Of a stretch of 64,000 nt of DNA, positions 1 through 64,000 are shown piece after piece; within the stretch, counting starts at the first letter, position 1; each line of letters starts with the position of its first letter. The stretch lies in the NCBI GenBank assembly GCA_021292105.1, contig CM037871.1:52869261-52933260 (forward strand). Reading direction: 5' to 3'. Both the position numbers and the translations under genes were made by a program. The notes below the pieces were generated by a model that saw nothing but the letters and a program-made list of their open reading frames with translations, did no database searches and had not been told where the DNA came from. The stretch comes from Anadara kagoshimensis. Lineage: Eukaryota > Mollusca > Bivalvia > Arcoida > Arcidae.

Positions 1-27
1 TATATATATATATATATATATATATCT
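1..27. repeat. TA microsatellite at window start
   Basis: TA repeat leading into TCTATGTGC. The same tract precedes exon 6 in units 2 and 3. Confidence 0.9.
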
Positions 28-228
28 ATGTGCTTTAAATAATAGTTCTTATATATTATTGTCTGTAACACAAACGTCTCCAATTTGTGAATCATATAAC
101 CATCGGGGGTACAAAGTATACATCAAGATTTTTATATTTTTTCTGCGTTTTTGAGGAAAACTCAGAAACTTTTAAACTTTTTAAAGGGAGATTATTTTGA
201 TTAACAATATTATTTATATGTTTAACAG

Positions 229-979
229 ATTCACTGGAACGTTTAAAGTGTTTGGATGACAGAAGCCAAGACAAAGACGACCAGGTTGAAGTTTTATCTG
301 TAACCATAGAAACGTTATCTCAAACTGTTGATAAACTTTGTAATAATCTAATAGAAAGACAGAATGTTGAGCAAGATTCAACGGTACAGGATATTTCTGA
401 AGACAGCGAGGACATGGTTAATACTGATTCCGAAAAAACAGATATAACCGAAGACATAGACGTGTATGAAATGGATATTGTTCCAGAAGAGGAGATTGTA
501 ACCCGTGAGGAAATAGACAACATTGAAACGACTAAAGCAACTAGACAGGAACAAATTGTACCGAATGTGACCAGTTCTTCAGAAAACACTGACATCCAAA
601 GACAGACGAGAGTGGAGGGAAACTATAGAGATAATGACGGGCCAAGAAACAGAGACAAATATTCAACGGCGGCACGCCATTCAACTAACATTGAAAATAT
701 CCCAAGAATTAAGGTTACACGGAATGACTTAGGATTCAAGCGAAAGTTAACAGAACAAGTAGATGACAACAGAGTTTACTGTCTTGAAAACAGAATAGAA
801 GAAACAAGAAGTACGCCGTTACAAATGTCTAATATACCGGTATCACAAGATATAACAACAGACCAAACAGAAAGACAAACAGAAACAACAGAAGACGATC
901 TATTTAGAGGGTTAGGTTTAGACCTGGATGGAACCGATCGGCAGACAAGCGAACTGTTGGAAAGATTTGCCACAATGAG
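229..979 (+). CDS. Copy 1 exon 6 (coiled coil and acidic region)
   Basis: Acceptor TTTAACAG at 221-228, donor ATGAG|GTTACG, phase 1 to 2, 751 nt. Protein identical to copy 3 exon 6 (62866-63616). It differs from copy 2 at only three positions within the spliced exon (CNNLIE against CNSLIE; an Ile for Asn near EQIVPN; KYST against KHST). Begins with the second half of a coiled coil and passes into an acidic disordered stretch. Confidence 0.85.
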
Positions 980-3900
980 GTTACGGTTTGCTTTTTGTGT
1001 ACATAATGTATTTATAAAAACATCAGTCTAAAGGTTTCAAGTTCAAAATCGAATATGCATCATATCTTTAAATTTGTGCTATAGCAAAAATACATTTATG
1101 TTTCCCGAATCCAGTCAAGCATTTGCAAGAAACGCAATTTACTCATAATATATAATAATTATAATTTGATATAATTTACAAAAATTTAATTTTAAAACAA
1201 AACATTAAGTTAGTTGATTACAAGTTACTTAAATAAACTAGAATTGACTTTGAGCTGAGTGTGTGATAAACAATTTTATACTTTTCGGGTCAATCGGCAA
1301 TGAAAGCACCAGACCTAAGAAAAGTTAAAACTCCCTGGGCACGATAATCCCATTTATAACATTAATAAATAACATAGTGTAACAATTTTGTTTCAGTTTG
1401 AATATTTTTATATGTTCATCGTACTTCATTGTTTTTAGTTTTAAACTGAAACTAACAAAATTTGAATTCTCATTGTTTGTGTTTCACAATTTAAATGTTG
1501 TGTAAATATAAATTTCTTGTATTTCTAGAACAAAGAATGGAAATGAGTACAGAAATTTAGTTGCCAACCCATCAGGTACATTAAAACCGGACTAGAAACG
1601 TGCACTTTGCCAATGCAAACAAACCTAGATACAATAACGGATGTGGTGGTGAAAATACTATCGTATTTTTTTCCGTCATTGTTTATGACTATTTTCATTA
1701 TTTACACCTTTTAAAAGATTGTGATTTGTGATTAGATTTCTTTTCATTTCACACTTGGTGGGTGTAGCTAGCTAAACAGGAGATAGTTACCCTTCTATCG
1801 CGCCTCCCTCGTTAAAGTTCATGTTTAAATTCATTTGCCATTTTCAAAGTTTTTACTTTGGGTTTGGACTGTGATGTTTGTTTTTGATCATTGGACAAAT
1901 CAAGGGTAAGAATATGCTAATCGTACAACATCTGGTGATGGATGTTGATTCACATTATGTCATTGATATAGTATTGGATCCTTGCTTTATAGTATTTTTG
2001 TATTTAATTGTCAACATCACGGGTGGAATGCTGATGCCAGTTGGTTTTTTGTGAAATGTGAGATAAAGGCGTGAACATCAAACATTCAAATTGAATTTTA
2101 AAGTCAATAATGACAATATTTCAATCATTTTAGGCCTTAGTCGAGAAGTTATAGACGAAAGTCTGTGGGCAGAATGGGCACAAGAAGAAGTTGAAAGAGG
2201 TAAAATATATGGTTCGGCGTATTAAACTTGGTAATACTTGCAATAACCACTTATAGATAAAAAGCCTCGGAATATCCAGAATATCTATATTGTTCAATGG
2301 ATTTGGTGTGGACCACTTCCCTGGGAAAAGTTCGTGTGTTGAATCTAACTTGTCAGTTTCAAAGTTTGCTTCTGGATTGTGATCGGACATAGATTATGTT
2401 TGTTTTTTTTATTAATACAGCATTAGACGGATTTCTATAAGAAGCATTTGGATATAACAATGATTCCTGTGATTTGTTTCTAAATGCCATTAAAATCATT
2501 GTAGTAAAACAAAGTAGTACTTGTTGATAAATAAGGAAAGACAAACATTTAACTATAGTTGAAAAATTAGCACTTCTCTAAAAATTAATGATTTTATTTG
2601 ATTTTAGACGTAATGCTTAAAATCTAAAACTATTATGAACACATGACTTTATACACATTGAAATTCCTCAAAGCACTTGTTAGACATGAAACCTGATATG
2701 TTAGACCTGTAACAAAATTCATATGAATTGTAACTTGGCACATTGCGGAAGTGTAGGTTTATATATATATATATATATATATTATTGAGTATGCTTCATG
2801 TCCGGTAATAGTTATAAGGGATTTGCTATACATGTATAATGGGCCAAAGTATTTAATGCTTTGAACAAATCATCAAATATCTACTATAAAAAAGTTATAA
2901 CAAATATCTTAAAATGCTCAATTTTAATTAATATTATTTTTAAGCTAAAGCTTCACCGATACCACCGACGGACGGCCCTAAAACAGTACTGTGCCTAGAT
3001 ATTTCAGCAAGCATGAAAGGAGCGCCGTTCAAGCAAATGAAAGCACTAGCCATAAAGTTTGTAAATGGTAAATATTCTATTATCATAAGAGACTTATAAA
3101 TGCACAGAGCAGTTATAGGCGGACATGGCCGAGTGGCACTGTCACTGAGTTGTGGGTGCGATCTTAATTCGGGACTTTGAAATTTTATGAAATGAATTTA
3201 GTTCCTATCCATACTAGAGCTGTAAAAAGCTGAATAAGGTATAGTCATTCGGATACGAATAAAAACCGAGGTTCTTTGTCTCATACACGCTAAAGAAACT
3301 TATGTAGAGTTCGATAAAGAGCAGGCCCCTGTACTGTGGCCGCTAAGAGGTACTTACAACTGAAACCGACCGAGCGAAGTAAGAAAGTTATGTACCTGTT
3401 TAATTTAGATTGTTTAGTATTGTTTTTTATTCGCTAGTTAATAAAACATACCTTTCTTATAATATTGAACATTAAAGGAAGCAAACTTCAGTTCAAGATT
3501 CTATATTGTGTTGGCTTCTCATATACTCTGTAATAAATAATTTTGAAGCACTCTTGTTGTTTTGTAAAGGCAACTGTTACTGAATGAAAATACTGCGTCT
3601 GAACAATTTTTTCTAATATTATGCTTTTAAAAATAATTTTAATAATTTTACATTAGATACTCATCACACTAAATTGTCAGTAAAATATGGTTAAAGTATA
3701 AACAGAAATATTTTACACTCAGTTATTTGTCTATAAAAATTATTACTGAAAATATTTTAATTTTTTTTGATAAAATGTATTCATAACCAATCGGCCTAAT
3801 GCGCACTTTAGGTTTCCATGATGTATATTTTGCAATAATCCAGCTTTAATGAGAAAAATATGACAATTTCTGCAATGATGGAAAATTAACAAAGTCCATT

Positions 3901-5704
3901 TACTCCACCCTTTTTACCATGAAAGGCACAATTATATGCCATGAGCTTTTTTATTCATATAATCTAATCTGCTTATTATGCAAGAAAGGCTAATCAACTA
4001 TGTGCTGTGTCCTGTGTAAAGTCAAAACAAAATAATGTTTTGTTTAATGTTCTTCTACCACAATCCTTCTGAAGGTATTTGTGATAGAATTCAGATTGAC
4101 TCACATGGGTGGTGGCTTTAAGTATGTATCTGGATTTTACATTTTCATTAATTTTCAGAAATATGTACATACATGTATTCTCAAACCTAACATTGGTACT
4201 ACTCGTAGCTTAATTGAGCGATGAATTAACAAATGTCAGTGATACGCCTGTGTTCTTAAATTAACTATGCAAACATTTAAACAAAATAAACATGTATAAA
4301 TTGTATTCACTTCAAATGCAAGTAATTTTGCAATTTAGTTGATAGGTGTTGGATCATTTAAGGTCTCTATAACCTTATAATTATTAAGATAACCAAATTT
4401 CTATTTCTCATCTGTAACTGGTTTTTGAGACAAATCCATAAAACTGAGTGTTATCCATTTCTGATTATACTTTAGTTTTCCTTTTGCAATGGATAAAAAG
4501 AATGAATTGGATACTTCGCACCAGTCTGCAAAATATCCGATTCTTGTATATTTCAATAACAAAGAAATAAAATACTGTAATATTGTGTTTTACAGTCTCA
4601 TGTATTCACATACAAAACAACCATTTATATTGTATTATATGTTACGATTTTAGAGATGGAAAATATTACGAAAATGGGAGTTTCTGAAAACATTGCACTT
4701 GTTACGGTTGGTCATGAAACCCGTGTTGTAAAGCATATGTGTATGGATTATAAAGCTATTATATCATGTATAGGTATGTGTATTGTTAATGATATTCATA
4801 GGTATGAATTAAGGAAACACCAATTAAAAGGAATGATTAATAGCTGGTTATGTGATTTACATCACAAATTACCTTGCCATATTATAATGACAAAAGAAAA
4901 TGGTATTGGACACCTGTAAACCTTAAGCCTGTAATGGGGTGTGCAATACCACTTTCTTTTATCATTACAGTTTGGTCTAATAATTTGGGATGTAACTGCT
5001 AATAACAACTCCTTTTATAGAATAAAAAGGTGGGGTTGTTGGGTATGAATTTTATTTAGTCTGAAGTGAAATTGAAAATTTTACGCAGTGCGCAAACTTT
5101 TTGAAATAAGATTTTGAGCAGAGGCAGGTATTGCACATTTTGTCACTTCCTAATAAATTTAAAGTGATGCCACTAAAAATGGCAAAGTTTTGTAAAATGT
5201 CACGATCTTTGATAAACGAGGTTTAATATTAATTAATATGGTTTAGCATATATGATTGTCTGTTGTTTGAAATCTTTTATCATGGCTACCAAAATGCAAA
5301 TTATAGGGTCTTCTGTACTAGTATTCATATAGTTCTGAAACAGCATTATTTAGATCCGTTTTACCTCCATACAAAAACAGATATTATAACAATATTATAA
5401 TTGGCTAATCTATAACGCTGGCAACAGATAACTACATATAAACAAACAAACAAACCATTATTTTGTTAAATATATTACTTTTTGCAGAAAAACTTTGTCC
5501 AGATGGACCCACTCCACTTGGAGGGGGACTTTTGATGGCCTTAGCTGGTGCATTGGGAAAAGGTAATTTATATCAGTTTTATGACTGAGTCATGACGATT
5601 TTTGTTATTGATAATAACATGATTTTTTATGATAATACGTGCATTGATAACACTGAATACACATTATACCTATGTTAGTTTTGAAAATGTATAGAACATC
5701 CTAG

Positions 5705-5739
<35 letters not shown>

Positions 5740-5779
5740 TATATATATATGAAAATGTATAGAACATTCTAGAATATAT

Positions 5780-5841
<62 letters not shown>

Positions 5842-8800
5842 GAAAATGTATAGAATATATATATGAAAATGTATAGAACATTCTAGAATATATATATCAC
5901 AATTTATTTGTAAAGCCTTGATGGTTTTTTTGATATTTAGATTGGCATTTATTAATTGAATAACTTTAATTTTATTTTGTAACATTGATCATTGGTTAGG
6001 ATGTCTTACTACATTTGTCGATGTTACTGTATCCCCAAGAATAATTTTGATAACGGATGGAAAAGCAACACCGGATGGAGTTTTAGATGGTCCTGATGAA
6101 TCACCCTCACCATTGTTTAATTTTCAGGTAATTATTCATAAGTACGTTTCAGCTTTACTTGTGTCCTCCTGTTCAAAAACGTATTAGACCGTCATTACAA
6201 CGTTGTTGATAGGTACCATACATATCAAACGATATGATGCCTCTATATCCAATATTGTCGTGGATATAATTGACGACAGTTATAAGTTAATTCATAGTTA
6301 ATTCAGTGCCCCTTTTACTATCATTTTTGAATTTACATGGCGGGTGTAGCTACCTAAACGGAAAGGTCTTGCCCCTCGTAACACTTTAGCTCAATTCCTT
6401 GTTACAACTATATTTGTTAGTCTTAAATCTTCTTATATTGCTGTTTGGATTATGATTTGAACACGACAACTTTTTGGTTTGTTTTTCTTTGATAATCCAT
6501 TGTTAATGTTTATTTTCTTCCATCCCTATTCATTCAATTTTATTACGATGCCTATGGTCGGTAATTTACCATGCGGTATAAAAGCGAAACTGAAAATATT
6601 TTACATAGTTCTTTAGCGAAAACGAAATAACATGAAGATATATATTTAGCGATTTTTACGTTCTCTGGAGCCTGGTAAACAACGTAATGTGTCTTTTATA
6701 TTTTTAAACTATGCGGTTAAATTTTCGTTTTATTGTGTTTTAACAAAAGAACCCATGGAGGAAATTCCAATGTTGAATATCCAAACGACACAGAATGACA
6801 CAGCTTGCATGGTGATTGATTGTATGGCCTTCATACATTAATACCGCTTAAGTGTTACATTACCAGTCCTTGTTATGTTTTAACAGGTACAGTTGAAACT
6901 TAATGCAGTATCTAGTGATCTTGGGAGAAGAGGAAACCGAGTATTTTGTATACCAGTGGAGATGCAAACCTTGTAAGTCCTTTATTTTTGTGTATGAAAA
7001 AATAGAACCACATTCTGAAGAATTTCTACAAAACCGTACAGCACCTATAATAACAGTGATATTGTTTGTTATATATTTGTGGCATTTACGAATCAATAAG
7101 AAACCAGCCTAACTTACTTCCGATTGAGATTCACCTATTTTTCGATGTAATTGGTCTCTAGTATGATGCAATAAGACCAACGTGTTCAAGTGTCATTAGC
7201 ACAGAACTGAATACGTCAGAGTCCTTTACATTGACCCACTGCTAATCAATCTTCACGATTTTTTCAATTTTGTAATAGGATGAAGTCTCTAGGAGAGGCC
7301 AGGCGAATAAACCGTTTCGCTTTATAATATTCATTACAACGTTGACAGTGTTGAATGTCGCCCGTTGTTCTGTTGCTGCAAAACACTTTCAGAAATTTAC
7401 ATCGATGATTTTAACGTATTGCGGTTCTCAGCTGATCTAACACGTTTGCATATTACACTTAACATTGTATTTCTCTTGGTTAAAATCCATCATACCAACA
7501 CCTTTTGCGTCCGAATAAAATGTGGCATTCATCTTGCCAGCAAATGGTTACGTTTTAATCTCTTTGTCCTCGGAGACTCAAGCCCTTCTCCTTAATGGGT
7601 TTGAGTTTTATATCAGACACAAATTAAAATATTTTTTACCTAAAACGCTTCCACAAGCATACTGAAACTCTGGTTGGCATTTGCTCATCGCTAAAAATTT
7701 GGGAACCCAGCAGGTGTCTAGCTTTCGCATACCTGACGATCATATGATTGGTAAAACGATTCCATATAAAATGCCTAATGTCTGCTCCTTTTTTGCCGGA
7801 ACCACTACGGTAGCTCAGTGATATAGCCTTGAATGTATTGGGAGGACGTGGGTTCAATCCCCGGCGAGTATGACTCAAGACTTGAAAGTGGTGACTGTTC
7901 TTTTGCCAAGCACTCGGCATTACGAAATGAAATTCACTGTTCTTTTGAATAGGATCTTAAAATAAACGAGGGCCTGTGTCACGATAGGCTTGGCATGCTA
8001 AAGAACCCTGCTGTATTATACAATTAGTGCAATGCAATTTCGCCAATGTCTGGCGACGTCTTGATACAAAGGAAATAATCTTGACTGGGACGTCAAACAC
8101 TATTACTCAACTCACTTACTCATTCTTTTGGCAACTTTCCAGAAATTGATAATTTGTTTTTTTCAGTATTGTTTTTGTTATTTTATTATGAGTTAGTTGA
8201 TAAAGACTAGAATTCAGCAAATTTAGACAGGATCAGATATATTGCAATAAAATTTTGAAAATCTTATTTTACACCATTTTCATTTATATTATTGATTTTC
8301 AAGATAATCAGTATTTCAGAAATACGTTCAGTATAGTAGTCGATAGTAAAAACTATTGACGTCAGTATGTTTGGCATAGAAATTAAACGATGAATCCCGA
8401 GGTGTAAGCGTGTTATGTTTCAATATTGCACGCAAACTTTGTTCAAGTCCGAGGTTTCTCAACGCATTTTTTTATACTACACCCTTTGTCACGTGACACT
8501 GTCGTTTTTGACGTCACACGATTGTTGCTGTCATATTGTACTAGTTCTTATATCCATTTACAAGAACCAATGCAATTTTTAAGCTTTATGGGACAAAATT
8601 GTATTTTTTAGATGAACTACCTAAAGTGGGAAGTAAACCAAATGTATTTTGATATATTATAAAAGGGTTATTGAACTGATGCTGTGAAATATTGTCCCTC
8701 GTTGAGTCAAAATTTGCACTCGATAGCTCGTGCATATGTCGAATCAACGCGGGACAATATTTCACAACATCAGTTTAATAACCCTATAGTATTACAAATA

Positions 8801-11800
8801 GTATACATTGAACGGCATATTTGTCTTTTATTTCAGGCAAACATAAAAATAATAACATCTGAAAGTGGCGGTCGAATAGTTCCTCCAGAAAAACTGAATT
8901 ATCTTATTCGAATGCACATGAATTTTGTAAGTATTGTTTTAGCTTTCAGTTTGACACTTAAGTGAGTTCACAAAAATTTAAATATAACATTCTCTCAAAA
9001 TATTAAACTACATTTAAGCTGGTGCTTAACAGTGTTTGGTCTGGTAAAAAATAAAGCTTTCAGTTCACCTGAATCTTGTGTAAACTGCACTACTAAACTA
9101 CTGTCCCAAATCAGATGATATTTAGCAGTGCTAATGTGAGGGTCTTAAAAATTTGCACAAATGAAGGGGTTATGCCCCCTTGGCGCCCCATAAAAGGGAA
9201 AATTGTGAAAATCTTAGATAACATCTTCTCTGAAGTGATAATGTTTCATGTAAAACATACTTAATGCACCTAGTTTCAGATTTGCACAAATCGTCTCTGT
9301 ACTGGTCAAAATGATGACATGGCAAAGAACTAAAGGGGGGAATTGTTAGTATTTTAGGAAACTATAAATTTTTGTATAAGCATGTATATTACAATATTGT
9401 AGGTAATGGCATAAAGATCATTTTGATATGAAGGTCATGGGTTCAAAGGTTAAGGTCACAGATACAACCGGATACTGAAATGATTATTTATCTCGAAAGT
9501 TATACGCGTTTTCCATACGCATGTATATTAGAATATGTAGGATTGTAATCGATGTTGAAATATTGCAGGCCCTCGCAATGCAGATGAAAATGCAGATAAA
9601 AGACACAACGATTGACGAAGCGACAATGAAAATCGCTGTAAGAACAGCTTTTTCAAGTTTACCCGAGGATGATATAGTAAGTGCTTTTGAATGATAAAAC
9701 TTTGTCATGCTGAGTGTCCATCGATGTTTGACATGGTACATAGGGTCGTGTCACCTGCTTTAACCTGTATGACGTTTTTATGACACTTAAACTCTGCATC
9801 AGTACTTGATTGATTTTTAAAATTCGACTTAAGACACTCCATTGAAGGGTGGAATATATATACAATTAGTTATTTTGTAGCTATATGATTTTAAAACTGA
9901 AGGTATACAGATTTACAGGAAAAACATAGCTTTTTTTACCATAGACTGTGCTTTCGAATATAATATTCAGTCAATCTTTAACTATATTTTTTCAGGATTT
10001 TGTTTTCAAACTGGAAAAATCATGGCTGTAATTTTCCTATGTAAATTAAAACAAAGTATTAATAGTATGCGCAATATATATATTTTACATACGTAGTATA
10101 TTATGTTATATGCCTGACATTAGTAATTGGGGTTTTCTTTAGGAGGCGATATTAGAGTTTGTGAAAAAACCAGAAATACTTGCATTTAATGTTGCCGACA
10201 TTTTGAAAGAAAAAATACATAAAGAAATACGTGGATCTAACTTGCCAAACATAGGTACACGAGTGAAACGTGGACCCGATTGGAGCTGGCAAGACCAAGA
10301 CTCTGGTGGGCCTGGGACGGTTATTGGACACCAACAAGAAGGTATACAGTCCACATCAGTTTATTATTGTCAAATTTTTAAAACAACTATCATAGAACAT
10401 CCTACAGTACATCAACTATCTAATGAACTTAAATTGTATTGAAATTTTAAGAACAAAAAACCATCCAAAAAAACCAAAAACATGTCAATATGTGTCAAAA
10501 CCAAAATCCTAAAGTAAGTAAAAACTTTGAAGCTGGCAATTAAGGTTATACATGTGAACTTTCTACAGGGAAATGAGGCTATGTCGTACGGAAGGGTAAG
10601 CACATTCTGTCACGTGTAATTAAAATTAGGAAACCAAGGAACACGGAACCATGCAATACTTTGTATCTACATACAAAAAAATTAAATATGCAACACTTTG
10701 CTAAAAGTTGCATGTTAACGTTTTCATCCATACTGTCGATATTTAATATACCTATATATCTGTATTTGTTTCGTTGAATTTCTCTCTACTTGTATTATAA
10801 GGTGTGGTGTTCGTTGAATGGGATGGAAATGGCAGACACAATACATATAATATGGTCACAACAATAATATGATTTAACGGTTATTGATAAACCAAGGTCA
10901 TTGGGACCAGACGAATTAATAGCAACCGGATGTGCTGTCAGACGTGGTAAGTATATTATGTAACATATAAACACAAACATACCAAATCCTTGTCCAAATT
11001 ACATCCGATCCCAAAGCAAAGTAAACTGACAAACTAAAGTAAACATGTGAGCTGCCATCAGAAAAGTGAGGTTGGCTACTCCGGAAGGGTAAGCTCTTCC
11101 TGTTAAGATAGCTACACACGAAATAAATGTTATATTGTGCATATCATTTTCGTTTACGGATGGGTATAAACGTTGTACCTCAAATATATAGAGAATCGTG
11201 TAATTTTGAATTTTTTGAAGAAGGTGAATAAATCTCATAATGCAACGAAACTTGTCTGTAATCTTGTACTACACTTGTTTAATAAAACCTAAAGTGTGAA
11301 CGCTAATGAAGGTTAAGTTATACTGTATCTAGGAAAACTAACTCTTGATCTCTCTTATTATTATAAAATATAAGTATTATCATTATTTATTGCCTTATTT
11401 ACCTGACAAATCTTTTGATGGATAATAAGTATTGCAGGGTACGACCAAATCACTTTGATACCTGCTCTGCTTATCATTCAATTAAGAAGTTATCTAAGAA
11501 TAATTAATATTATTATTTATTGATTATTTAATTGATTTATTTATTCACTTATTTGCATTTATATATCTTTTGGAAATCTGTTGTTTTCATATCATTAAAA
11601 ACTCTTGAAAACTGATATTGTTCTAGGTCCTGACTGGAAGTGGGATAATCAGGATGGTGGTGATGGGACCATAGGTTATGTCTTTAAGGTTGAAGCGAAC
11701 GGATGGATTTTGGTAAAAAAAAATTAACATTTTCTTAATTTTATCAGTTCTATTTGTTAAATGTTTCAAATAATTTTTCGGTTTAAAAATACATATTTAT

Positions 11801-14800
11801 GAGGATTTATGTTTGGTTTTTGATATTCAAAGTGGCGCCATATAATGACAAAAATAAAATGCATTGTAAAATTGCAATAATGCTTATACTATTTAAATAC
11901 AAGAATTCACATTTATGCACATATGCCAAGTGGGTTATGGAAATCGTTGTTTATCCTATAACAACTAAAAAAACAAATATACCAACAAATATTCCAAATC
12001 ACAATCCCAAAGCAAAGGAAAGACTTTGAAACGGGCAAATACAGTTAAATACGTAAACCTCCTCTAGGGTAAACCTAATTGGTCATTTTAAGCAGCGAAA
12101 TCGATTTCTATTGTTTCACATTAATATAAACCGTTATTATTTCTTAAATTGTCATTTACTCCTACACACTTTCTTTAACATTTTGTCATTTTTAACAACC
12201 GATATATTCCAATGAGTCGTTCGTTTATTGCTGATTTTAATAAAGGAAACAAAATTTAAATAACTTAAAACAAAAAACAAACATACCAATCTATGTCAAA
12301 ATCGCAAAGCAAAGTAAAAACTATTTAAAAGCTAGCAAATTAAGTCATATATAATATAATGGTCTTCTCTTTCATCAAATTTTTACAATTTCTGTATTCT
12401 AAAGGTTCGGTGGCCAAATGGCAAAATGCGTAACTATCGTTTTGGAGCAGAAGATAGCTTCGATCTCATTATATGGTAAGTCTACGTACAATTCATTTTA
12501 TTACCTACAAAAAGATGTATGATTTATATTTTACTATGAATATACCATTAATTAGGTGTATATTCTGTTTTTCGACATTTTTATATTATGATGCAATTAT
12601 TGACGAACCTACCTTTAATTAAAATACTTAAAACCCTTTTTTAAACTTATAAACTTATATAAATGTATATAAAATCATCAATCAAAAACAAACAAAATAG
12701 TCCATGTCCGAATCACAATCCAGAAACAACAGAAGCAAAGTAATAACTTTGCAACTGACAAGTTAATTTGAACTTCCAGTAGAGAAGTGGGGCAGAGCAG
12801 TCGTAGTCAAGGATTTAGATATTTCATGAATTTGTCGTGTATGGGAAAGAAAAATAGGAGTCAGAATACACACATATTTCAATCGTTTTGTTATGACACA
12901 TTCTGCTAAACAAATTTAATTTCGCCTTTATCCCTAATATACACATTAAAACATAACATTGGATTATAATGTATATAATTAAATTTTAATACTATCCAGT
13001 GTTGTAAATTGTTTATATCTATGATCCCATAGACAAAATTTTTTGAAGCATGTCGGAACTACTTTTTATTTCTACGATGACGTCATTGACGTATTGTTTA
13101 CATGACGTCATATTGTGCAGAAAATGTTCATGCAAGGCTAGCTACCGGCGGTTGCCATTGGCGCTGGTTTTTTGTTTCATGTGTATAATTTAGATTACAT
13201 GAATGTTATGAATATTGAACTTAGCTTTGAATTTAATTATAAGGAATGATTGTAATTGTTTTCTATCTATGGGGTCATATTTTTGAAAATTAAATTATTT
13301 TTACAGTGATGAAAATGATTTGAAAGACTTCAGTTCAAAGCAATCAACATCACAGACAACACCTGCTACAAGTTCTGGTTCCAGAAAAAGACAAGATAGA
13401 TCTAATACTGATGAAGTCACTGGAGCTGCAGCGTCTGGGCCATCTCATAGGGAAAGTGTACAAAAAGAAAGGAAAGCGAGCACAGATGGAACAATCCTCT
13501 CATCTGAATCGACAACAGGTACATCAACTACTACAAGAAAAGCTAGTGTTACTACTAAAACAACACCTGTGCCAACGAATACAAAGAGTCTTGATACAAC
13601 CATCTCTACCAAAAGCAGAGGACATCCGTCCAGTCCAAGTAGGGCCATATCGAAAAAGGAAAGGAGTAGAAAGGATGAAATTATTATAATGCCAGCAGAT
13701 GATAAACGAGGACACAGCGATAAAGGAAATGAATCAAAACCTTTGACGCTTGCAAATAAACAGGGTATGATGGCATGTTTTCTTAAATTTCTTAACACTT
13801 ACGTTTACCATACATTCGTGTTTAATTCTCTGTATTCTGAAACAGAAAAGATTACAAAACACAATAGAATGGTGACCTCATGTTCCGGTTGTTGCCACGA
13901 AGATAGATGGGTAATTTGAAGCATGTAAAGATAAAAACGGTTATTTGTCATTGTTTGAATTTTCGGAATGTAAAGTGCTGAGTGTTAGCACTAGGAGTTA
14001 TTTTCAATTCCATATTCTTTAGGTTTATCCTGTTCACATTAACTCATCATTTGCATTATATGCCTGTATGATCAATAATCTTGATCAATATAACCTCTTT
14101 AATACTTTCCTAGTCATCTATATCATGTTTGAAGATATATTTGCATACATAGTGGATATGTACTTTATATACATCGTTCACTTCAGGAATAAATCAATGT
14201 CTAATTTTCTATTGTTAACTTTCCATTTCTATGCAGCAATATACATGCTTCTCTTGCTTATGTTTCCATTTCACTAATAATTATATTTGTACCATAGAGC
14301 AACTGCTAACAAATAAATTGCTGACGCAAAGATATTGTAAGTCTATGCTTTTCAAGGCCCTCAAAAAGATTAAATGGCCATAATATTGCTCATAAGGTGT
14401 TTCAATACCAATATTACCTTGGATATATTTGACGTCTAATAGTTCCATGTTACTTTCATTCTTAATTTTGAATACACAAAGGTTTAGCTAGGAGCCTACC
14501 CTTTCGAAGCACCCAGCCACACTTTTCTGTTGCACGTGCATGTGTGTTCATTTGTTAGCAAAACTACTTTGCTTCGTGATTTTGATGAACAAAATACTAT
14601 TTGCATGTTTTGACAGTGATCACGCCTAAATCGACTGAAATAAAGCCAGATATCTCAATAGCTTTTTGGAGTTATCAAAAAGATAATAAGGAGTGGGAGC
14701 CTTACCCAGAAGGAATTAGCGAGAAAATAGAAACAGCTTTCTCCAGGAAACCAACCGGAACAACCGTGATACAGCTAAATAACATTACGTAATTACATTT

Positions 14801-16844
14801 TATACTATATCATTAAGGCTGCATATTTCATTTTAGTTGTACGAGTTACGACGGCTATAAATTTATAAATAGCATTCATAAGAGTTCGCGAATGGAATTA
14901 CATATAACGAGTCATAATATTAATTACAGAGTGATAGATTGACATTTGCTCATATCTAAATGGTGCACTTAATATATATTTTCCAAAAGTCCTTTAGGAT
15001 TCTTATTCATTGACAAAAGTATTTATTAATGTATCACGTGATCAATACCTTGTAACGATAATGCGCATCAATTACATCCAAAATCCCAAAATTTTCATTT
15101 TCAGTTCGTGTAAATATGAACGTTATTGAATAAACGTGTGTTTCAACATTGTAACTCCTTTAGGTCTCTAGAATGAGCTTTGAAAATGCATTTAAGAAAT
15201 TGTTATGGAAGTACGAAGTTTTGATATAGTAATTGCATTTATGTTTCGATTTCTGCTCTGTGAAATAAATTTACAACTACTGGATGTTGCTAATGTCTGA
15301 CTGCTGGTTTATACTTCATTCGCTCTAACCTATATTTCTGATTTGCTACGAAGATGAACTTTTTTTGCAGATGAAATGCATGTATATTTTATGTATTCAC
15401 ATAAAAATTCACATAAAATATAAAACAAACAAACCGGTCTATGTTCAAATTCTTTTTTTCATTTTTTTTTCAGTTTTCGAATTCATTTCCCGAGGATGAT
15501 TCAGGTTGACATAACCACAAAAGTGGCACGACCAATACGACGGACAGGTATAGTAATATTATACTTAATAAAAAAAATATATCAAATAGTTCTCATTATA
15601 TAGAAATCAACAAAATGAACAAGATTAAAATATTAAAACATCCGATGTTTTGTTTAAATTAACGATTGATTGGATCAGGATTATCGCCCCAGTCAAGAAT
15701 ATTTTAATTACATCGAGACGTCACCAGCTACATGTGAATTGTTTTAGATAATGACCTTTGCAGGTCAATGTGCAGGGAGTGTTCTTGTACGTCATCTATA
15801 TATCTGTACGTTGTGTTGAATGATTTGGCGACAGTCTTCTCTAGATTTAACAAGGTTTTGCATGTATTCTGCTTCGTAAGAAAAAAGAAACAAATCAGCA
15901 AGTAATGGTGCACAGTTTGTACCCATTGGTATACCGATTGTTTGCTGAAAAACTATATTACCAAACACAACAAATATGTTATTTATCAAAAACTCCAACA
16001 TTTTGATGATAGTATCTTCAGTATATTTTTCTTTGGAATCCGTATGGTGCTTGACAAAATAACCAGAATCCCTGTTCAGCACCAGATATTTGTATCTTGG
16101 TTTACCGTTTTTGTAAAAGAAAGACAAGTGAATAATTTCTTTAAGGCGTTCTTTCAATTTAGAATGAGGGATAGTGGTGTATAGTGTAGAAAGATAAAAT
16201 GTTTAAATACTTTTACTTGAGATTAAGTATAAGAAGAAAGATGTTCAAGTAATTCTTTAGAATTTTTGAGAATCCACATTTGGTTGATTCCAGATGTAGA
16301 ATATAAAAACTGATGACAAAAATCACTTGTTTGAACTGTCACCAGATAATTGGCCTTGGTATGGTTAAATTATATTTGTAATAAATGATAAATAAAGTAC
16401 ATAGGGATAGTATAAATATTTGTGTTCATCCAGTTTTATTTTTTCATTCGCATATTTAAGAGCTCCAAAGACTATTTCATCGAGTAGTCATGTCCATTTT
16501 TCTTAAGATATGATGAATAGTTCATAGAATTGTTATCTTAGCTGATAGTGGTATTTTTGGTAGAGTTAAATTAGTCTTACAGAAATATACTAGTCCCTTT
16601 CAAAAGACATACAATCTAAAGTTAAAGTCTTAAAAAATGACAGTTTAAGTTAATCAAGAAGAGCATCAGGCCTCATTTCCTGGTGAAAGGTAAACTTTTT
16701 TAACTTTGTAAGGTTGTGATTTGGACAAAACAATTGTTTTTGGTGCTCTCAATCACACATGAAAATATCAAATTTTATTAAGTGATGTATACTAGTTATA
16801 ATTTTTTATTTGACATTATTTGTGTCATTTCAGAAAACGCCTGA
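229..16844 (+). CDS. vWA-MIB/HERC2-WWE gene, copy 1 (exons 6-23; 5' end outside window; frameshifted)
   Basis: Spliced gene. Exons: 229-979, 1529-1575, 2134-2199, 2945-3067, 4654-4773, 5488-5562, 6000-6127, 6887-6972, 8837-8926, 9569-9676, 10143-10341, 10802-10946, 11627-11712, 12405-12475, 13307-13764, 14617-14788, 15474-15547, 16834-16844. All junctions are GT-AG and the phases match those of copy 2. Encoded in order: end of a coiled coil, acidic linker, vWA domain, two MIB/HERC2 domains, Ser/Thr/Lys linker, WWE domain. Exon 13 lacks one G relative to copy 2 (near 6958). Exon 17 lacks two single G's (10849/10850 and 10865/10866). Read literally, the frame ends at TAA 8844-8846 in exon 14. 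It is therefore a pseudogene or a copy with consensus errors. Function is inferred only: a cytoplasmic or nuclear adaptor that may read ADP-ribose or ubiquitin signals. No catalytic domain is seen. Confidence 0.82.
1529..2199 (+). CDS. Copy 1 exons 7-8 (linker to vWA domain)
   Basis: Exons 1529-1575 and 2134-2199, acceptors TTTCTAG and TTTTAG, donors TCAG|GTACAT and AGAG|GTAAAA. Lengths equal those of copy 2. Encodes KNGNEYRNLVANPS, then GLSREVIDESLWAEWAQEEV. In frame. Confidence 0.72.
1755..1890 (+). repeat. Dispersed intronic repeat (family X), copy in intron 7
   Basis: Consensus built by eye from all copies: a GTAGCTAGCTAAAC...TACCCTTC block, then about 50 variable bases, then AAAGTTTTTACTTTGCTTTT and GGATTGTGATTTGGACATGG followed by a T-rich GTTTGTTTTT tail. 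This copy has GGTGTAGCTAGCTAAACAGG and TTTTTACTTTGGGTTTGGAC. Matches in unit 2 at about 33490-33625. I do not recognise the family. Confidence 0.6.
2310..2412 (+). repeat. Family X repeat, intron 8
   Basis: Right part only: TCAGTTTCAAAGTTTGCTTC, TGGATTGTGATCGGACATAG, then T-rich tail. Confidence 0.5.
2945..8926 (+). CDS. Copy 1 exons 9-14: von Willebrand factor A domain (frameshift in exon 13)
   Basis: Exons 2945-3067, 4654-4773, 5488-5562, 6000-6127, 6887-6972, 8837-8926. The MIDAS residues are all present (DISASMKG, GPTPLGGGL, ILITDGKATPDG). Exon 13 is 86 nt against 87 in copy 2: GTGGAGATG replaces GTGGGAGATG near 6958. This shifts the frame and gives TAA at 8844-8846 in exon 14. All other exons are in frame and nearly identical in protein to copy 2. 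Confidence 0.85.
3068..4653. other. Intron 9 of copy 1, no recognised element
   Basis: 1.6 kb, AT-rich. About 780 bp of it (roughly 3690-4470) is missing from unit 2, where CATCACACTAAATTATCAG runs into TTTTCCTTTTGCAATGG. I see no repeat family or coding signal in that stretch. Confidence 0.6.
5683..5901. repeat. TA microsatellite nested in a GAAAATGTATAGAACATTCT minisatellite (unit 1)
   Basis: The unit GAAAATGTATAGAACATTCT plus AGAATATATAT recurs four times with variable TA lengths. Unit 2 has a single unit at 37141-37195. Confidence 0.8.
6338..6492 (+). repeat. Family X repeat, intron 12
   Basis: GCGGGTGTAGCTACCTAAAC then a spacer, then TGTTTGGATTATGATTTGAA and GGTTTGTTTTTC. Unit 2 counterpart about 37627-37795. 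Confidence 0.55.
7801..8116 (+). mobile_element. tRNA-derived SINE, intron 13 of copy 1
   Basis: Head has tRNA promoter boxes: GGTAGCTCAGTGATATAG (A box) and GTGGGTTCAATCCCC (B box). Body CCAAGCACTCGGCATTACG, GAACCCTGCTGTATTA; tail CTGGCGACGTCTTGATAC and CGTCAAACACTATTACTCAA. The head and a shared body and tail recur six times per unit. Confidence 0.78.
8664..8785. repeat. Fold-back element of about 120 bp, unit 1 intron 13
   Basis: Left arm GGGTTATTGAACTGATGCTG then TGAAATATTGTCCC; right arm GGGACAATATTTCACAACAT then CAGTTTAATAACCC. The complementarity continues inward through CGTTGA and TCAACG. About 50 bp before the exon 14 acceptor. Confidence 0.72.
9110..9480. repeat. Partial copy of the mollusc-type interspersed repeat, intron 14 of copy 1
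   Basis: Shares AAGGTCATGGGTTCAAAGGT, TAAGGTCACAGAT, CTGAAATGATTATTTATCTC and the TATAAATTTTTGTATAAGCA block with 17965-18455. Equivalent at about 40430-40800 in unit 2. Confidence 0.5.
9569..10341 (+). CDS. Copy 1 exons 15-16 (helical spacer, start of first MIB/HERC2 domain)
   Basis: Exons 9569-9676 and 10143-10341, same lengths as copy 2 and open in their own frame. They lie downstream of the exon 13 frameshift. The only protein difference from copy 2 is Ser for Arg in GPDWSWQDQDSGG. Confidence 0.8.
10254..12475 (+). CDS. Copy 1: two MIB/HERC2 domains (exon 17 broken)
   Basis: First domain starts in exon 16 and continues in exon 17 (10802-10946), which is 145 nt against 147 in copy 2. Two G's are missing, in the stretches encoding YRYG (10849/10850) and NNEY (10865/10866). 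Its first Trp codon is also changed (GVVFVEWDG for GWVFVEWDG). Translated in phase, exon 17 meets TGA at 10870-10872. The second domain, exons 11627-11712 and 12405-12475, is undamaged: GPDWKWDNQDGG, VFKVEANGWIL, VRWPNGKMRNYRFGAEDSFD. Confidence 0.82.
10455..10605 (-). repeat. Family X repeat, reversed, intron 16
   Basis: Reverse orientation: AAACATGTCAATATGTGTCA, AAAGTAAGTAAAAACTTTGA, CGTACGGAAGGGTAAGCAC. Confidence 0.58.
10968..11105 (-). repeat. Family X repeat, reversed, intron 17
   Basis: CAAACATACCAAATCCTTGT, CCCAAAGCAAAGTAAACTG, CTACTCCGGAAGGGTAAGCT. The GGAAGGGTAAGC box matches the CTTACCCTTCC box of + copies. Confidence 0.6.
11962..12080 (-). repeat. Family X repeat, reversed, intron 18 (first)
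   Basis: ACAAATATACCAACAAATAT, AATCACAATCCCAAAGCAAA, GGAAAGACTTTGAAACGGGC, then CTCTAGGGTAAACC. Confidence 0.58.
12265..12375 (-). repeat. Family X repeat, reversed, intron 18 (second, fragment)
   Basis: AAAAACAAACATACCAATCT, AAATCGCAAAGCAAAGTAAA, AACTATTTAAAAGCTAGCAA. Confidence 0.5.
12680..12798 (-). repeat. Family X repeat, reversed, intron 19
   Basis: AATAGTCCATGTCCGAATCA, CAATCCAGAAACAACAGAAG, CAAAGTAATAACTTTGCAAC, then TCCAGTAGAGAAGTGGGGC. Confidence 0.55.
13015..13281. mobile_element. MITE-like element with ATGATCCCATAGAC terminal repeats, unit 1
   Basis: Left end TCTATGATCCCATAGACA, right end TCTATGGGGTCATA, which are inverted copies. About 265 bp, no coding frame. It carries CRE-like TGACGTCA sites (GATGACGTCATTG and CATGACGTCAT). 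Its right end is about 25 bp before the exon 20 acceptor of gene copy 1. Confidence 0.62.
13307..13764 (+). CDS. Copy 1 exon 20 (Ser/Thr/Lys-rich linker)
   Basis: Acceptor TTTTTACAG, donor CAGG|GTATGA; 458 nt, same phase as copy 2 and locally open. Low-complexity basic and hydroxyl-rich sequence. The acceptor sits about 25 bp after the right terminal repeat of a fold-back element (13015-13281). Confidence 0.8.
14617..15547 (+). CDS. Copy 1 exons 21-22: WWE domain
   Basis: Exons 14617-14788 and 15474-15547, acceptors TTTTGACAG and TTTTTTTTTCAG. WWE residues as in copy 2, with locally intact frame. A candidate AATAAA (15567-15572) lies just after the exon 22 donor. If the intron is retained, the frame ends at TAG 15601-15603. 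Confidence 0.88.
15680..15732 (-). mobile_element. SINE tail fragment beside the RT relic, unit 1
   Basis: TATCGCCCCAGTCAAGAATA and CATCGAGACGTCACCAGCTA are the reverse of the SINE 3' tail; no head is present. It touches the 3' end of the RT relic. Confidence 0.6.
15780..16340 (-). pseudogene. Reverse-transcriptase relic, probably Penelope-like, unit 1
   Basis: The minus strand reads NQMWILKNSKELLEHL near 16290, then a TLYTTIPHSKLKERL-like motif, then the open frame 16157-15792. That frame contains the RT motif QTIGIPMGTNCAPLLADLF followed by LFSYEAEYMQ. The catalytic YIDD appears in the next frame as TTYRYIDDV (about 15800). At least two frame changes and in-frame stops show it is dead. It lies in the last intron of gene copy 1, opposite in strand. 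Assignment to Penelope-like elements is inferred from the RT motif style and the hammerhead motif about 1 kb upstream on the same strand; another non-LTR class is possible. Confidence 0.72.
16834..16844 (+). CDS. Copy 1 putative terminal exon 23
   Basis: Acceptor GTGTCATTTCAG, then two bases that complete Glu, followed by Asn, Ala and TGA 16842-16844. Same as copy 2. No canonical polyadenylation signal was seen nearby. It lies between the RT relic and the hammerhead motif. Confidence 0.42.
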
Positions 16845-17315
16845 ATAATAAGGATATTAACACCTTTTACCAAGTGGATTCAAATTGATGGTCTGATTAA
16901 CCTTATTTCATCTAATGGTACAAAATGAATGTAATAAGTGTATGTGTTGTGATGACTTTTATGATTAAGTTATCAAATATATAACAGCAATGATTATTGG
17001 CTATTTTCAACCTTGATGAAAACAAGCATGCGGAAGAATGGTATATAACATTACGTCAGCACTGAAACACATTTTTATCAAATTATAAACGGAACTATGT
17101 AAAACTTAATATGGAAGTATGTTAGAAAATTTAACAACTCTTTGTTTTATTACTTGCGTTTTCGATTTTACAAATTTAGTGTCCTTCGTTGATATCATTG
17201 GTTGTGTTTTGTTAGTGCTTAGATAACGTTATTTATGAACGGAATATTATCCTCATAAATTATCAATATTATACAAGAGTAGTATTGTATTACACAATAT
17301 ATCAGTTTTAATTTT

Positions 17316-17366
17316 ACTGCACAAGACAGTCGTTTCGGAATACAAATCCTCATCAGTAGTGCTTGG
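17316..17366 (-). ncRNA. Type I hammerhead ribozyme motif, unit 1
   Basis: Read on the minus strand: CTGATGA (17356-17350), a helix II stretch GGATT-TGT-ATTCC, GAAA (17336-17333), a very short helix III (A-T and C-G pairs closing GACT), and the cleavage triplet GTC ending at 17325. Helix I pairs GCAC (17362-17359) with GTGC (17322-17319). All core residues of the hammerhead are present. A minimal helix III is what is known from Penelope-like and retrozyme hammerheads, which act as dimers. It lies about 1 kb 5' of the RT relic on the same strand. Helix II has one mismatch. Confidence 0.75.
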
Positions 17367-17964
17367 ACCGAAAATATGAAATCATAATCTTTTTTTTTCA
17401 AGATGTTGAAATCCAAAGGATTTTATTTGTCAAAACACGCTCTTCTTCATTAACAGTGTTATTGTCTTTTTTTATTCTATTCAGTGTCTGGCAGCGCTGC
17501 AATAACTTTAGTTTGAGCATGGAATAGATACAAGGATTTTGTATGGTAACATCCAAAACGATTTCATACTTATCTGTTTCGTCATAGTCATTATTATTTT
17601 TTGCTTATGTAAATTTCACTCAAATTGTTTTGACAGTAGTCTAGTGTCTTGAACGTAATTTCATAAATCAGGTTGGTTACGTTTTAAGTATGATTATATC
17701 TTGTTTGCACAGCTTACAGATCGGCTACAACGATCAATGACTCAAGTTGCACTCCGTATGACGTTATGCTCTTAAATGACAGGTGAATGAATTTTAGTCG
17801 TTATTCGAGGCATGGAACCATTTTCTTCGACGTGAAAATTAATATTTTCTACTTTGAATCGGTATAATTGCGGTTTTATGATAATTATCTTCTTTAATAT
17901 GTAAATGTACTGTGTATATATAGTGTGTTTTTAAATAATTGTGAAATTTGTGAAAATAGGATAT

Positions 17965-18455
17965 ATTTTTAGCTCACCTGACCAAAGGTCATGTGAGCTT
18001 ATGGTATGGTGCAGCGTGTGTATGTGCGTGTGTGCGTGCATGTGTGTGCGTGCGTCGTTAACACACATTTTCGACTTCTCCTCTGAAAGTACTTGGCAGA
18101 TTTCAGCGAGACTTGGTCAGAAGCATGTCTGGGTCGGTGTAATTTAGATTTGTTCATGGCGTTGCCATGGCTACCACAACTAGGTCACAGTGACCTAGGG
18201 GTGCAAAAATCTTGAAAAATCTTCTTCTCTGAAATCGATGATGGGAAAAAAATCTGATGTGATATTTGGCTTCTCTAGGGACTTAAGCCTATAGATCTCA
18301 ATGCGAAACAATACCGAAATGGTTAATTATCTCGAAAACTATAAACTTTTTGTATAGGCATGAATATTAGAATGTTGTAGGTATTGATACAATGATTATT
18401 TTGATGTATAGAAAAAGGTCATGGGTTCAAAGGTCAAGGTCACAGATCGAAACAA
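17965..18455. repeat. Mollusc-type interspersed repeat (AGCTCACCTGA...GGTCATGTGAGCT), unit 1
   Basis: Begins TTTTTAGCTCACCTGACC and AAAGGTCATGTGAGCTTATG, a short hairpin, then TGTGCGTG repeats, a GGCGTTGCCATGGCTACC block, and GGTCATGGGTTCAAAGGTCA/AGGTCAC at the end. I know this type of repeat from bivalve and other mollusc genomes. Unit 2 lacks about 290 bp just before it. Confidence 0.6.
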
Positions 18456-19389
18456 TACCATTGCAGCCATGTGCATATCACACTTTCCCCTCCTAGCCCA
18501 GTAAACTGGTTACCAAGGTAACTGAACAACCTCCATACCTTTATTTGGTATATTTCTTCATCATCTCCAGAATTTGACATTTACAAGTAAATGACACAAA
18601 TTATGATTTACGTGAAGTATGAAGACAATAAATGGCGGATGATAATGACAGGTGAAACCAGGTAAATTAATTAAATATACATAAATATCTTATATCATAC
18701 TGAAGTTTTAATTTGATGTTTTCTTTAAAATCACATGAGATTTTTTGTAATACTGCACATTAATATGCATATTTGTCATAATATGTTTATCCAAAATTTT
18801 AATAAAAAATAAATTTGTGATTTTTGCAAATTGTTTATTAAAATATCATTGTAATTTTTTAACTCTAAACAATGGTTTTGTTATCAAAGTGTACTAAGGA
18901 CCGTGTTTAACATGGCAAAGTTCAAACAAAATGTCACGCCCTACATCAGCGTAAACATGCGTGATTATGTAGTAAGATGGCATTTGGTTCCTTCAGGACG
19001 TTATTGATTTATTGCTACAATATAACGTATTTTAACAAACAAGAGATTGTATAAAACGACACATGTCCTATTGTAACGGTTTTATTACACAATTTAAAAT
19101 CAATTATATAATAATAAAAATATTATAGAATTAAAATTTATGAAATGCGTAAAATAGTGAATAAACATGGGAACACTAGATGATTTTAATATTGAATAAA
19201 AATTATATAATTTGTGACATGGTACACTATTGTAATAATTTCGGATTGCGTGAGTTAGTATTTGCATAACTTTCAACACGTAAGGGTCTACAAATTGTTT
19301 GTAAACTTCTAATATATTATTTATTCCCACCAAATCACACAGTCAATATAACTAGAAATCTAGAAAACCGTTTTTTTTAATTTCTAGAG

Positions 19390-19728
19390 ACCACTGCGGT
19401 AGCTCAGTTGGTAAAATGCTAGCTCAGTTAGTGGGAGGTTATTGGTTTGATCCAAGGCGGGTCTCGCCTAAGACTTGAAAGTGGGCAATGATTGTTTTTC
19501 GCCAAGCACTCTGCATTACAAAAACTAATGAATGTCACGGTGTCATGGAAACTTACAATAAACGAGGTCCCTTGTCACTGTAGGCTTGGCACTATTAAGA
19601 AAACTTCTGTATAATGTCATCAGCGCAACATAGGCAAAATTTCTAAACCTTCCTCTTTAGCTGGCGACGCCTCGATATAAGTAAACTAATCTTGACTGAG
19701 ACGTTAAACACCATTACTTAACTCAACC
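19390..19728 (+). mobile_element. tRNA-derived SINE, unit 1 intergenic
   Basis: A-box GCGGTAGCTCAGTTGG, with a drifted B box (TATTGGTTTGATCC), then GCCAAGCACTCTGCATTAC, CGAGGTCCCTTGTCACTG and the tail GAGACGTTAAACACCATTAC. Confidence 0.76.
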
Positions 19729-19915
19729 CCATCAAATTACACAGTCGGTATAAACAAAGACCTAGAAAACTGTCCTTTTCTTACTACATAAGTAATCTAG
19801 TTTTACTACTTGATACACCATGTAAACTAATAATCATAGAATGCAATATTCTCATTTTAGTTGGGTTGATTGCTAATACCATTGATCACACCATATGTTC
19901 GGAGTTGAGAGTTGT

Positions 19916-19972
19916 GAAATGGTGTTTAACGTCCCAGTCAAGATTATTCCACTTATATTTATACGTCGCCAG

Positions 19973-20040
<68 letters not shown>

Positions 20041-20283
20041 GTAGGTGCAGATATTTTGCCTGTGCATTGCGCTTTAGTACAGCAGGGTTCTTTATCGTGA
20101 CAAGGGACCTCGTTTATCGTAAGTTTCCATTACACCGTGACATTCATTAATTTTCGTAATGCAGAGTGCTTGGCGAAAGAACAGTCACTACCCAATTTCA
20201 TGGGCCAGAGTAGGACGGGGTGCGAACCCACAACTTTCTACTTTCGGAGTAAGCACTCTACCATCTGAGTCACTGAGGTGGTC
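19916..20283 (-). mobile_element. Reverse-oriented SINE interrupted by a long TA tract, unit 1
   Basis: Read on the minus strand it ends in the SINE tail (TGGCGACGTATAAATATAAG, TTGACTGGGACGTTAAACAC) and begins with the tRNA-like head. A TA microsatellite of about 60 bp (19977-20037) has grown between GCCAGC and the body. With the + SINE at 19390 it forms an inverted pair about 190 bp apart. Confidence 0.74.
19977..20037. repeat. TA microsatellite inside a SINE (unit 1)
   Basis: About 30 TA repeats; 14 in unit 2 (51001-51028). Confidence 0.9.
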
Positions 20284-20919
20284 AACATGTGTTTGGAATG
20301 AAACTCTATTTTGCATTTTGTTTCAAAAGCATTCCTTATCTACAGTTTCTCTAACATATCTGGCAAATTTACCTATATTCATGAAAAGAAGTAATGAGAA
20401 AAACTAGGATAGAATAAATTGCACTAATAATTATTTTGGAACTATCTAAAAGTAAAAGGGAAAATCTTAGTCAATGAGTAATTTTGAAACTGGGGTCATT
20501 GACTAAAATAAAAAAAACAACAAAACTGGATTCGAAATGACATCAGCTTAAAACGATCGTACAAATAAAACATTACATTTATGAATATCTTGGAAATAAC
20601 ACAATAATTTAGATATACAAATTGCCAGACTTGTGTTTAGGCGAAGTCATTGCGAAACTAGGATTAGTTAAGAGTTTACTTGAAGTGTACGACTTTTCCT
20701 GGCTGATAATTATACGAAGGTGTTGACATATTTTAAAATTCTGATAAAGATACAGCATGGTATCGTCATATATACCATATTTTAAATGTATTTTATGATT
20801 AAATTAAAACAAATGGCATATGACGGTATAAATAGCACATATTGACTGGCTAGATGAACATATCTAAAAGAACCGGAACCGGAGATATGTTGTTAATGGT
20901 CAAATAAAATGTAGCACGC

Positions 20920-20947
<28 letters not shown>
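20920..20947. repeat. GA microsatellite (unit 1)
   Basis: 14 GA repeats. In unit 2 (51889-51946) the tract is twice as long. Confidence 0.9.
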
Positions 20948-20950
<3 letters not shown>

Positions 20951-21309
20951 TTTTTGACATAATTGTACGCAATGTACGCTTCATAAAAGTACAGTTTACC
21001 CTACAATCAGACACATGTGTACATACATTGTACACATTATGAATATATTATAAACTATAGTCTCCTTTTGTGCTTTGAAGTAAACATGTTGTAATTATTT
21101 AAATTTAAGTTTAAAGAACATGCGATGATAAATACAGTTACTATTTCTTTTGTTTTTTCTTTTTTAAATTTTTATGCACAACAAAGTATAAGAATTACAC
21201 AACATCATCATGACAGAATTATCAAAGCTTTGTCTTGTTTCTTTAGTTTCATTTATACTACGGTATAATGAATTATGTTACATGCAAAATACAATACTTT
21301 ATGACTTAT

Positions 21310-21516
21310 ACAGACCTGTTGAAAGTGTAACACTCGTCTGACGAAAAGGAGTCGAAACCGTCTGCCTAGTGGTTGACCTTTGAATAACCAATGACGGAAA
21401 ACCTATTAAAACATATAATAGATGGCATTTACTCAGAATCTGTCGAGATATAACTAACGAGGGGGCCAAAATTAGATAATTCTATACCTCATTGTTAAAT
21501 TTTCGACAGGTCAGTA
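21310..21516. mobile_element. MITE-like element with GACCTGTCGAAAATTTAACA ends, unit 1 intergenic
   Basis: Left end CAGACCTGTTGAAAGTGTAACA, cited in part: GACCTGTTGAAAGTGTAAC. Right end GTTAAATTTTCGACAGGTC. About 205 bp. Internal CTGTCGAGATATAACTAACG is shared with the element at 26784-26999, so these are two members of one family. Confidence 0.58.
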
Positions 21517-21697
21517 CTGTTTAACAATAAACATATTTTATTCATTGACTTGTTGTGTAAAGTTTTTAAAATTAAATTTTATATTAATTTATTTGCCAAA
21601 AAATAAACATATACATGTACATGTTTTATTGTGTATGAATAACAAAACAGTAACATATTTGCGTAATAATTAGACAATATTTGTCAGTTTAAAATCA

Positions 21698-22033
21698 GAC
21701 TATTACAGTAGCTCAGTTGGTAGAGTCTCGCTCCGTAAGTGGGAGGTCGTGGGTTCGACCCCCGACCGGGTAGGACTTGAAACTGGGTAGTGACTGTTCT
21801 TTCGCCAAGCACTCGACATTACGAAATGAAAGTCATGGTTCTTTCGGATGGGAAATTAAAATAAAAAGAGGTCCCGTGTCACGGTGGGCTTGGCACAATA
21901 AAGGACCCTGCTGCATAATGCCATTAGCGCAACGCACTGGCAACATTTCTACACTTTCGCCTATAGCTGGCGACGACTCAATATTAGTGAATTATTCTTG
22001 ACTTGGGCGTTAAACACAATTACTCAACTTAAC
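21698..22033 (+). mobile_element. tRNA-derived SINE (best preserved head), unit 1
   Basis: A box TAGCTCAGTTGGTAGAGT and B box GTGGGTTCGACCCCC are both near consensus. Body and tail as in the other copies (GGCGTTAAACACAATTACTC). The first 70 bases resemble a tRNA, but no acceptor stem closes, so this is not a tRNA gene. Confidence 0.78.
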
Positions 22034-24771
22034 TCTCTGTTTAAAATCAGCGTTAATTGTCTGTGGTTATTCAAAACATTTGAAAGTACCATTTTTTTAA
22101 ATTAAAAAGGAAAAAATAGAATAAAGCAGTTTTTATCTGAAATTATTACTTTTTCAAAAGATATTGTAACCAAAACGGAAACCTGTCGGTATCCAATCTA
22201 AAACGTACATTCGTCAAATGTCGGTTAAAGAGTAAAGTGGGGTATTGCGTCCCTGTAACGAATCTCTCGCTTATATTGAGGTGGAAGTTTAAACAATAGT
22301 CAAGATTTTTTAACTGATATCGAGGCGGTAAGTTCCAGTAGAATGAAGAAAACCAGAATGCCCAAAGAAAACCACCGGACATTACCAAGATAACTGATAA
22401 ACTTTATCTGTACCGAGTGTGATTCGAACTTAGTAGGTAAGCTTTTGGATAAAATTAAGTTAATTATGATTCTTCATTCGTCTTACACGTTTTATTTGGT
22501 CGTATCCAGACAGGGTAATGACTTTACTTTATTGTTTCCAGAATAAACTAGAACTGTCTCATGAGGTGCAAATTCCCCGCCCACAACATTTGCTGTTTTC
22601 TCGAGACCTTGACCTTTTACGATATGACTTTGTTTCAAGGTGATGACACAGCTTTGGACCATAAAGATTATTCATGTGAAGTTTTATGACAGTCGTCCAA
22701 CGCATTTATGAAATATGGCTCGGGTACGATTTTACACGGACGAACAGACAGACATGTCGATTCCTATATATAAACTAGTTTGCGGGGTATAATTATTCGA
22801 CATGTAGTACATGTACTATATTTATTTACGCTACCTTACTGTTTACTAGTAAAGTTAGAAGGGGCGTGTACCTTCTTATTATGAGTTGTACTTACTCTTT
22901 GTGCATTGGTTTAACATTGACAAAGTAGATGAGCACCGCCAATCAAACCAGAGACATATATAACAAACATTAATAAGTGATTTTAATTACATGCAGTTTT
23001 GTGGTTAATAAGACATTTTTCAGAACTAAATAATCCATATCTTCATACATTAACCTCTAAATAACTTGACCGACATACCGGTCGCATATATATTCTGTCA
23101 GAATCTATCAATGGACTTTTTATCACAAATTCTTGAGTATTTTTTTCTCGTCAGACCACCAGCTATGTGAACCATCAGCATCATCAATCATTCACGCTGA
23201 TTCAAGTTTGTGATTTTTAGCACGAATATTTAGTAAAAGGATTGGTATTCCCCTATATATATGATCAATCCTTTAAAATTGAGTATCAACATTCGACGTG
23301 TTTACTCTAGAAATACACATATTTTAACTGTCATTGAACTTAAATGTTCGAGTTTATTTATTCTATTTTTTTAACTAATACTAATTACTTGATTTAAGTA
23401 AAACTGTTTGTGAATTAATCGGGACAGTTAGCTATAGGTTCAACGAATCTTTAAACCACACCACCTGGCATGATTGTGGTCATGTTATATATATTGTTCC
23501 TAATATTTTATTCCTAAAATTTAAGAAGAAAAAAAAATACACAAAAAGAATGAATTATCATAAAGGGAAGTAACTCTTATTAGACTACGATGAGTTTTAT
23601 CAGCTGGAAGGCACAGGTTATCCCCCTTATATGTATCATTTTTTGCATATATTTTATGCAATTTAACACGTGCTTGAATTCTGGTTACTCATGCTATAGA
23701 AGTGTTATCGCCAAACATTCATCAAATAAATGACTCCACGTGTACATGTATATGGACTATTTTCGCCAGCTTCGGTATCCTATCAATAAATTCAAACTAG
23801 TCTGTGGCATGAATCGCCTAAACTCTATATATTTCGAAATCGCTTTGGTCTCAACTGTTTCTGTATATAGCATATTTAGATTCTTGGATCAGTTTAATGA
23901 CAGAAGAAGAAGAATACGAAGACATAGCACAGAATCATTAATTTATTTGTAATTAAATTTACTCATTGCCGACTACAAAAGAACAATATGACTGTTTTCA
24001 TCATTCATAATCAATTACAAGTTTAAACAAACTGATGTATTTACATGTTATAAGATAGACAAACTTTCCTCCATGTACCAGATAACACTTTCTATTTGTC
24101 TCAAACTAGACTTTTCTTGTCAACTCGCGTCGTTTCGTAATTATCCGACAGTTTGGATACATATATAATCATACGTCCAAATGGTGAATAATTTGTTTGA
24201 CATTTATAAAATAATTCTCTTACAGATTGTCACATTACAGCATAGCACTTGATGTGATTTATACAGTCTGTAAGCCTGTCACATGTACCATACACGGAAA
24301 TACAACTTTATCTTAATTGTCTTTTACAAATAGCATGTTGAAATGCAGTTTAAAACTGCCAAAACTGTCTTAAAGGCCACCCGTGGGAACCAGTAAAAGT
24401 GGCCTGAAAGTAATGACCAGGTGAGCCTTATACAGAGGTGGCTTTTAAGACAGGTTCTACTGTTTATCAAATGTGTTTTAAAATGCTCATTGAATAAATC
24501 GAATTCCTTCCTTAAGCTTGTTTTGTCGAGTGGTTTTAACTTTAACTTTTGTAATGATATTAGAAATCATATAAAATAAACCCAATATTTTCTGGTATTT
24601 CAAAATTATACTTTCGGTTATATTTTAATATTAGGTTAATTACTCAAGTCATCCTCATGAACCTTGTGCAACATCAATGCAAATATCCAATCTTGAACTT
24701 ACAGGATTACATGATGTAATATGTACCTTGTCTAATTAACCTAAAAAATCATGATACGGCCTTGCACTTCC

Positions 24772-24830
24772 CTTCTGTTATCTAACAGAAGAGTATATAT
24801 ATAAGGTTCCCCAGGCTTCACTCGACACAC
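24772..24830 (+). promoter_or_regulatory. Candidate core promoter: 9-bp inverted repeat, TATA box, initiator (unit 1)
   Basis: CTTCTGTTA (24772-24780), two bases, then TAACAGAAG (24783-24791) form a perfect inverted repeat. It is followed at once by a TATA box TATATATATAA (24794-24804) and, 26 bases from the start of the box, a TCACTC initiator-like site (A at 24820). About 1.85 kb upstream of the exon 1 ATG of gene copy 2 on the same strand. Preserved base for base in unit 2. Prediction only. Confidence 0.5.
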
Positions 24831-24855
24831 ACACAGACAACCACAAAGACTCAGT

Positions 24856-24951
24856 ATGCAATCAGAATATAAAGATTATAAAGAACAAGACCCCTCCGTT
24901 GCTTTAACAGGGCTTCGGTACACCTTTAAGATGAAATGTGATGAACGATAA
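24856..24951 (+). CDS. Small ORF (31 residues) downstream of candidate promoter, unit 1
   Basis: ATG 24856 to TAA 24949-24951, starts MQSEYKDYKEQD. First ATG after the predicted initiator and unchanged in unit 2. It could be an upstream ORF in the 5' leader, a first coding exon (possible donor TTCG|GTACAC at 24916), or chance. No domain recognised. Confidence 0.25.
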   Translation: MQSEYKDYKEQDPSVALTGLRYTFKMKCDER

Positions 24952-24994
24952 AATATAACTACATGTATTAGAGGCAATGTGACCTCAATCCCTT

Positions 24995-24998
<4 letters not shown>

Positions 24999-25048
<50 letters not shown>
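24999..25048. repeat. GA microsatellite downstream of candidate promoter (unit 1)
   Basis: About 25 AG repeats, roughly 180 bp after the initiator-like site. Unit 2: 56050-56102. Confidence 0.9.
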
Positions 25049-25050
<2 letters not shown>

Positions 25051-26022
25051 CCGAAATATAAAACGAGTTGTTTCCCTTCAACCACTTACACTTTTATGCT
25101 ATTTATAGCTTATTGGGTATTCCAAGTATAAACGGAAAACCAATGTAAACGTCCAAAACGACCACAGGTAATCTTGAAGTGAAAGGCAAAATTAAAAAAT
25201 TTATGATGTAATTTCAACACTAATAAAAGGTAAGTTTTCATTTGAGTACGTTGTCTTAGTAATGGTAGTATATACAAGGTACATGAAGTTACCAATAAAC
25301 ACAGTATAGGTTAGTTGATAAAGTCAAAATCGAAACAAAAATTAATCGATGGAAATACAAAGTTCAAGTCGAATGTTAAAAATAAATAAAGATACGAAAC
25401 TTAAAACAATTCAGCAAGTGCTAAAAAAACAAAATGGTCAAGTGTATATATTCAAAAATGTCCTCGAAGTTCCCAAATGCGATCGTCATTTCTTTTCAAT
25501 CAATGGAAACCCCTAAAATAAAAATGAAAGTAGATATGGGGCATTTATTCTAAATTGATTGAAATCATGTCGTTTTTTTACCAAAAAATGAACGCACTTC
25601 AAGTCAGTATTTACAATAATTTCCAGACTTTCCATTGCATTGACGGTAACTATAGTCTTGGGTAAGCTCCCTACAATTACCCTATTTGACCTTTCTCTAT
25701 TTGGTGTTTAAATTTTAATTAAAATGTCGATTTTTAAATGGTTATACCCAAAATAAAATCCCTTCCAGTTCTGACTTTTAATACTTAGTTTACTTAGGAT
25801 ACTAAATCGACACGAAAAAATAGTAATCCATCTTGAGAGATTAGTATTTCTCCAGGGAATGTGACTAATCTAATCTCTATGGTAAACGGAAATATACTTT
25901 ATACAACCCCCCCCATGTACTTGTACATGCATAATATACTTTAGAGTAATAATTAGGGTGAATTATTTTAATAATTGCTGTTAAATATCTCTTGATTTCT
26001 GGTTAAACAAAAATAATCAGTG
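25049..26022. other. Upstream region of gene copy 2, no recognised element
   Basis: About 1 kb between the GA tract and the reverse SINE. AT-rich, nearly identical in unit 2 (56103-57079). No open frame or motif that I can support. Confidence 0.5.
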
Positions 26023-26280
26023 AATGAGTTGAGTTGAGTTTTGGTGCTTAACATCTCAGTCAAACACATTTCTTTTATATCGAGACGTCGCCAGCTATAG
26101 GCTAAATTTCAAGGAAATTTGCCCGTTTACACCCGATAGAACAGTGACTTTCATTTTGTAATGCCGAGTGCTTGGCGAAAAAACCCAGTAACTTCCCACT
26201 TTCAAGTCTTGGGTCAGATCCGATCGTGATTTGAACATATGGAGAAAGCACTCTACAAAATGCGCTACCGCCGTGGTCAT
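26023..26280 (-). mobile_element. Reverse-oriented tRNA-derived SINE upstream of gene copy 2
   Basis: The minus strand starts ATGACCACGGCGGTAGCG (head) and passes through CCAAGCACTCGGCATTAC and TAGCTGGCGACGTCTCGATA to TGAGATGTTAAGCACC. About 400 bp before exon 1. Confidence 0.74.
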
Positions 26281-26686
26281 GGGGGTGCAATGAGGGTAAC
26301 GTTGAATTCCGAAGGAGCAATGATCGTGCATGTGCACGAATATGTTTATTTGAAATTTATGTGACATGTCTTTATAATGAAAACAATATAGCCATTAAGA
26401 TAGTATGCTGATTTACTAATGATAAACTCAAAACAGTCAATCCTGCCTTAAAGGCACCTCTGTATATTAAGGCAACATACTCTTAGGCCAGTGATATTTT
26501 ATCCTAATTGTTCTTGTTTCACGTTATTTGAACTTCTAGGTCACCTGCCCATAAAGACCACTTGAAATCACTGGTTCCTTTGTGTGGCAGTTATAGACCT
26601 GTTTGACTGTAATTGAATTCTTATTTGCAGCCTAGAACCAATTTTGTACATAAGCGTTAGTACAATAGAGGTGATGACACAAAGAT

Positions 26687-26749
26687 ATGGGGGACAATCC
26701 ATCAAAGCAACAGCAGAAACGACAAGATGAACCAAAGCGGTTCGAACAG
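26687..26749 (+). CDS. Copy 2 exon 1 (start codon; one-base deletion)
   Basis: ATG at 26687, then a short polar peptide beginning MGDNPSKQQQKRQDEPKR. A 3' splice site (TTATTTGCAG, ending about 26632) lies upstream, so this may be a second exon carrying 5' leader. Copy 3 reads CGGTCTCG where this copy reads CGGTTCG, so one C is missing and exon 1 no longer joins exon 2 in frame. The donor is CAG|GTGATA. Start choice rests on the in-frame TGA just upstream and on conservation in copy 3. Confidence 0.65.
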
Positions 26750-29700
26750 GTGATATGTTGTATTATTATTTATAGATAGAGTACAGACATGTCGAAAATT
26801 TAACACAGAGCTAACGAAATAAGTCGAACTTTGGCTGCCGAGTGACTTAGCTATGGATTGTCAGTGACTTAAAAAACTGAAGACATATATATATATATAA
26901 GTAGCAGTTGTCGAGATATATGTAACGAAGGCTGGAAGTTAGCTGTCGATTCGGCACAAATAAGTTAGGGTATTGATAAACTTTCGACAGATCTATAAAT
27001 ATGGTATTAACTAAAATATTGAATGTAACACCAATCACAAACACAGTGATATCGCACGCCTAGGCTTTTCAAGGCTCTTAAAAAGTCTCTGTAATCCATT
27101 TTAGACCACTTGGCACCGAACCCCCGGGACTCTATATATTTAAGTAACTGGCCCATCTCCGGGACTAAGAAGAGACGGATACAATGTATTAAACAGTCTT
27201 ATTTAATTCTTGAGCACCCAGCCTCAAGTTTAAGTATTTTACTTACTTTACCAGTTTTTACTTTGCTTTTGGATTGTGGTTTGGGCATGGATTGGTATGT
27301 TTTTATATATATATTTTTTTTCAGTTGTATATTTCTTTCTACTTCTTTAAACGTATACTAGGAAAAAATGGGAAGAAATTTCAAAGCCTGGAAGGGAGCA
27401 TCCCACTCCCAAAGTACCTTTGTATACGAGTACATGGTTATGTTACACTTTCACCAATACTTTCTACAACGGAGGCAAGGATTAAGGGGTTCAATTTTTT
27501 ATTAGCCCACGTCAGAGAGGTTAAAAGCTCGTTACTAGAAAAAGCGTTCGCACCAAACCTAAAAACGGGACCTTAAAACCTGCCCACTTAAACGTTGCCC
27601 ATTCACAGAGGATACTTACTTCTAGTCACTGTAGACGACTTATTAAATGCCCAAGAAAGGCACAATCTATATTATATGATATAAGTATCACATTACAACT
27701 GGTACAATTAAAACGTTCTTATCTCTTACTTTATTACAGGTTCATCAACCAATGTTAGATACCAGACTCCTACTTCAAACATTAATGTCACAAGTCAAGT
27801 TCCTTCCACAGAGACCGTGAGGAGTGAAAGGCTACGCAGGTTTGAAAATGGAAGGGAGGAGCAAAATTTATCAAACAGCCAGGTTTTACCACAAATGGCA
27901 ACTGATGAGGGAAATCCGAGATTATCAAGGCGTGAAATGGAAAGATTGAGCAAATCAACATCCAACATTCCAAATGTAATAGAATTCGACAATGTGAGGG
28001 GTAAATCTTTGTCAAATGTACCTACAGGTCGATCACGCCAGGAAAGCAAATCATTGTCAAATGTACCCCCAGGTAATCCTTTAGACATATCTTACAAGTT
28101 TTGTTAAACATGAATAATTTAATTTCTAAATTCTGTTATATCACGTTGCAATACAAACACAATGCACGCGCTCGTTTTTCATGTAATAACAAACATGGCA
28201 ATGCCGTGCCAATCAGCTGGGTTCAGGGGTCAGAATATGGATCATTCATCTCACATGTACGTGACAGTTTCATTTGTACTGTGTCATTTTAGTTTTTTAA
28301 AGTTCGGTTTTCTTCACAGTGGAATTAATCAAGAAAGATTAAAATAGAATATGAAAACAATTGCCACAACGTTTTTTAATGTTTTGTTTACATTGGTGAT
28401 CGCGAACAATCAAAACAACATTGATCAACATGCAAATGTCCGTTATCGGCGATTTTAACTTGGGGATGTGGAAACAATATTCAATCTGAAGGAATATGAC
28501 ATGCAATATCTTTTAACCATCAACTTTCAAGCTTTTTCAAGATGAGTTTGGTTCGGTTGAAGTGTTACCACAGATGGTCACTACCACCATCGGTGCCGGC
28601 ATTCAAAGCACTTGGAGGCCCTCAACATGTACATGTCCCTACTCCGGCAGACACGAGCGTCAAAATTTAGGAAACTGACCATTATTGATATTGATTTCGT
28701 GTTTTCTGGATATATATCAAAATCTCATTTTTACAACTGCACTTTTCATTTCGATCACAGATCACAATCTTTGATTCAACATTGTACTGCTGTGTATAAA
28801 CATGCACATGTTTCGTTTGACAATCGATTGACATCAGTGATTGAGGCGTGGCTTGTGTCTCAGCCTTTTTTTGATTGGTTGATGTTTGACAAGTTGCTGA
28901 CAGGTCTGACGCGGAAGAATTTGAATTTCCCTTTTAATATTTAGAAAAAATAGGCACGACTGCAACAAAATTTCATTTTATGTTTTTGTCTGAGTGTTGA
29001 AAATTAAATTATAAGGAATAACTTGTGTTTTTAACACGTGCATTATGAAATGTGCAGAACGTTTTTCATGTTATGACTCAATAAACTTGTTAAAAACACA
29101 AGTTATTTCTTAAATATTGTCACTCTCGCTTTATAATTCATATTGATTAAAACCAGTTTTATTTTAAGACTGCCTTTACATTTTGATTAAAACAGGCAAA
29201 GCAAATTTATATTAAATTAAAATGGTGGTAAACTAATTAAAAATATCAATTTAACACGATATTCGATAATATACTCTTTTTTATAAATATAGAAACGACA
29301 AACATTTTCAAAATGTGTAAAACTAATAATATTATTATTAGGTCAAATCGTTTCCTTAAATTCACCTGCGTTTTAACGAGAACAGTTTTAAGATGGGGAC
29401 GCTTTTGTGGAAAGTGGGAGCGAATTAGGCGAGAGCTATTTTACCTTTGGCGATTTGACTTGAATTCAATATTTTTATTTATATAAATAGTCTTCTTTCC
29501 ATGTGATATGTCATGTTTTATCACGACTTGCTCCACAGCGTCTTGTCATGATAAAGTCATGGGAAACAATACTCTGCTCGGATACAAATCTTCCAAATAC
29601 TTAAGATATAATTGATTACATCTTATAACAGCACTAGAAAGAAGTTTCGAATTGCAAATCCTCATCAGTTCAGTGGTGCACTTGGACCGAAAATGTGAAA

Positions 29701-30287
29701 TTAAAATGTTTTCAAGGGGTTGAAAAAATATACGAAGTACCAAAATATATTGAACCAAATTTAGGAATATTTTGTCAATACTTTTTATGAGGGAGTATAC
29801 CTTAGTTTTTGTAAGCGAAATGTATTTTATTAATTGCTACATTAATGTCACTTAACTTGCAACTCAAGTTCAAAGTACACAGAATATTCATATACAAGAC
29901 AACCACGTTAATGTTTCAGCAGTTGAGAGTAGAAAACCCTCTGTCAGTAGAGAAATGACACCAGAACCAAACCGACATTCCAAAGGAATAAGTGAGAAGA
30001 AATCGACCAGTGACGTATTTAATAACAACATTGTACGTGAATTCAGAGAAGCTATGAAACAGGTTAGTACAAAATGGTCGAAAGAGAAAACAGATAAAGA
30101 AAGCTTCAACCTCAACCAGTTATTTTGCTGGTTTTACTTTTAATGTTTTGGCCTTTAATATTTCAATCAGGCCATTGTTTACACGCATGCACGTCTTATA
30201 GAAACAAATGGTTCAATTTTTTATCACACAAATGTGTTCAGAATGAATTATAACAAAACGTCTAATACCGGTAAGTACATTTTACAA

Positions 30288-30322
<35 letters not shown>

Positions 30323-31703
30323 ATGATCTACTGACTCCTGAAATATATAAACATCACCATTAACTAACCGCATTATTGAATGGAAGTTACAAATGTCCCA
30401 CGTGTTAGCCCCAATTGATTGTACAGGATATTTACACGAAGTTTCATTAGGTCCGTATGCCTTTCAATCTCAAGTTTGATTACTAACGTGACAGGTGTAG
30501 TTAGAAGGAGTTGCTTACCCTTCCGAAGCACCCGGTCTCATTTCCATGGCTGAAGGTTTGTAATTTGAGAGTTGTAAGTTGTAACTTTTTTACTTTGCTT
30601 TTGGAATTGGGATTTGAACATGAATCAGCTTTTTGGGGTTGATATCGCATAATGTTTGCCCGTATATTATACAACAGTTTTTTGGAATTTGTGATGTAAT
30701 TGCAATCACGTGGTATGATCGTCGATCCGATAATTTCATCACACAATAAGTTGTTCTCTTTGTACTAGTAAATTGTATATTATTTGTATCCCTTGCAGTT
30801 TCAGAAGTTATCCCGTGAAGTTGATGAAATGCAAGAGACAAACAATGACATATTAAGAAAATTGAACAGCAGAGAACGGTATGTATAATCTTTATATCTT
30901 GATGTTATAACTTTATATAGATTATATAAATGTTTCTTCTGTGATATTTACTTTTTTACTGCCGAAGATAAAAACATTGAATATTATTAACTTAAATCGT
31001 AGAGTGGAAGTACCACTAGCTATGATTGAACAGAATACATGCTAAAATACTTCGACGATTATTGTTAACAATACCACAGGTACTTGTAGAGGACAGGTTC
31101 GTGTATTATTTATTGTTAATAATGGCATTCTAATGGTTTTTTGCATTATTTCACAATGCTACCGTCAACATGTTTACAACAATTACTGCAAATCCGACAT
31201 TAAAAAAGAATACACCCTCCTACGATACATTTGTCTTTTATAATATCTCGTAGGAGGGTGTGTTTTTAAATGTCGTATTTTCAGTAATTCTTGGATATAT
31301 TTCGGCGGTAGCATTGTGAAATAACGCTAAAACATTAAAATAATATTATTCTTAATAAATACATGTAATACAAGAACCTGTCAACAAGTACCTGTAAACA
31401 ATAAAACCTATACTGCCACGAATCATTCAGTGACAAAGACGGAAACGATCATTATTTATCCACGGTGTCAAATATCGCTATATTTTCTTTTTGTGAACTA
31501 ATTCCCTGACATTTTCTTCTTTAGACAAACAGGCTCAGACCAAGAGACTGCAATGTTGTCACGAATTGAAGGTAAGGGATTACGATTGTGCTAGTGTGTG
31601 TGTGTGTGTGTGTGTGTGTTTGTGTGTGTGATTTTGTTTATCAGTTTATAAGAAAAAACATCAAAGTAATTTTGAAACACATTTAGGCAGGTCAGGGTGT
31701 GAT

Positions 31704-31768
<65 letters not shown>

Positions 31769-34700
31769 TTAATATAATAGTTCTTTTATATTATTGTCTG
31801 TAACACAAACTTCTCCATTTTGTGAATCATATAACCATCGGGGGTACAAAGTATACATCAAGATTTTTATATTTTTTCTGCTTTTTTTGAGGAAAACTCA
31901 GAAACTTTTAAACTTTTTAAAGGGAGATTATTTTGATTAACAATATTATTTATATGTTTAACAGATTCACTGGAACGTTTAAAGTGTTTGGATGACAGAA
32001 GCCAAGACAAAGACGACCAGGTTGAAGTTTTATCTGTAACCATAGAAACGTTATCTCAAACTGTTGATAAACTTTGTAATAGTCTAATAGAAAGACAGAA
32101 TGTTGAGCAAGATTCAACGGTACAGGATATTTCTGAAGACAGCGAGGACATGGTTAATACTGATTCCGAAAAAACAGATATAACCGAAGACATAGACGTG
32201 TATGAAATGGATATTGTTCCAGAAGAGGAGATTGTAACCCGTGAGGAAATAGACAACATTGAAACGACTAAAGCAACTAGACAGGAACAAAATGTACCGA
32301 ATGTGACCAGTTCTTCAGAAAACACTGACATCCAAAGACAGACGAGAGTGGAGGGAAACTATAGAGATAATGACGGGCCAAGAAACAGAGACAAACATTC
32401 AACGGCGGCACGCCATTCAACTAACATTGAAAATATCCCAAGAATTAAGGTTACACGGAATGACTTAGGATTCAAGCGAAAGTTAACAGAACAAGTAGAT
32501 GACAACAGAGTTTACTGTCTTGAAAACAGAATAGAAGAAACAAGAAGTACGCCGTTACAAATGTCTAATATACCGGTATCACAAGATATAACAACAGACC
32601 AAACAGAAAGACAAACAGAAACAACAGAAGACGATCTATTTAGAGGGTTAGGTTTAGACCTGGATGGAACCGATCGGCAGACAAGCGAACTGTTGGAAAG
32701 ATTTGCCACAATGAGGTTACGGTCTGCTTTTTATGTACCTAATGTATTTATAAAAATACCAGTCTAAAAGTTTCAAGTTAAAAATCGAATATGCATCATA
32801 TCTTTTAATTTATGCTATAGCAAAAATACATTTATGTATCCCGAATCCAGTCAAGCATTTGCAAAAAAAGCAATTTTCTCATAATTGATAGTAATTATAA
32901 TTTGATATAATTTACAAATATTTAACTTTAAAATAGAACATTAAGCTAGTTGATTACAAGTTACTTAAATAAACTAGAATTGACTTTGAGCTGAGTGTGT
33001 GATATACAATTTTATACTTTTCGGGTCAATCGGCAATAAAAGCACCAGACCTAAGAAAGGTTAAAACACCCTAGACGCGATGATTTCATTTACAGCATTT
33101 TTGAATAACATAGTGTAACAATGTTGTTTCAGTTTGAATATTTTTATATGTTCATTGTACTTCATTGTTTTTAGTTTTAAACTGAAACTAACAAAATTTG
33201 AATTCTAATTGTTTGTTTTTCACAATTTAAATGTTGTGTAAATATAAATTTCTTGTATTTCTAGCACAAAGAAGGGAAATGAGTACAGAAATCTAGTTGC
33301 CAACCCATCAGGTAAATTAAAACCGGACTAAAAACGTGCACTTTGCCAATGCAAACAAACCGAGATACAATAACGGATGTGGTGGTGAAAATACTATCGT
33401 ATTTCTTTCCGTCATTATTTATGACACTTTTCATAATATATACCTTTCATAAGATTGTGATTTGTGATTAGTATTTATTTCATTTAACACTTGGTGGGTG
33501 TAGCTAGCTAAACAGGAGATACTTACCCTTCCATCGCGCATCCCTCGTTAAAGTTCACATGTTTCAATTCATTTGCCACTTTCAAAGTTTTTACTTTGGG
33601 TTTGGACTGTGATGTTTGTTTTTGATCATTAGACAAATTAAGGGTAAGAATATGCTAATCGTACAACATCTGGTGATGGATGTTGATTCACATTATGTCA
33701 TTGATATAGTGTTGGATCCTTGCTTTATATTATCTTTGTATTTAATTGTCAACATCACGGGTGGAATGCTGATGCCAGTTGGTTTTGTGAAAAATGTGAG
33801 ATAAAGGCGTAAACATCAAACATTCAAATTGAATTTAAAAGTCAATAATGGCAATATTTCAATCATTTTAGGCCTTGGTCGAGAAGTTATAGACGAAAGC
33901 CTGTGGGCAGACTGGGCACAAGAAGAAGTTGATCGAGGTAAAATATGTGGCTCGGCGTATTAAACTTGTCAATACTTGCAATAATTACTTATAAATAGAA
34001 AAACCTCGGGATATCCAGAATATCTATATTGTTCAATGGATTCGGTCTGGACCACTTTCCTGGTAAAAGTTCGTGTGTTGAATCTAACTTGTCAGTTTCA
34101 AAGTTTGCTTCTGGATTGTGATTTGGACATGGATTATGTTTGTTTGTTTTTTTAATAAAACAGCATTAGACGAATTTCTATAAGAAGCATTTGTATATCA
34201 CAATGCTTCCTGTGATTTGTGTTTTAGTTCCACAAAAATCATTGTGATTAAAAGAAAGTAGTACTTGTTGATAAATAGGAAAGACAAACTTTTAACTATA
34301 GTAGAAAAGCTAGCACTTCTCTAAAAATTTATGACTTTATTTGATTTTAGACGTAATGCTTAATATCTAAAACTATTGAGAAACCCATGAATTTATGCAC
34401 CTTAAAATTTCTCAAAGCACTTATGATATTAGACCTGATACAAAATTCTAAATATTCTGATACAAAATTCTAACAAATCATCAAATATCTACTAGCAAAG
34501 CTATATATCCTAAAATGCTCAATCTTAGTTAATATTATGTTTAAGCTAAAGCTTCACCAATACCACCGACGGACGGCCCTAAAACAGTACTGTGCCTAGA
34601 TATTTCAGCAAGCATGAAAGGAGCACCGTTCAAGCAAATGAAAGCACTAGCCATAAAGTTTGTAAATGGTAAATATTCTATTATCATGAGAGACTATTAA

Positions 34701-37162
34701 TGTACAGATCAGTTATGGGCGGACATGGCCGAGTGGTTGTGGGTGCGATCTTAATTCGGGACTTTGAAATTTTATGAAATCAATTTAGTTCCTATCCATA
34801 CTAGAGCATAAGGTATATTCATTCGGATATAAATGAAAACCGAGGTTCTTGTCTCATACACGCTAAAGAAACTTATGTAGAGTTCGAGAAAGAGCAGACC
34901 CCTGTACTGTGGTCGCTAATAGGTGCTTACCACTGAAACCGACCGAGCGAAATAAGAAAGTTATGAACCTGTTTAATTTAGATTGTTTAGTATTGTTTAT
35001 TATTCGCTAGTTAATAAAACATACCTTTCTTATGATATTGAACATTAAAGGAAGCAAACTTCAGTTCAAGATTCTATATTTTGTTGGCTTCTTGTTGTTT
35101 TGTAAAGGCAACTGTTACTGAATAAAAATACTGTGTCTGAACCTTTTTTAATATCATGGTTTTAAAAAAGGATTTCAATATTTTCACATTAGATACTCAT
35201 CACACTAAATTATCAGAAAAATGTAGCTAATTTTCCTTTTGCAATGGGCTAGATACTTTGCACCAGTCTGCAAAATATCCGATTCTTGTAGATTTCAATA
35301 ACAAAGAAATAAAACTGTATTGTGCGTTACAGTATTCACAGATAAAACAACCATTTATTTTGTGTTATATGTTTCGATTTTAGAAATGGAAAGTATTACT
35401 GAAATGGGAGTTTCTGAAAACATTTCACTTGTTACAGTTGGTCATGAAACTCGTGTTGTAAAGCATATGTGTATGGATTATAAAGCTATTATATCATGTA
35501 TAGGTATGTGTATTGTTAATGATATTCATAGGTATGAATTAAGAAAACACCAATTAAAAGGAATGGTTACCTTGCCATATTATAATGACAAAAGAAAATG
35601 GTATTGGACACCTGTAAACAAACCTTAAGCCTGTGATGGGGTGTGCAATTCCACTTTCTTTTATCATTACAGTTTGGTCTAATAATTTGTGATGTAACTG
35701 CTAATAACAACTCCTTTTATAGAATAAAAAGGTGGGGTTGTTGGGTATGAATTTTATTTAATTTAAGGTGAAATTGAAAATTTTACGCAGTGGGCAAAGT
35801 TTTTGAATGAGATTTTGAGCAGAGACTGGTATTGTACATTTGGTCACTTCCTAATAAATTTAAAATGATGCCACTAAAACTTGCAAAGTTTTGTAAAATG
35901 TCACAATCTTTGATAACGAGGTTTAATGATAATGAATATGGTTTAGCGTATATGATTGTCTGTTGTTTGAAATCTTTTATCATGGCTACAAAAATGCAAA
36001 TTATAGGGTGTTTTGTACCAGTATTCATATAGTTCTGGACCAGCATTATTTAGATCCGTTTTATCTCCATACAAAAACAGACATATACGATGTTGTTAAC
36101 AATATTATAATTGGCTAATCTATAACGCTGGCAACAGATAACTACATATAAACAAACAAGCCATTATATGGTTAAATATATTACTTTTTGCAGAAAAACT
36201 TTGTCCAGATGGACCCACTCCACTTGGAGGGGGGCTTTTGATGGCCTTAGCTGGTGCATTGGGAAAAGGTAATTTATATCAGATTTATGACTGAGTCATG
36301 GCTATTTTTGTTATTGATAATAACACGATTTGTATGATAATACGTGCATTAATAACACTGAATACACATCATACCTATGTTAGTTTTTAAACACTAAATA
36401 GTCGTTGTGGAATACAATTCCACATCAGTAGTGCTTGAAGCAAAATTGTATAACCAAAATTTGTTCAAAGGGTTGAAAAATATCCAAAGAACAAAAATAT
36501 ATTGAATCAAATTAAGCTAAGGAAATACTTTGCATTAGGGAGTATACCTTAGTTTTTGAGGATTTCGAGATTTTTCATAGAAGCAAATTTAGTCAATTGT
36601 ATATAAATTAAAATATAGATGTTTAAATTACATTTAATAGGAAATATGCACAATGAAATTACTATTGCATTTTAATTATTGGATTTTATCACATACCCGT
36701 TGAGTCTTACTATAGCGATACATTACATTTTTTTCCATGTGATACAAAGGTCCGTATCGCACATGTGCAATACAATATTCCGTATCACCACAGTAGCCGA
36801 AACTACTTTTAGGGGATTTTCCATTTCCGACAACAATAATATGACGTCATTCATTGGTTATAATTAGAAACCGAACATTGGCAGATTAAACCAGAGAGCT
36901 TTTCATTTAGTTTGGTAGGGTATTTGATAAATACAAAATCACACATATGTGGTTTTATGACGTAAATGATCGCACTCGTTTATTGTGCGGACGTAAACAT
37001 TACACTCGTGCGCAGAGCGCACTTGTGTAATATATCCGTCCGCACAATAAACTCGTGCGATCAGCTACGTCATAAAACCACATATGTGTGGTTTTGCGTG
37101 TTTATTTGTAGTACTTTAATGATCAATATGTTTTATCTTTTGAAAATGTATAGAACATTCTA

Positions 37163-37197
<35 letters not shown>

Positions 37198-40100
37198 AAT
37201 TTATTTGTATAGCATTGATGATTTTGGTATTTAGATTGGCATTTATTAATTGATAACTTTAATTTTATTTTGTAACATTGATCATTGGTTAGGATGTCTT
37301 ACTACATTTGTCGATGTTACTGTATCCCCAAGAATAATTTTGATAACGGATGGAAAAGCAACACCGGATGGAGTTTTAGATGGTCCTGATGAATCACCCT
37401 CACCATTGTTTAATTTTCAGGTAATTATTCATAGTACGTTCAGCTTTCCTTGTGTCCTCCTGTTCAAAAACGTATTAGACGTCATTACAACGTTGTTGAT
37501 AGGTACCATACATATCAAACGATATGATGATTCTATATCCAATGTTGTCGTGGATATAATTGACGACAGTTATAATTAATTCATAGTTAATTCAGTGCCC
37601 CTTTTACTATCATTTTTAAATTTACATGGCGGGTGTAGCTACCTAAACGGGAGTGTCTTGCCCCTCGGTAACACTTGGGCTCCATTCCTTGTTACAATTT
37701 AATCTGTTTAACTATATTTGTTAGTCTTCAATCTTCTTATATTGCTGTTTGGATTGTGATTTGAACATGACAACTTTTTTGGTATGTTTTTCTTTGATAA
37801 ATCTATTGTTAATCTTTATTTTCTTCTATCCCTATTCATTCAATTTTATTACGATGCCTAAGGTCGGTAATTTACCATGCGGTATAAAAGCGAAACTGAA
37901 AATATTTTACATAGTTCTTTAGCGAAAACGAAATAACATGAAGATATATATTTAGCGATTTTTACGTTCTCTGGAGCCTGGTAAACAACGTAATGTGTCT
38001 TTTATATTTTGAAACTATGCTGTTAAATTTTCGTTTTATTGTGTTTTAACAAAAGAACCCATGGAAGAAATTCCAATGTTGAATATCCAAACGACACAGA
38101 ATGACACAGCTTGCATGAGTGATTGATTGTATGGCCTTCATTCATTAATACCGCTTAAGTGTTACATTACCAGTCCTTGTTATGTTTAACAGGTACAGTT
38201 GAAACTTAATGCAGTATCTAGTGATCTTGGGAGAAGAGGAAACCGAGTATTTTGTATACCAGTGGGAGATGCAAACCTTGTAAGTCCTTTATTTTTGTGT
38301 ATGAAAAAATAGAACCACATTCCGAAGAATTTCTACAAAACCATACACCACCTATTATAACAGTGATATTGTTTGTTATATATTTGTGGCATTTACGAAT
38401 CAATAAGAAACCAGCCTAACTTACTTCCGATTGAGATTCACCTATTTTTCGATGTAATTGGTCTCTAGTATGATGCAATAAGACCAACAGTGTTCAAGTG
38501 TCATTAGCACAGAACTAAATACGTCAGAGTCCTTTACATTGACCCACTGCTAAGCAATCTTCACGATTTTTTCAATTTTGTAATAGGATGAAGTCTCTAG
38601 GAGCTAGGCCAGGCGAATAAACCGTTTCGCTTTATAATATTCATTACAACGTTGACAGTGTTGAATGTCGCCCGTTGTTCTGTTGCTGCAAAACACTTTC
38701 AGAGAATTTACATCGATGATTTTAACGTATTGCGGTTCTCAGCTGATCTAACACGTTTGCATATTACACTTTAGACATTGTATTTCTCTTGGTTAAAAAA
38801 TCCATCATACCAACACCTTTTGCGTCCAAATAAAATGTGGCATTCATCTTGCCAGCAAATGCTTACGTTTTAATCTCTTTGTCCTCGGAGACTCAAGCCC
38901 TTCTCCTTAATGGGTTTGAGTTTTATATTAGACACAAATTAAAATATTTTTTTACCTAAAACGCTTCCACAAGCATACTGAAACTCTGGTTGGCATTTGC
39001 TCATCGCTAAAAAATTTAGGAACCCAGCAGGTGTCTAGCTTTCGCATACCTGAACGATCATATGATTGGTAAAACGATTCCATATAAAATGCCTAATGTC
39101 TGCTCCTTTTTTGCCGGAACCACTACGGTAGCTCAGTGATATAGCCTTGAATAGTATTGGGAGGACATGGGTTCAATCCCCGGCGAGTATGACTCAAGAC
39201 TTGAAAGTGGTGACTGTTCTTTTGCCAAGCACTCGGCATTACGAAATGAAATTCACTGTTCTTTTGAATAGGATCTTAAAATAAACGAGGGCCTGTGTCA
39301 CGATAGGCTTGGCATGCTAAAGAACCCTGCTGTATTATACAATTAGTGCAATGCAGTTTCGCCAATGTCTGGCGACGACTTGATACAAAGGAAATAATCT
39401 TGACTGGAACGTCAAACACTATTACTCAACTCACTTACTCATTCTTTTGGCAACTTTCCAGAAATTGATAATTTGTTTTTTCAGTATTGTTTTTGTTATT
39501 TTATTATGAGTTAGTTGATAACAGACTAGAATTCAGCAAATTTAGACAGGATCAGATATATTGCAATAAAATTTTGAAAATCTTATTTTACACCATTTTC
39601 ATTTATATTATTGATTTTCAAGATAATCAGTATTTCAGAAATACGTTTAGCATAGTAGTCGATAGTAAAAACTATTGACGTCAGTATGTTTGGCATAAAA
39701 ATTAAACGATGAATCCCGAGGTGTAAGCGTGTTATGTTTCAATATTGCACGCAAACTTTGTTCAAGTCCGAGGTTTCTCAACGCATTTTTTTTATACTGC
39801 ACCCTTTGTCACGTGACACTGTCGTTTTTGACGTCACACGATTGTTGCTGTCATATTGTACTAGTTCTTATATCCATTTACAAGAACCAATGCATTATTT
39901 AAGCTTTATGGGACAAAATTGTATTTTTTAGATGAACTACCTAAAGTGGGAAGTAAACCAAATGTATTTTGATATATTATAAAATGGTTATTGAACTGAT
40001 GCTGTGAAATATTGTCCCTCGTTGAGTCAAAATTTGCACTAGTAGCTCGTGCATATGTCGAATCAACGCGGGACAATATTTCACAACATCAGTTTAATAA

Positions 40101-43100
40101 CCCTATAGTATTACAAATAGTATACATTGAACGGCATATTTGTCTTTTATTTAAGGCAAACATAAAAATAATAACATCTGAAAGTGGCGGTCGAATAGTT
40201 CCTCCAGAAAAACTGAATTATCTTATTCGAATGCACATGAATTTTGTAAGTATTGTTTTAGCTTTCAGTTTGACACTTAAGTGAGTTCACAAAAATTTAA
40301 ATATAACATTCTCTCAAAATATTAAACTACATTTAAGCTGGTGCTTAACAGTGTTTGGTCTGGTAAAAAATAAAGCTTTCAGTTCACCTGAATCTTGTGT
40401 AAACTGCACTACTAAACTACTGTCCCAAATCAGATGATATTTAGCAGTGCTAATGTGAGGGTCTTAAAAATTTGCACAAATGAAGGGGTTATGCCCCCTT
40501 GGCGCCCCATAAAAGGGAAAATTGTGAAAATCTTAAGATACATTTCTCTGAAGTGATAATGTTTCATGTAAAACATACTTAATGCACCTAGTTTCAGATT
40601 TGCACAAATCGTCTCTGTACTGGTCAAAATGATGACATGGCAAAGAACTAAAGGGGGAATTGTTAGTATTTAGGAAACTATAAATTTTTGTATAAGCATG
40701 TATATTACAATATTGTAGGTAATGGCATAAAGATCATTTTGATATGAAGGTCATGGGTTCAAAGGTTAAGGTCACAGATACAACCGGATACTGAAATGAT
40801 TATTTATCTCGAAAGTTATACGCGTTTTCCATACGCATGTATATTAGAATAGTGTAGGATTGTAATCGATGTTGAAATATTGCAGGCCCTCGCAATGCAG
40901 ATGAAAATGCAGATAAAAGACACAACGATTGACGAAGCGACAATGAAAATCGCTGTAAGAACAGCTTTTTCAAGTTTACCCGAGGATGATATAGTAAGTG
41001 CTTTTGAATGATAAAACTTTGTCATGCTGAGTGTCCATCGATGTTTGACATGGTACATAGGGTCGTGTCACCTGCTTTAACCTGTATGACGTTTTTATGA
41101 CACTTAAACTCTGCATCAGTACTAGATTGATATTTTGAAATTCGACTTAAGACACTCCATTGAAGGGTGGAATATATATACAATTAGTTATTTGTAGCTA
41201 TATGATTTTAAAACTGAAGGTATACAGATTTACAGGAAAAACATAGCTTTTTTTTACCATAGACTGTGCTTTCGAATATAATATTCAGTCAATCTTTAAC
41301 TATATTTTTTCAGGATTTTGTTTTCAAACTGGAAAAATCATGGCTGTAATTTTCCTATGTAAATTAAAACAAAGTATTAATAGTATGCACAATATATATA
41401 TTTTACATACGTAGTATATTATGTTATATGCCTGACATTAGTAATTGAGTTTTTCTTTAGGAGGCGATATTAGAGTTTGTGAAAAAACCAGAAATACTTG
41501 CATTTAATGTAGCCGACATTTTGAAAGAAAAAATACATAAAGAAATACGTGGATCTAATTTGCCAAACATAGGTACACGAGTGAAACGTGGACCCGATTG
41601 GAGATGGCAAGACCAAGACTCTGGTGGACCTGGGACGGTTATTGGACACCAACAAGAAGGTATACAGTCCACTTCAGTTTATTAATGTCAAATTTTTAAA
41701 ACAACTATCATAGAACATCCTACAGTACATCAACTATCTAATGAACTTAAATTGTATTGAAATTTTAAGAACAAAAAACCATCCAAAAAACCAACAAACA
41801 TGTCAATATGTGTCAAAACCAAAATCCTAAAGTAAGGTAAAAACTTTGAAGCTGGCAATTAAGGTTATACATGTGAACTTTCGACAGGGAAATGAGGCTA
41901 TGTCGTATGGAAGGGTAAGCACCTTCTGTCACATGTAATTAAAATTAGGAAAGCAAGGAACACGGAACCATGCAATACTTTGTATCTACATACACAAAAA
42001 TTAAATATGCAACACTTTGCTAAAAGTTGCATGTTAACTTTTTCATCCATACTGTCGATATTTAATATACCTATATATTTGTATTTGTTTCCTTAAATTT
42101 CTCTCTACTTGTATTATAAGGTTGGGTGTTTGTTGAATGGGATGGAAATAACGGACACAATGCATATAGATATGGTCACAACAATGAATATGATTTAACG
42201 GTTATTGATAAACCAAGGTCACTGGGACCAGACGAATTAATAGCAACCGGATGTGCTGTCAGACGCGGTAAGTATATTATATAATAATTAAACAAAAACA
42301 TACCAAATCCATGTCTGAATTACATCCAATCTCAAAGCAAAGTAAACTGACAAAATAAATAAAGTAAACATGTGAGCTTCCATCAGAAAAGTGAGGTTGG
42401 CTACTCCGGAAGGGTAAGCTCTTCCTGTTAAGATAGCTACACACGAAATAAATGTTATAAATTGTGAATATTATTTTCGTTTACGGATGGGTATAAAAGT
42501 TGTACCTCAAATATATAGAGAATCGTGTAATTTTGAATTTTTTGAAGAAGGTGAATAAATCTCATAATGCAACGAAGCTTGTCTGTAATCTTATACTACA
42601 CTTGTTTAATAAAACCTAAAGTGTGAACGCTAATGAAGGTTAAGTTATACTGTATCTAGGAAAACTAACTCTTGATCTCTCTTATTATTATAAAATATAG
42701 TTTTCATTATTTATTGCCTTATTTACCTGACAAATCTTTTGATGGATAATAAGTATTGCAGGGTACGACCAAATCACTTTGATACCTGCTCTGCTTATCA
42801 TTCAATTAAGAAGTTATCTAAGAATAATTAAAATTATTATTTATTGATTATTTAATTAATTTATTTATTCACTTATTTGCATTTATATATCTTTTGGAAA
42901 TCTGTTTTTATATAATTTAAAACTCATGAAAACTGATATTGTTCTAGGTCCTGACTGGAAGTGGGATAATCAGGATGGTGGTGATGGGACCATAGGTTAC
43001 GTCTTAAGGTTGAAGCGAACGGATGGATTTTGGTAAAAAAATAACTAACATTTTCTTAATTTTATCAGTCTATTTGTTCAATGTTTCAAATAATTTTTCA

Positions 43101-46100
43101 GTTTAAAAATGCATATTTATGAGAATTTATGTTTTGTTTTTGATATTCAAAGTGGCGCCATATAATGACAAAAATAAAATGCATTGTAAAATTGCTATAA
43201 TGCTTATACTATTTAAATACAAGAATTCACATTTATGCACATATGTCAAGTTGGCCGTTATGTAAATCGTTGTTTATCCTATAACAACTAAAAAAAACAA
43301 ATATACCAACAAATAGTCCAAATCACAATCCCAAAGCAAAGGAAAGACTTTGAAACGGGCAAATACAGTTAAATACGTAAACCTCCACTAGGGTAAACTT
43401 AATTGGTCATTTTAAGCAACGAAATCGATTTCTATTGTTTCACATCAATATAAACCTTTATTATTTCTTAAATTGTCATTTACTCCTACACACTTTCTTT
43501 AACATTGTCATTTTTAACAACCGATATATTCCAACGAGTCGTTCGTTTATTGCTGATTTTAATAAAGGAAACAAAATTTAAATAACTTCAAACAAAAAAC
43601 AAACATACAAATTTATCTAATCGCAAAGCAAAGTAAAAACTTTTGACAAGCTGGCAAATTAAGTCATATATAATATAATGGTCTTCTCTTTCATCAAATC
43701 TTTATAATTTCTGTATTCTAAAGGTTCGGTGGCCAAATGGCCAAATGCGTAACTATCGTTTTGGAGCAGAAGATAGCTTTGATCTCATTATATGGTAAGT
43801 CTACGTACAATTCATTTTATTACCTACAAAAATATGTATGATTTATATTTTACTATGAATATACCAATAAATAGGTGTATATTCTGTTTTTTCGACATTT
43901 TTATAATTGTAATGCGATTATTGACGAAATTAACTTTATTTGAAATACTTACAACCTTTATTTTTAAACTTATAAACTTGTATAAATGTATATAAAATCA
44001 TCATTTAAAAACAAACTAGTCCATGTCCGAATCACAATTTAGAAACAACAGAAGCAAAGTAATAACTTTGCAACTGGCAAGTTAGGTAGAACTTCCAGTA
44101 GAGAAGTGGGACAGAGTAGTCAAGGATTAAGATATTTCATGAATTTGTCGTGTACGGTGATTTAATTTGATTTAATTTCGTCTTCATCCCTAATATGCAC
44201 ATTAAAACATAACATTGGACTATACTGTATATATAATTATATTTTAACACTATCCAGTGTTGTGAAATTTTTATGTCTATGATCCCATAGACATAATTTT
44301 TTTAAAGGATGCCAAAACTACTTTTTATATTTCTCCGATGATGTCATTGTCGTATTGTTTACATGACGTCATATTGTGCAGAAAATATTCATGCAAGGTT
44401 AGCTACCGGCGGTTGCTATTGGCAATCAGCTGTATTCTTCTTTTAGACTAATGCGCTGGTTTTTGTTTCATGTGTATAATTTTATAAAAGATTACATGAA
44501 TGTTATGAATATTGAACTTAGTTTTGAGTTTAATTATAAGGAATGATTGTAATTTGGTTTTGTCTATGGGGTCATATTTTTGGAAATTAAATTATTTTTA
44601 CAGTGATGAAAATGATTTGAAAGACTTCAGTTCAAAGCAATCAACATCACAGACAACACCTGCTACAAGTTCTGGTTCCAGAAAAAGACAAGATAGATCT
44701 CATATTGATGAAGACACTGGAGCTGCAGCGTCTGGACCATCTCATAGGGAAAGTGTACAAAAAGAAAGGAAAACGAGGAAAGATGGAACAATCCTCTCAT
44801 CTGCATCGACAACAGGTACATCAACGGCTACAAGAAAAGCTAGTGTCACTACCAAAACAACACCTGTGCCAACGAATACAAAGAGTCTTGATACAACCAT
44901 CTCTACCAAAAGCAGAGGACATCCATGCAGTCCAAGTGAGGCCGTATCGAAAAAGGAAAGGAATAGAAAGGACGAAATTATTATAATAAGAGCAGATGAT
45001 AAACGCGGACACAGCGATAAAGGAAATGAATCGAAACCTTTGACGCTTGCAAATAAACAGGGTATGATGGCATGTTTTCTTAAATTTCTTAAAACTTACG
45101 TTTACCATACATTCGTGTTTTATTCTCTGTATTCTGAAACAGAAAAGAATACAAAATACAATAGAATGGTGACCTCATGTTCCGGTTGTTGCCACGAAGA
45201 TATTTGGGTATTTTGGGTATGCAAAGATAAAAACGGTTATTTGTCATTGTTTGAATTTTCCGAATGTTGCGTGCTGAGTGTTAGCACTAGGAGTTATTTT
45301 GAATTCCATATTCTTTAGGTTTATCCTATTCACATTAACTCATCATTTGCATTATATGCCTGTATGATCAATAATCTTGATCAATATAACCTCTTTAATA
45401 CTTTCCAAGTCATCTATATCATGTTTGAAGATATATTTGCATACATAGTGGATATGTACTTTATATACATCGTTCACTTCAGGAATAAATCAATGTCTAA
45501 TTTTCTATTGTTAACTTTCCATTTCTATGCAGCAATATACATGCTTCTCTTGCTTATGTTTCCATTTCACTAATAATTATATTAGAGCTTGTTCCATACG
45601 GGGACTTTGTACCATGGAGCAAACTGCTAACAAATAAATTGCTGACGCAAAGATATTGTAAGTCTATGCTTTTCAAGGCCCTCAAAAAGATTAAATGGCC
45701 ATAATATTGCTCATAAGGTGTTTCAATACCAATATTACCTTGGATATATTTGACGTCTAATAGTTCCATGTTACTTTCATTCTTAATTTTGAATACACAA
45801 AGGCTTAGCTAGGAGCCTACCCTTTCGAAGCACCCAGCCACACTTTTCTGTTGCACGTGCATGTGTGTTCATTTGTTAGCAAAACTACTTTGCTTCGTGA
45901 TTTTGATGAACAAAATACTATTTGCATGTTTTGACAGTGATCACGCCTAAATCGACTGAAATAAAGCCAGATATCTCAATAGCTTTTTGGAGTTATCAAA
46001 AAGATAATAAGGAGTGGGAGCCTTACCCAGAAGGAATTAGCGAGAAAATAGAAACAGCTTTCTCAAGGAAACCAACCGGAACAACCGTGATACAGCTAAA

Positions 46101-48155
46101 TAACATTACGTAATTACATTTTATACTATATCATTAAGGCTGCATATTTCATTTTAGTTGTACGAGTTACGACGGCTATAAATTTATAAATAGCATTCAT
46201 AAGAGTTCGCGAATGGAATTACATATAACGAGTCATAATATTAATTACAGAGTGATAGATTGGCATTTGCTCATATCTAAATGGTCCACTTAATATATAT
46301 TTTCCAAAAGTCCTTTAGGATTCTTATTCATTGACAAAAGTATTTATTAATGTATCACGTGATCAATACCTTGTAACGATAATGCGCATCAATTACATCC
46401 AAAATCCCAAAATTTTCATTTTCAGTTCGTGTCTATATAAATATGAACGTTATTGAATAAACGTGTGTTTCATCATTGTAACTCCTTTAGGTCTTTAGAA
46501 TGAGCTTTGAAAATGCATTTAAGAAATTGTTATGGAAGTACGAAGTTTTGATATAGTAATTGCATTTATGTTTCGATTTCTGCTCTGTGAAATAAATTTA
46601 CAACTACTGGATGTTGCTAATGTCTGACTGCTGGTTTATACTTCATTCGCTCTAACCTATATTTCTGATTTGCTACGAAGATGAACTTTTTTTGCAGATG
46701 AAATGCATGTATATTTTATGTATTCACATAAAAATTCACATAAAATATAAAACAAACAAACCGGTCTATGTTCAAATTCTTTTTTTCATTTTTTTTTTCA
46801 GTTTTCGAATTCATTTCCCGAGGATGATTCAGGTTGACATAACCACAAAAGTGGCACGACCAATACGACGGACAGGTATAGTAATATTATACTTAATAAA
46901 AAAAATATATCAAATAGTTCTCATTATATAGAAATCAACAAAATGAACAAGATTAAAATATTAAAACATTAACGATTGATTGGATCAGGATTATCGCCCC
47001 AGTAAAGAATATTTTAATTACATCGAGACGTCACCAGCTACATGTGAATTGTCTTAGATAATGACCTTTGCAGGTCAATGTGCAGGGAGGGTTCTTGTAC
47101 GTCATCTATATATCTGTATGTTGTGTTGAATGATTTGGCGACAGTCTTCTCTGGATTTAACAAGGTTTTGCATGTATTCTGCTTCGTAAGAAAAAAGAAA
47201 CAAATCAGCAAGTAATGGTGCACAGTTTGTACCCATTGGTATACCGATTGTTTGCTGAAAAAATATATTACCAAACACAACAAATATGTTATTTATCAAA
47301 AACTCCAACATTTTGATGATAGTATCTTCAGTATATTTTTCTTTGGAATCCGTATGGTGCTTGACAAAATAACCAGAATCCCTGTTCAGCACCAGATATT
47401 TGTATCTTGGTTTACCGTTTTTGTAAAAGAAAGACAAGTGAATAATTTCTTTAAGGCGTTCTTTCAATTTAGAATGAGGGATAGTGGTGTATAGTGTAGA
47501 AAGATAAAATGTTTAAATACTTTTTACATGAGATTAAGTATAAGAAGAAAGATGTTCAAGTAATTCTTTAGAATTTTTGAGAATCCACATTTGGTTGATT
47601 CCAGATGTAGAATATAAAAACTGATGACAAAAATCACTTGTTTGAACTGCCACCAGATAATTGGCCTTGGTATAGTAAAATTATATTTGTAATAAATGAT
47701 AAATAAAGTACAAAGGGTTAGTATAAATATTTGTGTTCATCCAGTTTCTTTGTTTCATTCGCATATTTAAGAGCTCCAAAGACTATTTTATCGGGTAGTC
47801 AAATCCATTTTTCTTAAGATATGATGAGTAGTTCATAGAATTATTATCCTAGCTGATAGTGGTATTTTTGGTAGAGTTAAATTAGTCTTACAGAAATATA
47901 CCAGTCCCTTTCAAAAGACATACAATCTAAAGTTAAAGTCTTAAAAAATGACAGTTTAAGTTAATCAAGAAGAGCCTCATGCCTCATTTCCTGGTGAAAG
48001 GTAAATGTTTTTATCTTTGTAAGGTTGTGATTTGGACAAAACAATTGTTTTTGGTGCTCTCAATCACACATGAAAATATTGAATTTTATTAAGTGATGTA
48101 TACTAGTTATAATTTTTTATTTGACATTATTTGTGTCATTTCAGAAAACGCCTGA
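26687..48155 (+). CDS. vWA-MIB/HERC2-WWE gene, copy 2 (complete, 23 exons)
   Basis: Exons: 26687-26749, 27740-28072, 29920-30062, 30799-30878, 31525-31571, 31965-32715, 33265-33311, 33872-33937, 34546-34668, 35384-35503, 36194-36268, 37293-37420, 38193-38279, 40156-40245, 40886-40993, 41461-41659, 42121-42267, 42948-43032, 43724-43794, 44604-45061, 45938-46109, 46802-46875, 48145-48155. Summed length after allowing for two one-base lesions is 3,480 nt, about 1,159 residues. Layout: polar N-terminus, coiled coil, acidic region, vWA domain, two MIB/HERC2 domains, basic Ser/Thr linker, WWE. An in-frame TGA lies 9 nt before the ATG in copies 2 and 3, which supports that start. Lesions: exon 1 lacks a C near 26741 relative to copy 3, and exon 18 lacks a T at 43004-43005 relative to copy 1. 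No signal peptide or membrane segment is seen, so the protein is probably intracellular. The domains are known from ubiquitin and ADP-ribose signalling; the combined role is unknown. Confidence 0.85.
26784..26999. mobile_element. MITE-like element, same family, intron 1 of gene copy 2
   Basis: Left end CAGACATGTCGAAAATTTAA, right end AAACTTTCGACAGATCTAT. Internal TTGTCGAGATATATGTAACG matches the family member at 21310-21516. It begins about 35 bp after the exon 1 donor. Confidence 0.58.
27075..27315 (+). repeat. Family X repeat, intron 1 of gene copy 2
   Basis: TTTTTACTTTGCTTTTGGAT and TGTGGTTTGGGCATGGATTG are close to the family consensus; tail of T and TA. Unit 2 counterpart about 58140-58395, where the tail is a longer TA tract. 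Confidence 0.55.
27740..28072 (+). CDS. Copy 2 exon 2 (polar disordered region with 15-residue expansion)
   Basis: Acceptor TTATTACAG, donor CCCCAG|GTAATCC, phase 1 to 1. Encodes about 111 residues rich in Ser, Arg, Asn and Glu with no recognisable domain. The 3' end carries two related units (KSLSNVPTG and, after RSRQES, KSLSNVPPG); copy 3 has only one. The extra 45 nt are 28028-28072, in frame. Several substitutions from copy 3 change the amino acid. Confidence 0.72.
28101..29010. other. Intron 2 of gene copy 2, unexplained sequence with higher GC patches
   Basis: Includes a 110-codon open frame at 28612-28944 that is cut by a TAG in unit 2 (59639-59878) and shows no domain, so I do not call a gene. 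The remainder is unique sequence. Confidence 0.5.
29015..29113. repeat. Hairpin repeat in intron 2 of gene copy 2
   Basis: Arms AATAACTTGTGTTTTTAACA and TGTTAAAAACACAAGTTATT, 20 bp, perfect, flanking about 55 bp. Confidence 0.7.
29628..29682 (-). ncRNA. Degenerate hammerhead motif and Penelope-type terminal fragment
   Basis: Minus strand has CTGATGA (29668-29662), a fully paired helix II (GGATT/AATTC with one G-U), and GAAA (29648-29645), but the cleavage triplet is TTC in place of GTC and helix I is interrupted by inserted bases. The flanking sequence (CTTGGACCGAAAAT, then GGGTTGAAAAA) is shared with the intact motif at 17316-17366 and the fossil at 36392. In unit 2 the core between TTAAGAT and TTCAGTGG is deleted (about 60640). 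Confidence 0.55.
29920..31571 (+). CDS. Copy 2 exons 3-5 (start of coiled coil)
   Basis: Exons 29920-30062, 30799-30878 and 31525-31571 with phases 1-0, 0-2 and 2-1. Exon 3 ends VREFREAMKQ and exon 4 continues FQKLSREVDEMQETNND, a heptad-like pattern of Leu, Val and Met with charged flanks, typical of a coiled coil. Exon 5 is short (RQTGSDQETAMLSRIE) and joins exon 6, DSLERLKCLDDRSQ. These fit an oligomerisation segment. Introns here hold a dispersed repeat at 30485-30645 and a fold-back element at 31065-31405. Confidence 0.75.
30290..30319. repeat. Poly-A tract in intron 3 of gene copy 2
   Basis: About 29 A's after TTTTACAAAT; unit 2 has only AAAATAAAAT here (61258-61268). Confidence 0.85.
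30485..30645 (+). repeat. Family X repeat, intron 3 of gene copy 2
   Basis: GACAGGTGTAGTTAGAAGGA, TTGCTTACCCTTCCGAAGCA, TTTACTTTGCTTTTGGAATT, GGGATTTGAACATGAATC. The most complete + copy. Unit 2 counterpart about 61435-61590. Confidence 0.6.
31065..31405. mobile_element. Fold-back element of about 330 bp, intron 4 of gene copy 2
   Basis: Ends ACAGGTACTTGTAGAGGACA and TGTCAACAAGTACCTGT are inverted. Inner pairs include CACAATGCTACCG with CGGTAGCATTGTG and ACACCCTCCTACGA with TCGTAGGAGGGTGT. The apex is near 31235. No coding capacity. Long hairpin MITE. Confidence 0.72.
31592..31766. repeat. TG and TA microsatellites in intron 5 of gene copy 2
   Basis: TG tract 31592-31630, then after about 70 bp TA tract 31702-31766. 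In unit 2 the TG tract is longer (62525-62576) and the TA tract shorter (62648-62664). Confidence 0.9.
31965..32715 (+). CDS. Copy 2 exon 6 (coiled coil then acidic Glu/Asp/Thr-rich region)
   Basis: Largest exon, 751 nt, acceptor TTTAACAG, donor ATGAG|GTTACG, phase 1 to 2. The first 45 or so residues continue the coiled coil (VEVLSVTIETLSQTVDKLC). The next 110 are strongly acidic (for example DMVNTDSEKTDITEDID), then mixed polar with no domain I recognise, ending LLERFATM. A frame opening at TTG 31988 and running to 32767 is this exon read past its donor; TTG is not the start. Copies 1 and 3 encode an identical exon 6 and differ from copy 2 at a few residues. Confidence 0.85.
33265..33937 (+). 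CDS. Copy 2 exons 7-8 (linker to vWA domain)
   Basis: Exons 33265-33311 and 33872-33937. Exon 7 encodes a short basic and polar piece (KGNEYRNLVANPS). Exon 8 encodes a GLGREVIDESLWADWAQEEV segment that is conserved in copy 1 with Asp/Glu exchanges. The latter probably forms a helix leading into the vWA fold. Between them lies a copy of the dispersed intronic repeat (about 33490-33625). Confidence 0.72.
34546..40245 (+). CDS. Copy 2 exons 9-14: von Willebrand factor A domain
   Basis: Exons 34546-34668, 35384-35503, 36194-36268, 37293-37420, 38193-38279, 40156-40245. The MIDAS metal site is complete: DISASMKG (DxSxS) in exon 9, the conserved Thr in GPTPLGGGL in exon 11, and the Asp of IILITDGKATPDG in exon 12. 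Exons 10 and 13 supply the expected strands (ENISLVTVGHETRVV and NRVFCIPVGDANL). In the family such domains bind protein ligands through a Mg2+ ion. The protein is almost unchanged from copy 1 across the six exons; only exon 10 has a few replacements. The exon 14 acceptor is TTTAAG here and TTTCAG in copy 1. Confidence 0.88.
36392..36442 (-). ncRNA. Fossil hammerhead motif inside unit 2-specific insertion
   Basis: Minus strand retains AGCACTA and TTAGTGTT helix I arms and a perfect GGAAT/ATTCC helix II, but the core reads CTGATGT in place of CTGATGA and ACAA in place of GAAA. It is expected to be inactive. It is the left part of a roughly 750-bp insertion absent from unit 1. Confidence 0.5.
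36935..37095. repeat. 161-bp near-perfect palindrome
   Basis: Centre GTGCGC-AGA-GCGCAC at 37015. Arms extend 80 bp each way: left AAAATCACACATATGTGG through TTTATTGTGCGGACG, right CGTCCGCACAATAAA through CCACATATGTGTGGTTTT. Only a few mismatches. No coding frame is seen. Fold-back (MITE-like) element or its terminal part. Confidence 0.8.
39119..39435 (+). mobile_element. tRNA-derived SINE, intron 13 of copy 2
   Basis: Counterpart of 7801-8116, nearly identical. Confidence 0.77.
39985..40104. repeat. Fold-back element of about 120 bp, unit 2 intron 13
   Basis: Counterpart of 8664-8785, with slight change at the left end (AAAATGGTTATTG). Confidence 0.7.
40886..41659 (+). CDS. Copy 2 exons 15-16 (helical spacer and start of first MIB/HERC2 domain)
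   Basis: Exons 40886-40993 and 41461-41659. Exon 15 encodes a Met/Lys-rich helix-like stretch (ALAMQMKMQIKDTTIDEA). Exon 16 continues with a helical segment (EAILEFVKKPEILAFNVADI) and then enters the MIB/HERC2 fold at GTRVKRGPDWRWQDQDSGG. The first part resembles a helical bundle after the vWA domain but I cannot name it. Confidence 0.8.
41575..43794 (+). CDS. Copy 2: two MIB/HERC2 domains (3' exon 16 to exon 19; exon 18 frameshifted)
   Basis: First domain: GTRVKRGPDWRWQDQDSGG in exon 16, then GWVFVEWDGNNGHNAYRYG and EYDLTVID in exon 17 (42121-42267). Second: GCAVRRGPDWKWDNQDGG in exon 18 (42948-43032), then VRWPNGQMRNYRFGAEDSFD in exon 19 (43724-43794). These match the MIB/HERC2 pattern of RGxDWxWxDQDGG, xxWDNG, YRxG and YDL. 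In Mind bomb ligases this SH3-like module binds Notch ligands. Exon 18 is 85 nt here and 86 in copy 1: one T is missing at 43004-43005 (GTCTTAAGG against GTCTTTAAGG), so the literal frame fails from there. The copy 1 form, VFKVEANGWIL, fits the domain and is clearly ancestral. Confidence 0.87.
44274..44577. mobile_element. MITE-like element with ATGATCCCATAGAC terminal repeats, unit 2
   Basis: Counterpart of 13015-13281, about 40 bp longer, with an extra AATCAGCTGTATTCTTC segment. One CRE-like site is kept (CATGACGTCAT); the other has drifted (GATGATGTCATTG). Right end abuts the exon 20 acceptor. Confidence 0.6.
44604..45061 (+). CDS. Copy 2 exon 20 (Ser/Thr/Lys-rich linker)
   Basis: 458 nt, acceptor TTTTTACAG, donor CAGG|GTATGA, phase 2 to 1. 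Low complexity: many Ser, Thr, Lys and Arg residues (for example TTKTTPVPTNTKSLDTTIS), ending KPLTLANKQ. Probably disordered and a possible phosphorylation or nuclear-targeting region, by composition only. It differs from copy 1 at many positions, nearly all changing the residue. A longer open frame here (44512-45318) is this exon plus flanking intron. Confidence 0.82.
45938..46875 (+). CDS. Copy 2 exons 21-22: WWE domain
   Basis: Exons 45938-46109 and 46802-46875. The first Trp motif is IAFWSYQKDNKEWEPYPEG, followed by KIETAFSRKPTG and VIQLNNIT. Exon 22 completes the fold with FRIHFPRMIQVDITTKVARP and IRRT. This is the canonical WWE layout: Trp, Trp, Glu, then (Y/F)xIDFxxMxQ and an Arg pair. 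In RNF146 and PARP family members this module binds iso-ADP-ribose; in Deltex it binds ankyrin repeats. The pair of exons is almost unchanged in copy 1. Confidence 0.9.
46990..47042 (-). mobile_element. SINE tail fragment beside the RT relic, unit 2
   Basis: Counterpart of 15680-15732. Confidence 0.58.
47090..47650 (-). pseudogene. Reverse-transcriptase relic, probably Penelope-like, unit 2
   Basis: Same relic as at 15780-16340, at the equivalent place in copy 2. Open frame 47467-47102 with GIPMGTNCAPLLADLF; TTYRYIDDV in the adjoining frame. Nearly identical to unit 1, including the breaks, so the insertion predates the duplication or was homogenised after it. Confidence 0.72.
48145..48155 (+). 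CDS. Copy 2 putative terminal exon 23 (ENA-stop)
   Basis: Acceptor TGTGTCATTTCAG follows a good pyrimidine tract. The phase-1 G of exon 22 plus AA gives Glu, then Asn, Ala, TGA. It is conserved in copy 1 at 16834-16844. I see no AATAAA within several hundred bases downstream, and it lies between the retroelement RT relic and the hammerhead motif, so it may be exonised element sequence. The alternative is read-through past the exon 22 donor to a TAG at 46929-46931, which adds 18 residues. Confidence 0.45.
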
Positions 48156-48621
48156 ATAATAAGGATATTAACACCTTGTACCAAGTGGATTCAAATTGAT
48201 GGTCTGATTAACCTTATTTCATCTAATGGTACAAAATGAATGTAATAAGTGTATGTGTTGTGATGACTTTGATGATTAGGTTATCAAATATATAACAGCA
48301 ATAATTAATGGCTATTTTCAACCTTGATGAAAACAAGCATACAGAAGAATGGTACATAACATTACGTCAGCACTGAAACACATTTTTATCCAATTATAAA
48401 CGGTACTATGTAAAACTTGGAAGTATGTTAGAAAATTTAACAACTCTTTGTTTAATAATTTGCGTTTTCGATTTTACAAATTTAGTGTCCTTCGTTGATA
48501 TCATTGGTTGTGTTTTGTTAGTGCTTAGATAACGTTATTTATGAACGGAATATTATCCTCATAAATTATCAATATTATACAAGAGTAGTATTGTATTACA
48601 CAATATATCAGTTTTAATTTT

Positions 48622-48672
48622 ACTGCACAAGACAGTCGTTTCGGAATACAAATCCTCATCAGTAGTGCTTGG
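48622..48672 (-). ncRNA. Type I hammerhead ribozyme motif, unit 2
   Basis: Sequence identical to the unit 1 motif: CTGATGA at 48662-48656 (minus), GAAA, minimal helix III, GTC, and GCAC/GTGC helix I. Same position relative to the RT relic at 47090-47650. Confidence 0.75.
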
Positions 48673-48974
48673 ACCGAAAATATGAAATCATAATCTTTTT
48701 TTTTCAAGATGTTGAAATCCAAAGGATTTTATTTGTCAAAACACGCTCTTCTTCATTAACAGTGTTATTGTCTTTTTTTATTCTATTCAGTGTCTGGCAG
48801 CGCTGCAATAACTTTAGTTTGAGCATGGAATAGATACAAGGATTTTGTATGGTAACATCCAAAACGATTTCATACTTATCTGTTTCGTCATAGTCATTAT
48901 TATTTTTTGCTTATGTAAATTTCACTCAAATTGTTTTGACAGTAGTCTAGTGTCTTGAACGTAATTTCATAAAT

Positions 48975-49462
48975 ATTTTTAGCTCACCTGACCAAAGGTC
49001 ATGTGAGCTTATGGTATGGTGCAGCGTGTGTATGTGCGTGTGTGCGTGCATGTGTGCGTGCGTGCGTCGTTAACACACATTTTCGACTTCTCCTCTGAAA
49101 GTACTTGGCAGATTTCAGCGAGACTTGGTCAGAAGCATGTCTGGGTCGGTGTAATTTAGATTTGTTCATGGCGTTGCCATGGCTACCACAACTAGGTCAC
49201 AGTGACCTAGGGGTGCAAAAATCTTGAAAAATCTTCTTCTCTGAAATCTATGATGGGAAAAAAATCTGATGTGATATTTGGCTTCTCTAGGGACTTAAGC
49301 CTATAGATCTCAATGCGAAACAATACCGAAATGGTTAATTATCTCGAAAACTATAAACTTTTTGTATAGGCATGAATATTAGAATGGTGTAGGTATTGAT
49401 ACAATGATTATTTTGATGTATAGAAAAAGGTCATGGGTCAAAGGTCAAGGTCACAGAATCGA
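48975..49462. repeat. Mollusc-type interspersed repeat, unit 2
   Basis: Counterpart of 17965-18455, joined directly to upstream sequence because about 290 bp (17671-17960 in unit 1) are absent. Confidence 0.6.
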
Positions 49463-50409
49463 AACAATACCATTGCAGCCATGTGCATATCACACTTTCC
49501 CCTCCTAGCCCAGTAAACTGGTTACCAAGGTAACTGAACAACCTCGATACCTTTATTTGGTATATTTCTTCATCATCTCCAGAATTTGACATTTACAAGT
49601 AAATGACACAAATTATGATTTACGTGAAGTATGAAGACAATAAATGGCGGATGATAATGACAGGTAAAATGACAGGTGAAACCAGGTAAATTAATTAAAT
49701 ATACATAAATATCTTATATCATACTGAAGTTTTAATTTGATGTTTTCTTTAAAATCACATGAGATTTTTTGTAATACTGCACATTAATATGCATATTTGT
49801 CATAATATGTTTATCCAAAATTTTAATAAAAATAAATTTGTGATTTTTGCAAATTGTTTATTAAAATATCATTGTAATTTTTTAACTCTAAACAATGGTT
49901 TTGTTATCAAAGTGTACTAAGGACCGTGTTTAACATGGCAAAGTTCAAACAAAATGTCACGCCCTACATCAGCGTAAACATGCGTGATTATGTAGTAAGA
50001 TGGCATTTGGTTCCTTCAGGACGTTATTGTATTGCTACAATATAACGTATTTTAACAAACAAGAGATTGTATAAAACGACACATGTCCTATTGTAACGGT
50101 TTTATTACACAATTTAAAATCAATTATATAATAATAAAAATATTATAGAATTAAAATTTATGAAATGCGTAAAATAGTGAATAAACATGGGAACACTAGA
50201 TGATTTTAATATTGAATAAAAATTATATAATTTGTGACATGGTACACTATTTTAATAATTTCGGATTGCGTGAGTTAGTATTTGCATAACTTTCAACACG
50301 TAAGGGTCTACAAATTGTTTGTAAACTTCTAATATATTATTTATTCCCACCAAATCACACAGTCAATATAACTAGAAATCTAGAAAACCGTTTTTTTTAA
50401 TTTCTAGAG

Positions 50410-50749
50410 ACCACTGCGGTAGCTCAGTTGGTAAAATGCTAGCTCAGTTAGTGGGAGGTTATTGGTTTGATCCAAGGCGGGTCTCGCCTAAGACTTGAAA
50501 GTGGGCAATGATTGTTCTTTCGCCAAGCACTCTGCATTACAAAAACTAATGAATGTCACGGTGTCATGGAAACTTACAATAAACGAGGTCCCTTGTCACT
50601 GTAGGCTTGGCACTATTAAGAAAACTTCTGTATAATGTCATCAGCGCAACATAGGCAAAATTTCTAAACCTTCCTCTTTAGCTGGCGACGCCTCGATATA
50701 AGTAAACTAATCTTGACTGAGACGTTAAACACCATTACTTAACTCAACC
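50410..50749 (+). mobile_element. tRNA-derived SINE, unit 2 intergenic
   Basis: Counterpart of 19390-19728. Confidence 0.76.
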
Positions 50750-50942
50750 CCATCAAATTACACAGTCGGTATAAACAAAGACCTAGAAAACTGTCCTTTT
50801 CTTACTACATAAGTAATCTAGTTTTACTACTTGATACACCATGTAAACTAATAATCATACATGTAGAATGCAATATTCTCATTTTAGTTGGGTTGATTGC
50901 TAATACCATTGATCACACCATATGTTCGGAGTTGAGAGTTGT

Positions 50943-51000
50943 GAAATGGTGTTTAACGTCCCAGTCAAGATTATTCCACTTATATTTATACGTCGCCAGC

Positions 51001-51031
<31 letters not shown>

Positions 51032-51253
51032 GTATGTGCAGATATTTTGCCTGTGCATTGCGCTTTAGTACAGCAGGGTTCTTTATCGTGACAAGGGACC
51101 TCGTTTATCGTAAGTTTCCATTACACCGTGACATTCATTAATTTTCGTAATGCAGAGTGCTTGGCGAAAGAACAGTCACTACCCAATTTCATGGGCCAGA
51201 GTAGGACGGGGTGCGAACCCACAACTTTCTACATCTGAGTCACTGAGGTGGTC
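50943..51253 (-). mobile_element. Reverse-oriented SINE with short TA tract, unit 2
   Basis: Counterpart of 19916-20283. The TA tract is only about 28 bp and 21 bp are missing in the tRNA-like head. Confidence 0.74.
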
Positions 51254-51886
51254 AACATGTGTTTGGAATGAAACTCTATTTTGCATTTTGTTTCAAAAGC
51301 ATTCCTTATCTACAGTTTCTCTAACATATCTGGCAAAATTTACCTATATTCATGAAAAGAAGTAATGAGAAAAACTAGGATAGAATAAATTGCACTAATA
51401 ATTATTTTGGAACTATCTAAAAGTAAAAGGGAAAATCTTAGTCAATGAGTAATTTTGAAACTGGGGTCATTGACTAAAAAAAAAAACAACAAAACTGGAT
51501 TCGAAATGACATCAGCTTAAAACGATCGTACAAATAAAACATTACATTTATGAATATCTTGGAAATAACACAATAATTTAGATATACAAATTGCCAGACT
51601 TGTGTTTAGGCGAAGTCATTGCGAAACTAGGATTAGTTAAGAGTTTACTTGAAGTGTACGACTTTTCCTGGCTGATAATTATACGAAGGTGTTGACATAT
51701 TTTAAAATTCTGATAAAGATACAGCATGGTATCGTCATATATACCATATTTTAAATGTATTTTATGATTAAATTAAAACAAATGGCATATGACGGTATAA
51801 ATAGCACATATTGACTGGCTAGATGAACATATCTAAAAGAACCGGAACCGGAGATATGTAGTTAATGGTCAAATAAAATGTAGCAC

Positions 51887-51888
<2 letters not shown>

Positions 51889-51946
<58 letters not shown>
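51889..51946. repeat. GA microsatellite (unit 2)
   Basis: About 29 AG repeats, counterpart of 20920-20947. Confidence 0.9.
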
Positions 51947-51949
<3 letters not shown>

Positions 51950-52315
51950 TTTTGTTGACATAATTGTACGCAATGTACGCTTAATAAAAGTACAGTTTAC
52001 CCTACAATCAGACACATGTGTACATACATTGTACACATTATGAATATATTATAAACTATAGTCTCCTTTTGTGCTTTGAAGTAAACATGTTATAATTATT
52101 TAAATTTAAGTTTAAAGAACATGCGATGATAAATACAGTTACTATTTCTTTTGTTTTGTTTTTTCTTTTTTAAATTTTTATGCACAACAAAGTATAAGAA
52201 TTACACAACATCATCATGACAGAATTATCAAAGCTTTGTCTTGTTTCTTTAGTTTCATTTATACTACGGTATAATGAATTATGTTACATACAAAATACAA
52301 TACTTTATGACTTAT

Positions 52316-52522
52316 ACAGACCTGTTGAAAGTGTAACACTCGTCTGACGAAAAGGAGTCGAAACCGGCTGCCTAGTGGTTGACCTTTGAATAACCAATGA
52401 CGGAAAACCTATTAAAACATATAATAGATGGCATTTACTCAGAATCTGTCGAGATATAACTAACGAGGGGACCAAAATTAGATAATTCTATACCTCATTG
52501 TTAAATTTTCGACAGGTCAGTA
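52316..52522. mobile_element. MITE-like element (GACCTGT family), unit 2 intergenic
   Basis: Nearly identical counterpart of 21310-21516. Confidence 0.57.
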
Positions 52523-52699
52523 CTGTTTAACAATAAACATATTTTATTCATTGACTTGTTGTGTAAAGTTTTAAAATTAAATTTTATATTAATTTATTTG
52601 CCAAAAAAATAAACATATACATGTACATGTTTTATTGTGTATGAATAACAAAACAGTAACATATTTGCGTAATAATTAGACAATATTTGTCAGTTTAAA

Positions 52700-54310
52700 A
52701 TCAGACCATACATAGCTCAGTTGGTAGAGTCTCGCTCCGTAAGTGGGAGGTCGTGGGTCGACCCCGACCGGGTAGGACTTGAAACTGGGTAGGACTGTTC
52801 TTTCACCAAGCACTCGACATTACGAATGAAAGTCATGTTCTTTCGGTGGGAAATTAAAAAAAAAGAGGTCCCGTGTCACGGTGGGCTTGGCACAATAAAG
52901 GACCCTGCTGCATAATGCCATAGCGCAACGCACTGCAATATTTCTACACTTTTGCCTATAGCTGCGACGACTCAATATTAGTGAAATATTCTTGACTGGG
53001 CGTTAAACACAATTACTCAACTAACTCTTTGTTTAAAATCAGCGTTAATTGTCTGTGGTTATTCAAAACATTTGAAAAGTACCATTTTTTTAATTAAAAA
53101 GGAAAAAATGAACAAAGCATTTGTAACTGAAATTATTACTTTTTCAAAGATATTGTAACAAAAACGGAAACCTGTCGGTATCCAATCTAAAACGTACATC
53201 GTCAAATGTCGGTAAAGAGTAAAGTGGGGTAATACGTCCCTGTAACGATCTCTCGCTTTTTGAGGTGGTACATAGCCAATGTTAAAACGTTTACTGGATA
53301 GCCAATTAAAAACAAACAAAACAGTAATGTCAGAAAAGGGCAAAAGAATAAAGTGGGATAATGGACGTTTAAACATAGTCAAGATTTTTTAACTGATATC
53401 GAAGGCGGTCAGTTCCAGTAGAATGAAGAAAACCAGAATGCCCAAAGAAAACCACCGGACATTACCAAGATAACTGATAAACTTTATCTGTACCGAGTGT
53501 AATTCGAACTAGTAGGTAAGCTTTTGGATAAAATTAAGTTAATTATGATTCTTCATTCGTCTAACGTTTGATTTGGTCGTACCAGACAGGGTAATGACTT
53601 TACTTTATTGTTTCCAGAATAAACAGAACTGTCTCACGAGGTGCAAATTCCCCGCCCACAACATTTGCTGTTTTCCCGAGACCTTGACCTTTACGATATC
53701 TTGTTCAAGTGATGACACAGCTTTGACCATAAAGATTATTATGTGAAGTTTTATGACAGTCGTCCAACGCATTATGAAATATGGCTCTACGATTTTACAC
53801 GGACGAACAGACAGACATGGCGATTCCTATATATAAACTAGTTTGCGGGTATAATATTCGACATGTAGTACTATATTTATTTACGCTACCTTACTGTTTA
53901 CTAGTAAAGTTAGAAGGGGCGTGTACCTTCTTATTATGAGTTGTACTTACTCTTTGTGCATTGGTTTAACATTGACAAAGTAGATGAGCACCATCAAACC
54001 AGAGACATATATAACAAACATTATAAGTGATTTTAATTACATGCAGTTGTTTGGTTAATAAAACATTTTTCAGAACTAAATAATCCTATCTTCATACATT
54101 AATCTAAATAACTTGACCGACATACCGGTCGCATATTCTGTCAGAATCTATCAATGGACTTTTTATCACAATTCTTGAGTATTTTTTTCTGTCAGACCAC
54201 CAGCTATGTGAACCATCAGCATCATCAATCATTCACGCTGATTCAAGTTTGTGATTTTTAACACGAATATTTAGTAAAAGGATTGGTATTCCCTATATAA
54301 TGATCAATCC
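52700..54310. other. Stretch of unit 2 with clustered one-base deletions
   Basis: Relative to unit 1 (21694-23260) there is a one-base loss every few tens of bases, for example GATATCTTGTTCAAGTG for GATATGACTTTGTTTCAAGG. Flanking kilobases on each side match almost perfectly. A separate insertion of about 100 bp (53262-53372) also lies here. Looks like local consensus failure. Confidence 0.65.
52704..53025 (+). mobile_element. tRNA-derived SINE, unit 2, many one-base deletions
   Basis: Counterpart of 21698-22033 but with a run of single-base losses (GGGTCGACCCCGACC for GGGTTCGACCCCCGACC; TTACGAATG for TTACGAAATG; GCTGCGACG for GCTGGCGACG). Confidence 0.74.
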
Positions 54311-55824
54311 TTTAAAATTGAGTATCAACATTCGACGTGTTTACCTAGAAATACACATATTTTAACTGTCATTGAACTTAAATGTTCGAGTTTATTTTTT
54401 CTATTTTTTTCAACTAATACTAATTACTTGATTTAAGTAAAACTGTTTGTGAATTAATCGCGATAGTTAGCTATAGGTTCAACGAATCTTTAAACCACAC
54501 CACCTGGCAACAATTTTAAATTATGCCCGATGATTGTGGTCATGTTATATATATTGTTCTAATTATTCCGAAAATTTAAGAAGAAAAAAATACACAAAAG
54601 AATGAATTATCATAAAGGGAAGTAACTCTTATTAGACTACGATGAGTTTTATCAGCTGGAAGGCACAGGTTATCCCCCTTATATGTATCATTTTTTACAT
54701 ATATTTCATGCAATTTAACACGTGCTTGGATTCTGGTTACTCATGCTATAGAAGTGTTATCGCCAAACATTCATCAAATAAATGACTCCACGTGTACATG
54801 TATATGGACTATTTTCGCCAGCTTCGGTATCCTATCAATAAATTCAAACTAGTCTGTGGCATGAATCGCCTAAACTCTATATATTTCAAAATCGATTTGG
54901 TCTCAACTGTTTCTGTATATAGCATATTTAGATTCTTGGATCAGTTTAATGACAGAAGAAGAAGAATACGAAGACATAGCACAGAATCATTAATTTATTT
55001 GTAATTAAATTTACTCATTGCCGACTACAAAAGAACAATATGACTGTTTTCATCATTCATAATCAATTACAAGTTTAAACAAACTGATGTATTTACATGT
55101 TATAAGATAGACAAACTTTCCACCATGTACCAGATAACACTTTCTATTTGTCTCAAACTAGACTTTTCTTGTCAACTCGCGTCGTTTCGTAATTATCCGA
55201 CAGTTTGGATACATATATAATCATACGTCCAAATGGTGAATAATTTGTTTGACATTTATAAAATAATTCTCTTACAGATTGTCACATTACAGCATAGCAC
55301 TTGATGTGATTTATACAGTCTGTAAGCCTGTCACATGTACCATACACGGAAATACAACTTTATCTTAATTGTCTTTTACAAATAGCATGTTGAAATGCAG
55401 TTTAAAACTGCCAAAACTGTCTTAAAGGCCATCCGTGGGAACCAGTAAAAGTGGCCTGAAAGTAATGACCAGGTGAGCCTTATACAGAGGTGGCTTTTAA
55501 GACAGGTTCTAGTGTTTATTAAATGTGTTTTAAAATGCTCATTGAATAAATCGAATTCCTTCCTTAAGCTTGTTTTGTCGAGGGGTTTTAACTTTAACTT
55601 TTGTAATGATATTAGAAATCATATAAAATAAACCCAAATATTTTCTGGTATTTCAAAATTATACTTTCGGTTATATTTTAATATTAGGTTAATTACTCAA
55701 GTCATCCTCATGAACCTTGTGCAACATCAATGCAAATATCCAATCTTGAACTTACAGGATTACATGATGTAATATGTACCTTGTCTAATTAACCTAAAAA
55801 ATCATGATACGGCCTTGCACTTCC

Positions 55825-55880
55825 CTTCTGTTATCTAACAGAAGAGTATATATATAAGGTTCCCCAGGCTTCACTCGACA
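55825..55880 (+). promoter_or_regulatory. Candidate core promoter, unit 2
   Basis: Same inverted repeat (55825-55844), TATA box (55847-55857) and initiator-like TCACTC (A at 55873), upstream of gene copy 3. Confidence 0.5.
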
Positions 55881-55908
55881 CACACACAGACAACCACAAA
55901 GACTCAGT

Positions 55909-56004
55909 ATGCAATCAGAATATAAAGATTATAAAGAACAAGACCCCTCCGTTGCTTTAACAGGGCTTCGGTACACCTTTAAGATGAAATGTGATGAACG
56001 ATAA
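55909..56004 (+). CDS. Small ORF (31 residues) downstream of candidate promoter, unit 2
   Basis: Identical counterpart of 24856-24951. Confidence 0.25.
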   Translation: MQSEYKDYKEQDPSVALTGLRYTFKMKCDER

Positions 56005-56047
56005 AATATAACTACATGTATTAGAGGCAATGTGACCTCAATCCCTT

Positions 56048-56049
<2 letters not shown>

Positions 56050-56102
<53 letters not shown>
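56050..56102. repeat. GA microsatellite downstream of candidate promoter (unit 2)
   Basis: Counterpart of 24999-25048. Confidence 0.9.
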
Positions 56103-56105
<3 letters not shown>

Positions 56106-57079
56106 CCGAAATATAAAACGAGTTGTTTCCCTTCAACCACTTACACTTTTATGCTATTTATAGCTTATTGGGTATTCCAAGTATAAACGGAAAACCAATG
56201 TAAACGTCCAAAACGACCACAGGTAATCTTGAAGTGAAAGGCAAAATTAAAATATTTATGATGTAATTTCAACACTAATAAAAGGTAAGTTTTCATTTGA
56301 GTACGTTGTCTTAGTAATGGTAGTATATACAAGGTACATGAAGTTACCAATAAACACAGTATAGGTTAGTTGATAAAGTCAAAATCGAAACAAAAATTAA
56401 TCGATGAAAATACAAAGTTCAAGTCGAATGTTAAAAATAAATAAAGATACGAAACTTAAAACAATTCAGCAAGTGCTAAAAAAACAAAATGGTCAAGTGT
56501 ATATATTCAAAAATGTCCTCGAAGTTCCCAAATGCGATCGTCATTTCTTTTCAATCAATGGAAACCCCTAAAATAAAAATGAAAGTAGATATGGGGCATT
56601 TATTCTAAATTGATTGAAATCATGTCGTTTTTTTACCAAAAAATGAACGCACTTCAAGTCAGTATTTACAATAATTTCCAGACTTTCCATTGCATTGACG
56701 GTAACTATAGTCTTGGGTAAGCTCCCTACAATTACCCTATTTGACCTTTCTCTATTTGGTGTTTAAAGTTTAATTAAAATGTCGATTTTTAAATGGTTAT
56801 ACCCAAAATAAAATCCCTTCCAGTTCTGACTTTTAATACTTAGTTTACTTAGGATACTAAATCGACACGAAAAAATAGTAATCCATCTTGAGAGATTAGT
56901 ATTTCTCCAGGGAATGTGACTAATCTAATCTCTATGGTAAACGGAAATATACTTTATACAACCCCCCATGTACTTGTACATGCATAATATACTTTAGAGT
57001 AATAATAAGGGTGAATTATTTTAATAATTGCTGTTAAATATCTCTTGATTTCTGGTTAAACAAAAATAATCAGTGAATG

Positions 57080-57334
57080 AGTTGAGTTGAGTTTTGGTGC
57101 TTAACATCTCAGTCAAACACATTTCTTTTATATCGAGACGTCGCCAGCTATAGGCTAAATTTCAAGGAAATTTGCCCGTTTACATCCGATAGAACAGTGA
57201 CTTTCATTTTGTAATGCCGAGTGCTTGGCGAAAAAACCCAGTAACTTCCCACTTTCAAGTCTTGGGTCAGATCCGATCGTGATTTGAACATATGGAGAAA
57301 GCACTCTACAAAATGCGCTACCGCCGTGGTCATG
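57080..57334 (-). mobile_element. Reverse-oriented tRNA-derived SINE upstream of gene copy 3
   Basis: Counterpart of 26023-26280, nearly identical. Confidence 0.74.
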
Positions 57335-57739
57335 GGGGTGCAATGAGGGTAACGTTGAATTCCGAAGGAGCAATGATCGTGCATGTGCACGAATATGTTT
57401 ATTTGAAATTTATGTGACATGTCTTTATAATGAAAACAATATAGCCATTAAGATAGTATGCTGATTTACTAATGATAAACTCAAAACAGTCAATCCTGCC
57501 TTAAAGGCACCTCTGTATATTAAGGCAACATACTCTTAGGCCAGTGATATTTTATCCTAATTGTTCTTGTTTCACGTTATTTGAACTTCTAGGTCACCTG
57601 CCCATAAAGACCACTTGAAATCACTGGTTCCTTTGTGTGGCAGTTATAGACCTGTTTGACTGTAATTGAATTCTTATTTGCAGCCTAGAACCAATTTTGT
57701 ACATAAGCGTTAGTACAATAGAGGTGATGACACAAAGAT

Positions 57740-57803
57740 ATGGGGGACAATCCATCAAAGCAACAGCAGAAACGACAAGATGAACCAAAGCGGTCTCGAA
57801 CAG
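57740..57803 (+). CDS. Copy 3 exon 1 (intact start exon)
   Basis: ATG 57740-57742, preceded by an in-frame TGA, and ends ACAG|GTGATA in phase 1. Encodes 21 codons starting MGDNPSKQQQKRQDEPKRSR. This is the in-frame form; copy 2 lacks one C at the corresponding place. An acceptor TTATTTGCAG ends about 57683, so a non-coding upstream exon is possible. Confidence 0.68.
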
Positions 57804-60800
57804 GTGATATGTTGTATTATTATTTATAGATAGAGTACAGGCATGTCGAAAATTTAACACAGAGCTAACGAAATAAGTCGAACTTTGGCTGCCGAGTGAC
57901 TTAACTATGGATTGTCAGTGACTTAAAAAACTGAAGACATATATATATAAAGTAGCAGTTGTCGAGATATATGTAACGAAGACTGGAAGTTAGCTGTCGA
58001 TTCGGCACAAATAAGTTAGGGTATTGATAAACTTTCGACAGATCTATAAATATGGTATTAACTAAAATATTGAATGTAAAACCAATCATTCAATCACACA
58101 CAAACACAGTGATATCGCACGCCTAGGCTTTTCAAGGCTCTTAAAAAGTCTCTGTAATCCATTTTAGACCACTTGGCACCGAACCCCCGGGACTCTATAT
58201 ATTTAAGTAACTGGCCCATCTCCGGGACTAAGAAGAGACGGATACAATGTATTAAACAGTCTTATTTAATTCTTGAGCACCCAGCCTCAAGTTTAAGTAT
58301 TTTACTTACTTTACGAGTTTTTACTTTGCTTTTGGATTGTGGTTTGGGCATGGATTGGTATGTTTATATATATATATATATATATATATATCAGTTGCAG
58401 ATTTCTTTCTACTTCTTTAAACGTATACTAGGAAAAAATGGGAAGAAATTTCAAAGCCTGGAAGGGAGCATCCCACTCCCAAAGTACCTTTGTATACGAG
58501 TACATGGTTATGTTACACTTTCACCAATACTTTCTACAACGGAGGCAAGGATTAAGGGGTTCAATTTTTTATTAGCCCACGTCAGAGAGGTTAAAAGATC
58601 GTTACTAGAAAAAGCGTTCGCACCAAACCTAAAAACGGGACCTTAAAACCTGCCCACTTAAACGTTGCCCATTCACAGAGGATACTTACTTCTAGTCACT
58701 GTCGACGACTTATTAAATACCCAAGAAAGGCACAATCTATATTATATGATATAACTATCACATTACTACTGGTACATTTAAAACATTCTTATCTCTTACT
58801 TTATTACAGGTTCATCAACCAATGTAAGATACCAGACTCCTACTTCAAACATTAATGTCACAAGTCAAGTTCCTTCCACAGAGACCGTGAGGAGTGAAAG
58901 GCTACGCAAGTTTGCAAATGGAAGGGAAGAACAAAATTCATCAAACAGCCAGGTTTTACCACAAATGGCAAGTGATGAGGGAAATCCGAGATTATCAAGG
59001 CGTGAAATGGAAAGAATGAGCAAGTCAACATCGAACATTCCAAATGTAATAGAATTCGACAATGTGAGGGGTAAATCTTTGTCAAATGTACCCACAGGTA
59101 ATCCTTTAGACATATCTTACAAGTTTTGTTAAACATGAATAATTTATTTTTTAAATTCTGTTATATCACGCTGCAATACAAACACAATGCACGCGCTCGT
59201 TTTTCATGTTATACTCCAATAAAATAACACAACCATGGCAATGCCGTGCCAATCAGCTGGGTTCAGGGGTCAGAATATGGATCATTCATCTCACATGTAC
59301 GTGACAGTTTCATTTGTACTTTTTTAAAGTTCGGGTTTCTTCAGAGTGGAATTAATCAAGAAATATTAAAAATAGAATATGAAAACAATTGCCACAACGT
59401 TTTTAATGTTTTGTTTACATTGGTGATCGCGAACAATCAAAACAACATTGATCAACATGCAAATGTCCGTTGTCGGCGATTTTAACTTGGGGATGTGGAA
59501 ACAATATTCAATCTGATGCAATATGACATGCAATATCTTTTAACCATCAACTTTCAAGATTTTTCAAGATGAGTTTGGTTCGGTTGAAGTGTTACCACGC
59601 ATGGTCACTACCACCATCGGTGCCGGCATTCAAAGCACTTGGAGGCCCTCAACATGTACATGTCCCTACTCCGGCAGACACGAGCGTCAAAATTTAGGAA
59701 ACTGACCATTATTGATATTGATTTCGTGTTTTCTGGGTTTATATCAAAATCTCATTTTTACAACTGCACTTTTCATTTCGATCACAGATCACAATCTTTG
59801 ATTCAACATTGTACTGCTGTGTATAAACATGCACATGTTTCGTTTGACAATCGATTGACATCAGTGATTGAGGCGTAGCTTGTGTCTCAGCCTTTTTTTG
59901 ATTGGTTGATGTTTGACAAGTTGTTGACAGGTCTGACGCGGAAGAATTTGAATTTCTCTTTTATTATTTAGAACAAAATAGACACGACTGCAACAAAATT
60001 TCATCTTATGTTTTTGTCTGAGTGTTGAAAATTAAATTATAAGGAATAACTTGTGTTTTTAACACGTGCATTATGAAATGTGCAGAGCGTTTTCATGTTA
60101 TGACTCAATAAACTTGTTAAAAACACAAGTTATTTCTTAAATATTGTCACTCTCGCGTTATAATTCATATTGATTAAAACCAAAGTTTTATTTTAAGATT
60201 GCCTTTACATTTTGATTAAAACAGGCAAAGCAAATTTATATTAAATTAAAATGGTGGTAAACTAATTAAAAATAGCAATTTAACACGATATTCGATAATA
60301 TACTATTTTTTATAAATATAGAAATGACAAACATTTTCAAAATGTGTAAAACTAACAATGTTATTATTAGTTCAAATCGTTCCCTTAAATTCACCTGCGT
60401 TTTAACGAGAACAGTTTTAAGATGGGGACGCTTGTGTGGAAAGTGGGAGCGAATTAGGCGAGGGCTATTTTACTTTACCTTTGGCGATTTGACTTAAATT
60501 CAATATTTTTATTTATATAAATAGTCTTCTTTCCATGTGATATGTCATGTTTTATCACGACTTGCTGCACAGCGTCTTGTCATGATAAAGTCATGGGAAA
60601 CAATGCTCTGCTCGGATACAAATCTCCCAAATACTTAAGATTCAGTGGTGCACTTGGACCGAAAATGTGAAATTAAAATGTTTCCAAGGGGTTGAAAAAA
60701 TATACGAAGTACCAAAATATATTGAAGCAAATTTAGGAATATTTTGTCAATACTTTTCATGAGGGAGTATACTTTAGTTTTTGTAAGCGAAATGTATTTT

Positions 60801-62522
60801 ATTAATTGCTACATTAATGTCACTTAACTTCCAGCTCAAGTTCAAAGTACACAGAATATTCATATACAAGACAACCACGTTAATGTTCCAGCAGTTGAGA
60901 GTAGAAAACCCTATATCAGTAGAAAAATGACACCAGAACCAAAACGACATTCCAAAGGAATAAGTGAGAAGAAATCAACCAATGACGTATTTAATAACAA
61001 CATTGTACGTGAATTCAGAGAAGCTATGAAACAGGTTAGTACAAAATGGTCGAAAGAGAAAACAGATAAATAAAGCTTCAACCTCAACCAGTTATTTTGC
61101 TGGTTTTACCTTTAATGTTTTTGGCCTTTAATATTTCAATCAGGCCATTGTTTACACGCATGCACGTCTTATAGAAACAAATGGTTCAATTTTTTATCAC
61201 ACAAATGTGTTCAGAATGAATTATAACAAAACGTCTAATACCGGTAAGTACATTTTACAAAAATAAAATCAATGATCTACTGACTCCTGAAATATATAAA
61301 CATCACCATTAACTAACCGCAGTATTGAATGGAAGTTACAAATGTCCCACGTGTTAGCCCCAATTGATTGTACAGGATATTTACACGAAGTTCCATTAGG
61401 TCCGTATGCCTTTCAATCTCAAGTTTGATTACTAACGTGACAGGTGTAGTTAGAAGGAGTTGCTTACCCTTCCGAAGCACCCGGTCTCATTTCCATGGCT
61501 GAAGGTTTGTAATTGAGAGTTGTAACTTTTTTACTTTGCTTTTGGAATTGGGATTTCAACATGAATCAGCTTGTTTGGGGTTGATATCGCATAATGTTTG
61601 CCCGTATATTATATAACAGTTTTTTGAATTTGTGATGTAATTGCAATCACGTGGTATGATCGTCGATCCGATAATTTCATCAAACAATAAGTTGTTCTCT
61701 TTGTACTAGTAAATTGTATATTATTTGTATCCCTTGCAGTTTCAGAAGTTATCCCGTGAAGTTGATGAAATGCAAGAGACAAACAATGACATATTAAGAA
61801 AATTAAACAGCAGAGAACGGTAATTATAGATTTCATATCTTGATGTTATAACTTCATATATATCATATAAATGTTTCTTCTGTGCTATGTACTTTTTTTA
61901 CTGTCGAAGATAAAAACATTGAATATTATTAACTTATATCGTAGAATGGAAGTACCACTTGCTCTGATTAAACAGAATACATGCTAAAATACTTCGACGA
62001 TTATTGTTAACAATACTACAGGTACTTGTAGAGGACAGGTTCGTGTATTATTTATTGTTAATAACGGTATTCTAATGGGTTTTTTTTTGCATTATTTCAC
62101 AATGCTACCGTCAACATATTTACAACAATTACTGCAAATCCGACATTAAAAAAGAATACATCCTCCTACGATACATTTGTCTTTTATAATATCTCGTAGG
62201 AGGGTGTGTTTTTAAATGTCGTATTTTCAGTACCTCTTGGATATATTTTGGCGGTAGCATTGTGAAATAACGCTAAAACATTAAAATAATATTATTCTTA
62301 ATAAATACATGTAATACAAGAACCTGTCAACAATAAAACCTATACTGCCACGAATCATTCAGTGACAAAGACGGAAACGATCATTATTTACCCACGGTGT
62401 CAAATATCGCTAAATTTTCTTTTTGTGAACTAATTCTCTGACATTTTCTTCTTTAGACAAACAGGCGCAGACCAAGAGACTGCAATGTTGTCACGAATTG
62501 AAGGTAAGGAATTACGATTGTG

Positions 62523-62576
<54 letters not shown>

Positions 62577-63616
62577 ATTTTGTTTATCAGTTTATAAGAA
62601 AAAACATCAAAGTAATTTTGAAACACATTTAGGCAGGTCAGGGTGTGATATATATATATATATCTATGTGCTTTAAATAATAGTTCTTATATATTATTGT
62701 CTGTAACACAAACGTCTCCAATTTGTGAATCATATAACCATCGGGGGTACAAAGTATACATCAAGATTTTTATATTTTTTCTGCTTTTTGAGGAAAACTC
62801 AGAAACTTTTAAACTTTTTAAAGGGAGATTATTTTGATTAACAATATTATTTATATGTTTAACAGATTCACTGGAACGTTTAAAGTGTTTGGATGACAGA
62901 AGCCAAGACAAAGACGACCAGGTTGAAGTTTTATCTGTAACCATAGAAACGTTATCTCAAACTGTTGATAAACTTTGTAATAATCTAATAGAAAGACAGA
63001 ATGTTGAGCAAGATTCAACGGTACAGGATATTTCTGAAGACAGCGAGGACATGGTTAATACTGATTCCGAAAAAACAGATATAACCGAAGACATAGACGT
63101 GTATGAAATGGATATTGTTCCAGAAGAGGAGATTGTAACCCGTGAGGAAATAGACAACATTGAAACGACTAAAGCAACTAGACAGGAACAAATTGTACCG
63201 AATGTGACCAGTTCTTCAGAAAACACTGACATCCAAAGACAGACGAGAGTGGAGGGAAACTATAGAGATAATGACGGGCCAAGAAACAGAGACAAATATT
63301 CAACGGCGGCACGCCATTCAACTAACATTGAAAATATCCCAAGAATTAAGGTTACACGGAATGACTTAGGATTCAAGCGAAAGTTAACAGAACAAGTAGA
63401 TGACAACAGAGTTTACTGTCTTGAAAACAGAATAGAAGAAACAAGAAGTACGCCGTTACAAATGTCTAATATACCGGTATCACAAGATATAACAACAGAC
63501 CAAACAGAAAGACAAACAGAAACAACAGAAGACGATCTATTTAGAGGGTTAGGTTTAGACCTGGATGGAACCGATCGGCAGACAAGCGAACTGTTGGAAA
63601 GATTTGCCACAATGAG
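57740..63616 (+). CDS. vWA-MIB/HERC2-WWE gene, copy 3 (5' part, exons 1-6; continues past window)
   Basis: Exons: 57740-57803, 58810-59097, 60892-61034, 61740-61819, 62457-62503, 62866-63616. All reading frames and phases are intact (1, 1, 0, 2, 1, 2). The ATG at 57740 follows an in-frame TGA, and the exon ends AACAG|GTGATA. This copy gives the undamaged version of exon 1. Exon 2 is 45 nt shorter than in copy 2. Exon 6 encodes the same protein as exon 6 of copy 1 and differs from copy 2. Exon 7 would be expected about 550 bp further on, just outside the window. Confidence 0.82.
57836..58048. mobile_element. MITE-like element (GACCTGT family), intron 1 of gene copy 3
   Basis: Counterpart of 26784-26999 with a shorter internal TA tract. 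Confidence 0.57.
58810..59097 (+). CDS. Copy 3 exon 2 (polar region, single KSLSNVP unit)
   Basis: Acceptor TTATTACAG, donor CCCACAG|GTAATCC, 288 nt, phase 1 to 1. Same region as copy 2 exon 2 without the 45-nt expansion. It differs by several residue-changing substitutions (for example RKFANGREEQNSS against RRFENGREEQNLS). Confidence 0.72.
60042..60138. repeat. Hairpin repeat in intron 2 of gene copy 3
   Basis: Counterpart of 29015-29113; the 20-bp arms are unchanged. Confidence 0.7.
60892..62503 (+). CDS. Copy 3 exons 3-5 (start of coiled coil)
   Basis: Exons 60892-61034, 61740-61819 and 62457-62503, all in frame and the same length as copy 2. Replacements are concentrated in exon 3 (KPYISRKMTPEPKRH against KPSVSREMTPEPNRH). 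The exon 4 coiled-coil residues are unchanged. Confidence 0.74.
62020..62335. mobile_element. Fold-back element, intron 4 of gene copy 3
   Basis: Counterpart of 31065-31405 in which the right terminal repeat is shortened (GAACCTGTCAACAATAAAAC, lacking the AAGTACCTGT segment). Confidence 0.68.
62525..62664. repeat. TG and TA microsatellites in intron 5 of gene copy 3
   Basis: Counterpart of 31592-31766. Confidence 0.9.
62866..63616 (+). CDS. Copy 3 exon 6
   Basis: Acceptor TTTAACAG, donor ATGAG|GTTACG. Protein identical to copy 1 exon 6. Flanking introns also match copy 1 with only a few differences over about 1.36 kb. Confidence 0.84.
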
Positions 63617-64000
63617 GTTACGGTTTGCTTTTTGTGTACATAATGTATTTATAAAAACATCAGTCTAAAGGTTTCAAGTTCAAAATCGAATATGCATCAT
63701 ATCTTTAAATTTGTGCTATAGCAAAAATACATTTATGTTTCCCGAATCCAGTCAAGCATTTGCAAGAAACGCAATTTACTCATAATATATAATAATAATA
63801 ATTTGATATAATTTACAAAAATTTAATTTTAAAACAAAACATTAAGTTAGTTGATTACAAGTTACTTAAATAAACTAGAATTGACTTTGAGCTGAGTGTG
63901 TGATAAACAATTTTATACTTTTCGGGTCAATCGGCAATGAAAGCACCAGACCTAAGAAAAGTTAAAACTCCCTGGGCACGATAATCCCATTTATAACATT

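Follow-up and report, generated by a model that had tools for sequence, protein, structure and literature searches.

The window analysed here (64,000 nucleotides, C15:52869261-52933260, from a 1.115-Gb genome in 36 contigs) raises the question of what a protein would do that combines a coiled coil, a vWA domain, two MIB/HERC2 modules and a WWE domain, and in which no catalytic domain is seen. Both MIB/HERC2 and WWE domains have mostly been described in enzymes of ubiquitin and ADP-ribose signalling. Joined to a vWA in a conserved family in which no catalytic domain was found, they would naturally link the two systems as an adaptor, and such a family would test whether reading can work in trans. 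We asked whether the gene is real, which parts of it are constrained, and which reading of its function the sequence favours.

A gene of 22 exons in a tandem array

The gene model was built from open segments and splice sites; all copies of the locus were compared and the phase gaps were then filled. The gene under study is the third copy of an array (copy 3). It has 22 exons (Table 1), and its ATG and the end of its stop codon lie exactly at the two ends, 26687 and 48155, of the region given in the original prediction. All 21 modelled introns are GT-AG in all five copies, which is a consistency check and not independent proof, as the boundaries were chosen by us. Exons 4, 5, 7, 8, 13, 14 and 18 complete the phases beside the exons that carry motifs. 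A second acceptor, at 34552, was discarded since its AG is absent in copy 5. We also noted an upstream reading frame of 18 codons (26674-26730) that overlaps the presumed start codon at 26687.

Table 1. Exons of copy 3 and the parts of the neighbouring copies inside the window (window positions)
Feature	Position	Strand	Content
Exon 1	26687..26749	+	start codon, basic N-terminus; frame broken by the lack of 1 base that the four other copies have
Exon 2	27740..28072	+	N-terminal region, phase 1 to 1
Exon 3	29920..30062	+	coiled-coil region begins, phase 1 to 0; weak acceptor
Exon 4	30799..30878	+	coiled coil, phase 0 to 2
Exon 5	31525..31571	+	coiled coil, phase 2 to 1
Exon 6	31965..32715	+	second coiled-coil stretch, then acidic region, probably disordered
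Exon 7	33265..33311	+	linker, phase 2 to 1
Exon 8	33872..33937	+	linker, phase 1 to 1
Exon 9	34546..34668	+	vWA 1 (MIDAS DISAS)
Exon 10	35384..35503	+	vWA 2
Exon 11	36194..36268	+	vWA 3 (MIDAS TPLGG)
Exon 12	37293..37420	+	vWA 4 (MIDAS TDG)
Exon 13	38193..38279	+	vWA 5 (RVFCIPVGDAN strand)
Exon 14	40886..40993	+	vWA end, or linker behind the vWA
Exon 15	41461..41659	+	MIB/HERC2 no. 1, first half
Exon 16	42121..42267	+	MIB/HERC2 no. 1, second half
Exon 17	42948..43032	+	MIB/HERC2 no. 2, first half; frame broken by the lack of 1 base that the four other copies have
Exon 18	43724..43794	+	MIB/HERC2 no. 2, second half
Exon 19	44604..45061	+	Ser/Thr/Lys-rich linker
Exon 20	45938..46109	+	WWE first half
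Exon 21	46802..46875	+	WWE second half
Exon 22	48145..48155	+	last codons and stop
Copy 2	229..16844	+	exon 6 to stop; 5' exons left of the window
Copy 4	57740..63616	+	exons 1 to 6, remainder right of the window; frame open throughout

The tandem expansion that had been noticed in the window comprises five copies. Comparison of the window with itself and with its flanks placed them at C15:52.815-52.994 Mb, with starts 31 to 49 kb apart, and all 22 exons recur in unchanged order in each of them. The reading frame is uninterrupted over the full length of copy 4 (1,114 aa) and copy 5 (1,130 aa), and in these two the exons are phase-consistent, as had been claimed. For copy 3 itself the claim did not hold, because its frame is broken twice by 1-base deletions relative to all four other copies. 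In copies 1 and 2, small indels in vWA or MIB exons break the frames.

The copies are not equally distant. Between copies 2 and 4, identity is 98.6-99.6% in three long blocks, 95.0% in a fourth and 99.85% at the two window ends (10-1363 and 62648-64000), and the intron flanks of copy 3, which lies between them, are 5.2% different from those of copy 4. Either a recent block duplication or the placement of both haplotypes in tandem would explain the near-identity of copies 2 and 4, and the real number of copies may be smaller than five. Copies 1 and 4 are identical over the roughly 456 sites of exon 19, although 10.7% of sites differ in their intron flanks as a whole, which points to patchy gene conversion. 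The last introns of copy 3 (47102-47512) and copy 2 (15792-16202) hold, on the minus strand, a reverse-transcriptase-like fragment (RVT_1 0.061 in copy 3, below the cut-off).

Domains of the predicted protein

In the Pfam search, spliced copy 4 matched MIB_HERC2 (PF06701; 1e-31, in two stretches), WWE (3.2e-13; 50.3 bits against a curated cut-off of 21.1) and VWA_2 (3e-11). The Pfam VWA model reached 23.5 bits, just below its cut-off of 23.8, and four further listings were below theirs. The hand-joined exons of copy 3 gave VWA_2 at 1.5e-11, WWE at 8.3e-15 and MIB_HERC2 at 2.1e-23, the last in two stretches of which the second covers its module only as far as the frame break. The two MIB/HERC2 modules and the C-terminal WWE of the original prediction were thus recovered by profile search, and so was its vWA. 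The complete MIDAS was also located: DISAS(MKG) at 34599, TPLGG(G) at 36217 and TDG(KATPDG) at 37346, each in a separate exon. The DxSxS, T and D motifs are intact in all five copies, and metal binding is predicted.

In the N-terminal part, the heptad periodicity of residues 150-205 and 205-262 was reached by 44 and 14 of 2,000 shuffles, respectively. Residues 150-262 taken whole were matched by 938 of 2,000, and three other segments by 724 to 1,103 of 2,000. Since the two stretches are periodic separately but not as one, there would be a register break between them.

The vWA had been described as a metal-dependent adhesion fold, and this part of the original prediction was not upheld. Hydropathy alone indicated neither a signal peptide nor a membrane helix: the N-terminus is polar and the maximal 19-residue hydropathy, 1.52, lies within the vWA. 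We therefore rejected an adhesion or secreted protein. The vWA profile, when compared with solved structures, was nearest to the intracellular RPN10/PSMD4 (6e-6), followed by a bacterial fimbrial subunit (1.5e-4), collagen VI (1.8e-4), complement C2 (0.045) and von Willebrand factor (0.64). The profile has four rows, the nearness to RPN10 is a weak sequence score, and a search with the single sequence gave no significant vWA match among solved structures. A Cys/His-rich piece of the intron at 33.6-33.9 kb was tried as a zinc finger and discarded; it matched no Pfam family, with a query that was partly inaccurate against the window DNA, and the only match in the adjoining piece was a zinc knuckle below threshold (0.31).

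The gene looks real. Its predicted product has about 1,110-1,130 residues in the order coiled coil, vWA, MIB/HERC2, MIB/HERC2, Ser/Thr/Lys-rich linker and WWE, and a protein with such an architecture very probably exists.

Constraint and alternative readings

Exon divergence was lower than intron divergence, the latter counted in 150-base intron flanks, when copy 4 was compared with copy 1 (0.025 against 0.107; 83/3333 exon and 654/6118 intron sites), copy 3 (0.025 against 0.052; 84/3343 and 320/6141) and copy 5 (0.050 against 0.117; 168/3345 and 705/6020). For copy 2 (0.001 against 0.004; 4/3342 and 24/6275) the four exon changes are too few to tell. Third codon positions had changed most in the comparisons with copies 1, 3 and 5, the pair with copy 2 being the exception. 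Because exons diverge less than introns, third positions are favoured and two copies are fully open, we conclude that this is a coding gene, whose exons diverge at half the intron rate or less.

Between copies 4 and 5, pN/pS was 0.44 in the N-terminus, 0.93 in the vWA, 0.68 in exon 14, 0.59 in the MIB part, 0.56 in the linker and 0.42 in the WWE, which is among the parts that changed less between copies. We found no excess of amino-acid changes in the vWA and exon 14 over the rest in any of five copy pairs (Fisher p 0.43 for copies 4 and 5, and 0.09, 1.0, 0.35 and 0.37); the pair with 0.09 leans toward fewer such changes there. Exons with a broken frame (1 and 17 of copy 3, 15 and 16 of copy 1) were left out of this part-wise test. 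Positive selection on the vWA, which we had considered, is unsupported by these tests.

These values bear on the idea that the protein acts in innate immunity, for which the tandem expansion is the whole basis. It would then be an immune-type recognition protein of a lineage-specific tandem family, whose vWA or MIB binds invader or danger molecules and whose WWE links this to ADP-ribose signalling, a role that has been suggested for other expanded families of multi-domain proteins in marine invertebrates. The number of tandem copies, five, and the traces of recent exchange among them are in line with this, lineage-specific shuffled expansions, some with vWA or ubiquitin-system domains, are described for bivalves and other marine animals in the available text of PMC8195603, and the available text of PMC8853533 reports that the antiviral factor ZAP uses its WWE pocket for PAR. 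However, pN/pS is below 1 in every part compared between copies 4 and 5, the vWA and exon 14 carry no excess of amino-acid changes, the Pfam listing for spliced copy 4 contains no death-type domain, and HERC2 and WWE are absent from the main text of PMC8195603. We regard the immune role as unlikely.

Decay of the array, with all copies including copy 3 as pseudogenes from which no full protein is made, is a quite improbable explanation. The frame-breaking indels in copies 1, 2 and 3 would fit it, as would a further WWE-like exon with an internal stop that follows copy 5 at C15:52998369, but copies 4 and 5 are fully open and the exons are constrained relative to introns. The indels themselves were looked at in seven aligned blocks, where we counted the gap columns, in runs of one or two bases, that occur in a single copy. 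The remaining four copies vary at such a column in 18 of 30 cases for copy 1, 8 of 9 for copy 2, 7 of 11 for copy 3, 2 of 3 for copy 4 and 4 of 23 for copy 5, while variable columns make up 9-14% of all columns (13-14% for copies 1-3). Because the private gaps of copies 1-3 concentrate at sites that vary between copies, they suggest consensus error in which ambiguous letters were dropped. The two frame-breaking deletions of copy 3, however, do not sit at variable columns.

Alternatively, the protein could be a ubiquitin ligase, its catalytic domain being encoded in missed exons or added by alternative splicing. MIB/HERC2 pairs accompany RING fingers in Mind bombs (PMC5345843, available text), and our search for catalytic domains covered one spliced model and single-frame patterns. 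Nevertheless, the Pfam listing for spliced copy 4 contains no RING, HECT, ZZ, ankyrin, macro or ADP-ribosyltransferase domain, and no open frame of the window, on either strand, matched the RING, ZZ, B-box or HECT-signature pattern; a less strict half-finger pattern had two matches, on the minus strand. The absence of a RING in the original prediction agrees with this. Moreover, the stop codon after the WWE stands in identical sequence in all five copies, and we consider a hidden ligase very unlikely.

We then looked for relatives elsewhere in the genome. With the array included, at least 38 places matched MIB and at least 22 matched WWE, and two of those outside the array were examined. The locus at C14:7960219-7989448 has five vWA exons, four MIB exons and the first half of a WWE, ordered and on one strand. 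Its phases match those of the array at 20 of 20 exon ends (acceptor and donor of ten exons), and nine of these ten exons differ in length from their array counterparts by at most 3 bases, the WWE exon having 154 against 172. For one exon (7983364 to 7983507) the computed acceptor fell on an upstream repeat. Pfam matched VWA_2 (2e-14), MIB_HERC2 (2e-27) and the WWE half (2.4e-6). Identity to the array is 35% for the vWA and 49% for the MIB pair, both against copy 4, and 31% for the WWE half, against copy 5. A pattern search of 4.5 kb downstream did not find the second half of the WWE. The second locus, at C15:32.248-32.264 Mb on the minus strand, carries a vWA (2.7e-13), a single MIB (7.5e-11) and the beginning of another, with no convincing WWE match within 15 kb beyond it. 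In both loci the MIDAS T is replaced by S, and both keep the short linker between the MIBs that is seen in the array. In viral contigs we found no DNA match to the patterns used.

Because the unlinked and diverged C14 locus keeps both order and phases, the vWA-MIB-MIB-WWE order is, as judged from these predicted exons, not a local fusion, and exon phases common to separate, diverged loci suggest that the domain order has been kept for a long time. That two or more genes, a vWA gene and a MIB-WWE gene, had been wrongly joined is hardly credible: the intron between exons 13 and 14 measures 2.6 kb and the model is built from genomic sequence, but the phases run through the open copies, the exon order is kept in all five, and the unlinked C14 locus repeats them.

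Several features of these loci were seen in passing. The introns at C14:7974334-7983363 contain minisatellites whose unit seems to include the acceptor of a MIB exon together with its first codons (GWVTVEWDSH), and in those at C15:32.233-32.248 Mb the unit seems to hold the last codons of a MIB exon (VRRG), as if an exon edge had been amplified in each. A fragment similar to the reverse-transcriptase-like one of the array lies in the C15:32.25 Mb locus. Many of the MIB and WWE matches on C14, C2, C15 and C19 are paired on one contig, with equal or near-equal score and 0.9-2.2 Mb apart (for example C14:48.16 and 50.00 Mb, C14:17.48 and 19.50 Mb, C15:54.45 and 56.35 Mb), a pattern suggestive of haplotypes retained in the assembly or of large duplications in it.

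Proposed function and comparison with known systems

We favour, at a probability of about 40%, a catalysis-free adaptor that works inside the cell with an ADP-ribose-reading WWE and a partner-binding MIB pair and vWA. A non-catalytic scaffold, as originally predicted, fits the domains found, and the reading of ADP-ribose or ubiquitin signals is a role that we infer; the further idea that the vWA replaces a catalytic domain is conjectural. The protein would be cytosolic or nuclear, and its coiled coil would make it an oligomer. The MIB pair may bind a client peptide in the way that Mind bomb 1 binds part of the Notch ligands with its MIB-ZZ-MIB unit (available text of PMC5345843). The vWA, nearest to RPN10 and with its metal-site residues kept, might dock a further partner through the metal, and the C-terminal WWE would bind an ADP-ribose unit on a modified partner. 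Since no ligase or transferase domain was found, such an adaptor would act in trans and bring ADP-ribosylated clients to a ubiquitin or proteasome machine.

The WWE pocket was placed by eye along the WWE alignments (DTX1, Deltex, PARP11 and TRIP12); Q153 and R163 of RNF146 are presumably kept here and Y144 is presumably a phenylalanine. Because of this phenylalanine, ADP-ribose binding by the WWE may be weak or different. The pocket residues Y107, Y144, Q153 and R163 are named for RNF146 and ZAP in the available texts of PMC8853533 and PMC9367489 (R163 in both), and the latter reports that mutation of RNF146 Y144 to alanine prevented PAR-dependent recruitment. Against the adaptor also stand the ZZ finger that the Mind bomb 1 unit carries between its MIBs, which was not found here, and the broken frames in three of the five copies, copy 3 included.

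The fullest form of the proposal would be an undescribed animal gene family of three or more separate loci, encoding a catalysis-free reader (RPN10-like vWA, ZZ-less MIB pair, ADP-ribose-binding WWE) that is itself no ligase and delivers ADP-ribosylated proteins to the ubiquitin-proteasome system; taken as a whole, we hold it to be doubtful. The full-text literature searched, as far as its texts were available, contains no description of vWA, MIB/HERC2 and WWE in one protein, and the combination is absent from the available text of PMC2394772, PMC8195603, PMC5345843, PMC2964712 and PMC8853533; protein databases such as UniProt and NCBI may hold unnamed entries with it. The architecture fits a known pattern of domain shuffling, in which multi-domain families of shuffled composition are expanded in bivalves and other marine animals (PMC8195603, available text).

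Among known systems, the Mind bombs share the two MIB/HERC2 domains, and MIB1 was the best solved-structure match for the pair (3.6e-19 with the single sequence, 3.4e-22 with the profile). In Mind bombs a ZZ finger lies between the two MIBs, followed by Mind bomb repeats, ankyrins and RING fingers (PMC5345843, available text), whereas here the MIB linker is short, none of these parts was found, and a vWA and a WWE are added. HECTD1 and HERC2 also have a MIB/HERC2 domain (HECTD1 match 2.4e-11), but a HECT domain was found neither in the Pfam listing nor with the signature pattern. Deltex proteins consist of WWE domains, a RING and the Deltex C-terminal domain. Our protein resembles them and RNF146 in its WWE (DTX1 match 4.8e-5) and, as placed by eye, in the Q and R of the RNF146 pocket; it differs in its one C-terminal WWE, in the lack of a listed RING or Deltex C-terminal domain, and in the F at the Y144 position. 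The WWE-containing PARPs (PARP11, PARP13/ZAP) are likewise related through this domain (PARP11 match 0.022), but Pfam gave no ADP-ribosyltransferase domain or CCCH zinc finger here. RPN10/PSMD4, the best structure match of the family vWA profile, is a proteasome subunit with ubiquitin-interacting motifs, whereas here MIB and WWE follow the vWA. PARP4, the vault PARP, has a vWA in a protein of the ADP-ribose pathway (PMC2964712, available text) and matched the profile weakly (0.26), but no ART, BRCT or VIT domain is listed for our protein. Since a defining part of each class was looked for and not found, the predicted protein does not belong to the Mind bombs, HECT ligases, Deltex proteins or PARPs. 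Its mode of action may resemble that of the half of such ligases which reads the substrate.
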